A DNA stretch of 47,011 nucleotides from Bacteroidota bacterium (GCA_021813905.1 JAKAJH010000025.1:1-47011); one strand, 5' to 3'. Shown: positions 1-47,011, counted from the first letter of the stretch. Numbers and translations: made by a program. Notes: generated by a model not told the origin, from the letters alone.

Positions 1-1
1 C

Positions 2-2113
2 GCAAGCATCTTTGACGAGAAAGCGAATCCGTACCTGCAAGTCCTCAATTCGCCGCAAGGTTGGTTGGGGATTGATTCGAGTGCCACATCCCTGCAAATG
101 TATTACGAGACAATCTCGTACGGCTTCAAGACTGCCTATCCTGACCCTGTGCAGGCTGCTCAGATCGCTTACTCATTATGGAAACAGGCACGCCGTGATC
201 TCAACCGGCGCTACGACAACACGTGGGATTATTCGGTGGAGGGAAACATCGGCGGTCCGCTGTCGGAGCGGGCGCGGATGTTTTTGGCGATGCAGGTCGA
301 GAATGAATGGCCCGTTCTCCCCACGCCGGAGCCGGACGTGAACCGCCAACTGATGGGCAACGTGACATACGATGTGGCGGGGGGACTGAGCCTGCGCCTC
401 AGCGGCACATACTCCAGCCGGAACGGCCACCTGTTGCCGGGATTGCGCAGCAGCAACTATTCGAACTTCTACAACTGGCTGTGGGATCGCGTCATCGGGC
501 TCCCGAATCTGCGCGAAGATAACGGGCAGATCGGCGTGCGGATGGTCTATGCCTCCAGCAACAGCACGATGTACGAGATGAAGGTGAACTACCTGAGCAC
601 CGCCTATGCCGACGGTGTGAAGGTGGCGTCGCCCGACCGGTACGTCTCGGACGATCTCAAGCTCGATATCTGGTCGTACTACAATACTCCTGACGGTTTC
701 CGGCTCGGCCAGATGGATAACGATTTCCGCGACGAAAAGACCAAAACGTTCTCCGTGGACGCATCGATCACCAGTCAGCTGTCGTTCTCGCATCTGCTCC
801 TCGCCGGCCTGCAATTCAACTCCTACGCGATCAACGTGAACAATCAGACGACGATGTCCACGCAGGGCAACGAGCGGCTGGAGGTGTATCGGGCGAGTCC
901 GTACGAACTGGGGATCTACGCGCAGGACAAAATGGAATTCCAGGGCATGATCGCCAACGTTGGCTTGCGGCTGGATGTTTATAATCAGAACGTGGACTTC
1001 TACACCGACCAGTTCTCGCCCTTCCGCATCCGCACGAGCGACACGTCCTGGTACTATGACCCTGCACTGGCGCACCGGCAAACGACGCCGGTCATCGGCC
1101 GGCTGCAGCCCCGGGTCGGTATCTCATTTCCCGTGTCGGTCTCGACGGTGTTCCACCTGAATTACGGCTCGTTCATGCAGCGTCCGTCATTCGAGCGCAC
1201 GGTCTATCTGCGCCTGCCGCGGGAGAACTACAACTCGATGACGCTCGGCAATCCGCTGCTGAAGCCGCAGGATACGAAGAGCTACGACGTGGGCCTGATG
1301 CAGGCGCTGGGCGAGGGTTTCACGCTCGACGTGAGCGGGTACTACAAGGATGTCAAGAACCTGATCCAGCGGGCGTTCTACTACGATCAGATGGGGACGA
1401 GCTACAGCACGTTCGTGAACCGTGACTACGCGGACATCCGCGGATTCAGCGTCAAACTCGTCCGGCACCGCGGGATCATCAGCGGATCGTTGAAGTACAA
1501 TTACGGTGTCGCGACCGGGAAGAGCGGCAATGCCTTCCTCGCCACGCCGGTCTACAAGGAGGAGCCGTCGGGCGGCGTGATCGCCGAACTGCCGAGTCCG
1601 AAGGATATCGTCCTGGACTTCGACCGCACCCACAATCTGATCCTGAATCTGAACATCGCGACCCCGGAGAGCTGGGGCCCCGACGTGCTCGGCACGAACC
1701 CGCTGGAGAATTTCACGGTCAGCGTGAACTCGTTCGCGCGCAGCGGCCGGCCGTACACCTATGATATGCAGGGGCTGGGGCTGATCAACAACAAGCGGTC
1801 ACCGGCGGAATACAACACGAACCTGAAGATCAGCCGGAAACTGCCGCGCTTCTTCGGCACGACCGCCACCGTGTACATGGAAGTGCTGAACGTCTTCAAC
1901 CAGCGGATCTACTCGTTCAATCCCGTGTTCGGGACCGGGACGGTCGAGAATGCGGCGAACACGATCACGAACCAGAACGTGTCGCTGTATGAGCAGGATC
2001 CGGATTTGCTGCGCTACTATTCGGTGTCGGGATCGTTCCTGGTGGATCAGACCTTCCTGCTGTACGGGAATTCGCCCCGGTCATACTACATCGGCCTTGC
2101 GTTGAACTTCTAA
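2..2113 (+). CDS. TonB-dependent outer-membrane receptor, C-terminal part (5' truncated by window)
   Basis: The frame is open from the first bases of the window, so the N-terminal signal, any carboxypeptidase-like domain and the plug lie upstream; an internal TTG at 65 is not a credible start. What remains is a long run of alternating beta-strands typical of a 22-strand barrel. It includes the family-typical segment GNPLLKPQDTKSYDVGLM, where the barrel is re-entered after an extracellular loop, and it ends in LALNF with the terminal aromatic residue used for outer-membrane insertion. By family it imports oligosaccharides using TonB energy. It starts the uronate-polysaccharide gene run, 17 bases before the next gene. 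No SusD-like gene follows. TonB receptor call is secure; the substrate (uronic-acid oligosaccharide) is inferred from neighbours. Confidence 0.9.
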   Translation, partial: ASIFDEKANPYLQVLNSPQGWLGIDSSATSLQMYYETISYGFKTAYPDPVQAAQIAYSLWKQARRDLNRRYDNTWDYSVEGNIGGPLSERARMFLAMQVENEWPVLPTPEPDVNRQLMGNVTYDVAGGLSLRLSGTYSSRNGHLLPGLRSSNYSNFYNWLWDRVIGLPNLREDNGQIGVRMVYASSNSTMYEMKVNYLSTAYADGVKVASPDRYVSDDLKLDIWSYYNTPDGFRLGQMDNDFRDEKTKTFSVDASITSQLSFSHLLLAGLQFNSYAINVNNQTTMSTQGNERLEVYRASPYELGIYAQDKMEFQGMIANVGLRLDVYNQNVDFYTDQFSPFRIRTSDTSWYYDPALAHRQTTPVIGRLQPRVGISFPVSVSTVFHLNYGSFMQRPSFERTVYLRLPRENYNSMTLGNPLLKPQDTKSYDVGLMQALGEGFTLDVSGYYKDVKNLIQRAFYYDQMGTSYSTFVNRDYADIRGFSVKLVRHRGIISGSLKYNYGVATGKSGNAFLATPVYKEEPSGGVIAELPSPKDIVLDFDRTHNLILNLNIATPESWGPDVLGTNPLENFTVSVNSFARSGRPYTYDMQGLGLINNKRSPAEYNTNLKISRKLPRFFGTTATVYMEVLNVFNQRIYSFNPVFGTGTVENAANTITNQNVSLYEQDPDLLRYYSVSGSFLVDQTFLLYGNSPRSYYIGLALNF

Positions 2114-2130
2114 GCGTCCGGAGAGACAGA

Positions 2131-4383
2131 ATGAACAGACTTGCGATCCTCATGACGGCACTGACGCTGGGAGCGACCGGCGTGTGGGGGCAGCAGCCCG
2201 TGATGCAGCGGAACTACGAGATCCATCGGCGGGGGATGCTGCACGAGACGATCTTCAATACGGGCGAGATTGGCCGCGCGTACGACCAGGGTAACTCCGG
2301 CAGCGTCGCCGGCGTTCCGTCCTTCGAATGGCCCGGCAATTCCGCGCAGATCATCGACGGCAAATCGTACAACGGGCAGTACAACTCGCTGGGCGGTGGC
2401 GTCTACCTGGGCGTGAATTCGCCCGACAGTGCGTCGCGGTGGTATGCGCTCTGTGGCGGCGTTGGCTCAAGCACCAGCGAAGTCGTGTGGGGACGCTACA
2501 GTTTTCCGCTGGGCCTCGAACGGCGCGAGAACTATCCGCTGCTGCCCGACGGGAGTATCAATCCCGGCTACGACCGGAACGAGGCGGAAGAGATCATCAC
2601 CTCGCGGTGGGCCACGAACACGGGCATCACGGTGACCCGCACCAGCCGCGCGTGGAGCAATCCGGATTATGACGATTTCATCATCTACGAATATGAGATG
2701 GAGAACACCGGCGACCGGAACGGCGACGGTGCCGTGGAATCAAACGCGACGCTCAATGAGGTGTTTGTCTGCTTCATGTATTCGCTCACGCCGTCCATGT
2801 TCGGTTATGAGCGGAAGATGAACCGATGGCGCGGATCGGATTTCGAGTCGCAGAATGCGGGCCTTGGCAACGAACGGGCGCGGTTTGACCGCCGGCGGTG
2901 GCTGAATTACACCATCGATGCCAACGGCAAACCGGATCCCCAATATTATGACGTGTGGGCCCGCACCGGCGAACACGGGGGCGGGTTGAACTCGCCGCAG
3001 GCCGTCGGATTCGTAATGCTGCATATCGATACCACGTATCTGGCGAATCCGGACGAGACCAACATCACGGCGCCGCTCTCCACGACGCAGGCTGCGGCCA
3101 TCTGGGGGCCGAACAACCACCCGAAGCAGCCGCTGGTGAATCGGCTGCACAGCTCGAGCGTCCCCTCCACCAAGCCGACCACTTCGTCGGACGGGATCAT
3201 GGATGTGCAGTACGTGTATCGCGCGAACAAGCCGATCACCGACACGATCAACTATCCGCCCGAATGGTACGGCCGGGGCAGCTTCAACTGGCGCCAGAGC
3301 CGCAAGTTCGCCGTGAGCCGGTTCATGGTGCTCGGGCCGTACGTCCTGCCGCACGGCGCGAAGATCCGGTTCGCCCTGGCGGAAGTCGCGGGCTACGGGG
3401 CGGCGCACCGGTGGCAGACCGATGCCGGCATGAAGGATGAAGGCGGCAGCTGCGGCGAGGATTGCGGCGAGGCTTCCTTCGTCGGGACGCCGTATGCGTT
3501 CAATCCGGTGCCGAACTGGGACACAACCATCACGTATGGCGGGCCGACCGGAACGGCGTTCACCTACGGCAGCACGCACCTGAGCACCTACAAGCTCCCC
3601 GACTACGTGAACTCCTCGGTCGTCACGGTCCGTGAGGTCGCCGACCGGGCGATCCAGACCTACCTGGGTGGGCCGCTGGTGAACTATGACTCCACGCAGT
3701 TCTGGCCGGAGTACACGTCGTCGCACGGCGTCTATGTCGTGCCGAACTCCGTGATCTCACCGATCTTCACCATCAAAGCGGATTCGCTGCCGCGGAATCT
3801 CCTCGAGTGGGGCACCCAGGTCGAGCCGCTCATCGGCGCGACGTTCAGCCATTACGAGGTCTCGCGCGCTCCGTCGGCGTTGGGTCCGTGGACGCGGCTG
3901 GACAGCGTCGGAGCGGAGGATCCGCGCTACTACGCGAACGGCGCGTATCATTTCCCCGACCTGCAGCCGAAGATCGGCGAGTTCTTCTATTACTCGGTGG
4001 TGTCGGTGGACACCAACGGCTTCCGGAGTCCACGGAACAACACCGTCCTGCATGAGACGCAGCAGCTGAGTCGCAACAATGGCGCGCAGACCAGGGATAT
4101 TTACGTCGTGCCCAACCCGTTCCTCATCCGGTCCGGATATATCGGCGGCAACGCGCCGGAGAACCGGCTCTGCTTCGTGAACCTGCCGCGCGTCTGCACC
4201 ATCCGCATCTACTCGTACAGCGGACAGCTGGTGAACACCATCGAGCACAATGCGGACGTGGATGCGCAGTCGTGGTACCAGGTGACGCGCAACAACCAGC
4301 AGATCGCGTCGGGAATCTACTTCTTCGTGGTGGACACGCCGGGCGGCACGAGGTCGCACGGGAAATTCGTGGTCATTCGGTGA
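2131..4383 (+). CDS. Secreted protein with C-terminal type IX / FlgD-like sorting domain
   Basis: 750 residues. The ATG has GGAGAG upstream. An N-terminal signal peptide ends near VWGQQ. The middle (about residues 20-560) is not a family I can name; it has a DRNGDG acidic loop that could bind calcium. Around 560-640 it looks like a fibronectin-III/Ig-like module. The last 90 residues begin with VVPNPF and include TIRIYSYSGQL and ASGIYFFVV, ending HGKFVVIR, the pattern of T9SS sorting domains. It sits directly between the TonB receptor and two PorV-like barrels, where a SusD-like surface binding protein would be expected. A role as surface glycan-binding partner of the receptor is inference. 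No catalytic motif was recognised. Confidence 0.75.
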   Translation: MNRLAILMTALTLGATGVWGQQPVMQRNYEIHRRGMLHETIFNTGEIGRAYDQGNSGSVAGVPSFEWPGNSAQIIDGKSYNGQYNSLGGGVYLGVNSPDSASRWYALCGGVGSSTSEVVWGRYSFPLGLERRENYPLLPDGSINPGYDRNEAEEIITSRWATNTGITVTRTSRAWSNPDYDDFIIYEYEMENTGDRNGDGAVESNATLNEVFVCFMYSLTPSMFGYERKMNRWRGSDFESQNAGLGNERARFDRRRWLNYTIDANGKPDPQYYDVWARTGEHGGGLNSPQAVGFVMLHIDTTYLANPDETNITAPLSTTQAAAIWGPNNHPKQPLVNRLHSSSVPSTKPTTSSDGIMDVQYVYRANKPITDTINYPPEWYGRGSFNWRQSRKFAVSRFMVLGPYVLPHGAKIRFALAEVAGYGAAHRWQTDAGMKDEGGSCGEDCGEASFVGTPYAFNPVPNWDTTITYGGPTGTAFTYGSTHLSTYKLPDYVNSSVVTVREVADRAIQTYLGGPLVNYDSTQFWPEYTSSHGVYVVPNSVISPIFTIKADSLPRNLLEWGTQVEPLIGATFSHYEVSRAPSALGPWTRLDSVGAEDPRYYANGAYHFPDLQPKIGEFFYYSVVSVDTNGFRSPRNNTVLHETQQLSRNNGAQTRDIYVVPNPFLIRSGYIGGNAPENRLCFVNLPRVCTIRIYSYSGQLVNTIEHNADVDAQSWYQVTRNNQQIASGIYFFVVDTPGGTRSHGKFVVIR

Positions 4384-4394
4384 GGACAGGCGCC

Positions 4395-5435
4395 ATGAGA
4401 ACACTTCGTCTTTTCTCCATCATTGCGACGACGGTCCTGATCGGGCTTCTCGCCGCGCCGGCAACGGCGCAGAAAGTGGGCGTGTCGAGTCTGCAGTTCC
4501 TGAAGGTCATGCCGACGGCACGAGCCACGGCCATGGGAGAAGCGTACGTCGCCACGGCCCGTGGCGTGGATGCCGCGTTCTGGAATCCGGCCGGTCTCTC
4601 GGCCATCACGTCGCACGAGATCACGTCCACGTACACCCTGTGGCTGTTCGATACAAAGCAGGCGGCACTGGCCTACGGCCTCTCGCTGGGAAACTGGGGG
4701 CAGTTCGCGGTGCAGTTTCAGATGACCGACATCGGCGCGATCCGCGAAACGAGCACGGATCTGCTCGGATACGATGCGAACGGCGGCTATCGCGACGGCT
4801 TCACCGGCCGGACGTTCACACCGTCGTCGTGGCTGGTGGGACTGTCGTACGGCCGGCAGCTGACGGATCACTTTTCCGTGGGCGTGACCGCCAAGTATGT
4901 CACGGAGTCGCTCTGGAACGGCAGCAGCATCACGGTGGCCAACATCTACGGGACACCCGAGACATTTCAGACGTCGGTCGGCGCGCTGCTGTTCGATGTC
5001 GGCATGGCATACGAGACGGGGTACCGGACCATCCGGATCGGCGCCGCGGTGCAGAACTTCGGCGAGCAGATCCGGTTCGCGCAGGAAGATTATCCCGCTC
5101 CGCTGATGTTCCGCCTCGGCCTCGCCGCCGACATGATCGGCACCGACGCGATCGTCGCCGAGTCGGCGGAGAACCGGCTGACCATCGAAGGAGACATCCT
5201 CCAGCCGAACGACTATGACCAGCAGCTGCACTTCGGCGTCGAATACGGCTTCGCGGATGCGCTGTTCCTTCGGGCTGGCTACAAGTGGAACTATGACGCC
5301 GACGGCCTGACGTTCGGCGGCGGAGCCCGGGTCACGGTCGCAGGCACGCGCCTCGGAGTGGATTACAGCTTCGGGAGCATGGGCGAGTACCTGACCAACG
5401 TCCATCGGATCACCTTAGGAGTGAACTTCCAATGA
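4395..5435 (+). CDS. PorV/PorQ-family outer-membrane beta-barrel protein
   Basis: 346 residues. The ATG at 4395 was chosen over an upstream in-frame start because a clean signal peptide (MRTLRLFSIIATTVLIG..., cleavage near PATAQ) begins there. Just after it comes the family signature ARATAMGEAYVA...DAAFWNPAGL, shared by PorV/PorQ and FadL-like barrels. The rest is a regular barrel ending GVNFQ. PorV in known type IX systems shuttles folded cargo to the sortase-like PorU. Here the gene lies in a polysaccharide locus beside sorting-domain proteins, so a dedicated secretion or attachment role is possible but inferred. Its stop overlaps the start of the next gene by four bases (ATGA), implying translational coupling. 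Confidence 0.8.
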   Translation: MRTLRLFSIIATTVLIGLLAAPATAQKVGVSSLQFLKVMPTARATAMGEAYVATARGVDAAFWNPAGLSAITSHEITSTYTLWLFDTKQAALAYGLSLGNWGQFAVQFQMTDIGAIRETSTDLLGYDANGGYRDGFTGRTFTPSSWLVGLSYGRQLTDHFSVGVTAKYVTESLWNGSSITVANIYGTPETFQTSVGALLFDVGMAYETGYRTIRIGAAVQNFGEQIRFAQEDYPAPLMFRLGLAADMIGTDAIVAESAENRLTIEGDILQPNDYDQQLHFGVEYGFADALFLRAGYKWNYDADGLTFGGGARVTVAGTRLGVDYSFGSMGEYLTNVHRITLGVNFQ

Positions 5436-6904
5436 CAACCCGAACGCGTTTCATCGCCTGGTATGTGGCGCTCGCGCTGGCGTCCGGACAATTCCTGATG
5501 GCGCAGGATGTGGCTCCGGCGCTGAACTTCCAGCGGGCCGACAATTCCGTTGTTGGAAGCGCACGGGCGCGGGCAATGGGCTCGGCGGCGGTGGCGGCCG
5601 GCAACGATGCCACCGCAATGTTCGTGAACCCCGCGATCCTCGGTGACCTTTCGGCGTTCGAAATCCGTCTGGGCGGACAGGCGTTTCATCCTGTCGACGG
5701 GGAGACGCAGGAGTGGCATCCCACGCGCTTGTATGCGGAGCTGAGCCTGCTACTGGAGAATCGCATGGGCGGCATCATCAACCAGGGGCAGGACTCTGCC
5801 GCAGTGGCGCTCAAGCACGCCTACGACAATCTCGGTCCCGATTGGAAACGCAGCGCCGACCTCGCACGGCCGTCCCTGGCGGCCGCGGCACTCCCGCTGG
5901 CCAACGGCACGGACAAACTGGTGGTGGGCCTGGGATACGCGGAGATGATGAACCTGAACTACTACTTCCAGAACAACAACGCGCTCGATCCCAACATCGG
6001 CCAGATGCGGCCGTCTCCGGTCGCCCGGCTCACGTCGAAGAATGATTCTTTGCCGGTACAGTGGTTCCATTACATTGCGCAACGGGAGGGAGGGGTGTAC
6101 GGGATCACACCGTCGATCGGCTTCGGATTCGGTGAGCATTTCCGTCTCGGCATTGCTGCGACGATCCTCACCGGGAAGACTGATGACCGGGAGGACCGGG
6201 TCATGCGGGGCCTCATTACGCTGCGGGCCAACAGCGCCAGCACGTACAACGTCTTCAGCGTCGATTCCATCGACGCCCGAACCCTCCGCAGCGGAACGTC
6301 CACCTTCTCGGGCACGATGCTGAATATCGGCCTGCTGTGGAAAGGAGAGTCGTACTCTGCCGGTCTGTCGATCAAGCCGGCGTACACGCTGGTCCGCGAC
6401 TGGGAGCGCACGGTCCGGGCGGATTCCATGGGATCGTCCGCCACGTACACGGAAACGGGAACCGACAAGCTTCAGGTCCCGGCCATCGTCAGCGTGGGAC
6501 TGGCGATTTATCCGTCGGAACGGGTCGTCGTCGGCATGGACTACGAATTTCGCGGCTACGGAAGTTCGACGATGCTTCTGAACAGCGACACCACGATCGC
6601 GCCCTGGGTGAACACGCAGGTATTCCGTCTGGGCGGCGAATACCGGGCGGCGCGATGGCTGAAGGTCCGGTTGGGATATCGGGAGGATGTGCAGGCGATC
6701 GTTCCGGCGGGTGCGGCCATCCTCGACGATCCGGTGCGCGGATCGGTGTACTCGGCCGGCCTCGGCTTCACGTTCGGTCCGTGGGCGGTGGACCTGGCCT
6801 ACGAGTACGGAGTGACACAATTCTACGACGCGTGGGAATCGAACATCAACTATCAGACGCACGAATCTCACAATCTCACGGTCGAGTGCGGATACCGGTT
6901 CTGA
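5432..6904 (+). CDS. PorV/FadL-like outer-membrane beta-barrel protein (second copy)
   Basis: 490 residues with a signal peptide ending near FLMAQ. The early segment SARARAMGSAAVAAGNDATAMFVNPAILG matches the PorV/OmpP1-FadL start-of-barrel signature. Alternating strands continue to the C-terminal aromatic VECGYRF. It overlaps the preceding PorV-like gene by ATGA and has TAGGAG upstream. It is about 140 residues longer than its neighbour, mostly in the middle, so it is a diverged paralogue rather than a recent duplicate. Two activities fit: a type IX accessory barrel, or a hydrophobic/oligosaccharide channel. The sequence does not decide between them. Confidence 0.72.
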   Translation: MTTRTRFIAWYVALALASGQFLMAQDVAPALNFQRADNSVVGSARARAMGSAAVAAGNDATAMFVNPAILGDLSAFEIRLGGQAFHPVDGETQEWHPTRLYAELSLLLENRMGGIINQGQDSAAVALKHAYDNLGPDWKRSADLARPSLAAAALPLANGTDKLVVGLGYAEMMNLNYYFQNNNALDPNIGQMRPSPVARLTSKNDSLPVQWFHYIAQREGGVYGITPSIGFGFGEHFRLGIAATILTGKTDDREDRVMRGLITLRANSASTYNVFSVDSIDARTLRSGTSTFSGTMLNIGLLWKGESYSAGLSIKPAYTLVRDWERTVRADSMGSSATYTETGTDKLQVPAIVSVGLAIYPSERVVVGMDYEFRGYGSSTMLLNSDTTIAPWVNTQVFRLGGEYRAARWLKVRLGYREDVQAIVPAGAAILDDPVRGSVYSAGLGFTFGPWAVDLAYEYGVTQFYDAWESNINYQTHESHNLTVECGYRF

Positions 6905-6922
6905 CAATTTTCGGAGCGAGTA

Positions 6923-7678
6923 ATGATCGATCTGACGAACAAGATTGCACTGGTCACGGGCGGAGCACGCGACATCGGACGGGCGGTGTCGGTCCGGCTT
7001 GCGCAGCAGGGCGCCCGCGTGGCACTGAACTACTTTGACAACCAGCCGGACGCCGAAGAGACGATCCGCCTCATCGAGGCGAACGGCGGCAAGGCGATCG
7101 CGGTCCAGGGTGATATGACGAAGATGACCGATGCCGAGCGATTCGTCGCCGCGGCGAAGAAGGCCTTCGGCGGTCCGGTGCACATCCTGGTCAACGTGGC
7201 GGGCGGACTCGTCGGCCGGAAGACGGTTGCGGAGATGGACGAGGCGTTCTGGGATTTTGTTATCGGCCTGAATTTGAAGTCGGTCTTCCTGGTCACCAAA
7301 GCCACGCTGCCGCACATGGCGGACGGCGGCGCGATCATCAACTTTGCATCGCAGGCGGCGCGGGACGGCGGCGGACCGGGAGCCACGGCGTATGCCAGCG
7401 CCAAGGCCGGCGTCCTGAACTTCACACGCGGACTTGCCAAAGAGCTCGGCCCGCGGCGGATCCGCGTCAACGCGATCTCGCCGGGGATGATCAATACGAC
7501 GTTTCATAACACCTTCACCAAGCCGGAAGTCCGGCAGCGCGTGGCCGCGTCCACGCCGCTCGGCCGGGAAGGGGAAGCACCCGAGGTGGCGGATCTGGTT
7601 GCCTACCTGGCCTCCGACAATGCCTCATTCATCAACGGCGAGTCGGTGGAGATCAACGGTGGCGTGTTCTTCTCCTGA
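6923..7678 (+). CDS. Short-chain dehydrogenase/reductase, probable DEH (unsaturated uronate) reductase
   Basis: 251 residues, a classical SDR. The Rossmann nucleotide motif is TGGARDIG (12-19), NNAG is altered to NVAG (91-94), and the catalytic tetrad is N117, S143, Y157 and K161 (YASAK). It ends in the usual NGESVEINGG segment. SDRs in alginate loci reduce 4-deoxy-L-erythro-5-hexoseulose uronate (DEH) to 2-keto-3-deoxygluconate with NAD(P)H. Position just before a PL17 oligoalginate lyase and KdgF supports that role. The exact substrate is inferred; a gluconate- or sugar-dehydrogenase activity is the alternative. Cytoplasmic, with no signal peptide. Confidence 0.7.
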   Translation: MIDLTNKIALVTGGARDIGRAVSVRLAQQGARVALNYFDNQPDAEETIRLIEANGGKAIAVQGDMTKMTDAERFVAAAKKAFGGPVHILVNVAGGLVGRKTVAEMDEAFWDFVIGLNLKSVFLVTKATLPHMADGGAIINFASQAARDGGGPGATAYASAKAGVLNFTRGLAKELGPRRIRVNAISPGMINTTFHNTFTKPEVRQRVAASTPLGREGEAPEVADLVAYLASDNASFINGESVEINGGVFFS

Positions 7679-7694
7679 TCGGAAAGGGCTTGTG

Positions 7695-9908
7695 ATGACG
7701 CTTTCTCGACGTCTTCGGCTGACGCTGCTCGCCGGATTCTTTCTGACCGGCGGCGCGCTGGGTCAGGGCGGCCACCCGAATCTGGTGCTGACGGCGGCGG
7801 ACATCGCCGCGATCCGCGAAGGACTGGGCAGATACCCGCTGTTCGACCGGTCATTCGCGGAGGCCCGCGCGGTGGTCGAGTCGGCCCTGGTGCGCCCGAT
7901 GGATGTCCCGGTGCCGAAGGACGCCGGCGGCTACACGCACGAACGGCACAAGCGGAACTACACCGAGATGCAACTGGCGGGCGTTCTCTACGCGGTGACG
8001 AAGGATGGACGCTATGCGCGCTTCATCCGCGACATGCTGATGAAATACGCCGCACTGTACCCGACGCTTGGGACGCATCCAAAGGCGGCATCGGAAGCGG
8101 CGGGACGCCTCTTCTGGCAGACGCTGAATGAGACGGTCTGGCTCGTGTACACGACGCAGGCGTATGACTGCGTGTATGACTGGCTGAGCCCTGCGGAGCG
8201 TCGTACCATCGAGAGCAAGGTGCTGCGTCCCCTGGCACGGTTCTTCGTAAAGGAGCATGCGGCGGAGTTTGACCGGATTCACAATCACGGCACCTGGATG
8301 GCGACCGCGGTCGGCCTGACCGGCTACGTGCTGGGCGATACGGATCTCGTGGCGAAGGCGTTGTACGGCACGAAGAAGGACCACACGACCGGATTCCTCC
8401 GTCAGATGGACCTGCTCTTTTCACCCGACGGCTATTATACCGAAGGGGCGTATTACGCACGCTACGCCATCATGCCGTTCTTCCTGTTTGCGCGGGCGAT
8501 CGAGAACAACCAGCCGGGCCTGCACATCTTCGAGTATCGGGGCCAACTGCTCCGCAAGGCTCTCTCCGCGGCCCTGCAGCTGACGAATACCAACGGGGCA
8601 TTTGTCCCGATCAATGATGCCCTGAAGGAAAAAACGTACCTCTCTCCGGAGATCGTGATCGCCCTTGACGAAACCTACGCGATCTACGGTCACGACCCGG
8701 GTCTGCTGGGGATCGCGAAGCAGCATGGGACCGTCATGCTCAGCGGTGCCGGACTGGCGGTTGCGCGCGGACTCGCTCGCGTACCGGACCCCCCGCCGTT
8801 TGCCTATGCCAGCATGGAAATGCGGGACGGGGGAGACGGCTTGCAGGGAGGGGTCGGCCTGTTGCGTTGGGGTCCGGTGGAAAATCAATCATTCTTCCTC
8901 ATGAAATACACGGCCCACGGCATGTCCCACGGCCACTACGACAAGTTGTCGATCCTGTACGACGATGCGGGCCGGGAGATCCTGCAGGACTACGGCGCCG
9001 CACGGTTCATCAACGTCGAGCCGAAAGACGGCGGACGCTACTTGCCGGAGACGAAGAAGTATTGCATGCAGACGATCGCACACAATACGGTGACGGTGGA
9101 CGAGCGGTCACACTACGACGGGAAGATCGAAGTGTCGGAGCAGTATCACGCCGACCGGCATTTCTTCTCCGCGTCTGATTCATCGCTGCAGGTGGTCAGC
9201 GCGAAGGTCGACAATGCGTATCCGGATGTCCGGATGCAGCGCACGAGCGCGATGGTGGCCGATCCGCATTTCATCCGACCGGTGATCATCGACGTGTTCC
9301 GGGTGATCTCGGGGAGCGAGCACCAGTATGATCTCCCGTTCTACTTCATGGGGCATCTGATCGAGACAAATGTCAGCTATTCAGCCCACGACCGCTCCCG
9401 AGCACCGCTGGGTGCGGCAAACGGCTATCAGTATCTCTGGAACGAGGCCGAGGGTCCCGCCAAGGGTATGACGCAGTTCTCGTGGCTGGCGGGCGAGCGG
9501 TTCTATTCGGTGTCCACCGCGGCGGACTCGTCCACGCAGGTCTACTTTGTCCGGATTGGCGCGTCCGACCCGAATTTCGACCTTCGCCCCGAAGCAGGCG
9601 TGATCCTGCGGACGCGGGCGAAGGAGCATGTGTTCGCATCGGTGATCGAGCCGCACGGCGTGTGGGATGGGAACGAGGAGTTTTGCCGCGGAGCCCGCAG
9701 CAGCATCACCGACATCCGTGTATTGGCGTCGACGGACGAAGGAACGGTGGTCGGGATCACGGACCTCGACGGACTCTCGTGGCAGTTCATGGTCACGAAC
9801 GGACCGGCCGATGATGGAGCGGCACATGCAATTACCGTGGATGGGACCACGTACCGCTGGACCGGCAACTTCCATCTCATTCGTCAGGCAGAATCCGGGA
9901 GGGAATGA
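7695..9908 (+). CDS. PL17-family oligoalginate lyase (heparinase II/III fold)
   Basis: 737 residues. The ATG at 7695 was chosen because AAAGGG precedes it and a signal peptide (cleavage near GALGQ) starts there. The N-terminal half is an alginate-lyase alpha/alpha toroid. The segment VPVPKDAGGYTHERHKRN and the following YPTLGTHP...GRLFWQTLNE are hallmark PL17 stretches. Likely catalytic residues are N197 and H198 (HNHGTW) and Y254 (GAYYARY), at the spacing of the Asn-His-Tyr set of characterised PL17 enzymes. The C-terminal half is a heparinase II/III beta-sandwich with the His cluster HGMSHGHYD (408-414). Known PL17 enzymes release unsaturated monouronate exolytically from alginate oligomers. 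No sorting domain, so probably periplasmic. Confidence 0.88.
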   Translation: MTLSRRLRLTLLAGFFLTGGALGQGGHPNLVLTAADIAAIREGLGRYPLFDRSFAEARAVVESALVRPMDVPVPKDAGGYTHERHKRNYTEMQLAGVLYAVTKDGRYARFIRDMLMKYAALYPTLGTHPKAASEAAGRLFWQTLNETVWLVYTTQAYDCVYDWLSPAERRTIESKVLRPLARFFVKEHAAEFDRIHNHGTWMATAVGLTGYVLGDTDLVAKALYGTKKDHTTGFLRQMDLLFSPDGYYTEGAYYARYAIMPFFLFARAIENNQPGLHIFEYRGQLLRKALSAALQLTNTNGAFVPINDALKEKTYLSPEIVIALDETYAIYGHDPGLLGIAKQHGTVMLSGAGLAVARGLARVPDPPPFAYASMEMRDGGDGLQGGVGLLRWGPVENQSFFLMKYTAHGMSHGHYDKLSILYDDAGREILQDYGAARFINVEPKDGGRYLPETKKYCMQTIAHNTVTVDERSHYDGKIEVSEQYHADRHFFSASDSSLQVVSAKVDNAYPDVRMQRTSAMVADPHFIRPVIIDVFRVISGSEHQYDLPFYFMGHLIETNVSYSAHDRSRAPLGAANGYQYLWNEAEGPAKGMTQFSWLAGERFYSVSTAADSSTQVYFVRIGASDPNFDLRPEAGVILRTRAKEHVFASVIEPHGVWDGNEEFCRGARSSITDIRVLASTDEGTVVGITDLDGLSWQFMVTNGPADDGAAHAITVDGTTYRWTGNFHLIRQAESGRE

Positions 9909-9912
9909 CAAC

Positions 9913-10263
9913 ATGGATTCATTGAAGGAACGACGATTCGCGCACATGGCGGATGTGGCCTGGGATGCGGCCGGTGACGGCGTTCGCCGGAAGGTGGGAC
10001 CGTACGACGAGACGATGACCGCCGTGCTCGTGGAATTCGACAGGGGCTCCGTGGGATATGTCCACACTCATCCGCACCATCAGATCACATACATCCGGCA
10101 CGGATCATTCGAGGTCACGATCGGGGAGGAGAAGCAGGTGCTGGGCGGCGGGGATTTCTACTACATCCCAGCGGACGTACCGCACGGCGTCGTGGCGCTT
10201 GAAGACAGCGCCCTGGTGGATTTCTTTTCGCCCTGCCGACTCGATCTGGTCAAAGGGAAGTGA
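9913..10263 (+). CDS. kdgF: KdgF-like cupin, unsaturated-uronate ring-opening enzyme
   Basis: 116 residues forming a single cupin barrel, starting at the ATG four bases after the PL17 stop. The metal and substrate motifs match KdgF closely: HTHPHHQITY (51-60), PADVPHGVV (H91), and LVDFFSPCRLDL with D103, F105 and R109. KdgF converts 4,5-unsaturated monouronates (from pectin or alginate lyases and unsaturated uronyl hydrolases) to their linear keto forms, feeding the KDG branch. Its place right after a PL17 exolyase, in a locus with KduD, KdgK and Eda, fits exactly. Cytoplasmic. Alternative: a generic sugar-binding cupin; I consider this less likely given the FSPxR tail. Confidence 0.85.
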   Translation: MDSLKERRFAHMADVAWDAAGDGVRRKVGPYDETMTAVLVEFDRGSVGYVHTHPHHQITYIRHGSFEVTIGEEKQVLGGGDFYYIPADVPHGVVALEDSALVDFFSPCRLDLVKGK

Positions 10264-10268
10264 GTGCG

Positions 10269-12890
10269 ATGGCGAGGGAGCGCATCCGTATCACGGGAAA
10301 GATTGCGGGCCTCGTTGCCCTCTGCGCGGTTTTCGCCGCGGGCGCGCGATCGCAGTCGATATACGATACGTACAGCGGTTTCACGGTTCCGACCACGCCG
10401 ATGCTTCCCCTCACCGAACAGCATCCGAGCCTCCACTTCACGACGTCGGAACTTCCGGCGCTGCAGGTGAAGAAGGCCGATCCGGCGTATGCCGCGCTCT
10501 GGTCGAGGATCACGACGAACATCGCGAAGTTCCTGGGGAAGACGGTGTCCACTTCGAGCGTCGGCGACCGGCCGAAGATCGCAATGTACGGCGCGTTCGC
10601 GTGGATCATGAACGGCGATACCGTGGGACGGAATCATGCGGTGGAAGCGTTGCTTTCGGCATATGATAACGTGCCGCAGACGGCCGTGTCGACCTCGTTC
10701 GACAAGCCGTATGACGAGATCTACCGCGCCACGTGGATCCAGGATTTCTGCACGGCCTACGACTGGCTGGCGCCGGTGCTGAGCCCGCAGCAGGATTCCT
10801 CGGCCCGGGCCCGGATCATCCGGGAAGCGAACCTGCTGTGCGACAACATGCGCTCCGGAGTCAAGTATGCGTCGCGGCCGCACAATCATCGGTCAAAGCC
10901 GGCGTACGGAGTCGGGACAGCAGCGTTAACGCTCTCTTCCGATCCCAATGCGTCCCGCTGGCTCGACTCAGCACTGACGAATGTCAATACGGTCACGAAA
11001 TACCAGTTCAGCTCCGACGGGATTTACCGCGAGGGACCGCACTATTACATTTACACGCTTGTCAACGCGATCCCGTTCCTCTGGCAATACAAGATCGTGT
11101 CGGGCGTGGACCTGTTTCCCGCCTATCAGGCCGCGTTCGAGTGGCCGGTGCTCATCCGCGACCAGCGGGGATGGATGCCGAACACGGAGGATGCGAATGT
11201 GAAGCCCGCCCCGACGCACATGGTGGCTGCCGCCTACCCGACTGCGCCGACGCGACTGCACAGCACCGCACCGCTTGCGTCCATTCTGCAATGGAACTGG
11301 GCGACAACGACGTTTTTTACCGTGGACTACACGGGCGCGACGAATGAGATCTGCTGGGACATCGACGAATTCCTGTTCTGGGATGCCTCCATCCCGTCCG
11401 TGGCGCCGGACATCGATCCGACGCTGCGGCTCGCGACGGGGGAGGTGGTGTTCCGCAACCGCTGGGCGGGCAGCGATTCGACGGGACGGTATCTGCTCTT
11501 TCATGCCGTGGCTGCCGCCGACAATCACGACCATCCCGACCAGCTGAGCTACGTCATCAATGCGCGCAACTCCTGTCTTGCCATCGACGCCGGCTACGGG
11601 CAGGACCAGACCAATTATGCGACGTGGTACACAAAGCCGCTCTCGCACAATCTCGTGATGACGAACAGCACGGCGCCGTCGGATTTCCAGGTCAATCAAA
11701 CGCCCCCGGACCGGCACTTTCTGGTGACGCCGTTCTTCGACCTGTCGGAAAAGCAGGCAAAGACTTCAGCCACGTCGGGCACGATCGTGCGCGGCATCGC
11801 GTGCGTCGACAAGGATTTCTGGATCGTCTACGACCGACCTTCCACCAGCCAGACAGGAGTCGTGTACGCGCTTGAGGTCCACGGCCGGGGAACGATGTCC
11901 CGGACCAGCTCCGATGTAACGTGGACAGCACCATCAGACAAGTACGGCTCGGCGGCCCGGCTTCATGCGAGCGTGCTGACGAGCGGGACGCCGACCATCG
12001 CTGATAAGACAGGCACAACCTGTCTCTTCAAGGATTCCGTTGCGCAATCGTACGTGGATGTGCAGCAGACCGGTTCCACGGTGGGATTTCTGCATCTTCT
12101 GCGCACAACCTCATCCTCCACCATGCCGTCCGCCGCGGCGGATATCAGCACCGGGAGCGGGATGTCGCTGGTGTTCACGACATCCGGCGCTGCGACCGAT
12201 CAGGTCATTGTTCCGAAAAGCACAGGCATCGCATCGGCCGGTTCGCTGGCGTCGGATGCATCGTTCGCATGGTCCCGGTCGGAAGGAGACATCCTCACGC
12301 GTTTCGCGGTCGTCGAGGGAACGCTCCTTCGATGGATGGGAAAGGATGTGCTGGTGACCGATCACCCGATCACGCTGGCGGCGGACTGGTCGTCGGCGGG
12401 CATCCGAACGCTCTCTGTGGACCCGGTGAGCGTCCCCATCTCGGTGACGCTGCATCTGGAAGGCGTGACAGCGGTCGAATTGAACAATGCGCCGATTGCC
12501 TTTTCCAGCGCCACGCCGGGCGCGTGCATATTCACGCTCTCCACCGGCGGCGCAGTGCGGATCACGGGAGGAACGACGGCCGTGGCAGGAGACGCTTTCT
12601 CCACTCTGCCATCACAGCTCATGCTCGACGCAAACTATCCCAATCCGTTCAATCCGACCACGCGCATTCGCTTCACACTTCCGGTGGCATCCCGCGTACA
12701 GGTACGGATCTATAACGGAATCGGCCAGCTGATCCGCACATTGCTCGACGCCGAGCTGGGCGCCGGGGTTCATCAGGGAGTATGGGACGGACGGGATGGG
12801 CTCGGTCGGGATGCGGCGAGCGGCGTCTATGTCTTCGAAGTGAACACGAATGCGGCCAACCGTCGGACCAAAGGTCTGCTGCTCCGCTGA
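10269..12890 (+). CDS. Secreted heparinase II/III-like polysaccharide lyase with type IX sorting domain
   Basis: 873 residues. The ATG at 10269 has AAGGGAAG eight bases upstream; a GTG at 10260 overlapping the kdgF stop is an alternative. There is a signal peptide (cleavage near GARSQ). Residues about 50-350 form an alpha/alpha toroid with HNHRSKPAYG (H207). From about 380 comes a heparinase II/III-like beta-sandwich carrying NHDHPDQLSY (H420, H422, D424). The final 90 residues are a FlgD-like/T9SS domain with YPNPFNPTT and ASGVYVFEV. Family enzymes cleave uronate-containing polysaccharides by beta-elimination. The tag implies a cell-surface or released enzyme making first cuts. I cannot assign a PL family number. 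Confidence 0.75.
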   Translation: MARERIRITGKIAGLVALCAVFAAGARSQSIYDTYSGFTVPTTPMLPLTEQHPSLHFTTSELPALQVKKADPAYAALWSRITTNIAKFLGKTVSTSSVGDRPKIAMYGAFAWIMNGDTVGRNHAVEALLSAYDNVPQTAVSTSFDKPYDEIYRATWIQDFCTAYDWLAPVLSPQQDSSARARIIREANLLCDNMRSGVKYASRPHNHRSKPAYGVGTAALTLSSDPNASRWLDSALTNVNTVTKYQFSSDGIYREGPHYYIYTLVNAIPFLWQYKIVSGVDLFPAYQAAFEWPVLIRDQRGWMPNTEDANVKPAPTHMVAAAYPTAPTRLHSTAPLASILQWNWATTTFFTVDYTGATNEICWDIDEFLFWDASIPSVAPDIDPTLRLATGEVVFRNRWAGSDSTGRYLLFHAVAAADNHDHPDQLSYVINARNSCLAIDAGYGQDQTNYATWYTKPLSHNLVMTNSTAPSDFQVNQTPPDRHFLVTPFFDLSEKQAKTSATSGTIVRGIACVDKDFWIVYDRPSTSQTGVVYALEVHGRGTMSRTSSDVTWTAPSDKYGSAARLHASVLTSGTPTIADKTGTTCLFKDSVAQSYVDVQQTGSTVGFLHLLRTTSSSTMPSAAADISTGSGMSLVFTTSGAATDQVIVPKSTGIASAGSLASDASFAWSRSEGDILTRFAVVEGTLLRWMGKDVLVTDHPITLAADWSSAGIRTLSVDPVSVPISVTLHLEGVTAVELNNAPIAFSSATPGACIFTLSTGGAVRITGGTTAVAGDAFSTLPSQLMLDANYPNPFNPTTRIRFTLPVASRVQVRIYNGIGQLIRTLLDAELGAGVHQGVWDGRDGLGRDAASGVYVFEVNTNAANRRTKGLLLR

Positions 12891-12946
12891 ACGGGCAGTG
12901 GAGTGCATCGGGAGCTTCCTGGAATGTCGAATATCGGAACGCGATC

Positions 12947-14227
12947 ATGAAACATGTGCGTGGACTTCGCTGGTGGATCATCGGGCTCGTCGCGGCAGCG
13001 ACCGTGGTGAACTACATCGATCGGACGTCCCTGGCCGTGATGTGGCCGGACATTTCCCATGATGTCGGCCTGACGAAGGACGAGTATGCGACGATCGTCT
13101 CGATCTTCATGATCGCGTATGCGATCGGTCAGGCGCTGTCCGGGCGAATGTTCGACTGGCTCGGCACCCGGATCGGATTTGTCGTCTCCATCTTCGTCTG
13201 GTCCACGTCATGTGCGCTGCACGGGGTGGCGCGGTCGGTCGCGAGCTTCGCAATGTTCCGCGGATTGCTGGGCGTGAGTGAGGCCGGCAACTGGCCGGGC
13301 GCGACGAAAGCAAGCGCCGAGTGGTTTCCCGTCAAAGAACGTGCGCTGGCGCAAGGGATCTTCAATGCCGGCGCATCGCTGGGGGCGGTGATTTCCGCGC
13401 CGCTGGTAGCGACGCTCTACCTGCTTCTCGGATGGAAAGCGACATTCGTCGTGATCGGCGCGCTGGGATTCCTGTGGATCATCCCGTGGCTGATCCTCCA
13501 CCGTTCCGGTCCGGATGCGCATCCGTGGCTCTCGCCGGAGGAGCGGCAGTACATCCTCAGCGGACAGTCGGCGGGAGCGCCGGCTGCGTCGCCGGGTCGG
13601 GCGCTCTCGTGGGGCGAGCTGGTCCGATTCCGCCAGAGCTGGTCCGTTATCATCTCGCGGTTCTTTGTGGACCCAATCTGGTGGCTGTTCGTCAACTGGC
13701 TGCCGATCTACCTGGCCGAGCGATTCGGATTCGACATCAAGGAGATTGGCCTGTTCGCCTGGGTGCCGTATCTGGGCGCGGGCATCGGCAGTCTGACCGG
13801 CGGGTGGTGGTCGGGGCACATGATCGGAAGGGGATGGAGCGTGAACAAGGCGCGCAAGTGGGCGATCGTCGTCGGCGGGATCATCACCGTACCGGCTCTT
13901 GTGTTGGCTGCGTTCGCCTCCTCGCCGCTGCCGGCCATCCTGCTGATCGCGGTGGTACTCGCGGGCTTCCAGGTCATGATCAATAACATTCAGACGTTGC
14001 CCAGCGATTTCTTTTCGGGAAAGTCGGTCGGCTCATTGGCCGGCCTGGGCGGCATGAGCGCGGTGGCGGGTGTCCTCGTTTTCAGCACGTGGCTCGTTCC
14101 GGTGCTGAGCGCGGTCAGTTATGTGCCCGTATTTCTACTGGGCGCGTTCCTGGTGCCGCTGGGGGTGATCTCCGTCTTCGTCCTGGGCGGCGAAATCCGT
14201 CGCGTGGATGAAGGATCGCGCGCGTGA
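12947..14227 (+). CDS. MFS transporter, ExuT-type hexuronate / unsaturated-uronate importer
   Basis: 426 residues. The ATG at 12947 starts just before the first membrane helix; the in-frame extension upstream overlaps the previous gene and is not believed. About twelve membrane segments are visible. The start NYIDRTSLAVMWPDI, the loop GRMFDWLGTRIGF, and GVSEAGNWPGATKASAEWFP are typical of the anion:cation symporter family (ExuT, GudP, DgoT). These import hexuronates, aldarates or galactonate with protons. In this locus the natural cargo is the monouronate or unsaturated monouronate made in the periplasm. The stop overlaps the kduD GTG start (GTGA). Confidence 0.82.
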   Translation: MKHVRGLRWWIIGLVAAATVVNYIDRTSLAVMWPDISHDVGLTKDEYATIVSIFMIAYAIGQALSGRMFDWLGTRIGFVVSIFVWSTSCALHGVARSVASFAMFRGLLGVSEAGNWPGATKASAEWFPVKERALAQGIFNAGASLGAVISAPLVATLYLLLGWKATFVVIGALGFLWIIPWLILHRSGPDAHPWLSPEERQYILSGQSAGAPAASPGRALSWGELVRFRQSWSVIISRFFVDPIWWLFVNWLPIYLAERFGFDIKEIGLFAWVPYLGAGIGSLTGGWWSGHMIGRGWSVNKARKWAIVVGGIITVPALVLAAFASSPLPAILLIAVVLAGFQVMINNIQTLPSDFFSGKSVGSLAGLGGMSAVAGVLVFSTWLVPVLSAVSYVPVFLLGAFLVPLGVISVFVLGGEIRRVDEGSRA

Positions 14228-14991
14228 CGGTGGGTGGTCATCCGCTCTTTGATCTTTCCGGTCGTGTGGCCGTGGTGACCGGAGGAAGTTCGGGCCTCGG
14301 CCGTGGAATGGCGCTGGCACTGGCGGAAGCCGGTGCAGATGTTGTTCTCGTGGATCACCGGAAGCGGACGGAGGCGGCGCCGGGGATGCCAGGATTGGGC
14401 CGGCGAACGATCTCGCTGGTGGCCGATCTTGCCGACACCGCGGCCATTGCAGGGCTGGTGGAGACGACGCTCCGTGAGTTCGGCGGGATCGATATTCTTG
14501 TGAACAATGCCGGGATCATTCGCCGAAAGCCCGCGCTGGAGTTTGCCGAACACGATTGGGACGAGGTCATGGCCGTGAACGCGCGCACGGTCTTCTTTTT
14601 GAGCCAGGCAGTCGCGCGGGTCATGGTTCCGAGACACCGCGGAAAGATCATTCATACCGCATCACTGCTTTCCTTCCAGGGCGGAGTCGTTGTCCCCTCG
14701 TACGCCGCCAGCAAAGGAGCGGTGGCGCAGATGACAAAGGCGATGGCGAATGAGTGGGCTCCGCTGGGCATCAACGTGAACGCCATTGCCCCCGGATACA
14801 TGGCAACGAACAATACCCGCGCGCTCCAGGACGATCCGGAGCTGTCCGCGCAGATCCTCTCGCGGATTCCCGCCGGTCGATGGGGCACGCCGGATGATCT
14901 GAAAGGCGCAGCCGTCTTTCTGGCGTCATCCGCTTCCGACTACATGCACGGACAGGTGCTGGTGGTTGATGGCGGATGGATGGCGCGATGA
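14224..14991 (+). CDS. kduD: KduD-like 2-dehydro-3-deoxy-D-gluconate 5-dehydrogenase (SDR)
   Basis: 255 residues, GTG start overlapping the transporter stop. Motifs are TGGSSGLG (19-26), NNAGIIRR (94-101), N119, S147, Y160 and K164. The segment VPSYAASKGAVAQMTKAMAN and the late INVNAIAPGYMATNNT followed by RIPAGRWGTPDDL are strongly KduD-like, as is the VDGGWMAR end. KduD reduces 2,5-diketo-3-deoxygluconate (DKII) to KDG, downstream of KdgF and KduI in the pectin pathway. No KduI gene is in the window, which raises the question of whether this enzyme works on DEH directly. Cytoplasmic. Confidence 0.83.
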   Translation: MTVGGHPLFDLSGRVAVVTGGSSGLGRGMALALAEAGADVVLVDHRKRTEAAPGMPGLGRRTISLVADLADTAAIAGLVETTLREFGGIDILVNNAGIIRRKPALEFAEHDWDEVMAVNARTVFFLSQAVARVMVPRHRGKIIHTASLLSFQGGVVVPSYAASKGAVAQMTKAMANEWAPLGINVNAIAPGYMATNNTRALQDDPELSAQILSRIPAGRWGTPDDLKGAAVFLASSASDYMHGQVLVVDGGWMAR

Positions 14992-15039
14992 AACGGACGT
15001 CGATACAATTTCTCCCTTAATGAGGAGCGGACAAATTCC

Positions 15040-15999
15040 ATGCATCCCGTGATCAGCAAGATCGGAACGATCGGAGTGATTCCGGTGGTCGTTCTGGAAG
15101 ATGAAACGAAGGCGGTCCCGCTGGCCAAAGCGCTGGTGGCGGGCGGTTTGCCGAGCATCGAAGTGACGTTCCGGACGAAGGCGGCGGCGGCATCGATCGA
15201 GGCGATTGCGTCGGCCGTACCGTCGATGCTTGTCGGTGCCGGGACCGTGCTGACCGTTGATCAGGTGAAGACGGCGATCGGCGCAGGGGCGGAGTTCGTT
15301 GTCGCCCCCGGATTCGATCCTGCCGTGGTGGAATATTGTCTCGCCCATGACATCCCTATCCTGCCCGGTGTCCTGGCCCCCTCGGAGATCGGTCGCGCGC
15401 TGTCCCTCGGGATCAATGTGCTGAAGCTCTTTCCGATCGAAGCGGTCGGGGGGCTTAACTACCTGAAAGCCGTCAGCGGCCCGTTCGTGGAAGCCCGGTT
15501 CTCACCGAGCGGCGGTGTCGATCTCTCGAACTTTCTGTCCTATCTCAAATTCCCGTCCGTGCACGCCTGCGGCAGCAGTGCCATGGTCAAGGCGGAACTC
15601 ATCGCGGCCGACAGATTTGATGAGATCGAACGACTGACCGCCGAGATGGTGCGCATCATGCTCGGATTCACGGTCCGCCATGTGGGCGTGAACACGGAAG
15701 ACGAGAAGCATGCAAAGGCAGCGGCGGATCTGCTCACTCATAACTTCGGATTCGGCATGCGCGAAGGCTCCTCTTCGTTCTTCGTTGCGGAACAGATCGA
15801 AGTGACGAAGTCGAAGCGGGACAGCGGTCACGGCCACATCGCGATCGGGACCAACTTCATGGACCGGGCGATCGCGCATCTCGGGCGGAAAGGAATCAGC
15901 ACCAGGCCGGACACGGCGGCGGTCCGGAACGGATCGATCCACACGGTGTACCTTGATCTGGAGATCGAAGGATTCGAGGTGCACCTGATCCAGCTGTGA
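15040..15999 (+). CDS. eda: KDPG aldolase (Eda) fused to a C-terminal VOC/glyoxalase-like domain
   Basis: 319 residues, ATG preceded by GAGGAGC. Residues 1-205 are a KDPG/KHG aldolase TIM barrel with catalytic E41 (IEVTFRT), GAGTVL (67-72), Schiff-base K130 (NVLKLFPIE) and phosphate loop FSPSGG. It cleaves 2-keto-3-deoxy-6-phosphogluconate into pyruvate and glyceraldehyde-3-phosphate, the last step of uronate breakdown. A stand-alone Eda is about 210 residues; here about 110 more follow. They start FTVRHVGVNT and contain GHGHIAIG and EGFEVHLIQL, the beta-alpha-beta-beta-beta repeat of VOC proteins with possible metal ligands (His, His, Glu). The function of the extension is unknown. Confidence 0.88.
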   Translation: MHPVISKIGTIGVIPVVVLEDETKAVPLAKALVAGGLPSIEVTFRTKAAAASIEAIASAVPSMLVGAGTVLTVDQVKTAIGAGAEFVVAPGFDPAVVEYCLAHDIPILPGVLAPSEIGRALSLGINVLKLFPIEAVGGLNYLKAVSGPFVEARFSPSGGVDLSNFLSYLKFPSVHACGSSAMVKAELIAADRFDEIERLTAEMVRIMLGFTVRHVGVNTEDEKHAKAAADLLTHNFGFGMREGSSSFFVAEQIEVTKSKRDSGHGHIAIGTNFMDRAIAHLGRKGISTRPDTAAVRNGSIHTVYLDLEIEGFEVHLIQL

Positions 16000-16040
16000 T
16001 GAACGAAATGTTCGTGGAACGAGACACAAGGAACTCTGCC

Positions 16041-17243
16041 ATGGAACGGATCTCCATTTCACTGATGATCCCGCTGCTCGCAGCCGTGATCGCCAGCGTT
16101 CCTTCTGCGGTGAACGCCCAGCCGCGGGTTTACCTGATGAATCCATCCCGTCTGGAAGAGGTGCGCAAGCTGCCGCCGGGCGACCGGTCCGTCGCGCCGG
16201 CGCTGAAGCGACTGCTCCGGGATGCGGAGAAATCCCTCCGGGTCCATCCGCTCTCCGTCACCCAGAAGGACTCCGTCCCGCCGAGCGGAGACAAGCACGA
16301 CTTCATGAGCCTTTCGCCGTACTGGTGGCCGGACCCGAACAAGCCGGACGGAAGACCGTACATCCGGCGCGATGGAGAGTTCAATCCGGAGCGGGAGGCA
16401 TTCCCCGACGAAAAGAACCTGGATCGGATGATCGCCGCGGTCTCCACGCTCGCGCTCGCACACTTCTTCACCGGCGAGGGTTCGTATGCGGCGCACGCGA
16501 CAGAGCTGCTCCGGGTGTGGTTCATTGACTCGGCGACGCAGATGAATCCGAACCTGAATTACGCCCAGGCGATCCGCGGACGCACGGAAGGGCGCGGAAG
16601 CGGGATCATTGAGTCGCATCAGTTTCCGATCCTGCTCGATGCGATCGACCTGCTCGCCGGAGGAGGAGGGATCGCGGAGACGGACGTGAAGGCACTGCGC
16701 ACCTGGTTCTCGGAGTATCTGACATGGCTCCGGGAGAGTCCGAACGGACGGCACGAGCGGGATGCGAAGAACAATCACGGCAGCTGGTACGACGTACAGA
16801 TCGTCCGCGCGGCGCTTTTCGTCGGCGAGCGCAGCCTCGCGCTGAAGACGCTGGAGGAGAGCAAGCAGCGCCGCATCGCCTCGCAGATCGAGCCCGACGG
16901 TACCCAGCCCATGGAATTGGCGCGCACGAAGGCCGAGGGCTATTCGACATTCAATCTCCAGGCCCTGACCACGCTTGCCGCGATCGGAAAGCGTGTCGGC
17001 GTGGATCTGTGGGAATACGAGACCGCGGACGGACGGAGCATCCGCAAGGCGCTCGACTTCATGCTGCCGTACTATGTGGGAGAGAAGACTTGGACATATC
17101 CGCAGATCGCCCCGATCAAGACGAAGGATGTGTGGATGCTGCTGCGCGCGGCGGCGTCTCTCGGCGGCGCCCGATACGCGGAGGCGGCAGCACAGCTCAG
17201 CATCCCCAACGCCGCATCCGACCGGATCAATTTGATTTACTGA
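16041..17243 (+). CDS. Alginate-lyase-family polysaccharide lyase, PL38-like (copy 1)
   Basis: 400 residues. The ATG at 16041 was chosen over the in-frame start at 15996 because AAGGA precedes it and a good signal peptide (cleavage near AVNAQ) begins there. The alpha/alpha-toroid alginate-lyase fold shows HDFMSLSPYWWPDP, MNPNLNYAQAIRG, the NNH motif at 244-246 (AKNNHGSWYD), and the presumed catalytic Tyr Y301 in RTKAEGYSTFNL. This NNH-plus-Tyr arrangement is shared with PL5, and the YWWPDP signature with PL38 glucuronan lyases. Probably periplasmic, since no sorting domain is present. The PL38 assignment is from memory of family signatures; alginate as substrate remains possible. Confidence 0.75.
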   Translation: MERISISLMIPLLAAVIASVPSAVNAQPRVYLMNPSRLEEVRKLPPGDRSVAPALKRLLRDAEKSLRVHPLSVTQKDSVPPSGDKHDFMSLSPYWWPDPNKPDGRPYIRRDGEFNPEREAFPDEKNLDRMIAAVSTLALAHFFTGEGSYAAHATELLRVWFIDSATQMNPNLNYAQAIRGRTEGRGSGIIESHQFPILLDAIDLLAGGGGIAETDVKALRTWFSEYLTWLRESPNGRHERDAKNNHGSWYDVQIVRAALFVGERSLALKTLEESKQRRIASQIEPDGTQPMELARTKAEGYSTFNLQALTTLAAIGKRVGVDLWEYETADGRSIRKALDFMLPYYVGEKTWTYPQIAPIKTKDVWMLLRAAASLGGARYAEAAAQLSIPNAASDRINLIY

Positions 17244-17293
17244 AGGATCCATCTCACCACCAATCACCATTCATCAACAGGAAGGAGATCATC

Positions 17294-18823
17294 ATGAGAC
17301 CGCTGGCAACCATGTTTGCATTGTTGCTTCTGGTCACGGCTGTGCAGGCGCAGATCACATCGTCCGGTTTGAAGGGCATGTGGAGCGGAGACAGCACCTG
17401 GGTCGGTGGCGTTCTCCCGGGCCCGACCGACAACGTCGTGATCGCGGCCGGGGACAGCGTCACGATCGACAGCACCACGGCCGACGGCTATTTCTGCAAC
17501 AACCTCACGGTCAACGGCGCGCTGTTCTATCCGAAGGACGCGAAGGTTGCGACGCTGACGGTCAACGGCGACGTGACGGTAGCGGCGGGCGCGACGTTGC
17601 GCGTGCAGACCCGGAGTGTGACGGGGCCGTATGTCCAGCACATGCTGAAGGTGTATGGCAACTTCACGAGCGAAGGCGTGACTGATTTTCGGTTGGGATC
17701 AAATGGGAGCACGGCGCAAGGCTTGCACCTCTATCTCACCGGATCGACCAACACGACGCTCGCGCTTCATCCGGCACTGAGCTTCGACAAGAACGTGAAC
17801 GAGATGAACGTGGTCACCATCGACAAGACCGCCGGTGCGAAAGTGACCTGCCTGAGCAACGTCTACCAGAGCAACAACTCCTCGACCGGCCCGGCGACGT
17901 TGTTCCTCAAGAACGGCTTTGTCGAGACGGGGAACTACCGCTGGGTGCTGTTCAGCAGCGCGTCGAACGTGCTTTCGGGAGGCTCCGACTCCAGCTATGT
18001 CATCGGATGTCTCGGCCGCGGCCTGCCGACGTCCTCCACGGGGAATCGGTTCTATCCGGTGGGCGACCATCATGGCTATCGCCCGATCTACGTTCGGCAG
18101 AACACCGCGGGCTCGACGGGATCGCATATGGAAGTTCGCTGCGTGGAGGGTGATGCGAACACCGGCACGAGTGCCTTCACCGGCGGAATCGACAAGGTGT
18201 GTTCGTTCCGATACTACACGGTCACGATGGACAGCATCACGTACGGTCTGGCAACTCCGCATTTCACGCTGTCGTACGGTCTGAATGACGGCGTGGCGGC
18301 GGGCAATACCAACCTTCGCATCGCCGCGTCAATGGACGAGCGGGCCACCTGGAAGGGTGTCGGCCCCACGACAATCCCGTACACCACCGCGTTGGACAGT
18401 CTGCCGCGCATGATGGTGAGCGACAGCGCCTCCGCGTCAACGTCGGACAGCGTCCGGCTGCATGGAGCGCTGTATCTTGCACTTGCACGAGCGACCGGGA
18501 CGACTGAGAATACGCTGGATTACACCGTGAGCTCGGTGGAGCCCGTGGCAGGAGTGCCGTCCGGCTTCGTGCTGGAGCGGAATTATCCGAATCCGTTCAA
18601 TCCCACCACCACCATCCGGTTCGCAGTGCCGAAGGCCGCACAGGTCAGCCTGCGGATCTACGATGCGCTCGGACGCGAGGTGGAGACGCTGACCAACGGC
18701 CTGATGGAGGCCGGCATGTATCAGGCGACGTGGAATGCCCGCGGCATGGCGAGCGGTCTGTACTTCTGCCGCATGCAGTCGGGTGGATTCGTGCAGACAC
18801 AGAAACTGCTTCTCACGAAGTAA
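17294..18823 (+). CDS. Secreted beta-rich protein with type IX sorting domain, unknown function
   Basis: 509 residues, ATG with AAGGAG upstream; signal peptide cleaved near AVQAQ. Residues 20-160 begin GMWSGDSTWVGGVLPGPTDNVVI, the opening of G8-like or right-handed beta-helix adhesin domains, followed by repeating T/V/D strands. No catalytic motif was recognised. A low-complexity Ser/Ala/Asp linker (SDSASASTSDS) precedes the last 85 residues, a textbook T9SS domain with YPNPFNPTTTIRF, LRIYDALGREV and ASGLYFCRM. Likely surface-anchored; a glycan-binding or scaffold role within the locus is inference. A strong hairpin follows the stop. Confidence 0.7.
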   Translation: MRPLATMFALLLLVTAVQAQITSSGLKGMWSGDSTWVGGVLPGPTDNVVIAAGDSVTIDSTTADGYFCNNLTVNGALFYPKDAKVATLTVNGDVTVAAGATLRVQTRSVTGPYVQHMLKVYGNFTSEGVTDFRLGSNGSTAQGLHLYLTGSTNTTLALHPALSFDKNVNEMNVVTIDKTAGAKVTCLSNVYQSNNSSTGPATLFLKNGFVETGNYRWVLFSSASNVLSGGSDSSYVIGCLGRGLPTSSTGNRFYPVGDHHGYRPIYVRQNTAGSTGSHMEVRCVEGDANTGTSAFTGGIDKVCSFRYYTVTMDSITYGLATPHFTLSYGLNDGVAAGNTNLRIAASMDERATWKGVGPTTIPYTTALDSLPRMMVSDSASASTSDSVRLHGALYLALARATGTTENTLDYTVSSVEPVAGVPSGFVLERNYPNPFNPTTTIRFAVPKAAQVSLRIYDALGREVETLTNGLMEAGMYQATWNARGMASGLYFCRMQSGGFVQTQKLLLTK

Positions 18824-18832
18824 CAGAATCTC

Positions 18833-18863
18833 GCGGGGCTGCGCTGTCAAGGTGCAGCCCCGC
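18833..18863 (+). terminator. GC-rich hairpin, candidate terminator or processing site
   Basis: A perfect ten-base stem (18833-18842 with 18854-18863) and an 11-base loop begin ten bases after the stop of the sorting-domain gene. Only a short CATTTG follows, so intrinsic termination would be weak. It may set the ratio of upstream to downstream transcript within the locus. Confidence 0.5.
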
Positions 18864-18884
18864 CATTTGTCCTCGAAGGTCCCC

Positions 18885-19793
18885 ATGCGTCGATCTGCCC
18901 CCGTGCGCCTTCTTCTGCTCGCACTCTTCATGGCATGCGCGAGCCATTCCTCCTTTTCCCAGCTTTCGAAGAACTCCCGCTGGAAGAACGATCTCTCCCG
19001 GCGATATACGGTCACGACGAATATCTTGTACACGCCGGTCGATACGGTCCGGGCTCGTCTGGACCTCTACGTGCCGCAAGAGACTGAGAAGCCGGTGCCC
19101 GTGCTCCTGTGGATCCATGGCGGGGGATGGGGACGGCTGTCGAAAGACTCTGTGTCCGGACAGATCATTCCTTATCTTCAGATGGGATGGGTGGTGGTGA
19201 ACGTCGACTACCGGCTGAGCTCTGACGCGCTTGCTCCTACGGCGGTCGAAGACTGCCGGAGCGCGCTGCGCTGGATCTACGATCACGCGGAGGAGATCAA
19301 AGCGGACACATCGCGAATCGTCGTCAGTGGAACGTCGGCCGGCGGCCATCTGGCGCTGATGACGGGCATGCTGGCTCCCGGGACCGCGCTTGACGCCAAT
19401 TGTCCCGGTCCGCCGATGCGTGTTGCGTCGATCATCAATTTCTACGGCATCACGGACGTGAACGATCTCCTTGCGGGCTCGCCGAACCGGCGCGGATATG
19501 CCGTGAAGTGGATCGGCGATCAATCGGACGCGGCGTCCGTGGCACGGATCGTCTCTCCGCTAACCTACGTGCGTGCCGGTCTTCCGCCGATCCTGTCTAT
19601 CCAGGGAGACGCCGATCCGACGGTCCCGTATCAGCACTCCGTTCGGCTTCACGAGGCGCTGACCGCCGCGGGAGTCCCCAACGAGTTGATGACGATCCCC
19701 GGCGGTGTACATGGCAAGTTTACGAAGGAACAGAACCGGGAGATCGAGGTCCGCATCCGCGACTTCCTCACGCGGTACGGAATTGTGAACTGA
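18885..19793 (+). CDS. Secreted alpha/beta-hydrolase, BD-FAE-like carbohydrate esterase
   Basis: 302 residues. The ATG at 18885 was chosen because a hydrophobic signal follows (RLLLLALFMACASHSS); a lipoprotein cleavage at C18 is possible but the lipobox is imperfect. The oxyanion motif is HGGGWG (78-83), the nucleophile elbow GTSAGG has S151, the acid is D244 (GDADPTVP) and the base is H276 (GGVHG). This is the acetyl/feruloyl-esterase-like branch of alpha/beta hydrolases. In a uronate locus it could remove acetyl or other acyl groups that block lyases. Substrate not determinable. It directly precedes the GH88 gene by seven bases. Confidence 0.75.
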   Translation: MRRSAPVRLLLLALFMACASHSSFSQLSKNSRWKNDLSRRYTVTTNILYTPVDTVRARLDLYVPQETEKPVPVLLWIHGGGWGRLSKDSVSGQIIPYLQMGWVVVNVDYRLSSDALAPTAVEDCRSALRWIYDHAEEIKADTSRIVVSGTSAGGHLALMTGMLAPGTALDANCPGPPMRVASIINFYGITDVNDLLAGSPNRRGYAVKWIGDQSDAASVARIVSPLTYVRAGLPPILSIQGDADPTVPYQHSVRLHEALTAAGVPNELMTIPGGVHGKFTKEQNREIEVRIRDFLTRYGIVN

Positions 19794-19800
19794 AAAAAAG

Positions 19801-21027
19801 ATGGTGCGGTGCGCTCAAATGAACGGTCTCCGCGTGGCGCTGCTCTTCGGCGTGTGCATCGCACTCCTCTGTCCGATGGAAATGCGGAGCCAGGATCTGA
19901 CTCACAAGCTTGCGCCGGCCCTGTCGCTCGCCCGTGATCGGCTCCGGCAAATGGTCATCGCATACGGCGACAGCGTGCGCTATCCGCGGAGCATTCTCCC
20001 GAACGGCCAGTGGCGCACGGTCCGTCCGACGGACTGGACCAGCGGGTTCTTTCCGGGTTGCCTGTGGCAGATGGCCGGGATCACGCGGGATTCCTTCTTT
20101 CTCCGCGCGGCGGAGCGCTGGACGAATGGACTTGAGAGCGTACAGACGTACGACGGATCGCACGATATCGGTTTTATCATGGTATGCAGCTTTGGCAACG
20201 CGCAACGTGTTGAACCATGCCCGGAGTATCGGACGGTGCTCCTGCAGTCGGCGCGGACGCTGTTGACGCGCTACAATCCCACCGTCGGTTGCATCCGGTC
20301 CTGGGACAACCGCAAATGGGAGTTCCCGGTCATCATCGACAACATGATGAACCTGGAGCTGCTGTTCTGGGCGTCGCAGCACGGCGGGACGAGGGCAATG
20401 TATGATGCGGCCGTGAGCCATGCGGAACGGACAATGAAGAATCATATCCGGCCTGACGGCAGCACGTACCATGTTGTCGATTACGATACGCTGACCGGTC
20501 GCGTGCTTGCGAAGAACACGCATCAGGGGGCTTCGGATTCTTCCACATGGTCGCGCGGTCAGGCGTGGGCGATCTACGGATTCACAATGGCGTACCGGTA
20601 CAGCCACGAAGGAGAATTCCTTGCCACGGCCGTCCGGGTGGCGGACGCTTTCCTCCGCCGCTTGCCGGCGGATCACGTGCCGTACTGGGATTTCGACACG
20701 CCTGGCATTCCAAATGAGCCGCGCGATGCTTCGGCGGGCGCCGTTGCGGCTTCGGGATTGCTGGAACTCAGTTCGTTCATTGAGGATGAGGTCCTGCGTC
20801 GTCGCTACGGCGATGCGGCTGTCTCCATACTGCTCGCGCTTGCGCAGGCGCCGTATTTGCAAACAGCAGACGGCAGCCGCGGAATTCTGGGGCATTCCAC
20901 CGGAAGCAAACCGGCGGCGAGCGAGGTCGATACGGATCTGATCTACGGTGACTACTACTTCATCGAAGCCATGCGGAGAGCGCTCGCTCTGGAAGGCGCC
21001 GCAAATCAGACAGAAAGCGTGCGATGA
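19801..21027 (+). CDS. GH88-family unsaturated glucuronyl hydrolase
   Basis: 408 residues, start at 19801 or at the in-frame ATG at 19819; both give a signal peptide with cleavage near MRSQD. The alpha6/alpha6-barrel signatures of unsaturated glucuronyl hydrolase are present: DWTSGFFPGCLW (78-89), D122 in SHDIGF, D180 in IIDNMMN (the two catalytic aspartates of the family), and STWSRGQAW. GH88 hydrates the double bond of a delta-4,5-unsaturated uronic acid at the non-reducing end of lyase products and so frees unsaturated monouronate for KdgF. No sorting domain; periplasmic. The stop overlaps the next start (ATGA). Confidence 0.87.
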   Translation: MVRCAQMNGLRVALLFGVCIALLCPMEMRSQDLTHKLAPALSLARDRLRQMVIAYGDSVRYPRSILPNGQWRTVRPTDWTSGFFPGCLWQMAGITRDSFFLRAAERWTNGLESVQTYDGSHDIGFIMVCSFGNAQRVEPCPEYRTVLLQSARTLLTRYNPTVGCIRSWDNRKWEFPVIIDNMMNLELLFWASQHGGTRAMYDAAVSHAERTMKNHIRPDGSTYHVVDYDTLTGRVLAKNTHQGASDSSTWSRGQAWAIYGFTMAYRYSHEGEFLATAVRVADAFLRRLPADHVPYWDFDTPGIPNEPRDASAGAVAASGLLELSSFIEDEVLRRRYGDAAVSILLALAQAPYLQTADGSRGILGHSTGSKPAASEVDTDLIYGDYYFIEAMRRALALEGAANQTESVR

Positions 21028-22199
21028 AGCGTACTCTGCTGATCGCGTCGGCATTTGTGATGATGTGCGTTGCAGGGCAGGCGCAGGAGAAGGCGTTTGA
21101 CCTGGTCGCCCGGACGGACGGTCCGCGGATCATCGCTCAGGCGGATTTGTTTCTGCAGACTGCTCCTCAGACGGTGACGGCCTTTCCGGCTCCGTGCAGC
21201 GCCGGCGGGCCGCACGATTTCTACTCCGAGGGCGACTACTGGTGGCCGGATCCGGCGCACCCGGAAGGCCCCTATGTGCAGCGGGATGGATTGACGAATC
21301 CCCACAACTTCGTGGCTCATCGTCGGGCGATGGTGGAATTCAGTCAGGCGGTCGCGACGCTCACGGCGGCATATCGGATCACGCACGACTCGAAGTATGC
21401 GCGGCACGCCGTGCGCCACCTCCGGGCCTGGTTCGAGGTCGACAGCACGATGATGAACCCGAATCTGCTGTACGCTCAGGCCATCCGAAACAAGGTGACC
21501 GGACGCGGCATCGGTATCATCGATACGATCCATCTGATCGAGATCGCCAGGGCGGTGGAGATCCTGTCAGAAATGGGAGCGCTCCCGTCCGAGGATGCAG
21601 CCGCGATCAGAAGCTGGTTCGCGAAATACGTCGAATGGATGACGACACATCGGTACGGACTGGATGAACGGGCGGCGAAGAACAACCATGGCACCTGGTG
21701 GGTCGCGCAGGTGGCGGCGTTCGCGCGCGCGAGCGGAGATACGGCGCGGATGGATTTGTGTCGTGAACGATTCCGCACGGTGTTGGTGCCGGATCAGATG
21801 GCGGCCGACGGGAGCTTCCCGCTCGAACTGAGCCGAACGAAGCCGTATAACTACAGCATCTTCAATCTCGAGGGGTTCACGCTTATTTGCCGGATCCTGT
21901 CGACACCATCGGACGACCTGTGGCATTTCACACTCCCCGATGGAAGAGGGCTGGCGAGGGCGATGTCGTTCATGGTGCCGTACATGTCCGACAAATCCCG
22001 CTGGCCGTTTCCGCCGGATGTGCTTCACTTTGAAGACCTTCCGGGCCGCCCCGCGTGTCTCCTCCTCGCCGGTCTCGCGCTTCCGGAGCCGCGTGATGTG
22101 GCGCTCTGGCGGTCTCTGGATCCGACAATGAAGAGTGAGGAAATGCTCCGGAATACGGCGGTGAAACAGCCGCTCTTGTGGATCGACGAGGAGGAATGA
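21024..22199 (+). CDS. Alginate-lyase-family polysaccharide lyase, PL38-like (copy 2)
   Basis: 391 residues with signal peptide (cleavage near GQAQE), coupled to GH88 by a four-base overlap. It shares the layout of the lyase at 16041: HDFYSEGDYWWPDP, MNPNLLYAQAIRN, NNH at 220-222 (AKNNHGTWW), and Y277 in RTKPYNYSIFNL. It is well diverged: the Tyr after the NNH motif in copy 1 (HGSWYD) is Trp here (HGTWWV), and the spacing of the middle differs. Both keep the presumed His and Tyr, so both are expected to be active, perhaps on different linkages or chain lengths. Probably periplasmic. Confidence 0.75.
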   Translation: MKRTLLIASAFVMMCVAGQAQEKAFDLVARTDGPRIIAQADLFLQTAPQTVTAFPAPCSAGGPHDFYSEGDYWWPDPAHPEGPYVQRDGLTNPHNFVAHRRAMVEFSQAVATLTAAYRITHDSKYARHAVRHLRAWFEVDSTMMNPNLLYAQAIRNKVTGRGIGIIDTIHLIEIARAVEILSEMGALPSEDAAAIRSWFAKYVEWMTTHRYGLDERAAKNNHGTWWVAQVAAFARASGDTARMDLCRERFRTVLVPDQMAADGSFPLELSRTKPYNYSIFNLEGFTLICRILSTPSDDLWHFTLPDGRGLARAMSFMVPYMSDKSRWPFPPDVLHFEDLPGRPACLLLAGLALPEPRDVALWRSLDPTMKSEEMLRNTAVKQPLLWIDEEE

Positions 22200-24670
22200 T
22201 GAAGAACAGCGTGCGCGGTTGCTCGCATTCGGCCGTCCGGGCGCTCAGGCTGCTGGCCGCGATCAGTGTCCTGTCGGGCGTCTCCCGCGAGGTGAGGACG
22301 CAGACGATCTTCGATCGTGAGGAACGGCAGGAGATGCTGCTGAATGACGGCTGGTCCTATCTTGAGCGCGATCTGTCGGCCGTTGACGACGTGCAAAACG
22401 TTCGGGCCGGATGGGTGGCGGTCACGCTTCCGCACACATGGAACCGGACCGATGTCCTCGATCAGGAACCGGGTTATCGGCGCTCCGCCGGATGGTACCG
22501 GCGCGAACTGATCATCCCGCCGCTGGCGAACGATCTGCGCATCCTCCTTCATTTCGAGGGCGTGAACATCACCAGCGATGTGTATGCGAATGGCCGGCGG
22601 GCAGGCGGGCACGTCGGAGGCTACGTGGGATTTACGGTGGATCTCACACCACTTGTTCATTCCGGCTCCAACAGAATTGACGTGCGCGTGAGCAACGCCT
22701 ACGATCCGGATGTGATCCCTTCTCAAAAGTCTGACTTCTGCATCTATGGCGGAATCACGCGAAATGTTCATCTGCTCGTGGTTCCGTCGCGCTTCATTGA
22801 AGGGGTTCGCATCTCGACACCGGCCGTGAGCAAGTCGTCGGCGTCGACGGAGATCGCGCTCGACTTCCGGAACGAGCGGGCGTCGGGTTCCGCAGCTGTT
22901 GCCGACATCTCACTGAAAGATCCTGACGGCCTTGTCATTGCACGCGTTACGCGGGACGTGATGCTGGCTTCGGGCACATCGACAATGCGCGTGAAGCTTG
23001 CGGACATTCGCAACCCCCGGTTGTGGTCACCGTCCGATCCGAGGCTCTACACTGTGGACATCCGGCTCAGGGAAGGCGACCATATCCTCGATCGACGCGA
23101 GGAGCGCATCGGTTACCGGTGGTATGAATTCAAAGAACACGGTCCCTTCTTTCTCAACGGTGAGCGAATGCTGCTGCGCGGCACGCATCGGCACGAGGAT
23201 TATGCGGGATACGGGAATGCCGTGCCCGACAGTCTTCAGCGCAAGGACATGGTGATGATCAAGGATCTGGGGGCCAACTTCGTCCGACTGGCGCATTATC
23301 CGCAAGCGCCGGAAGTGTACCGTGCATGCGATGAGCTCGGCATTCTCGTGTGGGATGAGCTCCCCTGGTGCCGGGGAGGGGTCGGCGGAGATGTGTGGAA
23401 GGAGAACACGCGCCGCCTGCTGAAGGAGCAGATCCTCCAGAACTTCAATCATCCTTCCATCATCATCCATTCACTCGGGAATGAATTCTCGTGGCTGCCG
23501 GACGTACCCGGAGGGGATGATCTCGATTCTTTGAACTCGATGCTGAAATCGCTCAATGAAATCGCACATGCGCTCGATCCCTCCCGACTCACGGCAACGC
23601 GCAAGTTCACCGAAGGAACCGACCTGGTGGACGTCGTCTCTCCGTCTCTCTGGCCGGGATGGTACAACGGTTACTTCAAAGGCTATGAAAAAGCGTTGGC
23701 GGACTCACGGTCAAAGTATATCCGATTCTTTCATGCAGAGTACGGTGGCGACAGCCATGTCGGGCGGCATTCCGAGAATCCGGTTTTCGGCGATGGCCTG
23801 ACCGGGCCCGATGCGTGGGAAGAGGACATCAAGCCGCAGAAGATGAAGAATGTCTCCGTGTCCGGCGATTGGAGCGAGAGCTACATCGTCAACCTGTTCG
23901 ACTGGTATCTCCATGTTTCGGAGCAGACGCCCTGGCTGACGGGCAACGCGCAATGGGCGTTCAAGGACTTCCCGACGCCTCTCCGGCCCGAAAATCCGAT
24001 TCCGTACATGAATCAGAAGGGTCTGGTGGACCGGGCGGGAAAGCCGAAAGACGCCTACTACGTGTTCAAAAGCTACTGGACCACGTCGCCATCGTTCTGC
24101 TATATCGAATCGCACACCTGGACGGAACGCACGGGGCCCGCCGGTGCGAAACGGCCGGTGAAGGTGTTCAGCAACTGTCCCAGGGTGGAGCTCCTGCTGA
24201 ATGGCGTCAGCCTAGGTGTGTGGGACCGGGACATCGCGAAGTATCCTGCCTGCGGACTAGTCTGGGATGTCCCGTTCGCTGCCGGGAAGAACCTTCTCAC
24301 GGCCGTCGGGCGGAAGGGCGCAGCCGTCATCGCTCAGGATTCCATGGCCGTGACGTATGATACGGTCAGGAGCGGGGATCCGGATCATGTCGAGCTGACG
24401 TCTTCACGCCAGTCGGATGGAAGCATGCTGATCACCGCAATAGTAGTGGATCTGCACGGTCGCCGTTGTCTCGACTACAACCGGCGCATATATTTTGCGC
24501 ACGATGGCGGCGGCTTTCTCCGTGAGAATGAAGGCACGCCGACGCGGAGTTCGGTGATTGAGATGGCGAACGGGGTCGCGCGCATCGAATTCGTTCCGGA
24601 GCCGGGGCATCGGACCGTGATCGAGGCCCGCAATCAGGATTTCAAGGGAGCATATCTGGTCTTTGAATAA
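22199..24670 (+). CDS. GH2-family glycoside hydrolase, possible beta-glucuronidase
   Basis: 823 residues; AGGAGG lies four bases before the ATG at 22199 (a second ATG at 22196 overlaps the previous stop). Signal-like N-terminus, then the GH2 jelly-roll with VTLPHTWNRTD and SAGWYRRELIIP, an Ig-like domain, and a TIM barrel with acid/base E429 (HSLGNEFSW) and nucleophile E514 (FHAEYGGD). After the barrel NQKGLVDRAGKPKDAYY resembles the Asn-x-Lys region that recognises the carboxylate in beta-glucuronidases, though other GH2 enzymes carry similar text. C-terminal Ig-like domains (about 640-823) follow. Located beside GH88 and lyases, so glucuronidase is plausible; beta-galactosidase cannot be excluded. 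Confidence 0.78.
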   Translation: MKNSVRGCSHSAVRALRLLAAISVLSGVSREVRTQTIFDREERQEMLLNDGWSYLERDLSAVDDVQNVRAGWVAVTLPHTWNRTDVLDQEPGYRRSAGWYRRELIIPPLANDLRILLHFEGVNITSDVYANGRRAGGHVGGYVGFTVDLTPLVHSGSNRIDVRVSNAYDPDVIPSQKSDFCIYGGITRNVHLLVVPSRFIEGVRISTPAVSKSSASTEIALDFRNERASGSAAVADISLKDPDGLVIARVTRDVMLASGTSTMRVKLADIRNPRLWSPSDPRLYTVDIRLREGDHILDRREERIGYRWYEFKEHGPFFLNGERMLLRGTHRHEDYAGYGNAVPDSLQRKDMVMIKDLGANFVRLAHYPQAPEVYRACDELGILVWDELPWCRGGVGGDVWKENTRRLLKEQILQNFNHPSIIIHSLGNEFSWLPDVPGGDDLDSLNSMLKSLNEIAHALDPSRLTATRKFTEGTDLVDVVSPSLWPGWYNGYFKGYEKALADSRSKYIRFFHAEYGGDSHVGRHSENPVFGDGLTGPDAWEEDIKPQKMKNVSVSGDWSESYIVNLFDWYLHVSEQTPWLTGNAQWAFKDFPTPLRPENPIPYMNQKGLVDRAGKPKDAYYVFKSYWTTSPSFCYIESHTWTERTGPAGAKRPVKVFSNCPRVELLLNGVSLGVWDRDIAKYPACGLVWDVPFAAGKNLLTAVGRKGAAVIAQDSMAVTYDTVRSGDPDHVELTSSRQSDGSMLITAIVVDLHGRRCLDYNRRIYFAHDGGGFLRENEGTPTRSSVIEMANGVARIEFVPEPGHRTVIEARNQDFKGAYLVFE

Positions 24671-24758
24671 GTCCGGCCCCGCCGGTTCGATCGTCGCGAA
24701 AGACGCGATGACGCGCGGTGGACCGTTCGGTCGGTCATTACACAGGAATACGGCGATC

Positions 24759-25781
24759 ATGAAGACAGTCTGTTTTGGTGAGATCATGTTGCGCTTGTCT
24801 CCTCCGGAGCACCAGCGCTTCGTCCAGGCGTCACAATTCGACGCAACATTCGGAGGCGGCGAGGCAAATGTGGCTGTGTCGCTGGCACAATTCGGCCACG
24901 AATCGCACTACGTATCACGCGTCCCGGCCCATGAGATCGGCGAAGCGGCCATCAATGCCTTGCGGCGCTTCGGCGTGCGCACGGATCATGTTCAGCGGGG
25001 CGGTGACCGGTTGGGCGTGTACTTCCTGGAGAACGGCGCCTCCCAGCGGCCCTCGAAAGTGATCTACGACCGCACCGGTGCCGCGATCGCCGGGATCACA
25101 CCGGGGATGGTGGAATGGTCCGCGGTCCTCGCCGGGGCCCATTGGTTCCATGTCACGGGAATCACGCCCGCGCTCAGCGAATCCGCGGCTGAGACCGCGA
25201 TCGCCGCGGTGCGTCAGGCGCGTCACCTGGGGGTTCCGGTGAGCTGCGACCTGAACTACCGCAAAAAGTTATGGAGCCGCGATCGCGCAGAGAAGGTCAT
25301 GGCCCAGGTCATGGAGAATGTAGACCTTGTGATCGCGAACGAAGAAGATGCGGACATGGTCTTCGGCATCCGCGCTGTCGATGCGGATGTGCAGGCTGGC
25401 AGCGTGCAGGCTGAGTCCTACCGCTCCGTGGCCGAACAGCTCATCAAGCGGTTTCCGACGGTGAAGCAGGTCGCCATCACGCTCCGCGAAAGCCTCTCCG
25501 CATCCGACAACCGTTGGTCGGCGATTGCGTGGGACGGCAAGGAGTTCGTCCGGAGCCGCACCTATGCGATGCACATTGTGGACCGGGTCGGCGGGGGAGA
25601 CGCGTTCGCCGCGGGACTGATCCACGGGCTGCTCCACCGTCAGCCGATCGCGCAGGCGCTCGAATTCGGCGTGGCGGCATCCTGCCTCAAACACACCATC
25701 CCCGGCGACTTCAACCACGTGACCGTCGCGGAGGTTGAGTATCTGGTGAAGGGCGGCGGCAGCGGCCGTGTGCAGCGCTGA
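24759..25781 (+). CDS. kdgK: 2-keto-3-deoxygluconate kinase, PfkB family
   Basis: 340 residues. The ATG at 24759 gives the usual start KTVCFGEIMLRLSPP. PfkB signature 1 is FGGGEANVAVSLAQFG (31-46) and signature 2 is VGGGDAFAAG with catalytic D281. KdgK phosphorylates KDG with ATP to KDPG, the substrate of the Eda encoded at 15040, completing the pathway. It closes the polysaccharide gene run, 88 bases after the GH2 stop. The family has fructokinases and other sugar kinases, but the CFGEIMLRLSP start and the pathway context favour KDG. Cytoplasmic. Confidence 0.85.
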   Translation: MKTVCFGEIMLRLSPPEHQRFVQASQFDATFGGGEANVAVSLAQFGHESHYVSRVPAHEIGEAAINALRRFGVRTDHVQRGGDRLGVYFLENGASQRPSKVIYDRTGAAIAGITPGMVEWSAVLAGAHWFHVTGITPALSESAAETAIAAVRQARHLGVPVSCDLNYRKKLWSRDRAEKVMAQVMENVDLVIANEEDADMVFGIRAVDADVQAGSVQAESYRSVAEQLIKRFPTVKQVAITLRESLSASDNRWSAIAWDGKEFVRSRTYAMHIVDRVGGGDAFAAGLIHGLLHRQPIAQALEFGVAASCLKHTIPGDFNHVTVAEVEYLVKGGGSGRVQR

Positions 25782-25790
25782 TCCGGCGCT

Positions 25791-25841
25791 TGATTCTGGT
25801 GCCGTTGCGCCGTATTTTGGGACAATCCGACGACGTTGTCC
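25791..25841 (+). promoter_or_regulatory. Candidate sigma70-like promoter with dyad downstream
   Basis: TTGATT (25791-25796), 16 bases, then TATTTT (25813-25818). Immediately after it a dyad GGACAA/TTGTCC (25820-25825 with 25836-25841) could be an operator or a weak terminator for kdgK; no T run follows. The next ATG is 148 bases downstream of the dyad, at 25989. Confidence 0.35.
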
Positions 25842-25988
25842 TGATATGATTATCCCTGTGAACGGCATTCCTGGTGCAAGACAGCGGCCGACGACCGGCA
25901 TGCTGATCCTCCCTTTTTGACCCCTCCCCGGACCGCCGATGAACGAATGATACCGACTAAAAGGGCGTGTGCGAAGCCACCGTCCGGT

Positions 25989-28900
25989 ATGAATCGCTCA
26001 TTCGGCTTGCTCAATATCGTCCCTCTCCTGCTCGTTGCTGCCGCGTCCCTGCGTGCGCAGGAGCGAACCGTCGCCATCCCACAGGACCGTCTTCCCGGGC
26101 CGCCGCGTGTCGAGGCGCATTTCGTCCTCCAGCCGGGCGATTCGGTCCTCACGCTGTCCCGGGAGTTCATCGTTGCCGGATCCGAGGTCGTCCGCGTGGA
26201 TTCGGGCAGGATCCTCACCTGCGGGGTTGATTACTTGCTTGATGAACGCTACGGCCGCATTTGGCTTGCACCGAGCCGATTGCCCGAGCTGTTCAGCCGG
26301 TATGGCGATTCCACGGGCCGGGTGCGGATCACAGTCCGGGCGCGGGCATTCGAGTTCTCGTTTCCACGGGAATCAGCGACCCGGATCGTTCCTGTGCAGC
26401 CGGAAAACACCGCGGCCGGCGGCTTGCGAGTGGTTGAGCCGATCCGCCGCTCGTTGACCGACGATCTGTTCGGCCCCGGCATCCGGAAGAGCGGCACACT
26501 CGTGCGCGGTTTCACCGTGGCGACCAACCGGGATCTGACACTCAATTCCGGATTCCGCATGCAGCTGGCGGGGAAGCTCGCAGACGATGTGGATGTGAGC
26601 GCCGCGCTGACCGACGAGAATTCCCCCATCCAGCCGGAAGGGACTACGCAGACGCTGCGCGAAGTGGACAAGGTGTACGTGGAGGTCCGGAATCCGTCCT
26701 ACTCCGCGACGCTTGGCGACTTCAATCTCGAGCTGGGGACGCCTGCCGACGGCGAATTCGGACGGCTGAACCGCAAATTGCAGGGTGCTCGCGGGATCGC
26801 CCTTTTCGACAAAGGAGCCGGTCCGTTTTCCTCTGTGAGCGCGAGCCTGACCGGCGCAACCGCGCGCGGAAAATATCAGACGAACCAGTTCCAGGGGCAG
26901 GATGGGGTGCAGGGACCGTACCGCCTGAGCGGAGTCGACGGTGAACCGCAGATCGTCGTGGTCGCGGGATCGGAACGCGTGTACATCGACGGGCAGCTGA
27001 TGTCCCGCGGAGAAGCGAACGACTATACGATCGACTACGCAAGCGGAGAGGTCACGTTCGCAAGCCGCCGACTGATCACGAGCGCCTCGCGGATCGTGGT
27101 CGACTTTGAATACGCGGATCAGCAGTACACCCGCAATCTCGTGGGTGGTGGATTGACGACGCAGACGCTGGGCGGCGCCCTGTCGGTGAACACGTCGTTC
27201 TATCAGGAGGCGGATGACCCCGATGCGCCGATCAGCACGACGCTGGACGACCAGGCGCGATCGGTCCTCGCGCACAGCGGAACGGACCGCTTCCGCGCAG
27301 CGCTCAGCGGCATCCGGAATGCGGGTCGCGATTCGGTCACCGGTGCAGGCCTCGGGCAGTACCTCATGCGCGACACTGTTATCGCCGGGCGCGTGTACTC
27401 CATCCTCGTGTACGCGCCGGGAGATCCGTTATCCGTCTTCACCGTCGTGTTCTCCCCGGTCGATCAGGTTCCGGCCGATTCCGCCGGCTATGTCCGGATC
27501 AGTCCGGGGCAATTCCGGTTTGCCGGTCCGGGCTCGGGCAACTACATGCCGCTGCAGTTCCTTCCGATGCCGCAGCTGCACCGGGTGTGGGACGTGAACG
27601 GCACCGCGCACGTTGCCGGGGGACTGAGCGTTGACGGTGAGTTTGCCGCCAGCCGCTTTAACGCCAATCGGTTTGCGTCTTCGGCGGCGGACGACGGCAA
27701 TGCGTACACGCTCCATGTGCGGTTCAATCCGGATCGCCTGATGATCGGCGGTTCGGATCTTGGACAGATGAACCTCGTGCTCACCGAACGGCGCATCCAG
27801 CAGTCGTTCCTCTCGCTTGATCGGGTGGACGACGTGGAGTTCAACCGGGAGTGGAACGTCGCGGGTCCGCGGGGAAGCGACGAAGAACTCCGCCAGGCGT
27901 CGCTGGAGTACCGGCCGATGTCAGCGCTGCGTGCAACGGCGCAGTATGGATTGCTCGACCGGCAGGGGGACACACGCTCAGTGCGTGTCTCGGGCGAGGC
28001 GGCTCTGACGGATTCGGTGTTGCCCTCGGCGGCGTACCGGTTCGAGGACATCAGCACGGACGAGCGGGTGTCCGCCGCCCGTTCGCAATGGCTTCGACAG
28101 TCGGGGGAGGCTGCTTACCGGCTCGGCCCCGTCCTTCCGGGCGTTCGCGTGGAAGCGGAGGACCGCCAACGAAGCTTCATGGGGAGCGATTCGCTGACCG
28201 ACGGATCCTTTCGTATCCTGGATATTGCTCCGCACGTCAGTTGGAATGCGACCCGTGTTATGTCTCTTTCGGCGGAAGTTCGCGGGCGATGGGAGGACAG
28301 CGCAGCAGCCGGAGCCGTTCGTCACGCCTCGGATGCGCTGACGCAGACGTACACGTGGCAGCTTCGCGATTGGCGGTCGATCCGGAGCACGCTCACGCTC
28401 AGCGCGCGGTCGGTCCGCTTCACCGAACGATTCCGGCAGCGCGGCAACGTGAACGATGACGTCCTTCTGATCCGATCGCAGTCGCGATTCACTCCGTGGA
28501 ATCGGGGCCTGGATGCGGACGTGTATTACGAGTTTTCGAATCAGAAATCGTCCCGATTGGAGCGGGTATTCGTCCGCGTCGCAAGAGGCTCTGGCAACTA
28601 TCGCTATCTGGGCGATTTGAACGGAAATCACGTCGCGGATGAGGCGGAGTTCGAGCAGACCCGATTCGACGGGGATTATGTGGTTCTCTACCTTCCGAGC
28701 GAGCAGATGTACCCCGTGGCCAACGTCCAAACTGCCCTTCGCCTGCGTGTTCAGCCGGAACGGCTCATGTCGGCCTCCTCCGGTGCGCTTGCACGGGTCC
28801 TCCGGTCCGTGTCGTCGGAGACATCCGTGCGGATCGACGAGAAATCGCGCGATCCGGAGACGAAACAGATCACACTTCTCAATCTCTCTCATTTCCTGAA

Positions 28901-29573
28901 CGATCAGACGACCATCAGCGGTTCGCAGTCGCTGACCGAGGACCTGTTCGTGTTCGAGAATGCTCGTGATCTGTCATTTCGTCTTCGGTATTCGGAGCGC
29001 CGCGGCCTGCTGCAGCTCGTCACGGCGGCGGAGCGGAGCTTTCAACGCGAGCGGTCGCTGCGCATCCGTTCGCAGCTGGTGCCGGAGATCGGCAATCAGA
29101 CCGATCTGGTCAACAGCACGGATGCCGTCGCGGCGAACGCCTCTTCGCCACGCGTGCGCGCTATCGCCTCAAACTCGGTCCGATCGGACTTCTCGTACCG
29201 TCCGGACCGATCGTGGGAAGCTGGATTCACTTTCGGCGTGAACCAGGCGACCAATGCGGTCAATGGAAGCAGTGTGGAAGCCTCGATGAACGATCAGGCG
29301 CTCCGTCTGGTGTATGCGATGCCGATGACCGGGCAGATCCGCGGAGAATTTCGTCGGGAGGAGGTCTCACTCGGTGCGAATCCCGCCGGCGCCGACGCCG
29401 TTCCGTTCGAGTTGACGCAGGGCCGCGTGGTGGGGAAGACGTGGCAGTGGCAGGCGTCGGTCGATTATCGCGTCACGGCGAATATTCAACTGACGCTCCA
29501 GTACCAGGGACGCAGTGAAGGAGGACGGGAACCCGTGCACTCCGCACGCGCCGAAGCGCGAGCGTTCTTCTGA
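25989..29573 (+). CDS. Large secreted outer-membrane-like protein of unknown function
   Basis: 1194 residues from the ATG at 25989, chosen because a signal peptide follows (NIVPLLLVAAASLRAQE); the frame is open further upstream without a good start. Distinctive segments are FGPGIRKSGTLVRGFTVATN (about 160-180), LAGKLADDVDVSAALTDENSP, VYVEVRNPSYSATLGDFNLEL, and IVVVAGSERVYIDGQLMSRG with DYTIDYASGEVTF. I recall such text in uncharacterised large cell-surface proteins of FCB bacteria but cannot give a family name. The second half is a long series of amphipathic strands ending in ARAFF, like an outer-membrane barrel. Its function is unknown and it is probably not part of the sugar locus. Confidence 0.65.
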   Translation: MNRSFGLLNIVPLLLVAAASLRAQERTVAIPQDRLPGPPRVEAHFVLQPGDSVLTLSREFIVAGSEVVRVDSGRILTCGVDYLLDERYGRIWLAPSRLPELFSRYGDSTGRVRITVRARAFEFSFPRESATRIVPVQPENTAAGGLRVVEPIRRSLTDDLFGPGIRKSGTLVRGFTVATNRDLTLNSGFRMQLAGKLADDVDVSAALTDENSPIQPEGTTQTLREVDKVYVEVRNPSYSATLGDFNLELGTPADGEFGRLNRKLQGARGIALFDKGAGPFSSVSASLTGATARGKYQTNQFQGQDGVQGPYRLSGVDGEPQIVVVAGSERVYIDGQLMSRGEANDYTIDYASGEVTFASRRLITSASRIVVDFEYADQQYTRNLVGGGLTTQTLGGALSVNTSFYQEADDPDAPISTTLDDQARSVLAHSGTDRFRAALSGIRNAGRDSVTGAGLGQYLMRDTVIAGRVYSILVYAPGDPLSVFTVVFSPVDQVPADSAGYVRISPGQFRFAGPGSGNYMPLQFLPMPQLHRVWDVNGTAHVAGGLSVDGEFAASRFNANRFASSAADDGNAYTLHVRFNPDRLMIGGSDLGQMNLVLTERRIQQSFLSLDRVDDVEFNREWNVAGPRGSDEELRQASLEYRPMSALRATAQYGLLDRQGDTRSVRVSGEAALTDSVLPSAAYRFEDISTDERVSAARSQWLRQSGEAAYRLGPVLPGVRVEAEDRQRSFMGSDSLTDGSFRILDIAPHVSWNATRVMSLSAEVRGRWEDSAAAGAVRHASDALTQTYTWQLRDWRSIRSTLTLSARSVRFTERFRQRGNVNDDVLLIRSQSRFTPWNRGLDADVYYEFSNQKSSRLERVFVRVARGSGNYRYLGDLNGNHVADEAEFEQTRFDGDYVVLYLPSEQMYPVANVQTALRLRVQPERLMSASSGALARVLRSVSSETSVRIDEKSRDPETKQITLLNLSHFLNDQTTISGSQSLTEDLFVFENARDLSFRLRYSERRGLLQLVTAAERSFQRERSLRIRSQLVPEIGNQTDLVNSTDAVAANASSPRVRAIASNSVRSDFSYRPDRSWEAGFTFGVNQATNAVNGSSVEASMNDQALRLVYAMPMTGQIRGEFRREEVSLGANPAGADAVPFELTQGRVVGKTWQWQASVDYRVTANIQLTLQYQGRSEGGREPVHSARAEARAFF

Positions 29574-29646
29574 CCTCCGTCATCTCCGATTGCGGACTTC
29601 GTGTCAAGTGTTACCTGAGCCCCGCGTTCGTCCCGCGGAAATCTTC

Positions 29647-29675
29647 TTGCCTTTCAGAGGTGTTTTCGCTAGAAT
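29647..29675 (+). promoter_or_regulatory. Candidate sigma70-like promoter upstream of ogt
   Basis: TTGCCT (29647-29652), 17 bases, TAGAAT (29670-29675) in the 219-base gap between the large surface protein and ogt. It leaves a leader of about 110 bases. Nothing else was recognised in the gap. Confidence 0.4.
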
Positions 29676-29792
29676 AAAGCGCCCTGCCAGGAACACTGGA
29701 ACTCCTCCGATGCGAAAGCGATGTGTGCAGTCCGACGAGGCGGGCTCGATCCTCGGTTGTTGAGGGAAGCGTTCTGATACTTCGAGGGAGCC

Positions 29793-30302
29793 ATGCAGAA
29801 GATCTTCTATGCTTCGTTCGATTCCCGAATCGGCACCATCCACGTGGCGTCGACCGACCGGGGCGTGTGCAAGATTTCGATCCCTGCACAGACGAAGAGG
29901 GATTTCCTGGCCTGGCTTCAGAAACAAACAGACGGTGCGGAGCTGGTGGAGTCAACCCAGCGCAACCGTCAGATCATCGATGAACTGACGCGGTATCTGG
30001 ACAGACGACTGGTCAAGTTCCACAGCCGTCTCGATCCGATCGGCACGGAGTTTCAGAGGAAGGTGTGGGGTGAGCTGCGCAGGATTCGGTACGGCACCAC
30101 GATCTCGTACAAGGAACTGGCACGGCGCGTGGGCGTGGCAAACGGATTCCAGGCGGTCGGCCGGGCGAACGGTGCGAATCCGCTCCCGATCGTCGTTCCG
30201 TGTCATCGCGTGGTCGGTTCCGATACGCGTCTGGTGGGATATGCCGCCGGTCTCAAGACCAAGGAATTCCTCCTCCGTCTTGAAGGCGCCATCCCGGCCT
30301 GA
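29793..30302 (+). CDS. ogt: Methylated-DNA--protein-cysteine methyltransferase (Ogt/MGMT)
   Basis: 169 residues, ATG with GAGGGAGC upstream. The N-terminal domain is short and degenerate. The C-terminal DNA-binding/acceptor domain shows GTEFQRKVWGELRRI (84-98), the helix-turn-helix with ISYKELARRVG, the Arg-bearing recognition helix AVGRANGANPLPI, and the acceptor C137 in VVPCHRVVG. The protein takes the alkyl group from O6-alkylguanine onto its Cys in a single-use reaction. Length is normal for Ogt and there is no Ada regulatory domain. Lies 101 bases upstream of pcrA, same strand; the two DNA-repair genes may be co-transcribed. Confidence 0.9.
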   Translation: MQKIFYASFDSRIGTIHVASTDRGVCKISIPAQTKRDFLAWLQKQTDGAELVESTQRNRQIIDELTRYLDRRLVKFHSRLDPIGTEFQRKVWGELRRIRYGTTISYKELARRVGVANGFQAVGRANGANPLPIVVPCHRVVGSDTRLVGYAAGLKTKEFLLRLEGAIPA

Positions 30303-30403
30303 CGTTCGTTCACGTTCCTTTCCGGTCAACCCCGTCCGGCACGCTTTCATCCCGGTTACTCCCCGGTTCGAACTTCCTTCGTAACAGAGAGCAGTACGGA
30401 ACT

Positions 30404-32650
30404 ATGTCGTTTTTGAAGGATCTCAATCCGGTCCAGCGGTCGGCCGTCGAAGCGGCCAACGGACCGGTGCTCATCGTCGCCGGTGCGGGCAGCGGCAAGA
30501 CCCGCGTGCTGACGTACCGCATCGCCCACCTGATCTCCTGCGGTGTGCCGACCTATCAGATCCTGGCGCTGACCTTCACGAACAAGGCCGCGGAAGAGAT
30601 GCGCAAACGCATCACGACGTTGGTCGGTGAGCCGGCGAAGGATATCTGGATGGGCACGTTTCATTCCATGTTCGCCCGCATTCTGCGCCGCGAATGCCCC
30701 GCCATCGGTTACACGCCTTCGTTTACGATCTACGACACGGACGATACGCAGAACGTCATCAAGCGACTGCTCGAGCGGCTGAATCTCTCGGCGCAGCAGT
30801 ACAATCCCTCCGCGGTCCGGGCACGGATCAGCCGGGCGAAGAATCAGATGCTCTCGCCGGCGGACTACGCCCGATCGGTGCGCGACGTGTTCGACGAGAA
30901 GGTCGCGTCGGTCTACGCGGAGTACCAGAAGACGCTCCAGTCGAGCAACGCGATGGACTTCGATGATCTGCTGCTCAAGCCCATTGAGCTGTTCGAGCGG
31001 AAGGCGGAGATCCTCAGCCGTTATCAGCAGCGATTCCGGTTCATCCTCGTCGATGAATTTCAGGATACCAACCGGGCGCAGTATCACGTCCTCCGGCAGC
31101 TGTCGGATGCGCACAAGAATATCGCGGTGGTCGGAGATGATGCGCAGAGCATCTACTCGTTCCGCGGCGCCGAGATCCGCAATATGCTCGATTTCGAGCG
31201 GGACTATCCGAAATGTCAGATCTTTCGCCTCGAGCAGAACTACCGCTCCACCAAGAGCATCATCACGGTGGCCGATTCGCTGATCCGGAATAACGCGGAG
31301 CAGTTGAAGAAGAAGCTCTGGACGCAGAACCCGCAGGGCTCGCCGGTCACGGTCGTCCGCTGTGCCGACGAGCAGGATGAGGGATATCAGATCGTGCACG
31401 CGGTCCAGGACGAGATCGCCCGCCGAAAGCTCGATCTGAAGGATTTCGCCGTGCTCTTCCGGACGAACGCGCAGTCGCGGGCGATCGAAGATGCGTTCCG
31501 TCGGAGCAGCATCCCGTACGTCATCGTCGGCGGCATCCGGTTCTACGAGCGGAAGGAGATCAAGGACGTCCTGGCGTACTTCCGATTGCTGGCAAATCCG
31601 GCGGACAACGAGAGTCTGCTCCGGATCATCAATTATCCCTCGCGCGGGATCGGTGATACGACGCTCGAACATCTTCAACGGTTTGCGACCCGCACCGGCC
31701 TTCCACTGATGGAGGCGATGGCGAAGACGGAGCAGGTCGAAGAGCTCACGGATCGGGCGCGGTCGGCATTGAAGCAGTTCCGGGCGCTCATCCTCAAGTT
31801 CCGGACGCTGCGGGAAAAAATGTCGCTGAGCGAATGGACGCGGACGCTGGTGGATGAGCTGGGGATTCTTCCGGGCTTCAAGGACGAGGGAACGATGGAA
31901 TCGGTGGCGCGCTGGGAGAACGTGCAGGAACTGCTCTCGGCCATCAGCGAGTTCGCACGCGAAAATCCGGATGCGCCGCTCGAAGCCTTCCTGGAAAACG
32001 TCGCGCTCGTTTCGGACATCGATTCCTGGGAGGGATCGAAAAATGCCGTGACGCTCATGACGCTGCATGCATCGAAGGGACTGGAATTCCCTGTCGTCAT
32101 GATCGCCGGACTGGAGGAGGGACTGCTGCCGTTCTATTCCGGAGCGAACAACGGCGGGGATGTGGAGGAAGAGCGCCGGCTGCTGTACGTCGGGGTGACG
32201 CGTGCGGAACAGAAACTCTACGCGCTGCATACGGTGATGCGCTACCGGTTCGGCGAGGTGAGCTATCCGACAGAATCGCGATTCCTCGCGGAGCTGGGAG
32301 CCGATCACGTCGAACGCATGACGTCGCGGTCGATGAGCCGGGTGAACGAGCTGTCGGAAAGCATGCAACGGGCCCGGCGTTCCGCCCCGGCGCGGCCGGC
32401 TCCGTCACGAACTTCCCGTTCACGACCGGAACCGGGCGAATTCGTGCCGGATGCGATGCCGGACTATGAGTCGGAATCGCAGGAGGTTCCCGAGCTTCGA
32501 CGGGGCGTTTGGGTGGTGCATGAGTCTTTCGGCCGCGGAAAGGTCCTGACGGTCTCCGGAAGCGGGGAAGCGCAGAAGGCCACCGTGGAATTCGAGAACT
32601 ACGGGGTGAAGAGTCTGATTGTGCGGTTCGCGCGGCTGCGGCCGGGTTGA
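30404..32650 (+). CDS. pcrA: ATP-dependent DNA helicase, UvrD/PcrA family
   Basis: 748 residues, superfamily 1A helicase. Motifs in order: Q motif LNPVQRSAVE, Walker A GAGSGKT (27-33), LTFTNKAAEEM, Walker B VDEFQDTN (near 216), GDDAQSIYSFRGA, EQNYRSTKSI, TLHASKGLEFPVV and ERRLLYVGVTRAE. The C-terminal 50 residues (VVHESFGRGKVL...VEFENYGVKSL) form the Tudor-like fold that binds RNA polymerase in PcrA/UvrD. Length is usual for the family. Translocates 3'-5' in nucleotide excision repair and fork rescue. Its stop lies one base from the stop of a convergent gene. Confidence 0.93.
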   Translation: MSFLKDLNPVQRSAVEAANGPVLIVAGAGSGKTRVLTYRIAHLISCGVPTYQILALTFTNKAAEEMRKRITTLVGEPAKDIWMGTFHSMFARILRRECPAIGYTPSFTIYDTDDTQNVIKRLLERLNLSAQQYNPSAVRARISRAKNQMLSPADYARSVRDVFDEKVASVYAEYQKTLQSSNAMDFDDLLLKPIELFERKAEILSRYQQRFRFILVDEFQDTNRAQYHVLRQLSDAHKNIAVVGDDAQSIYSFRGAEIRNMLDFERDYPKCQIFRLEQNYRSTKSIITVADSLIRNNAEQLKKKLWTQNPQGSPVTVVRCADEQDEGYQIVHAVQDEIARRKLDLKDFAVLFRTNAQSRAIEDAFRRSSIPYVIVGGIRFYERKEIKDVLAYFRLLANPADNESLLRIINYPSRGIGDTTLEHLQRFATRTGLPLMEAMAKTEQVEELTDRARSALKQFRALILKFRTLREKMSLSEWTRTLVDELGILPGFKDEGTMESVARWENVQELLSAISEFARENPDAPLEAFLENVALVSDIDSWEGSKNAVTLMTLHASKGLEFPVVMIAGLEEGLLPFYSGANNGGDVEEERRLLYVGVTRAEQKLYALHTVMRYRFGEVSYPTESRFLAELGADHVERMTSRSMSRVNELSESMQRARRSAPARPAPSRTSRSRPEPGEFVPDAMPDYESESQEVPELRRGVWVVHESFGRGKVLTVSGSGEAQKATVEFENYGVKSLIVRFARLRPG

Positions 32651-32651
32651 T

Positions 32652-33095
32652 TCAGGACGTCCATTTCCGCGACTGCACAACGGTGATGTTGCCCCAGAGG
32701 TCGGGATGGATGTAGTGGGTGATGAGGGTGTTGAACTCGGCGACAATCGCCGATGGAACGATGATGAAGAGCATCGCTTGTCGCAGGCTGCGCGGATGGA
32801 CCTGATCGAGAAACACGTTGTACTGCGTCAGTGCGTGCTCGGTTTCCAGATCCCCCTTTCCCGTCTTTGCCTCCCCGATGACCAGCCGCTGCCCCGGAAT
32901 GTCGAACCCGGCGACATCCGGAACCTGGTCCTGCTGATCCCCGTATCCGTCGTTTTCCAGTTCCAACGGTACAGCAAATCCTTCAACGCCGTCCGCGCCG
33001 TCGATCCGATAGCCCTGCTCCTCCAGCCAGCCGATCAACTCCTCGACCAGTGACTGATGCTTCCGGAAGTCCTCCGGCGACCGGTTCGTTGCCAT
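32652..33095 (-). CDS. Small PD-(D/E)XK nuclease-like protein
   Basis: 147 residues, not a family I can name. Residues 10-30 form an amphipathic helix (RKHQSLVEELIGWLEEQGYR), followed by a beta-hairpin carrying VPDVAGFDI (D60) and LVIGEAKTGKGD (E75, K77). The spacing PD-x14-E-x-K on adjacent strands is the PD-(D/E)XK nuclease core, and the next helix has HALTQYNVFLD. This could be a nuclease or a catalytically relaxed relative. It is 18 bases downstream of bshA on the same strand and converges on pcrA. Alternative: a domain with an accidental motif. Confidence 0.6.
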   Translation of the reverse strand: MATNRSPEDFRKHQSLVEELIGWLEEQGYRIDGADGVEGFAVPLELENDGYGDQQDQVPDVAGFDIPGQRLVIGEAKTGKGDLETEHALTQYNVFLDQVHPRSLRQAMLFIIVPSAIVAEFNTLITHYIHPDLWGNITVVQSRKWTS

Positions 33096-33113
33096 GGGCG
33101 TGCCGTGACGTGA

Positions 33114-34250
33114 TCAGGCCTGTGCGGTTGGACTTCCGGCCAGGATCCGCGCATAGTACGCTTCGTACTGCGCCACCACCTTTGCGGATTCGAATTCCGA
33201 CGCCCTCTTGCGTGCCGCCTCCGCGAACAGCCGATGCTTGGCGGGATTTCCCAGGAGGTCGATGGCATACCGCGCCATGCGGTCGATATCGCCGATCTCC
33301 GCAATGAAGCCCGTCTGGCCGTGAATCTGCACCTCCGGCAGTCCTCCCACGCTCGACGACACGACCGGCACCTCGCACGACATCGCCTCCAGTGCGGAAA
33401 GGCCGAAGCTCTCGGACTGACTGGGCATCAGGAAGAGATCCGCCGCCGACAGGACCGGCACCAGTTCCACCTGCTTCCCGAGGAACCGGACCTTCTCCTG
33501 CAGCCCCAGCTCCCGCGCCAGCATCTCGCACTGGGATCGCTCCGGGCCGTCACCGATCAGCACAAGCACACTGGGGATCTTCTTCTGCACTTCGGCGAAT
33601 ACCCGGATGACGTCGGTAACGCGCTTGACAGGGCGGAAGTTGGATGTGTGGGCGATGATCTTTTCGCCGTGCGGCGCAAACCGGGCACGGTGTTCCTCGG
33701 ACGGCCGCCGGAAGTACTTTGCGGTGTCGACGAAGTTCGGGATGACCTCGATTTCCTTGTTGACGCCGTAATTCGCAAGCGTTTTCTCGCGGAGAAAGCG
33801 CGACACTGCGGTGACGCCGTCACTCTGTTCGATGCTGAACTTCATGACCGGCAGGAAACTCGGTTCCAGCCCCACGAGGGTGATGTCCGTCCCGTGGAGC
33901 GTGGTGATGATCCGCACCTCCGGCGTATGCAGCATCTGCCGGGCAAGATACGCGCTCATTGCGTGAGGAATGGCGTAGTGGCAGTGGAAGAGGTCGATCT
34001 TCTCGTACGTGGCGACCTCCACCATCTTGCTGGACAGCGCCAGCGTGTAGAGCGGGAAGTCGAACAGGGGATAGTTCGACATCTCCACCTCGTGGTACAC
34101 AATGTTGTCCTGGTACCCGCTCAGGCGGATGGGCATGGCGTAGCTGATGAAGTGAACCGTGTGGCCGCGCTGGGCGAGGGCTTTTCCGAGCTCAGTGGCC
34201 ACCACGCCGCTGCCGCCATAGGTCGGATAACAGGTCATACCGATGCGCAT
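33114..34250 (-). CDS. bshA: BshA-like N-acetyl-alpha-D-glucosaminyl L-malate synthase (GT4)
   Basis: 378 residues. The start at 34250 has AGGAGG eight bases upstream; the much longer open frame upstream is read-through of the permease antisense frame and is not believed. The start MRIGMTCYPTYGGSGVVATE is the BshA signature, followed by HVHF-type text (HTVHFISYAMPIRL), LHGTDITLVG, and the GT-B C-terminal domain with SESFGLSALEAMSCEVPVV. BshA joins UDP-GlcNAc and L-malate in the first step of bacillithiol synthesis. BshB and BshC are not in the window. A related GT4 enzyme is the alternative. Confidence 0.85.
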   Translation of the reverse strand: MRIGMTCYPTYGGSGVVATELGKALAQRGHTVHFISYAMPIRLSGYQDNIVYHEVEMSNYPLFDFPLYTLALSSKMVEVATYEKIDLFHCHYAIPHAMSAYLARQMLHTPEVRIITTLHGTDITLVGLEPSFLPVMKFSIEQSDGVTAVSRFLREKTLANYGVNKEIEVIPNFVDTAKYFRRPSEEHRARFAPHGEKIIAHTSNFRPVKRVTDVIRVFAEVQKKIPSVLVLIGDGPERSQCEMLARELGLQEKVRFLGKQVELVPVLSAADLFLMPSQSESFGLSALEAMSCEVPVVSSSVGGLPEVQIHGQTGFIAEIGDIDRMARYAIDLLGNPAKHRLFAEAARKRASEFESAKVVAQYEAYYARILAGSPTAQA

Positions 34251-34271
34251 AGCAGAATCCTCCTCGTCGCC

Positions 34272-34300
34272 AAAGTACGCGGAAAAGCTCCGACTTTCAA
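34272..34300 (-). promoter_or_regulatory. bshA: Candidate sigma70-like promoter for bshA
   Basis: On the minus strand TTGAAA (34300-34295), 17 bases, TACTTT (34277-34272). Expected transcription start is near 34265, directly before the AGGAGG site, giving a leader of about 15 bases. This would let bshA be transcribed separately from the upstream ABC genes. Confidence 0.4.
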
Positions 34301-34324
34301 CCGGCAGGGACCGACGCGCGGCGG

Positions 34325-35161
34325 CTAGTAATCCTGGCGCGTGAAATACCACACGGATCCGGCGTAGAGCAGCGCGGCGGATCCGAAGGACCAAACGAAG
34401 GGAATGATGCTGAATGTGCTGGTATCGTTGGCGAACGGAACTGCGCCGACAAGTCTCGACGAATTCGTGAGCATGGCGCTCAGCTGGGGAAGGAGGTAGT
34501 ACAGCGCGTCGAGCACGCGGTGATACACGTCGTTGTTCCAGAGAAGGTAGAGTCCATGCTGACGGATCTCCAGCCCCCAGGAAATGACGGTGTAGCCCAG
34601 CGCCAGCATCACGGTGAAGCCGGAACTGCGCGTGATGATGCCCACCAGGGTCACGACCGAGAAATAGCAGAGGAACGTGAACGAGAGCGCGACGGCTGCC
34701 GTCAGCAATCCCCACTGCCAGACGCCGAGTTTCAGTCCGAACACCAGAAAGATGCCGGCGCTGAAATACAGAATGTTGATGACGATGCCGCCGGCGGCTC
34801 CGGCCGCACGCGCCAGCAGCAGCGCCGTTCGCGAGAGCGGCTTGCTCAAGAAGATCTCGGTCGTTCCCTTCTCGAGCATTGATGGGATCAGTCCGGCAGC
34901 ACCGAACACGCCGAAGACCACGATCCAGAAGACGGACTGCCGGTGCAGAGAGGCGATGATGAACTGTCCCACATCGAACTGCTTGCCGGCCTGAACAGCG
35001 ATGGGCATGCCGAAGAACGTGATGAGTCCGTTGGCCTCGTTGGAGGAGATGCCGAGTGCGAACACGAGCAGGATGAGTGTCGCCACGGCCGCGTAGAAGA
35101 GCAGCGTTCCTTTGCGGATCGCTTCGTTGATCGTGAAGAGCAGGAGCGCGAGCGACTTCAT
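34325..35161 (-). CDS. ABC-2-type transporter permease
   Basis: 278 residues with about six membrane helices (first at 15-37, ATLILLVFALG region). Between helices 2 and 3 it has GLIPSMLEKGTTEIFLSKPLSR, a pattern common in ABC-2 permeases paired with DrrA/NatA-like ATPases. It overlaps the ATPase gene upstream by four bases (ATGA), so the two form one transporter in the inner membrane. The substrate is unknown; drug, lipid or heme export are all seen for this type. No substrate-binding protein is nearby, which supports export. Ends FTRQDY. Confidence 0.82.
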   Translation of the reverse strand: MKSLALLLFTINEAIRKGTLLFYAAVATLILLVFALGISSNEANGLITFFGMPIAVQAGKQFDVGQFIIASLHRQSVFWIVVFGVFGAAGLIPSMLEKGTTEIFLSKPLSRTALLLARAAGAAGGIVINILYFSAGIFLVFGLKLGVWQWGLLTAAVALSFTFLCYFSVVTLVGIITRSSGFTVMLALGYTVISWGLEIRQHGLYLLWNNDVYHRVLDALYYLLPQLSAMLTNSSRLVGAVPFANDTSTFSIIPFVWSFGSAALLYAGSVWYFTRQDY

Positions 35162-36093
35162 GCGGCGGTTTCCCCCTGAATGAGGCTGATGAACGATTCT
35201 TCCAGGGAGGTCTTCTGAAGCCCCATCGATCCGATGGCCACGCCCCGGGAGCGCAACAGGTCGACGAGCGCATTGAGCTGCTCAACATCACGCACACGCG
35301 CGAACAAAAGGGTGTCGCGAGCGGTGACGTCGAACGTGCGTGCCGCCAGTTCCTGCAACACTTCGGCGGGGGCGGGTGAGGCAAGCTGGATCTCGTACAC
35401 CGGTTCCCGGGCCGTGAGCTCAGCGATGGTTCCCGTCTTGAGCACTCGTCCCTTGTTGAGAATGACAACCCGATCGCACAGCAGCTCCACCTCGGAGAGG
35501 AGATGGGAGTTGAGGAAGATCGTTGTCCCGCGTTGCTTCAGCTGGAGAAGGATGTCCCGGATCTCCTTGCGGCCGATGGGATCCACACCGTCGGTCGGTT
35601 CGTCGAGGAAGAGCAGCCGCGGCTCGTTGATCAGCGCCTGTGCGAGTCCCAGCCGCTGGAGCATGCCTTTGGAATACCGCTTGGTCCGCATGCCCGCCCA
35701 TTGACTGAGGCCCACGCGCTCGAGGAGTTCGCCGGCTCGAGTCTTCAGCAGGGGGACTGGCACGCCGCTCAGCCGTCCGAAGAGCATCAGCGTCTCGAAG
35801 CCGCTCAGGAAGCCCGGATACCGGTGGCTTTCGGGGAGATAGCCGCTCTGTTGCCGGATCTGGACTGAGCCGAGAGGCAGGCCGAGAACGATGGCCGATC
35901 CGGAAGTCGGGTGGACCATGGACAGGGCCACCTTGACAAACGTGGTCTTTCCGGCGCCATTCGGACCCAGCAGGCCGAATATTTCGCCCTCCTCGACCTG
36001 AAGGGAAACTTTGTCGAGGGCCAGGATGTTCTTTCTCTTGAACGCCCCCGGGCGGTAGGTCTTTGAAAGTTCAAAGGTTTGCAGTGCGGTCAT
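35158..36093 (-). CDS. ABC transporter ATP-binding protein
   Basis: 311 residues from the ATG at 36093; an in-frame TTG at 36102 is possible but weaker. Walker A is GPNGAGKTT, the signature is degenerate (YSKGMLQRLGLAQAL), Walker B is LLFLDEPTDGVDP, and the H-loop is NSHLLSEVELL. The C-terminal 90 residues form the regulatory extension usual in the DrrA/NatA/CcmA type. Couples ATP hydrolysis to the permease encoded immediately downstream. Divergent from the rrf2-suf operon across a 161-base gap. Confidence 0.9.
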   Translation of the reverse strand: MTALQTFELSKTYRPGAFKRKNILALDKVSLQVEEGEIFGLLGPNGAGKTTFVKVALSMVHPTSGSAIVLGLPLGSVQIRQQSGYLPESHRYPGFLSGFETLMLFGRLSGVPVPLLKTRAGELLERVGLSQWAGMRTKRYSKGMLQRLGLAQALINEPRLLFLDEPTDGVDPIGRKEIRDILLQLKQRGTTIFLNSHLLSEVELLCDRVVILNKGRVLKTGTIAELTAREPVYEIQLASPAPAEVLQELAARTFDVTARDTLLFARVRDVEQLNALVDLLRSRGVAIGSMGLQKTSLEESFISLIQGETAA

Positions 36094-36147
36094 GCGGATC
36101 AATGTAGCGAAAAATCTGCAATCGAGCGCTACGGATATGCCGCAGGC

Positions 36148-36176
36148 TTGAAATCACGGAAAGCGCTGCGTATCTT
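36148..36176 (+). promoter_or_regulatory. Candidate distal promoter for rrf2-suf
   Basis: TTGAAA (36148-36153), 17 bases, TATCTT (36171-36176). Transcription would begin near 36183, only about 12 bases before the dyad with T run, so the first 40 bases of the transcript would contain a terminator-like structure. Confidence 0.45.
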
Positions 36177-36194
36177 CATAGAGAGAAGTTCTTG

Positions 36195-36223
36195 CAGAGT
36201 CGGTTGTCGGACTCTGTTTTTTT
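36195..36223 (+). terminator. Terminator-like dyad plus T7 in the suf leader
   Basis: Seven perfect base pairs (36195-36201 with 36210-36216, CAGAGTC/GACTCTG), eight-base loop, then TTTTTTT (36217-36223). This is a good intrinsic-terminator shape on the + strand, but no + strand gene precedes it. It is either a leader attenuator or an operator; it also overlaps a possible -35 box (TTGTCG, 36204-36209). Confidence 0.55.
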
Positions 36224-36233
36224 GCCGTGATAT
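36204..36233 (+). promoter_or_regulatory. Candidate proximal promoter for rrf2-suf
   Basis: TTGTCG (36204-36209), 18 bases, TGATAT (36228-36233), giving a start near 36240 just before the GGAGAGG ribosome site of rrf2. The dyad covers the -35 box and the spacer, a layout suited to repression by a dimeric regulator. Weaker match than the distal promoter. Confidence 0.3.
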
Positions 36234-36254
36234 CGGACTGGAGAGGTCGTATTT

Positions 36255-36659
36255 ATGCTGCAGTTGTCGAAGAAGGTCGAATACGGTCTGATCGCCCTGC
36301 GGCACATGGCGATGAATCCGTCGGTCCGTATGTTCACGGCGAAAGAGCTCGCAAGGACCTACGACATCCCCTACGAACTGCTGGCGAAGGTGCTGCAAAA
36401 GCTCACGCGGGCCGGTATCGTTTCGTCCACCCAGGGTGTCCGCGGCGGGTATGCGCTGGCCCGAAGACCGGAAGAAGTGAACGTCGCGCACGTCATCAAC
36501 ATCATCGAGGACGAGAAACCGATGATCGCGGAATGTTACGCCGAGCACGGGGAAAACTGCTCGATCTTTGATGCGTGCACGATTCGAAAGCCGTTGGGCA
36601 AAGTGCAGCAGAATCTGAACCTGATCTTCGACCACATGACATTGCGCGAGATCCTCTGA
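36255..36659 (+). CDS. Rrf2/IscR-family iron-sulfur transcription regulator
   Basis: 134 residues, ATG with GGAGAGG eight bases upstream. Winged helix-turn-helix with LSKKVEYGLIALRHM (4-18), FTAKELARTYDIP and the wing GVRGGYALAR (61-70). Three cysteines C94, C102 and C108 (ECYAEHGENCSIFDAC) sit where IscR-type regulators bind a [2Fe-2S] cluster. It heads the suf operon, so it most likely senses Fe-S status and represses or activates suf, with feedback on itself. SufR and NsrR belong to related groups; the spacing of the cysteines and the operon support an IscR-like sensor. The likely operator is the dyad at 36195-36216. Confidence 0.88.
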   Translation: MLQLSKKVEYGLIALRHMAMNPSVRMFTAKELARTYDIPYELLAKVLQKLTRAGIVSSTQGVRGGYALARRPEEVNVAHVINIIEDEKPMIAECYAEHGENCSIFDACTIRKPLGKVQQNLNLIFDHMTLREIL

Positions 36660-36675
36660 CTCCCGGAGAAGGAAG

Positions 36676-36990
36676 ATGACTGAACGTGCATTACTGACAA
36701 TCATCAATGATCGGACCGCGTTCCTCGCTTTCCTGAAGAAGAAATTCCTCCTCTTTCACCGGTCCAACGTCTTCTTCCGCGATCTGCACTACGGCATTCA
36801 GGAATATCTCGGTCTGCACGGCATGCCGCTGCGGTATGACAAGGCGGAGCGTGCGGCGACCACCGTGGTCGCGGCGCTGGAGCAGGCCGGCCTTCTTGTG
36901 CGTGTTGACGATCGAACCTGGTGGCTGAACTACGAACCCTACCGGCTGGCGCCGGCGGGAAAACCAGCGTCGTCTGCCCCGGCGGCTTGA
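36676..36990 (+). CDS. Unrecognised 104-aa protein in the suf operon
   Basis: The ATG follows GAGAAGGAAG; 16 bases after rrf2 and 42 before sufB. The protein is basic at the start (LKKKFLLFHRSN), with predicted helices at 5-25, 35-50 and 58-73, then two short strands (LLVRVDDRTWWLNYEPYRL), resembling a small winged-helix layout. The last 10 residues are Ala/Ser/Pro rich. No cysteine is present, so it is not itself a cluster carrier. Codon use matches neighbours. I do not recognise the family. Its fixed place between the Fe-S regulator and SufB suggests an accessory or regulatory role in cluster assembly; this is inference. Confidence 0.7.
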   Translation: MTERALLTIINDRTAFLAFLKKKFLLFHRSNVFFRDLHYGIQEYLGLHGMPLRYDKAERAATTVVAALEQAGLLVRVDDRTWWLNYEPYRLAPAGKPASSAPAA

Positions 36991-37032
36991 CAGTCCGGGC
37001 GCGACGAACGGAGCAAACAGAGAGCACACAGT

Positions 37033-38478
37033 ATGAGCACGGAAGAACGCCAGGTCGAACAGCTCGCGAACCAGGAATACAAGTGGGGATGGGTGACGGA
37101 CATCGAATCCGAAACCGTGCCCAAGGGACTCAGCGAGGACATCATCCGCATGATCTCGGCGAAGAAGCGGGAGCCCGAGTGGTTGCTCGAGTGGCGCCTC
37201 AAGGCGTTTCGACATTGGCAGACGATGGAAGAGCCGCATTGGCCGAACGTGGCGTACACCCCCATTGACTATCAAGCTATTCGCTATTACTCCGCACCGG
37301 TGCAAAAGAACCGGCCCAAGAGCCTGGAGGAAGTGGATCCGGAGCTGCTGCGCACCTACGAGAAACTGGGCATTCCCCTACGCGAGCAGGAATGGCTGGT
37401 TGGCGTAGCGGTGGATGCGGTTTTCGACAGCGTGAGTGTCGCGACCACGTTCAAAGAGAAGCTGAAGGAACTCGGCATCATCTTCTGTTCCTTCTCTGAG
37501 GCGGTCCGAGAGCATCCGGACCTTGTCCGCCGATTTCTCGGTTCCGTGGTTCCCCCGAATGACAACTTCTTTGCTGCGCTCAACTCCGCGGTCTTCAGCG
37601 ACGGGAGCTTCTGCTACATTCCCAAGGGTGTGCGCTGCCCGATGGAGCTTTCCACATACTTCCGTATCAACGCGGCCGACACGGGGCAATTCGAGCGGAC
37701 GCTGATCGTGGCGGACGAAGGGGCCTCGGTGAGTTATCTGGAAGGCTGCACCGCCCCCATGCGCGATTCCAATCAGCTGCATGCCGCCGTCGTGGAGCTG
37801 GTGGCGCTTGATCACGCGAAGATCAAGTATTCCACGGTGCAGAACTGGTACCCGGGCGACAAGGAAGGGCGGGGCGGCATCTACAACTTTGTGACCAAGC
37901 GCGGCAAGTGTGCGGGGGTCGCATCGAAGATCTCGTGGACGCAGGTGGAGACGGGTTCGGCGATCACCTGGAAATATCCGAGCGTGCTGCTGGTCGGCGA
38001 CAACTCCGTCGGCGAATTCTATTCCGTCGCGGTCGTCAACAATCGCCAGCAGGCGGATACCGGCACGAAGATGATCCACATCGGCAGGAACACAAAGAGC
38101 ACGATCGTGTCGAAGGGCATCTCGGCCGGATTCGGTCAGAACTCGTACCGGGGCCGCGTGGAAGTGAAGAAGAACGCGGTGAACGCGCGGAACTTCTCGC
38201 AATGCGACTCGCTCCTGCTCGGCGACAAATGCGGCGCGCACACGTTTCCGTACATCGACGTGCGGAATACGAGCGCAACGGTCGAGCATGAAGCATCCAC
38301 GTCGAAGATCGGCGAGGATCAGATCTTTTACTGCAAACAGCGCGGGTTGTCGACCGAAGATGCGGTGAACATGATCGTGAACGGGTTCTGCAAGGAGGTG
38401 TTCCGCGAGCTGCCGATGGAATTCGCGGTGGAAGCGCAGAAGCTGCTGGGCGTGAGCCTGGAAGGAAGTGTCGGATAA
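37033..38478 (+). CDS. sufB: SufB, Fe-S cluster assembly scaffold subunit
   Basis: 481 residues, the usual SufB length. It starts with [20 protein letters not shown] and carries the strongly conserved [42 protein letters not shown] and TEHEAS-type text ([19 protein letters not shown]). The beta-helix core and C-terminal helical domain are complete. SufB with SufC and SufD forms the SufBC2D complex that assembles Fe-S clusters using sulfur from SufS/SufU. The stop overlaps the sufC start by one base (TAATG). Confidence 0.95.
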
Positions 38479-39275
38479 TGGATCAACACCAAGGACAGAC
38501 GACGACTATGCTGACCATACGCGATCTCCACGCTCGTGTGGAAGGAAATGAAATTCTGCGCGGCATCAACCTGACGGTGAATGCCGGTGAAGTGCATGCG
38601 ATCATGGGTCCGAACGGATCCGGCAAAAGCACGCTGGCCGGTGTCCTGGCGGGTCGGGCTGCCTATTCGGTGACGGCCGGCTCGGTCCGGTTTGAGGGGA
38701 AGGATCTTCTTGCCATGGAGCCGGAAGACCGGGCGCGCGAAGGGTTATTCCTCGCATTTCAGTATCCGGTGGAAATCCCCGGGGTCAACAATTCGTATTT
38801 CCTGAAGTCCTCGCTGAATGCCATCCGGAAGCATCGGGGACTCGAAGAGCTCGACGCGGTTGATTTCCTGACTCTGATCCGTCAGCGCATGAAGCTGGTG
38901 GAGATGGACGAGAGCTTTCTGAACCGGCCGGTGAACGAAGGATTTTCCGGCGGGGAGAAGAAGCGGAACGAGATTTTCCACATGGCCGTGCTGGAACCGC
39001 GCCTCGCGATCCTGGATGAGACGGATTCGGGACTCGACATCGACGCCCTCAAGATCGTCGCTGACGGCGTGAACACGCTGCGTCGGCCCGACAACGCGAC
39101 GATCGTCGTGACCCACTACCAGCGGCTGCTGAACTACATCGTCCCCGATGTCGTACACGTGCTCGTGGACGGACGGATCGTGAAATCGGGCGGCAAGGAG
39201 CTTGCGCTGGAACTGGAAGAGCGTGGCTATGACTGGGTGCGCGAAAACAACGCGCGTGCGACGGTGGCGGGATAG
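38478..39275 (+). CDS. sufC: SufC, Fe-S assembly ATPase
   Basis: 265 residues from the ATG overlapping the sufB stop; an internal ATG at 38508 (MLTIRDL) would remove ten residues and is an alternative since the family core begins there. Walker A is GPNGSGKST (44-52), the signature is [12 protein letters not shown], Walker B is [14 protein letters not shown], and the H-loop is VVTHYQRLL. The E and D-loop residues are intact. SufC dimerises on SufB/SufD and powers the conformational change that opens the cluster-assembly interface. Confidence 0.95.
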
Positions 39276-39289
39276 GAGGAGCTCGAGGC

Positions 39290-40645
39290 ATGCCGTCGGA
39301 ACAGCAACCCATGATCACGTGGTATGAAGAACAGTTCGGGGCGTTCGAGAAGAGCCTGAACGGCGGGCGCACGTCGGAAATCCACGCGCTCCGACGGAAA
39401 GGAATCGCCGCGTTCGCCGCTCTGGGGTTCCCGACGCCGCGTCAAGAAGAATGGCGGTTCACGAACATTGCACCCATCACGAAGACTGCGTTTCAGCCGT
39501 CCCGACAATCTGCGGATCTGTCCATCGTAGAGGACCGGATCCGTCCGCTGCTGCTCGCGGGCGCGTGGCATCTCGTGTTCGTGAACGGACAGTTTGCCCC
39601 GTCGGTTTCCCATCTCGCCGGTCTCCCGGCGGGGGTGATGGTGTCCGCGCTGTCAGAAGCGCTGCAGAAGCATCCGAACGAGATTCTGCCGGCGCTGGGT
39701 GCGGTGGTGCGGTCCGATGAGAACGCATTTACGGCACTCAACACCGCGTTTCTGCAGGAAGGGGCGTTCATCGCCGTCCGCGACGGCATGGACGTGGAAC
39801 GGCCGATTCAGGTTCTCTTCGCGGCGCACAGCCCGGGTGGCCCGACGCTGATTCAACCGCGCAATATCGTCATCGGTGGAGCGCGGAGCCGCTTTACGAT
39901 CGTTGAACAATACGTGGGCGTGTCCGAGCATCCATATCTGACGAATGCCGTCACGGAGATCTCACTCGGAGCCCGCGCTGTCCTGGAGCATGATCGCGTC
40001 CAGGAGGAGAGCCTGGAGGCGTATCATGTCGACTCCCTGCAGGTGCATTTGCGCCGGGACTGCCGGTACACGTCGACCGCCGTCTCGTTGGGAGGTGCCA
40101 TTGCGCGCAGTACGATCGGTACGGTGCTCGACGATGAAGGGATCGAATGCACGCTGAACGGACTGTTGCTGGCCACCGGTACGCAGCTGCTGGACAGCCA
40201 CACGGCGATCGACCACGCCAGGCCGAACTGCGCCAGTCACGAGCTGTACAAATCCATCCTCGACGGACAGTCGCATGGCGTGTTCAACGGGAAGATCTTC
40301 GTCCGGAAGGATGCCCAGAAGACGGACGCAAAGCAAACGAATAAGACGCTGCTGCTGTCGGACGATGCGGTGATCGATACCAAGCCGCAGCTCGAAATCT
40401 TCGCAGATGACGTGAAGTGCACGCACGGCGCGACCGTCGGTCAGCTGGACGACGAGCAGATCTTCTATCTTCGCTCCCGCGGGATCGCGGAAGCGGATGC
40501 GCGCGATATTCTCACCTACGCCTTCGCGAGCGACGTCATCGGGCGGATCGCGGTCGAAGGGGTCAGAACGCGACTGGAACCGGTCATTCACGCACGGCTC
40601 AGCCGCGCACGAACAACGGAGCACGCACGTGTCCATCAGTCCTGA
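39290..40645 (+). CDS. sufD: SufD, Fe-S cluster assembly subunit
   Basis: 451 residues, ATG with AGGAGG about ten bases upstream. The N-terminal helical region contains GFPTPRQEEWRFTNIAPI, which is the family opening. The beta-helix includes FVRKDAQKTDAKQTNKTLLLSD and the late KCTHGATVGQLDDEQIFYLRSRGI with the Cys-His pair conserved in SufD. It is a paralogue of SufB that lacks its sulfur-channel features, and supplies one side of the assembly interface with iron-binding His. Overlaps the sufS start by 17 bases. Confidence 0.93.
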   Translation: MPSEQQPMITWYEEQFGAFEKSLNGGRTSEIHALRRKGIAAFAALGFPTPRQEEWRFTNIAPITKTAFQPSRQSADLSIVEDRIRPLLLAGAWHLVFVNGQFAPSVSHLAGLPAGVMVSALSEALQKHPNEILPALGAVVRSDENAFTALNTAFLQEGAFIAVRDGMDVERPIQVLFAAHSPGGPTLIQPRNIVIGGARSRFTIVEQYVGVSEHPYLTNAVTEISLGARAVLEHDRVQEESLEAYHVDSLQVHLRRDCRYTSTAVSLGGAIARSTIGTVLDDEGIECTLNGLLLATGTQLLDSHTAIDHARPNCASHELYKSILDGQSHGVFNGKIFVRKDAQKTDAKQTNKTLLLSDDAVIDTKPQLEIFADDVKCTHGATVGQLDDEQIFYLRSRGIAEADARDILTYAFASDVIGRIAVEGVRTRLEPVIHARLSRARTTEHARVHQS

Positions 40646-41891
40646 CGCAAACAAGCCGGCAAGCGACCAGGCACTCTTTGATGTGGAGCGGATTCGCCGG
40701 GATTTCCCGCTGCTGACGGCGACCGTTCACGGTCGTCCGCTGGTGTACTTCGACAATGCGGCGACCTCGCAGAAGCCGTCCGTGGTGATCGAAGCGGAAC
40801 GGCACTACTACCAGACGGAGAACGCCAACGTGCATCGCGGCGTTCACGCCCTCAGCGAGCGGGCGACCGCGGAATACGAAGAGGTGCGCCGGCTCGTTGC
40901 GCGCTTTTTGAACGCGGAATCGGAGCGCGAGATCATCTTTGTGCGCGGCGCGACGGAGGCGATCAACCTTGTCGCGTCGAGCTTCGGCCGGATGGCGGTG
41001 AAGGCGGGGGACGAAATCCTGGTGACGGCCATGGAGCACCACTCGAACATCGTCCCGTGGCAACTGCTCTGCGGGGAAAAAGGAGCGACGCTGCGGGTGG
41101 TTCCGATGAACGACGCCGGCGAAGTGCTCCTGGATGAGTATGAACGGCTGCTCACGCCAAAGACGCGTCTGGTGGCCCTCGCGCATGTGTCCAACGCGCT
41201 CGGTACGGTCAATCCGGTTCGCCGGATGATCGAGGCTGCTCACCGCAGCGGCATCCCGGTGCTGCTGGACGGCGCGCAGGCGGTGCCGCATCTCCGCGTT
41301 GATGTCCGGGAGCTGGATTGCGACTTCTACGTTCTGTCATCGCACAAACTGTTCGGGCCGACCGGTGTCGGCGTGCTGTACGGCCGCGAGCGGCTCCTGG
41401 ACGCGATGCCGCCATATCAGGGGGGCGGCGATATGATCCGGTCGGTGACGTTCGAGAAGACGACGTTCAATGAACTCCCGTACAAGTTTGAAGCCGGCAC
41501 GCCCAATATTGCCGGGACTATCGCGTTCGGCGAAGCGATCCGGTATGTCTCCGCATTGCCGTGGCCGGCGGTGATGGCGCATGAAGACGCGCTCCTGCGG
41601 GAGGCCACGATCGCGCTGGGGACGATCAATGGCACCCGCATCATCGGTACGGCCGCGGAGAAGGTCGGCGTGCTGTCGTTCCTCATGGACGGCATTCACC
41701 CGCATGACATCGGGACCATTCTTGATCAGTATGGGGTCGCCGTCCGCACGGGCCATCACTGCGCGCAGCCGGTCATGGATCGGTACGGCATTCCGGCGAC
41801 GGCGCGCGCATCGTTCGCCTTCTACAACACGCGCGAGGAGATCAGCGTCTTTGCCGACGCCCTGAAGCGGGTGAAGGAGGTGTTCGGCTGA
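40629..41891 (+). CDS. sufS: SufS, group II cysteine desulfurase
   Basis: 420 residues from a GTG at 40629 (GGAG seven bases upstream); the open frame reaches further up inside sufD but that part does not resemble the family. Fold type I PLP enzyme: YFDNAATSQKP near the start, NVHRGVHALSERAT, DGAQAVPHL, PLP Lys K240 (SSHKLFGPTG), and the active-site Cys C378 in RTGHHCAQP with the short group II loop. Converts cysteine to alanine and passes persulfide sulfur to SufU encoded next. Confidence 0.94.
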   Translation: MSISPDANKPASDQALFDVERIRRDFPLLTATVHGRPLVYFDNAATSQKPSVVIEAERHYYQTENANVHRGVHALSERATAEYEEVRRLVARFLNAESEREIIFVRGATEAINLVASSFGRMAVKAGDEILVTAMEHHSNIVPWQLLCGEKGATLRVVPMNDAGEVLLDEYERLLTPKTRLVALAHVSNALGTVNPVRRMIEAAHRSGIPVLLDGAQAVPHLRVDVRELDCDFYVLSSHKLFGPTGVGVLYGRERLLDAMPPYQGGGDMIRSVTFEKTTFNELPYKFEAGTPNIAGTIAFGEAIRYVSALPWPAVMAHEDALLREATIALGTINGTRIIGTAAEKVGVLSFLMDGIHPHDIGTILDQYGVAVRTGHHCAQPVMDRYGIPATARASFAFYNTREEISVFADALKRVKEVFG

Positions 41892-42343
41892 TGGCGGATC
41901 TTCAGGCGCTCTACCAGGAGATCATCCTGGACCACAACAAGAATCCCCGCAACTTCCGCGTGCTTCCGGATGCGGATCGGGTGGTGGATGCATACAATCC
42001 GCTGTGCGGCGATCACTATACGCTGTACGTGCGCCTCGACGGCGACCGGATCGCCGATGTGACATTTCAGGGATCAGGATGTGCGATCTCGAAGGCATCC
42101 GCCTCCGTCATGAGTACGGTGCTGAAAGGAAAGTCGATCGCCGACGCGCAGAAGATCTTCGAGGTCTTCCACCAGCTCGTGCGCGGAGAATTCAAGGGTG
42201 AGCGGGATCTCGAGCATCTGGGAAAGATCGCGGCGTTCGCAGGAGTGAGCGAGTTTCCGACGCGCGTGAAATGCGCGATTCTCGCATGGCATGCCGTGCG
42301 GGGTGCCGTGTCCGCCAATGAACAGACCGTAACGACAGAATAG
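41891..42343 (+). CDS. sufU: SufU, zinc-dependent sulfurtransferase
   Basis: 150 residues, start overlapping the sufS stop by one base (TGATG). Residues C39, D41, C64 and C128 (NPLCGD, GSGCAIS, RVKCAIL) match the Zn ligands and sulfur-accepting Cys of SufU. The segment of about 20 residues before the last Cys (FKGERDLEHLGKIAAFAG...) is the SufU-specific insertion that separates it from the scaffold IscU. It takes persulfide from SufS by zinc-ligand swapping and delivers it to SufB. Confidence 0.92.
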   Translation: MADLQALYQEIILDHNKNPRNFRVLPDADRVVDAYNPLCGDHYTLYVRLDGDRIADVTFQGSGCAISKASASVMSTVLKGKSIADAQKIFEVFHQLVRGEFKGERDLEHLGKIAAFAGVSEFPTRVKCAILAWHAVRGAVSANEQTVTTE

Positions 42344-42356
42344 GAGAAGACGTCCC

Positions 42357-42716
42357 ATGGAAGTACAGGAACAGCAGATGCAGAACCCGGAGATTGTCGT
42401 GACCCCGCGTGCGGCGGATGAGATCCGAAAGATCAAGTCGGAGAACAACATTCCGGAGTCGCATGCGCTGCGCATCGGCGTGAAGAGCGGAGGATGCTCG
42501 GGCCTGTCCTACGTGCTGGGCTTTGATGAGACGTCACGGGAAGCCGACGTCGTTCTATCGCTGGAAGCGCTCACCGTTCGCATTGATCCGGAGAGTCTCT
42601 CGTATCTGGCGGGGGCAACGCTCGATTTTGCGGGCGATCAGAACAGCCGGGGGTTTTTCTTCGACAATCCGAACGAGCCAAAGACCTGCAGCTGCGGTCA
42701 GTCCTCGTGCAGGTGA
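42357..42716 (+). CDS. A-type Fe-S carrier (HesB/IscA/SufA family)
   Basis: 119 residues, ATG with AGGAGA upstream. The body ITPRA-type start (IVVTPRAADEIRKI) is followed by LRIGVKSGGCSGLSYVLGFD with the first ligand Cys, and the tail TCSCGQSSC with the paired Cys. These three cysteines hold a [2Fe-2S] or [4Fe-4S] cluster for transfer to apo-proteins. The 'NSRGFFFDNPN' segment before the tail is family typical. SufA versus ErpA cannot be told apart here, so no symbol is given. Confidence 0.92.
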   Translation: MEVQEQQMQNPEIVVTPRAADEIRKIKSENNIPESHALRIGVKSGGCSGLSYVLGFDETSREADVVLSLEALTVRIDPESLSYLAGATLDFAGDQNSRGFFFDNPNEPKTCSCGQSSCR

Positions 42717-42718
42717 GT

Positions 42719-43117
42719 ATGGAAGAATCTTCACAGGAATCCAGGGATCCGGCGGAACAGCCGGAAGTCACGCCGGCGCAGACCGGTCGGAACGATGGCC
42801 GCATGGTGACCGACGAAACGGTGTGGGACGCGCTGCGGCAATGCTACGATCCGGAGATTCCGGTCAACATCGTTGATCTGGGCCTCATCTACGCCATGAA
42901 TGTCGAGGAAGACCTGCCCGGAGAAGCGAATGTCTACATCCGGATGACACTCACCGCGCCCGGCTGCGGCATGGGCCCCATGATCGCGGCCGATGTCAAG
43001 CGACGCGTACAACAGATTCCGGGCGTGCGGAATGTGCTCGTGGAGCTTGTCTTTGAGCCGATGTGGACGACCGAGCGCATGTCGGAAGCCGCCAGACTGA
43101 TGCTGAATATCAGCTGA
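42719..43117 (+). CDS. sufT: SufT-like DUF59/MIP18 Fe-S maturation protein
   Basis: 132 residues from the ATG at 42719; GTG at 42713 overlapping the previous stop is an alternative. An acidic, disordered N-terminal stretch (about 25 residues) precedes the DUF59 fold with YDPEIPVNIVDLGLIY, LTAPGCGMGPMIAADV and VLVELVFEPMWTTERMSE. The Cys in APGCGMG is the conserved family Cys. SufT-type proteins help Fe-S maturation under high demand. Last gene of the core suf set, 57 bases before the superoxide dismutase. Confidence 0.88.
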   Translation: MEESSQESRDPAEQPEVTPAQTGRNDGRMVTDETVWDALRQCYDPEIPVNIVDLGLIYAMNVEEDLPGEANVYIRMTLTAPGCGMGPMIAADVKRRVQQIPGVRNVLVELVFEPMWTTERMSEAARLMLNIS

Positions 43118-43174
43118 CGGCAATCACTGAAATGTTCTCATGCATCATTCACGATCAACAGAGGAGGAAACACA

Positions 43175-43807
43175 ATGGCGTATGAATGGAAATTTAAATC
43201 CCGACCGTATGCAGATGACGACGCGAAGAAGCTGCTGGCGCCGGTGATGAGTCCGGAAACAACGGACTGGCACTACAACACGCACCAGAAGGGCTACGTC
43301 ACCGCGCTGAACAACATCGAGAAGGGACTCGAGACCGCGGATCGTGCGGGAGCGAACGGTAACTACAGCACCATCGGCGAGCTGAAGCGCCGGTTCACGT
43401 GGAATCATTCCGGCGCCCTGTTGCATGATATCTATTGGGAAGTCCTGGGCGGCGATGGTGATCCGTCGAAGGGTCCGGAAGTAAAGGCGGCGATCGAGAA
43501 GGAGTTCGGATCGTTCGACGCATGGAAAGCGGACTTCAAAGCCACGGCGGTGTCGGCGAAGCTCAGCGGCTGGGGCCTGCTTGTGTTCGATCGGTTGTAC
43601 TCCGGCCGCCTGCTGAACGTGCTGGTGGATGAGCATCAGTACGGCGCGATCTGGGGCGGCGTGCCGCTGATCTCGCTCGATGTGTTCGAGCATGCCTACT
43701 ACCACAAGGACGGACCGGCACGCGCGAAATATATCGACAACGTCATCGCGAACCTTCACTGGGGACGCATCAACGATCGCTACAAGAAGTACGTACTGAA
43801 CAAGTGA
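43175..43807 (+). CDS. Fe/Mn superoxide dismutase
   Basis: 210 residues, ATG with a strong AGAGGAGG site. Metal ligands are H33 (DWHYNTHQKGYV), H78 (FTWNHSGALL), D169 and H173 (SLDVFEHAYY). The helical hairpin plus alpha/beta domain layout and length are normal. No signal peptide, so cytoplasmic. It converts superoxide to hydrogen peroxide and oxygen, protecting exposed Fe-S clusters; its place at the end of the suf operon fits. Fe versus Mn use cannot be fixed by eye. Confidence 0.93.
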   Translation: MAYEWKFKSRPYADDDAKKLLAPVMSPETTDWHYNTHQKGYVTALNNIEKGLETADRAGANGNYSTIGELKRRFTWNHSGALLHDIYWEVLGGDGDPSKGPEVKAAIEKEFGSFDAWKADFKATAVSAKLSGWGLLVFDRLYSGRLLNVLVDEHQYGAIWGGVPLISLDVFEHAYYHKDGPARAKYIDNVIANLHWGRINDRYKKYVLNK

Positions 43808-43832
43808 CCGCCGATCGGTCCTTGGGATCCTG

Positions 43833-43863
43833 CGAAGGGTCGGGTGAACATCCCGGCCCTTCG
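43833..43863 (+). terminator. Hairpin after superoxide dismutase, candidate terminator
   Basis: Twelve paired bases including one G-U pair (43833-43844 with 43852-43863), seven-base loop, 26 bases after the stop. The following sequence has only scattered T, so it may need Rho or act as a 3' stabiliser. It marks the end of the suf-sod unit. Confidence 0.55.
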
Positions 43864-43872
43864 TCGTTCATA

Positions 43873-43901
43873 TTGCTCCTCCACAAAAATTTGTGTAGGT
43901 T
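43873..43901 (+). promoter_or_regulatory. Candidate promoter with internal palindrome, upstream of M28 peptidase
   Basis: TTGCTC (43873-43878), 17 bases, TAGGTT (43896-43901). The spacer contains the palindrome CACAAA-AA-TTTGTG (43882-43895). The predicted transcription start falls at or next to the ATG at 43909, and no ribosome site is visible, suggesting a leaderless message. Confidence 0.4.
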
Positions 43902-43908
43902 CTGCATC

Positions 43909-45393
43909 ATGAAGATGCACTGCCGTTCGATCCGTCCGGTGCTGTCCGCACTCGGGGGAGCGTTTCTCCTCGCATTTCTCACTGCTGCTCCGGTCCACCC
44001 GCAATCCAACCGGGAACGTCGATTTGCCGCGCGGGTCTCGCCGGACCAGTTGCAGCGCGTCGTTCGTCAGCTCGTGCATTTTGGAAACCGGCTGGGGGGG
44101 ACCGGCTCGGGCGACCGGTCGGCAGCCTCCGTGCAGCGCGCTCTTCGCTCTTTTGGACTGAAGACGACTGTCGAAGAGGACGATGCACTGCCGGTGTACA
44201 CGATTGATGACTGGTCGCTCACGGTTCAGGAGCCGCGGCGTCTGCGCGGCCTGATCCAGTACGCGGCACTGGCGGGTTTTTCGCCGACCACGCCTGTTCA
44301 TTCCGCCCGGCTAGTCCTTCTCCCGTCGGCTGACGATGTCGGCTCCGTCCGGGTGGACAGCCAGGCTGTGCTCTTCGACGGGGAAGTGACCGAATCCCTG
44401 TGTTCCGATCTTGCCAACGCAGGAGCGCGGGCCCTCGTGGCGTACCGCACGCTTCCGTCGGCTGCGTACACCCAAGGCGCGATGATCACCATGCTGCCGG
44501 CCCGCACCGACAACCCATTGCCGGTGTTTGATATCTCCAACACGGCCGGGGAACGTCTGCGCAAGGAATTGGGCGCGCACACGCCGGTCCGGATCCGCTT
44601 CAGCGCACACACGCGTTTTGCGACCGGACGCCCGCGCACGGTCATCGGCACGGTGCGGGGAACGAGCGGCAGAGAAATGATTGTGTGCGCGCACGGGGAT
44701 GCCGACTCCGGCGGCCCCGGCGCGGATGATAACGCCTCGGGAGTCGCAGCGGTCCTGGAACTGGCGCGAACGCTGGGCGGCATGGTCAATCGCCGCGAAT
44801 TGCCGCGGCCTGCCGTGACGATCCGGTTCGTTGTCTGGGGATCGGAGATCCACTCGACGCGAAGCTACATCCGGCGACACGCCGATGAGATGGATTCGCT
44901 CGTCGGGGTGATCAATTTCGATGAGGTCGGCTACGGCAAGACGCGCAACTGCCTGTATGCGGAAGGGAACGACGTCGAGGTGAACCGGGATCTCCTGACG
45001 ACGTTCCAGCAGGTGTTCGAAGCTTATGCCGGCAAGCCGGGCTTCTGGAAAGAGGCGACGACCAATCCCTCGCAGGGCGGGACCGATTCGTATGTGTTTC
45101 AAGGTCGTGAGATGCGCCGGCTCGGCGTGCATGCGGAGGAGATGCCGTCGATTACCGTCTTCACTGATGCCTGGAATACCGTGCGCTCCCTCCCGCAGAC
45201 ACGCGGATGGCGTTCGCCGGTCTGGCACGGCCATCCGGATTCCGTCGCCATCGACTACTCACCGTACTACCATTCAACGCTGGACATTCCGCGGCTGACG
45301 ACAGACAAAGAGCCGTCGAACATGCTGTGGGCGGTGAAAGCGACCGGGTGCGTGCTGCTGCGCACGGCGTGGGCCGCGCCGACCGAACGATGA
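43909..45393 (+). CDS. M28-family metallopeptidase-like protein with altered active site
   Basis: 494 residues from the ATG at 43909; signal peptide cleaved near APVHPQ. A protease-associated-like insert spans about 130-230. The M28 core carries H262 (CAHGDADSGG), D274 in GADDNASG, D338 in INFDEVGYG and H455 in PYYHSTLD, so the zinc ligands look intact. The usual GEE pair is GSE here (GSEIHSTRS, S312-E313): the metal-binding Glu is present but the preceding catalytic base is Ser. It may be a poor peptidase, a glutaminyl-cyclase-like relative, or a binding protein. Secreted or periplasmic. Confidence 0.75.
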   Translation: MKMHCRSIRPVLSALGGAFLLAFLTAAPVHPQSNRERRFAARVSPDQLQRVVRQLVHFGNRLGGTGSGDRSAASVQRALRSFGLKTTVEEDDALPVYTIDDWSLTVQEPRRLRGLIQYAALAGFSPTTPVHSARLVLLPSADDVGSVRVDSQAVLFDGEVTESLCSDLANAGARALVAYRTLPSAAYTQGAMITMLPARTDNPLPVFDISNTAGERLRKELGAHTPVRIRFSAHTRFATGRPRTVIGTVRGTSGREMIVCAHGDADSGGPGADDNASGVAAVLELARTLGGMVNRRELPRPAVTIRFVVWGSEIHSTRSYIRRHADEMDSLVGVINFDEVGYGKTRNCLYAEGNDVEVNRDLLTTFQQVFEAYAGKPGFWKEATTNPSQGGTDSYVFQGREMRRLGVHAEEMPSITVFTDAWNTVRSLPQTRGWRSPVWHGHPDSVAIDYSPYYHSTLDIPRLTTDKEPSNMLWAVKATGCVLLRTAWAAPTER

Positions 45394-45603
45394 ATTCGGG
45401 AAGAGGGGATGGAGGGAGCGGAAGAACCCTCCGTGCTCCTCGGGACGCCCGGTGAGGTTCGCAGTCCGGTCCGGAGAACGGATGAGCACCAATGCCGATT
45501 CTACCACTTCGGCCGTGAGCCCTGAAAGTGACCCCACGCTTTGCCTTTGCGAAATATCGCGGAAGCAAGCGACCGTCGGTGTGATGTTCCCAATGCGTCC
45601 GCA

Positions 45604-46455
45604 ATGAGAATGCCGGAAACTCCCTTCACATTCCAATTCGGTCGTCGCGCGTACGATCTTTCGTCACGGACATACGTGATGGGGATCCTGAACGTGACTC
45701 CCGATTCCTTTTCGGACGGAGGAAAATTCCTGGGCACGGAGGCGGCCGTCGAGCGCGGCGCGGAAATGGCAGGGGAAGGGGCGGACTTCATCGACGTCGG
45801 CGGCGAGTCGACCCGTCCGGGTTCATTCTCCCTCCCGACGGATGAAGAATTGGGTCGGGTGATCCCGGTGATTGAACAACTCGCCGGACGGATTCACGTG
45901 CCGATCTCCATCGACACGACGAAAGCCGAGGTGGCCCGGAGAGCGCTGGAGGCGGGCGCTTCCATCGTGAATGACATCAGCGCGCTTCTGGCGGATCCTC
46001 TCATGGTGGACCTCGTGGCGTCCCGGAATGCCTCGGTGATCCTGATGCACATGAAGGGCACGCCGCAGCACATGCAGGAGAACCCAACCTACTCGGATGT
46101 CGCGGCGGAGGTTGCCACATTCCTGCGTGATCGGCTTGCGTTTGCGCTCGCGAAGGGCATCCGCCAGATCATCGTCGATCCGGGGATCGGGTTCGGGAAG
46201 AAACTCGAGCACAATCTCCGGCTCCTTCGGGAACTCCGGTCATTGACCACGCTGGGGGTGCCCATCCTCGTCGGTCCGTCGCGGAAATCCTTCATTGGTG
46301 CGATCCTGGATCTCCCGGTGACCGAGCGACTGGAAGGCACCGCGGCCGCGGTCGCTGTGAGTATTCTCAACGGAGCCAACATCGTACGGGTTCACGATGT
46401 CAAGGCGATGAAGCGCGTTGCGAAGGTGGCCGATGCCCTCAAGCCGGTGCTCTGA
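45604..46455 (+). CDS. folP: Dihydropteroate synthase
   Basis: 283 residues from ATG at 45604 (45610 is an alternative; neither has a clear ribosome site). TIM barrel with pterin-binding VMGILNVTPDSFSDGG, DVGGESTRPGS, SIDTTKAEVARRAL, VNDISAL, LMHMKGTPQHMQ, DPGIGFGKKLEHN, GPSRKSFIG and the closing RVHDV. Condenses 6-hydroxymethyl-dihydropterin pyrophosphate with p-aminobenzoate in folate synthesis; the target of sulfonamides. Length and motif order are normal. It overlaps the next gene by 23 bases in another frame. Confidence 0.94.
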   Translation: MRMPETPFTFQFGRRAYDLSSRTYVMGILNVTPDSFSDGGKFLGTEAAVERGAEMAGEGADFIDVGGESTRPGSFSLPTDEELGRVIPVIEQLAGRIHVPISIDTTKAEVARRALEAGASIVNDISALLADPLMVDLVASRNASVILMHMKGTPQHMQENPTYSDVAAEVATFLRDRLAFALAKGIRQIIVDPGIGFGKKLEHNLRLLRELRSLTTLGVPILVGPSRKSFIGAILDLPVTERLEGTAAAVAVSILNGANIVRVHDVKAMKRVAKVADALKPVL

Positions 46456-47011
46456 GTCGGGCAAGGGGACGTGCTGCGTAATTCCGGCCTTCAATGCTGC
46501 CGAAAGCGTGGCAACCGTGGTGCTTGGCCTCCGGCGGATCCTTCCGGCTGCATCGATCACAGTGATTGACGATGGCTCCGGTGACGACACCGGCGGCATG
46601 GCTGCGGCAGCGGGCGCGACCGTATTGCGTCATGAGCGAAACCGCGGCAAAGGCGCGGCGTTGCGGACCGGCTTTGCGCATGCGATCGCGGATCCGCAGA
46701 CTGAATGCATCCTGACGCTGGACGCCGACGAGCAGCATCGCCCGGAGGACGCGCCGGATCTGATTCACCGCATGGATGTGTCCGGTGCGGACATCGTCAT
46801 CGGTTCCCGCCGACGGGCGGGATCGGGTATGCCGATCCACCGCATTGTCTCCAACATGATCACTTCGTTTCTTGTCAGCGCCCGTACTGGTCAGGATATC
46901 GCCGACAGTCAGTCCGGGTTTCGCTTCATCCGCCGAGCGGTGGTGGAACACACGGCGTTCCATCATGACGGATTTGAGGCCGAGACGGAATTCCTGCTTG
47001 CTGCGTCACAA
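46433..47011 (+). CDS. Family-2 glycosyltransferase, N-terminal part (3' truncated by window)
   Basis: 193 residues visible, open to the right edge, starting at an ATG inside the end of folP. GT-A motifs: CVIPAFNAAESVATVV, TVIDDGSGDDT, HERNRGKGAALRTGF, LDADEQHRPED (the DxD-like metal site) and VIGSRRRAG, with DSQSGFRFIRRAV further on. This is the dolichol/polyprenyl-phosphate mannosyltransferase-like branch, which passes a sugar from a nucleotide donor to a lipid carrier. The first 13 residues (SSRCSESGKGTC) do not resemble the family, so the true start could lie later. The membrane part, if any, is outside the window. Confidence 0.83.
   Translation, partial: MPSSRCSESGKGTCCVIPAFNAAESVATVVLGLRRILPAASITVIDDGSGDDTGGMAAAAGATVLRHERNRGKGAALRTGFAHAIADPQTECILTLDADEQHRPEDAPDLIHRMDVSGADIVIGSRRRAGSGMPIHRIVSNMITSFLVSARTGQDIADSQSGFRFIRRAVVEHTAFHHDGFEAETEFLLAASQ

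Follow-up and report, generated by a model that had tools for sequence, protein, structure and literature searches.

Results

A four-gene module at the head of an alginate utilisation locus

The window, that is, the whole stretch of DNA analysed (47,011 nucleotides from a Bacteroidota bacterium), corresponds to a complete contig, C7, of a host genome of 3.08 Mb in 90 contigs. It opens with four open reading frames, all on the + strand, which head an alginate utilisation locus. The first (2..2113, +) encodes the barrel part of a TonB-dependent receptor (703 aa, open at the 5' end; PF00593, 71.9 bits, 1.2e-19). The second (2131..4383, +) encodes a secreted protein of 750 aa, hereafter TAG, with a sorting tag of the type IX secretion system (T9SS) that scores just above the type A cut-off (TIGR04183, 24.9 versus 23 bits). 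The third (4395..5435, +) is an outer-membrane barrel of the PorV/PorQ family (346 aa; NF033709, 207.4 bits, cut-off 90 bits), and the fourth (5432..6904, +) a FadL/Toluene_X-like barrel (490 aa; PF03349, 35.8 bits, cut-off 29.7 bits). Receptor and TAG genes are separated by 17 bp and TAG and PorV-like genes by 11 bp, while the two barrel genes share a 4-bp ATGA overlap; the next gene, for a short-chain dehydrogenase/reductase (SDR), follows after 18 bp. The receptor, tagged protein and two barrels thus form one close run, as an earlier note on this DNA had described. That note had taken both barrels to be PorV-like, which holds for the first; the second is FadL-like and not a PorV.

Since the window is the complete contig, sequence upstream of the receptor gene is unreadable, and because the contig begins inside that gene the encoded receptor is without its signal peptide, CarboxypepD_reg-like domain and plug. 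Full-length paralogues comprise CarboxypepD_reg, Plug and barrel, and complete orthologues have 940-1020 aa. TAG is composed of a Sec signal peptide, a beta-rich region of about 500 residues, an FN3-like stretch (judged by eye, at about residues 540-650) and a C-terminal sorting domain (CTD; 4096..4380, +) with the motif NLPxxCTIRIYTxxGDLVxTI...W...SGIYxxxV...GKFVVIR. A lipobox pattern occurs in only 3 of 41 TAG homologues and is conserved in none. No relative was found with a TAG profile among PDB sequences, nor were TAG relatives found in the viral contigs searched. An AF2 model built from 3 sequences had a mean pLDDT of 35 and yielded no usable fold or interface with the receptor.

The rest of the locus (6923..25781, +) supplies a nearly complete alginate pathway, with all genes on the same strand. 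The SDR gene (6923-7678) is followed by genes for a PL17 oligoalginate lyase (7692-9908), a KdgF-like cupin (9946-10263), a tagged heparinase-II/III-type lyase (10260-12890), an MFS transporter (12947-14227), a second SDR (14266-14991), a KDPG aldolase (15040-15999) and a PF05426 alginate lyase (15996-17243), and then by genes for a GH88-like protein (19819-21027), a second PF05426 alginate lyase (21024-22199), a GH2 protein (22196-24670) and a KDG kinase (24663-25781). The note had named alginate or glucuronan for binding experiments; judged by the enzymes of the locus, namely PL17, the two PF05426 lyases, the KdgF-like cupin, KDPG aldolase and KDG kinase, the substrate is alginate and not glucuronan. 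Between the lyase genes lies a tagged protein with a G8 domain (17294-18823), a relative of which is found upstream of the Rhodothermus marinus alginate module (L137:2709-4286). Beyond the locus, a 1194-aa protein (25989-29573) weakly matches a short part of SprA (residues 574-655); in most relatives, proteins of similar length show the same weak match.

The gene order is conserved and follows the substrate

Relatives of TAG (P0002) were found in 18 of 41 near genomes, and a tag-free TAG profile (A1) matched in 35 of 395 genomes of the phylum, within the host's class and in other families. The order receptor, TAG, PorV-like barrel, FadL-like barrel, on one strand, is present in all 38 complete loci of the phylum, a set that includes genomes closely related to each other. 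The survey of gene order proposed earlier therefore shows an arrangement that is conserved across several classes of Bacteroidota and is not unique to the host genome. Chance association of unrelated genes is ruled out by the same 38 loci. Pairwise distances of the four genes are correlated over 34 loci (r 0.81-0.96).

One genome in the survey, G179, consists of contigs of 3,261,604 and 125,133 bases, which agree with the sizes of the chromosome and plasmid of R. marinus DSM 4252, and by size we take it to be that strain. At L137, the lengths of hypB, hypC, kdgR and kdgF equal those of the published R. marinus Alg-PUL to the base. The published cluster runs tonB, hypA, hypB, hypC, alyRm1, alyRm4, kdgR, kdgF, alyRm3, with hypA annotated as T9SS and hypB as PorV/PorQ; hypA-C were left hypothetical, with no role given (PMC9530828).

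The neighbours of the module are of two types, one alginate-related (PL17, PL6, heparinase II/III and PL6-like DUF5123 proteins) and one pectin-related (GH28, GH88, PL9, pectinesterase and UxaC). With substrate labels that were strict and enzyme-based, such that a LacI regulator cluster alone (L153) was not accepted, a single alginate/pectin change accounts for the labels on every one of the four gene trees, compared with a mean of 7.8 changes after shuffling and a single change in 0 of 2000 shuffles. G179, by size R. marinus, contributes a module to both clades, and its second one adjoins GH28 and PL9 genes. Given the single label change per tree and the presence of both types in one genome, the module follows substrate and not species.

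T9SS-tagged proteins at L136:1926-6032 and in one protein cluster were seen only beside pectin-type modules. They have roughly 500-860 aa and no Pfam domain except the tag, and the one tested had no PDB relative; they are possibly an undescribed pectin-active family.

A three-gene core recurs within and between genomes

The host genome has about ten occurrences of a core made up of receptor, tagged protein and PorV-like barrel; the three genes adjoin each other on C8, C29, C53 (two copies), C50 (two copies), C74 and C68, and a variant is found on C56. The FadL-like gene is absent from these three-gene paralogous modules and was found with the four-gene (polyuronate) clade only, so that a general helper role in secretion is improbable for its product. 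Distances for receptor, tagged protein, PorV-like barrel and CTD among nine paralogous modules of the host genome, the window's included, are correlated (r 0.53-0.74, p 0.004 or less), and for the receptor and tagged protein the values are r 0.74 and p 0.0002; co-duplication alone could produce this pattern.

Outside the four-gene set, a module-type CTD was accompanied on its own strand by a receptor gene and by one of the PorV family in 20 of 20 further loci from eleven genomes. Sixteen of these have the order receptor, tagged protein, PorV-like barrel, one has the PorV-like gene second and the tagged protein third, and in three the tagged protein lies upstream of the receptor-PorV pair. The neighbours of the core vary among loci. 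In L221-L240, the product of the gene directly before the receptor often ends in an enzyme-type CTD of the ordinary kind. One three-gene module (L224) is carried by the 125,133-base contig C2 of G179, presumably the R. marinus plasmid. On C67 of the host genome (L060:7232-10661, +), two PorV-family genes (81 and 115 bits) come directly after that of a weakly tagged protein of 521 aa, and there is no receptor; this is possibly another barrel-anchored pair.

SusD is absent from the module

The earlier note's proposal of an uptake module that works with no SusD is supported. There are no matches to SusD (PF07980) in the host genome, and no SusD gene was found near any orthologous four-gene module read. 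The family is present in 38 of 149 genomes of the class. A SusD gene just upstream had been named as the finding that would overturn the proposal; as far as the contig edge allows, this fails, judged from the SusD-free orthologous loci. The second such finding, an order unique to this genome together with the lack of a predicted interface, likewise fails so far as it could be examined, the order being shared by 38 loci. Where module-bearing genomes have SusD, its genes sit on contigs other than those of the four-gene modules or, if the genome is complete, at a distance of more than 100 kb from them, so that SusD and the module are not mutually exclusive within one genome. In G175 one module-type CTD and a SusD gene are some 13 kb apart, and in the published R. 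marinus xylan cluster a SusCD pair lies close to a TonB receptor and hypothetical tagged proteins (PMC6987092); from these two cases, module-type and SusCD systems can adjoin. A full-length orthologue and a full-length paralogue of the window receptor score 54.7 and 69.9 bits against the SusC/RagA model (TIGR04056, cut-off 368 bits), in their N-terminal part only.

A distinct class of sorting domain

The module CTDs are without the YPNPFNP motif of enzyme cargo, and the enzyme CTD motif as a whole (YPNPFNP...LGREVATLV) is distinct from the module type. Models of the TAG-type (T) and enzyme-type (E) CTDs, built solely from other genomes, were applied to the host genome. Module CTDs score 50-135 with T and 9-19 with E, the copy on C68 being lower (T 31, E 10), and ordinary cargo shows the reverse; copies C53b and C74 were left out of this scoring, both having been part of an earlier CTD comparison. 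PorZ (T 30, E 11) groups with the modules, and PorU (T 28, E 31) is intermediate between the classes. A genome-wide CTD search placed all nine matches above 90 bits in modules. The next matches, at 50-56 bits, are the copy on C68, which is in a module, and one on C49 with no PorV-family gene found nearby. The latter is a 1097-aa protein (L065:8477-11770, -) with a module-like CTD (T 31, E 10) and an ending similar to that of the C68 protein; neither a PorV-family nor a receptor gene was found on its contig. Across the phylum, module-type CTDs were present in 47 of 99 sampled genomes, with up to 15 copies each, and many families are without any.

The best PDB matches of the CTD profile, although weak, are to PorZ (5m11, 6e-4) and PorU (6za2, 3e-3). 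No type B CTD and no PorP/SprF family was detected in TAG or the PorV-like barrel (P0002 and P0003) with NCBIfam models at E<=0.1, and PF13585 reached 18.6 bits, under its cut-off of 27. In Porphyromonas gingivalis the CTDs of PorZ and PorU are uncleaved, and the proteins are anchored on PorQ and PorV, respectively (PMC5562754, PMC11285876, PMC10202324). Cognate PorV-like barrels may shield CTDs from cleavage, according to one review (PMC10202324).

The PorV-like barrel is not the T9SS PorV, and the fourth barrel is FadL-like

SprA, PorU, PorV, PorQ and PorZ, the T9SS parts tested in the host genome, all score above their cut-offs, and the PorV-like barrel of the window is none of them. Against the PorV equivalog model (NF033710, cut-off 250 bits) it reaches 82.9 bits, compared with 257 bits for the host's T9SS PorV on C25; it is nonetheless homologous to the PorV of the SprA-PorV structure 6h3i (4.6e-9). 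For the FadL-like barrel, the nearest named model is that of BamG (NF053685, 55.8 bits, cut-off 250) and the nearest solved structure is also BamG (9n2d, 4.3e-4), a homologue of FadL which, within the BAM complex of Bacteroidota, carries a lipoprotein at the surface (PMC12578637). The suggestion that both barrels are dedicated helpers of the tagged protein stands in part: a role of this kind for the PorV-family barrel fits the CTD evidence, and the FadL-like barrel is missing from the three-gene modules.

Discussion

The four-gene and three-gene modules are real and widespread. We consider it an even chance that the four-gene module represents an alternative to the SusC/SusD pair that imports polyuronate oligosaccharides with no SusD, the substrate being alginate here and pectin in sister loci. 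The receptor would be the transporter of the oligosaccharides, and TAG, which is not a lipoprotein, would replace SusD as the surface partner that captures substrate. TAG is predicted to be synthesised with a Sec signal peptide and to undergo type IX export, and its variant CTD may be recognised by the dedicated, adjoining PorV-like barrel. By analogy with PorZ on PorQ and PorU on PorV, the CTD would stay uncut, and TAG would remain docked on the barrel beside the receptor. We infer CTD retention, this docking, substrate binding by TAG and a receptor-TAG complex, while the gene order and its conservation, the co-inheritance with substrate type, the CTD class and its link to the PorV-family and receptor genes, and the absence of SusD are direct observations. 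The FadL-like barrel would be an extra component confined to the polyuronate clade, where it may act as a second anchor or help in assembly or transport.

Linkage and matching trees would equally be expected if co-regulated genes had duplicated together without any contact between their products. It is conceivable, though on balance unlikely, that TAG and the PorV-like barrel form a separate unit for glycan binding or adhesion, while the receptor imports alone and the linkage serves co-regulation only. Receptors that work with no lid exist in other phyla, the AF2 model gave no usable receptor-TAG interface, and in L230, L232 and L237 the TAG gene is two genes away from the receptor-PorV pair; such a division of labour has to be set against the joint occurrence of all three genes in every one of the 20 further loci despite varied neighbours, and against the correlated distances among paralogous modules of a single genome.

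A rather less probable reading treats TAG as ordinary T9SS cargo, delivered via the canonical PorV and cleaved by PorU, after which it is set free or attached to LPS, with the PorV-like barrel otherwise employed, for example in FadL-like transport. The host does encode a canonical PorV, the TAG CTD is above the TIGR04183 cut-off, and type A CTDs are reported to use a single PorV (PMC12618676), but the module CTDs are unlike those of all ordinary cargo of the host, and they track with the PorV-like gene. It is very improbable that the two barrels provide additional channels by which small uronate products cross the outer membrane, with TAG plugging or regulating them. Membership of both in the FadL superfamily would fit, since FadL proteins are transporters; FadL channels, however, carry hydrophobic compounds, whereas uronates are polar, and homologues of PorV/PorQ are carriers and anchors of proteins.

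The proposed SusD-less system resembles SusC/SusD in the architecture of its receptor (CarboxypepD_reg-like domain, plug and barrel, as seen in full-length paralogues), in the closely spaced partner gene, in the adjoining lyases and hydrolases and in the many paralogous copies per genome. It differs in that a SusD homologue is missing, the partner has a T9SS tag and no conserved lipobox, the receptors score 55-70 bits against the 368-bit SusC cut-off, and a PorV-like barrel is co-encoded. The R. marinus Alg-PUL has the identical four genes in the identical order, and its description proposes no generality, CTD class or mechanism (PMC9530828); beyond that paper, searches of the open-licence literature found no description of the module, which is apparently undescribed. 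The PorZ-PorQ and PorU-PorV pairs likewise combine a surface protein, an uncleaved CTD and a PorV-family anchor, and the module CTDs are most like theirs, but those pairs serve cargo processing in single copy, whereas the modules occur in many copies, each with a TonB receptor. In the SprB-SprF type, a tagged gene is again followed by its own barrel gene, with a type B CTD and a PorP/SprF-like barrel (PMC12618676, PMC9143113); the CTD and barrel families are different, and the proteins are adhesins, not receptor partners. BtuB-BtuG of Bacteroides is a TonB-dependent transporter with a surface partner other than SusD (PMC10404256); unlike TAG, BtuG is a lipoprotein, and the substrate is vitamin B12.

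With somewhat less assurance, at slightly under even chances, we suggest that the modules represent a second, independent way to give TonB receptors a surface partner, by means of T9SS export, an uncleaved CTD and a PorV-like barrel of their own. If so, a function would be found for numerous paralogues labelled 'PorV/PorQ family' and large proteins labelled 'T9SS sorting domain', whose annotation at present is by domain only, and the suggestion that cognate PorV-like barrels protect CTDs (PMC10202324) would be put to the test. Searches for polysaccharide utilisation loci that are keyed on susCD pairs would miss module loci without them, for which the module would offer a new handle. Deep-branching Bacteroidota, including Ignavibacteria-like lineages, Rhodothermus and others, would then import nutrients with the help of type IX secretion, using it where gut Bacteroidota employ surface lipoproteins.
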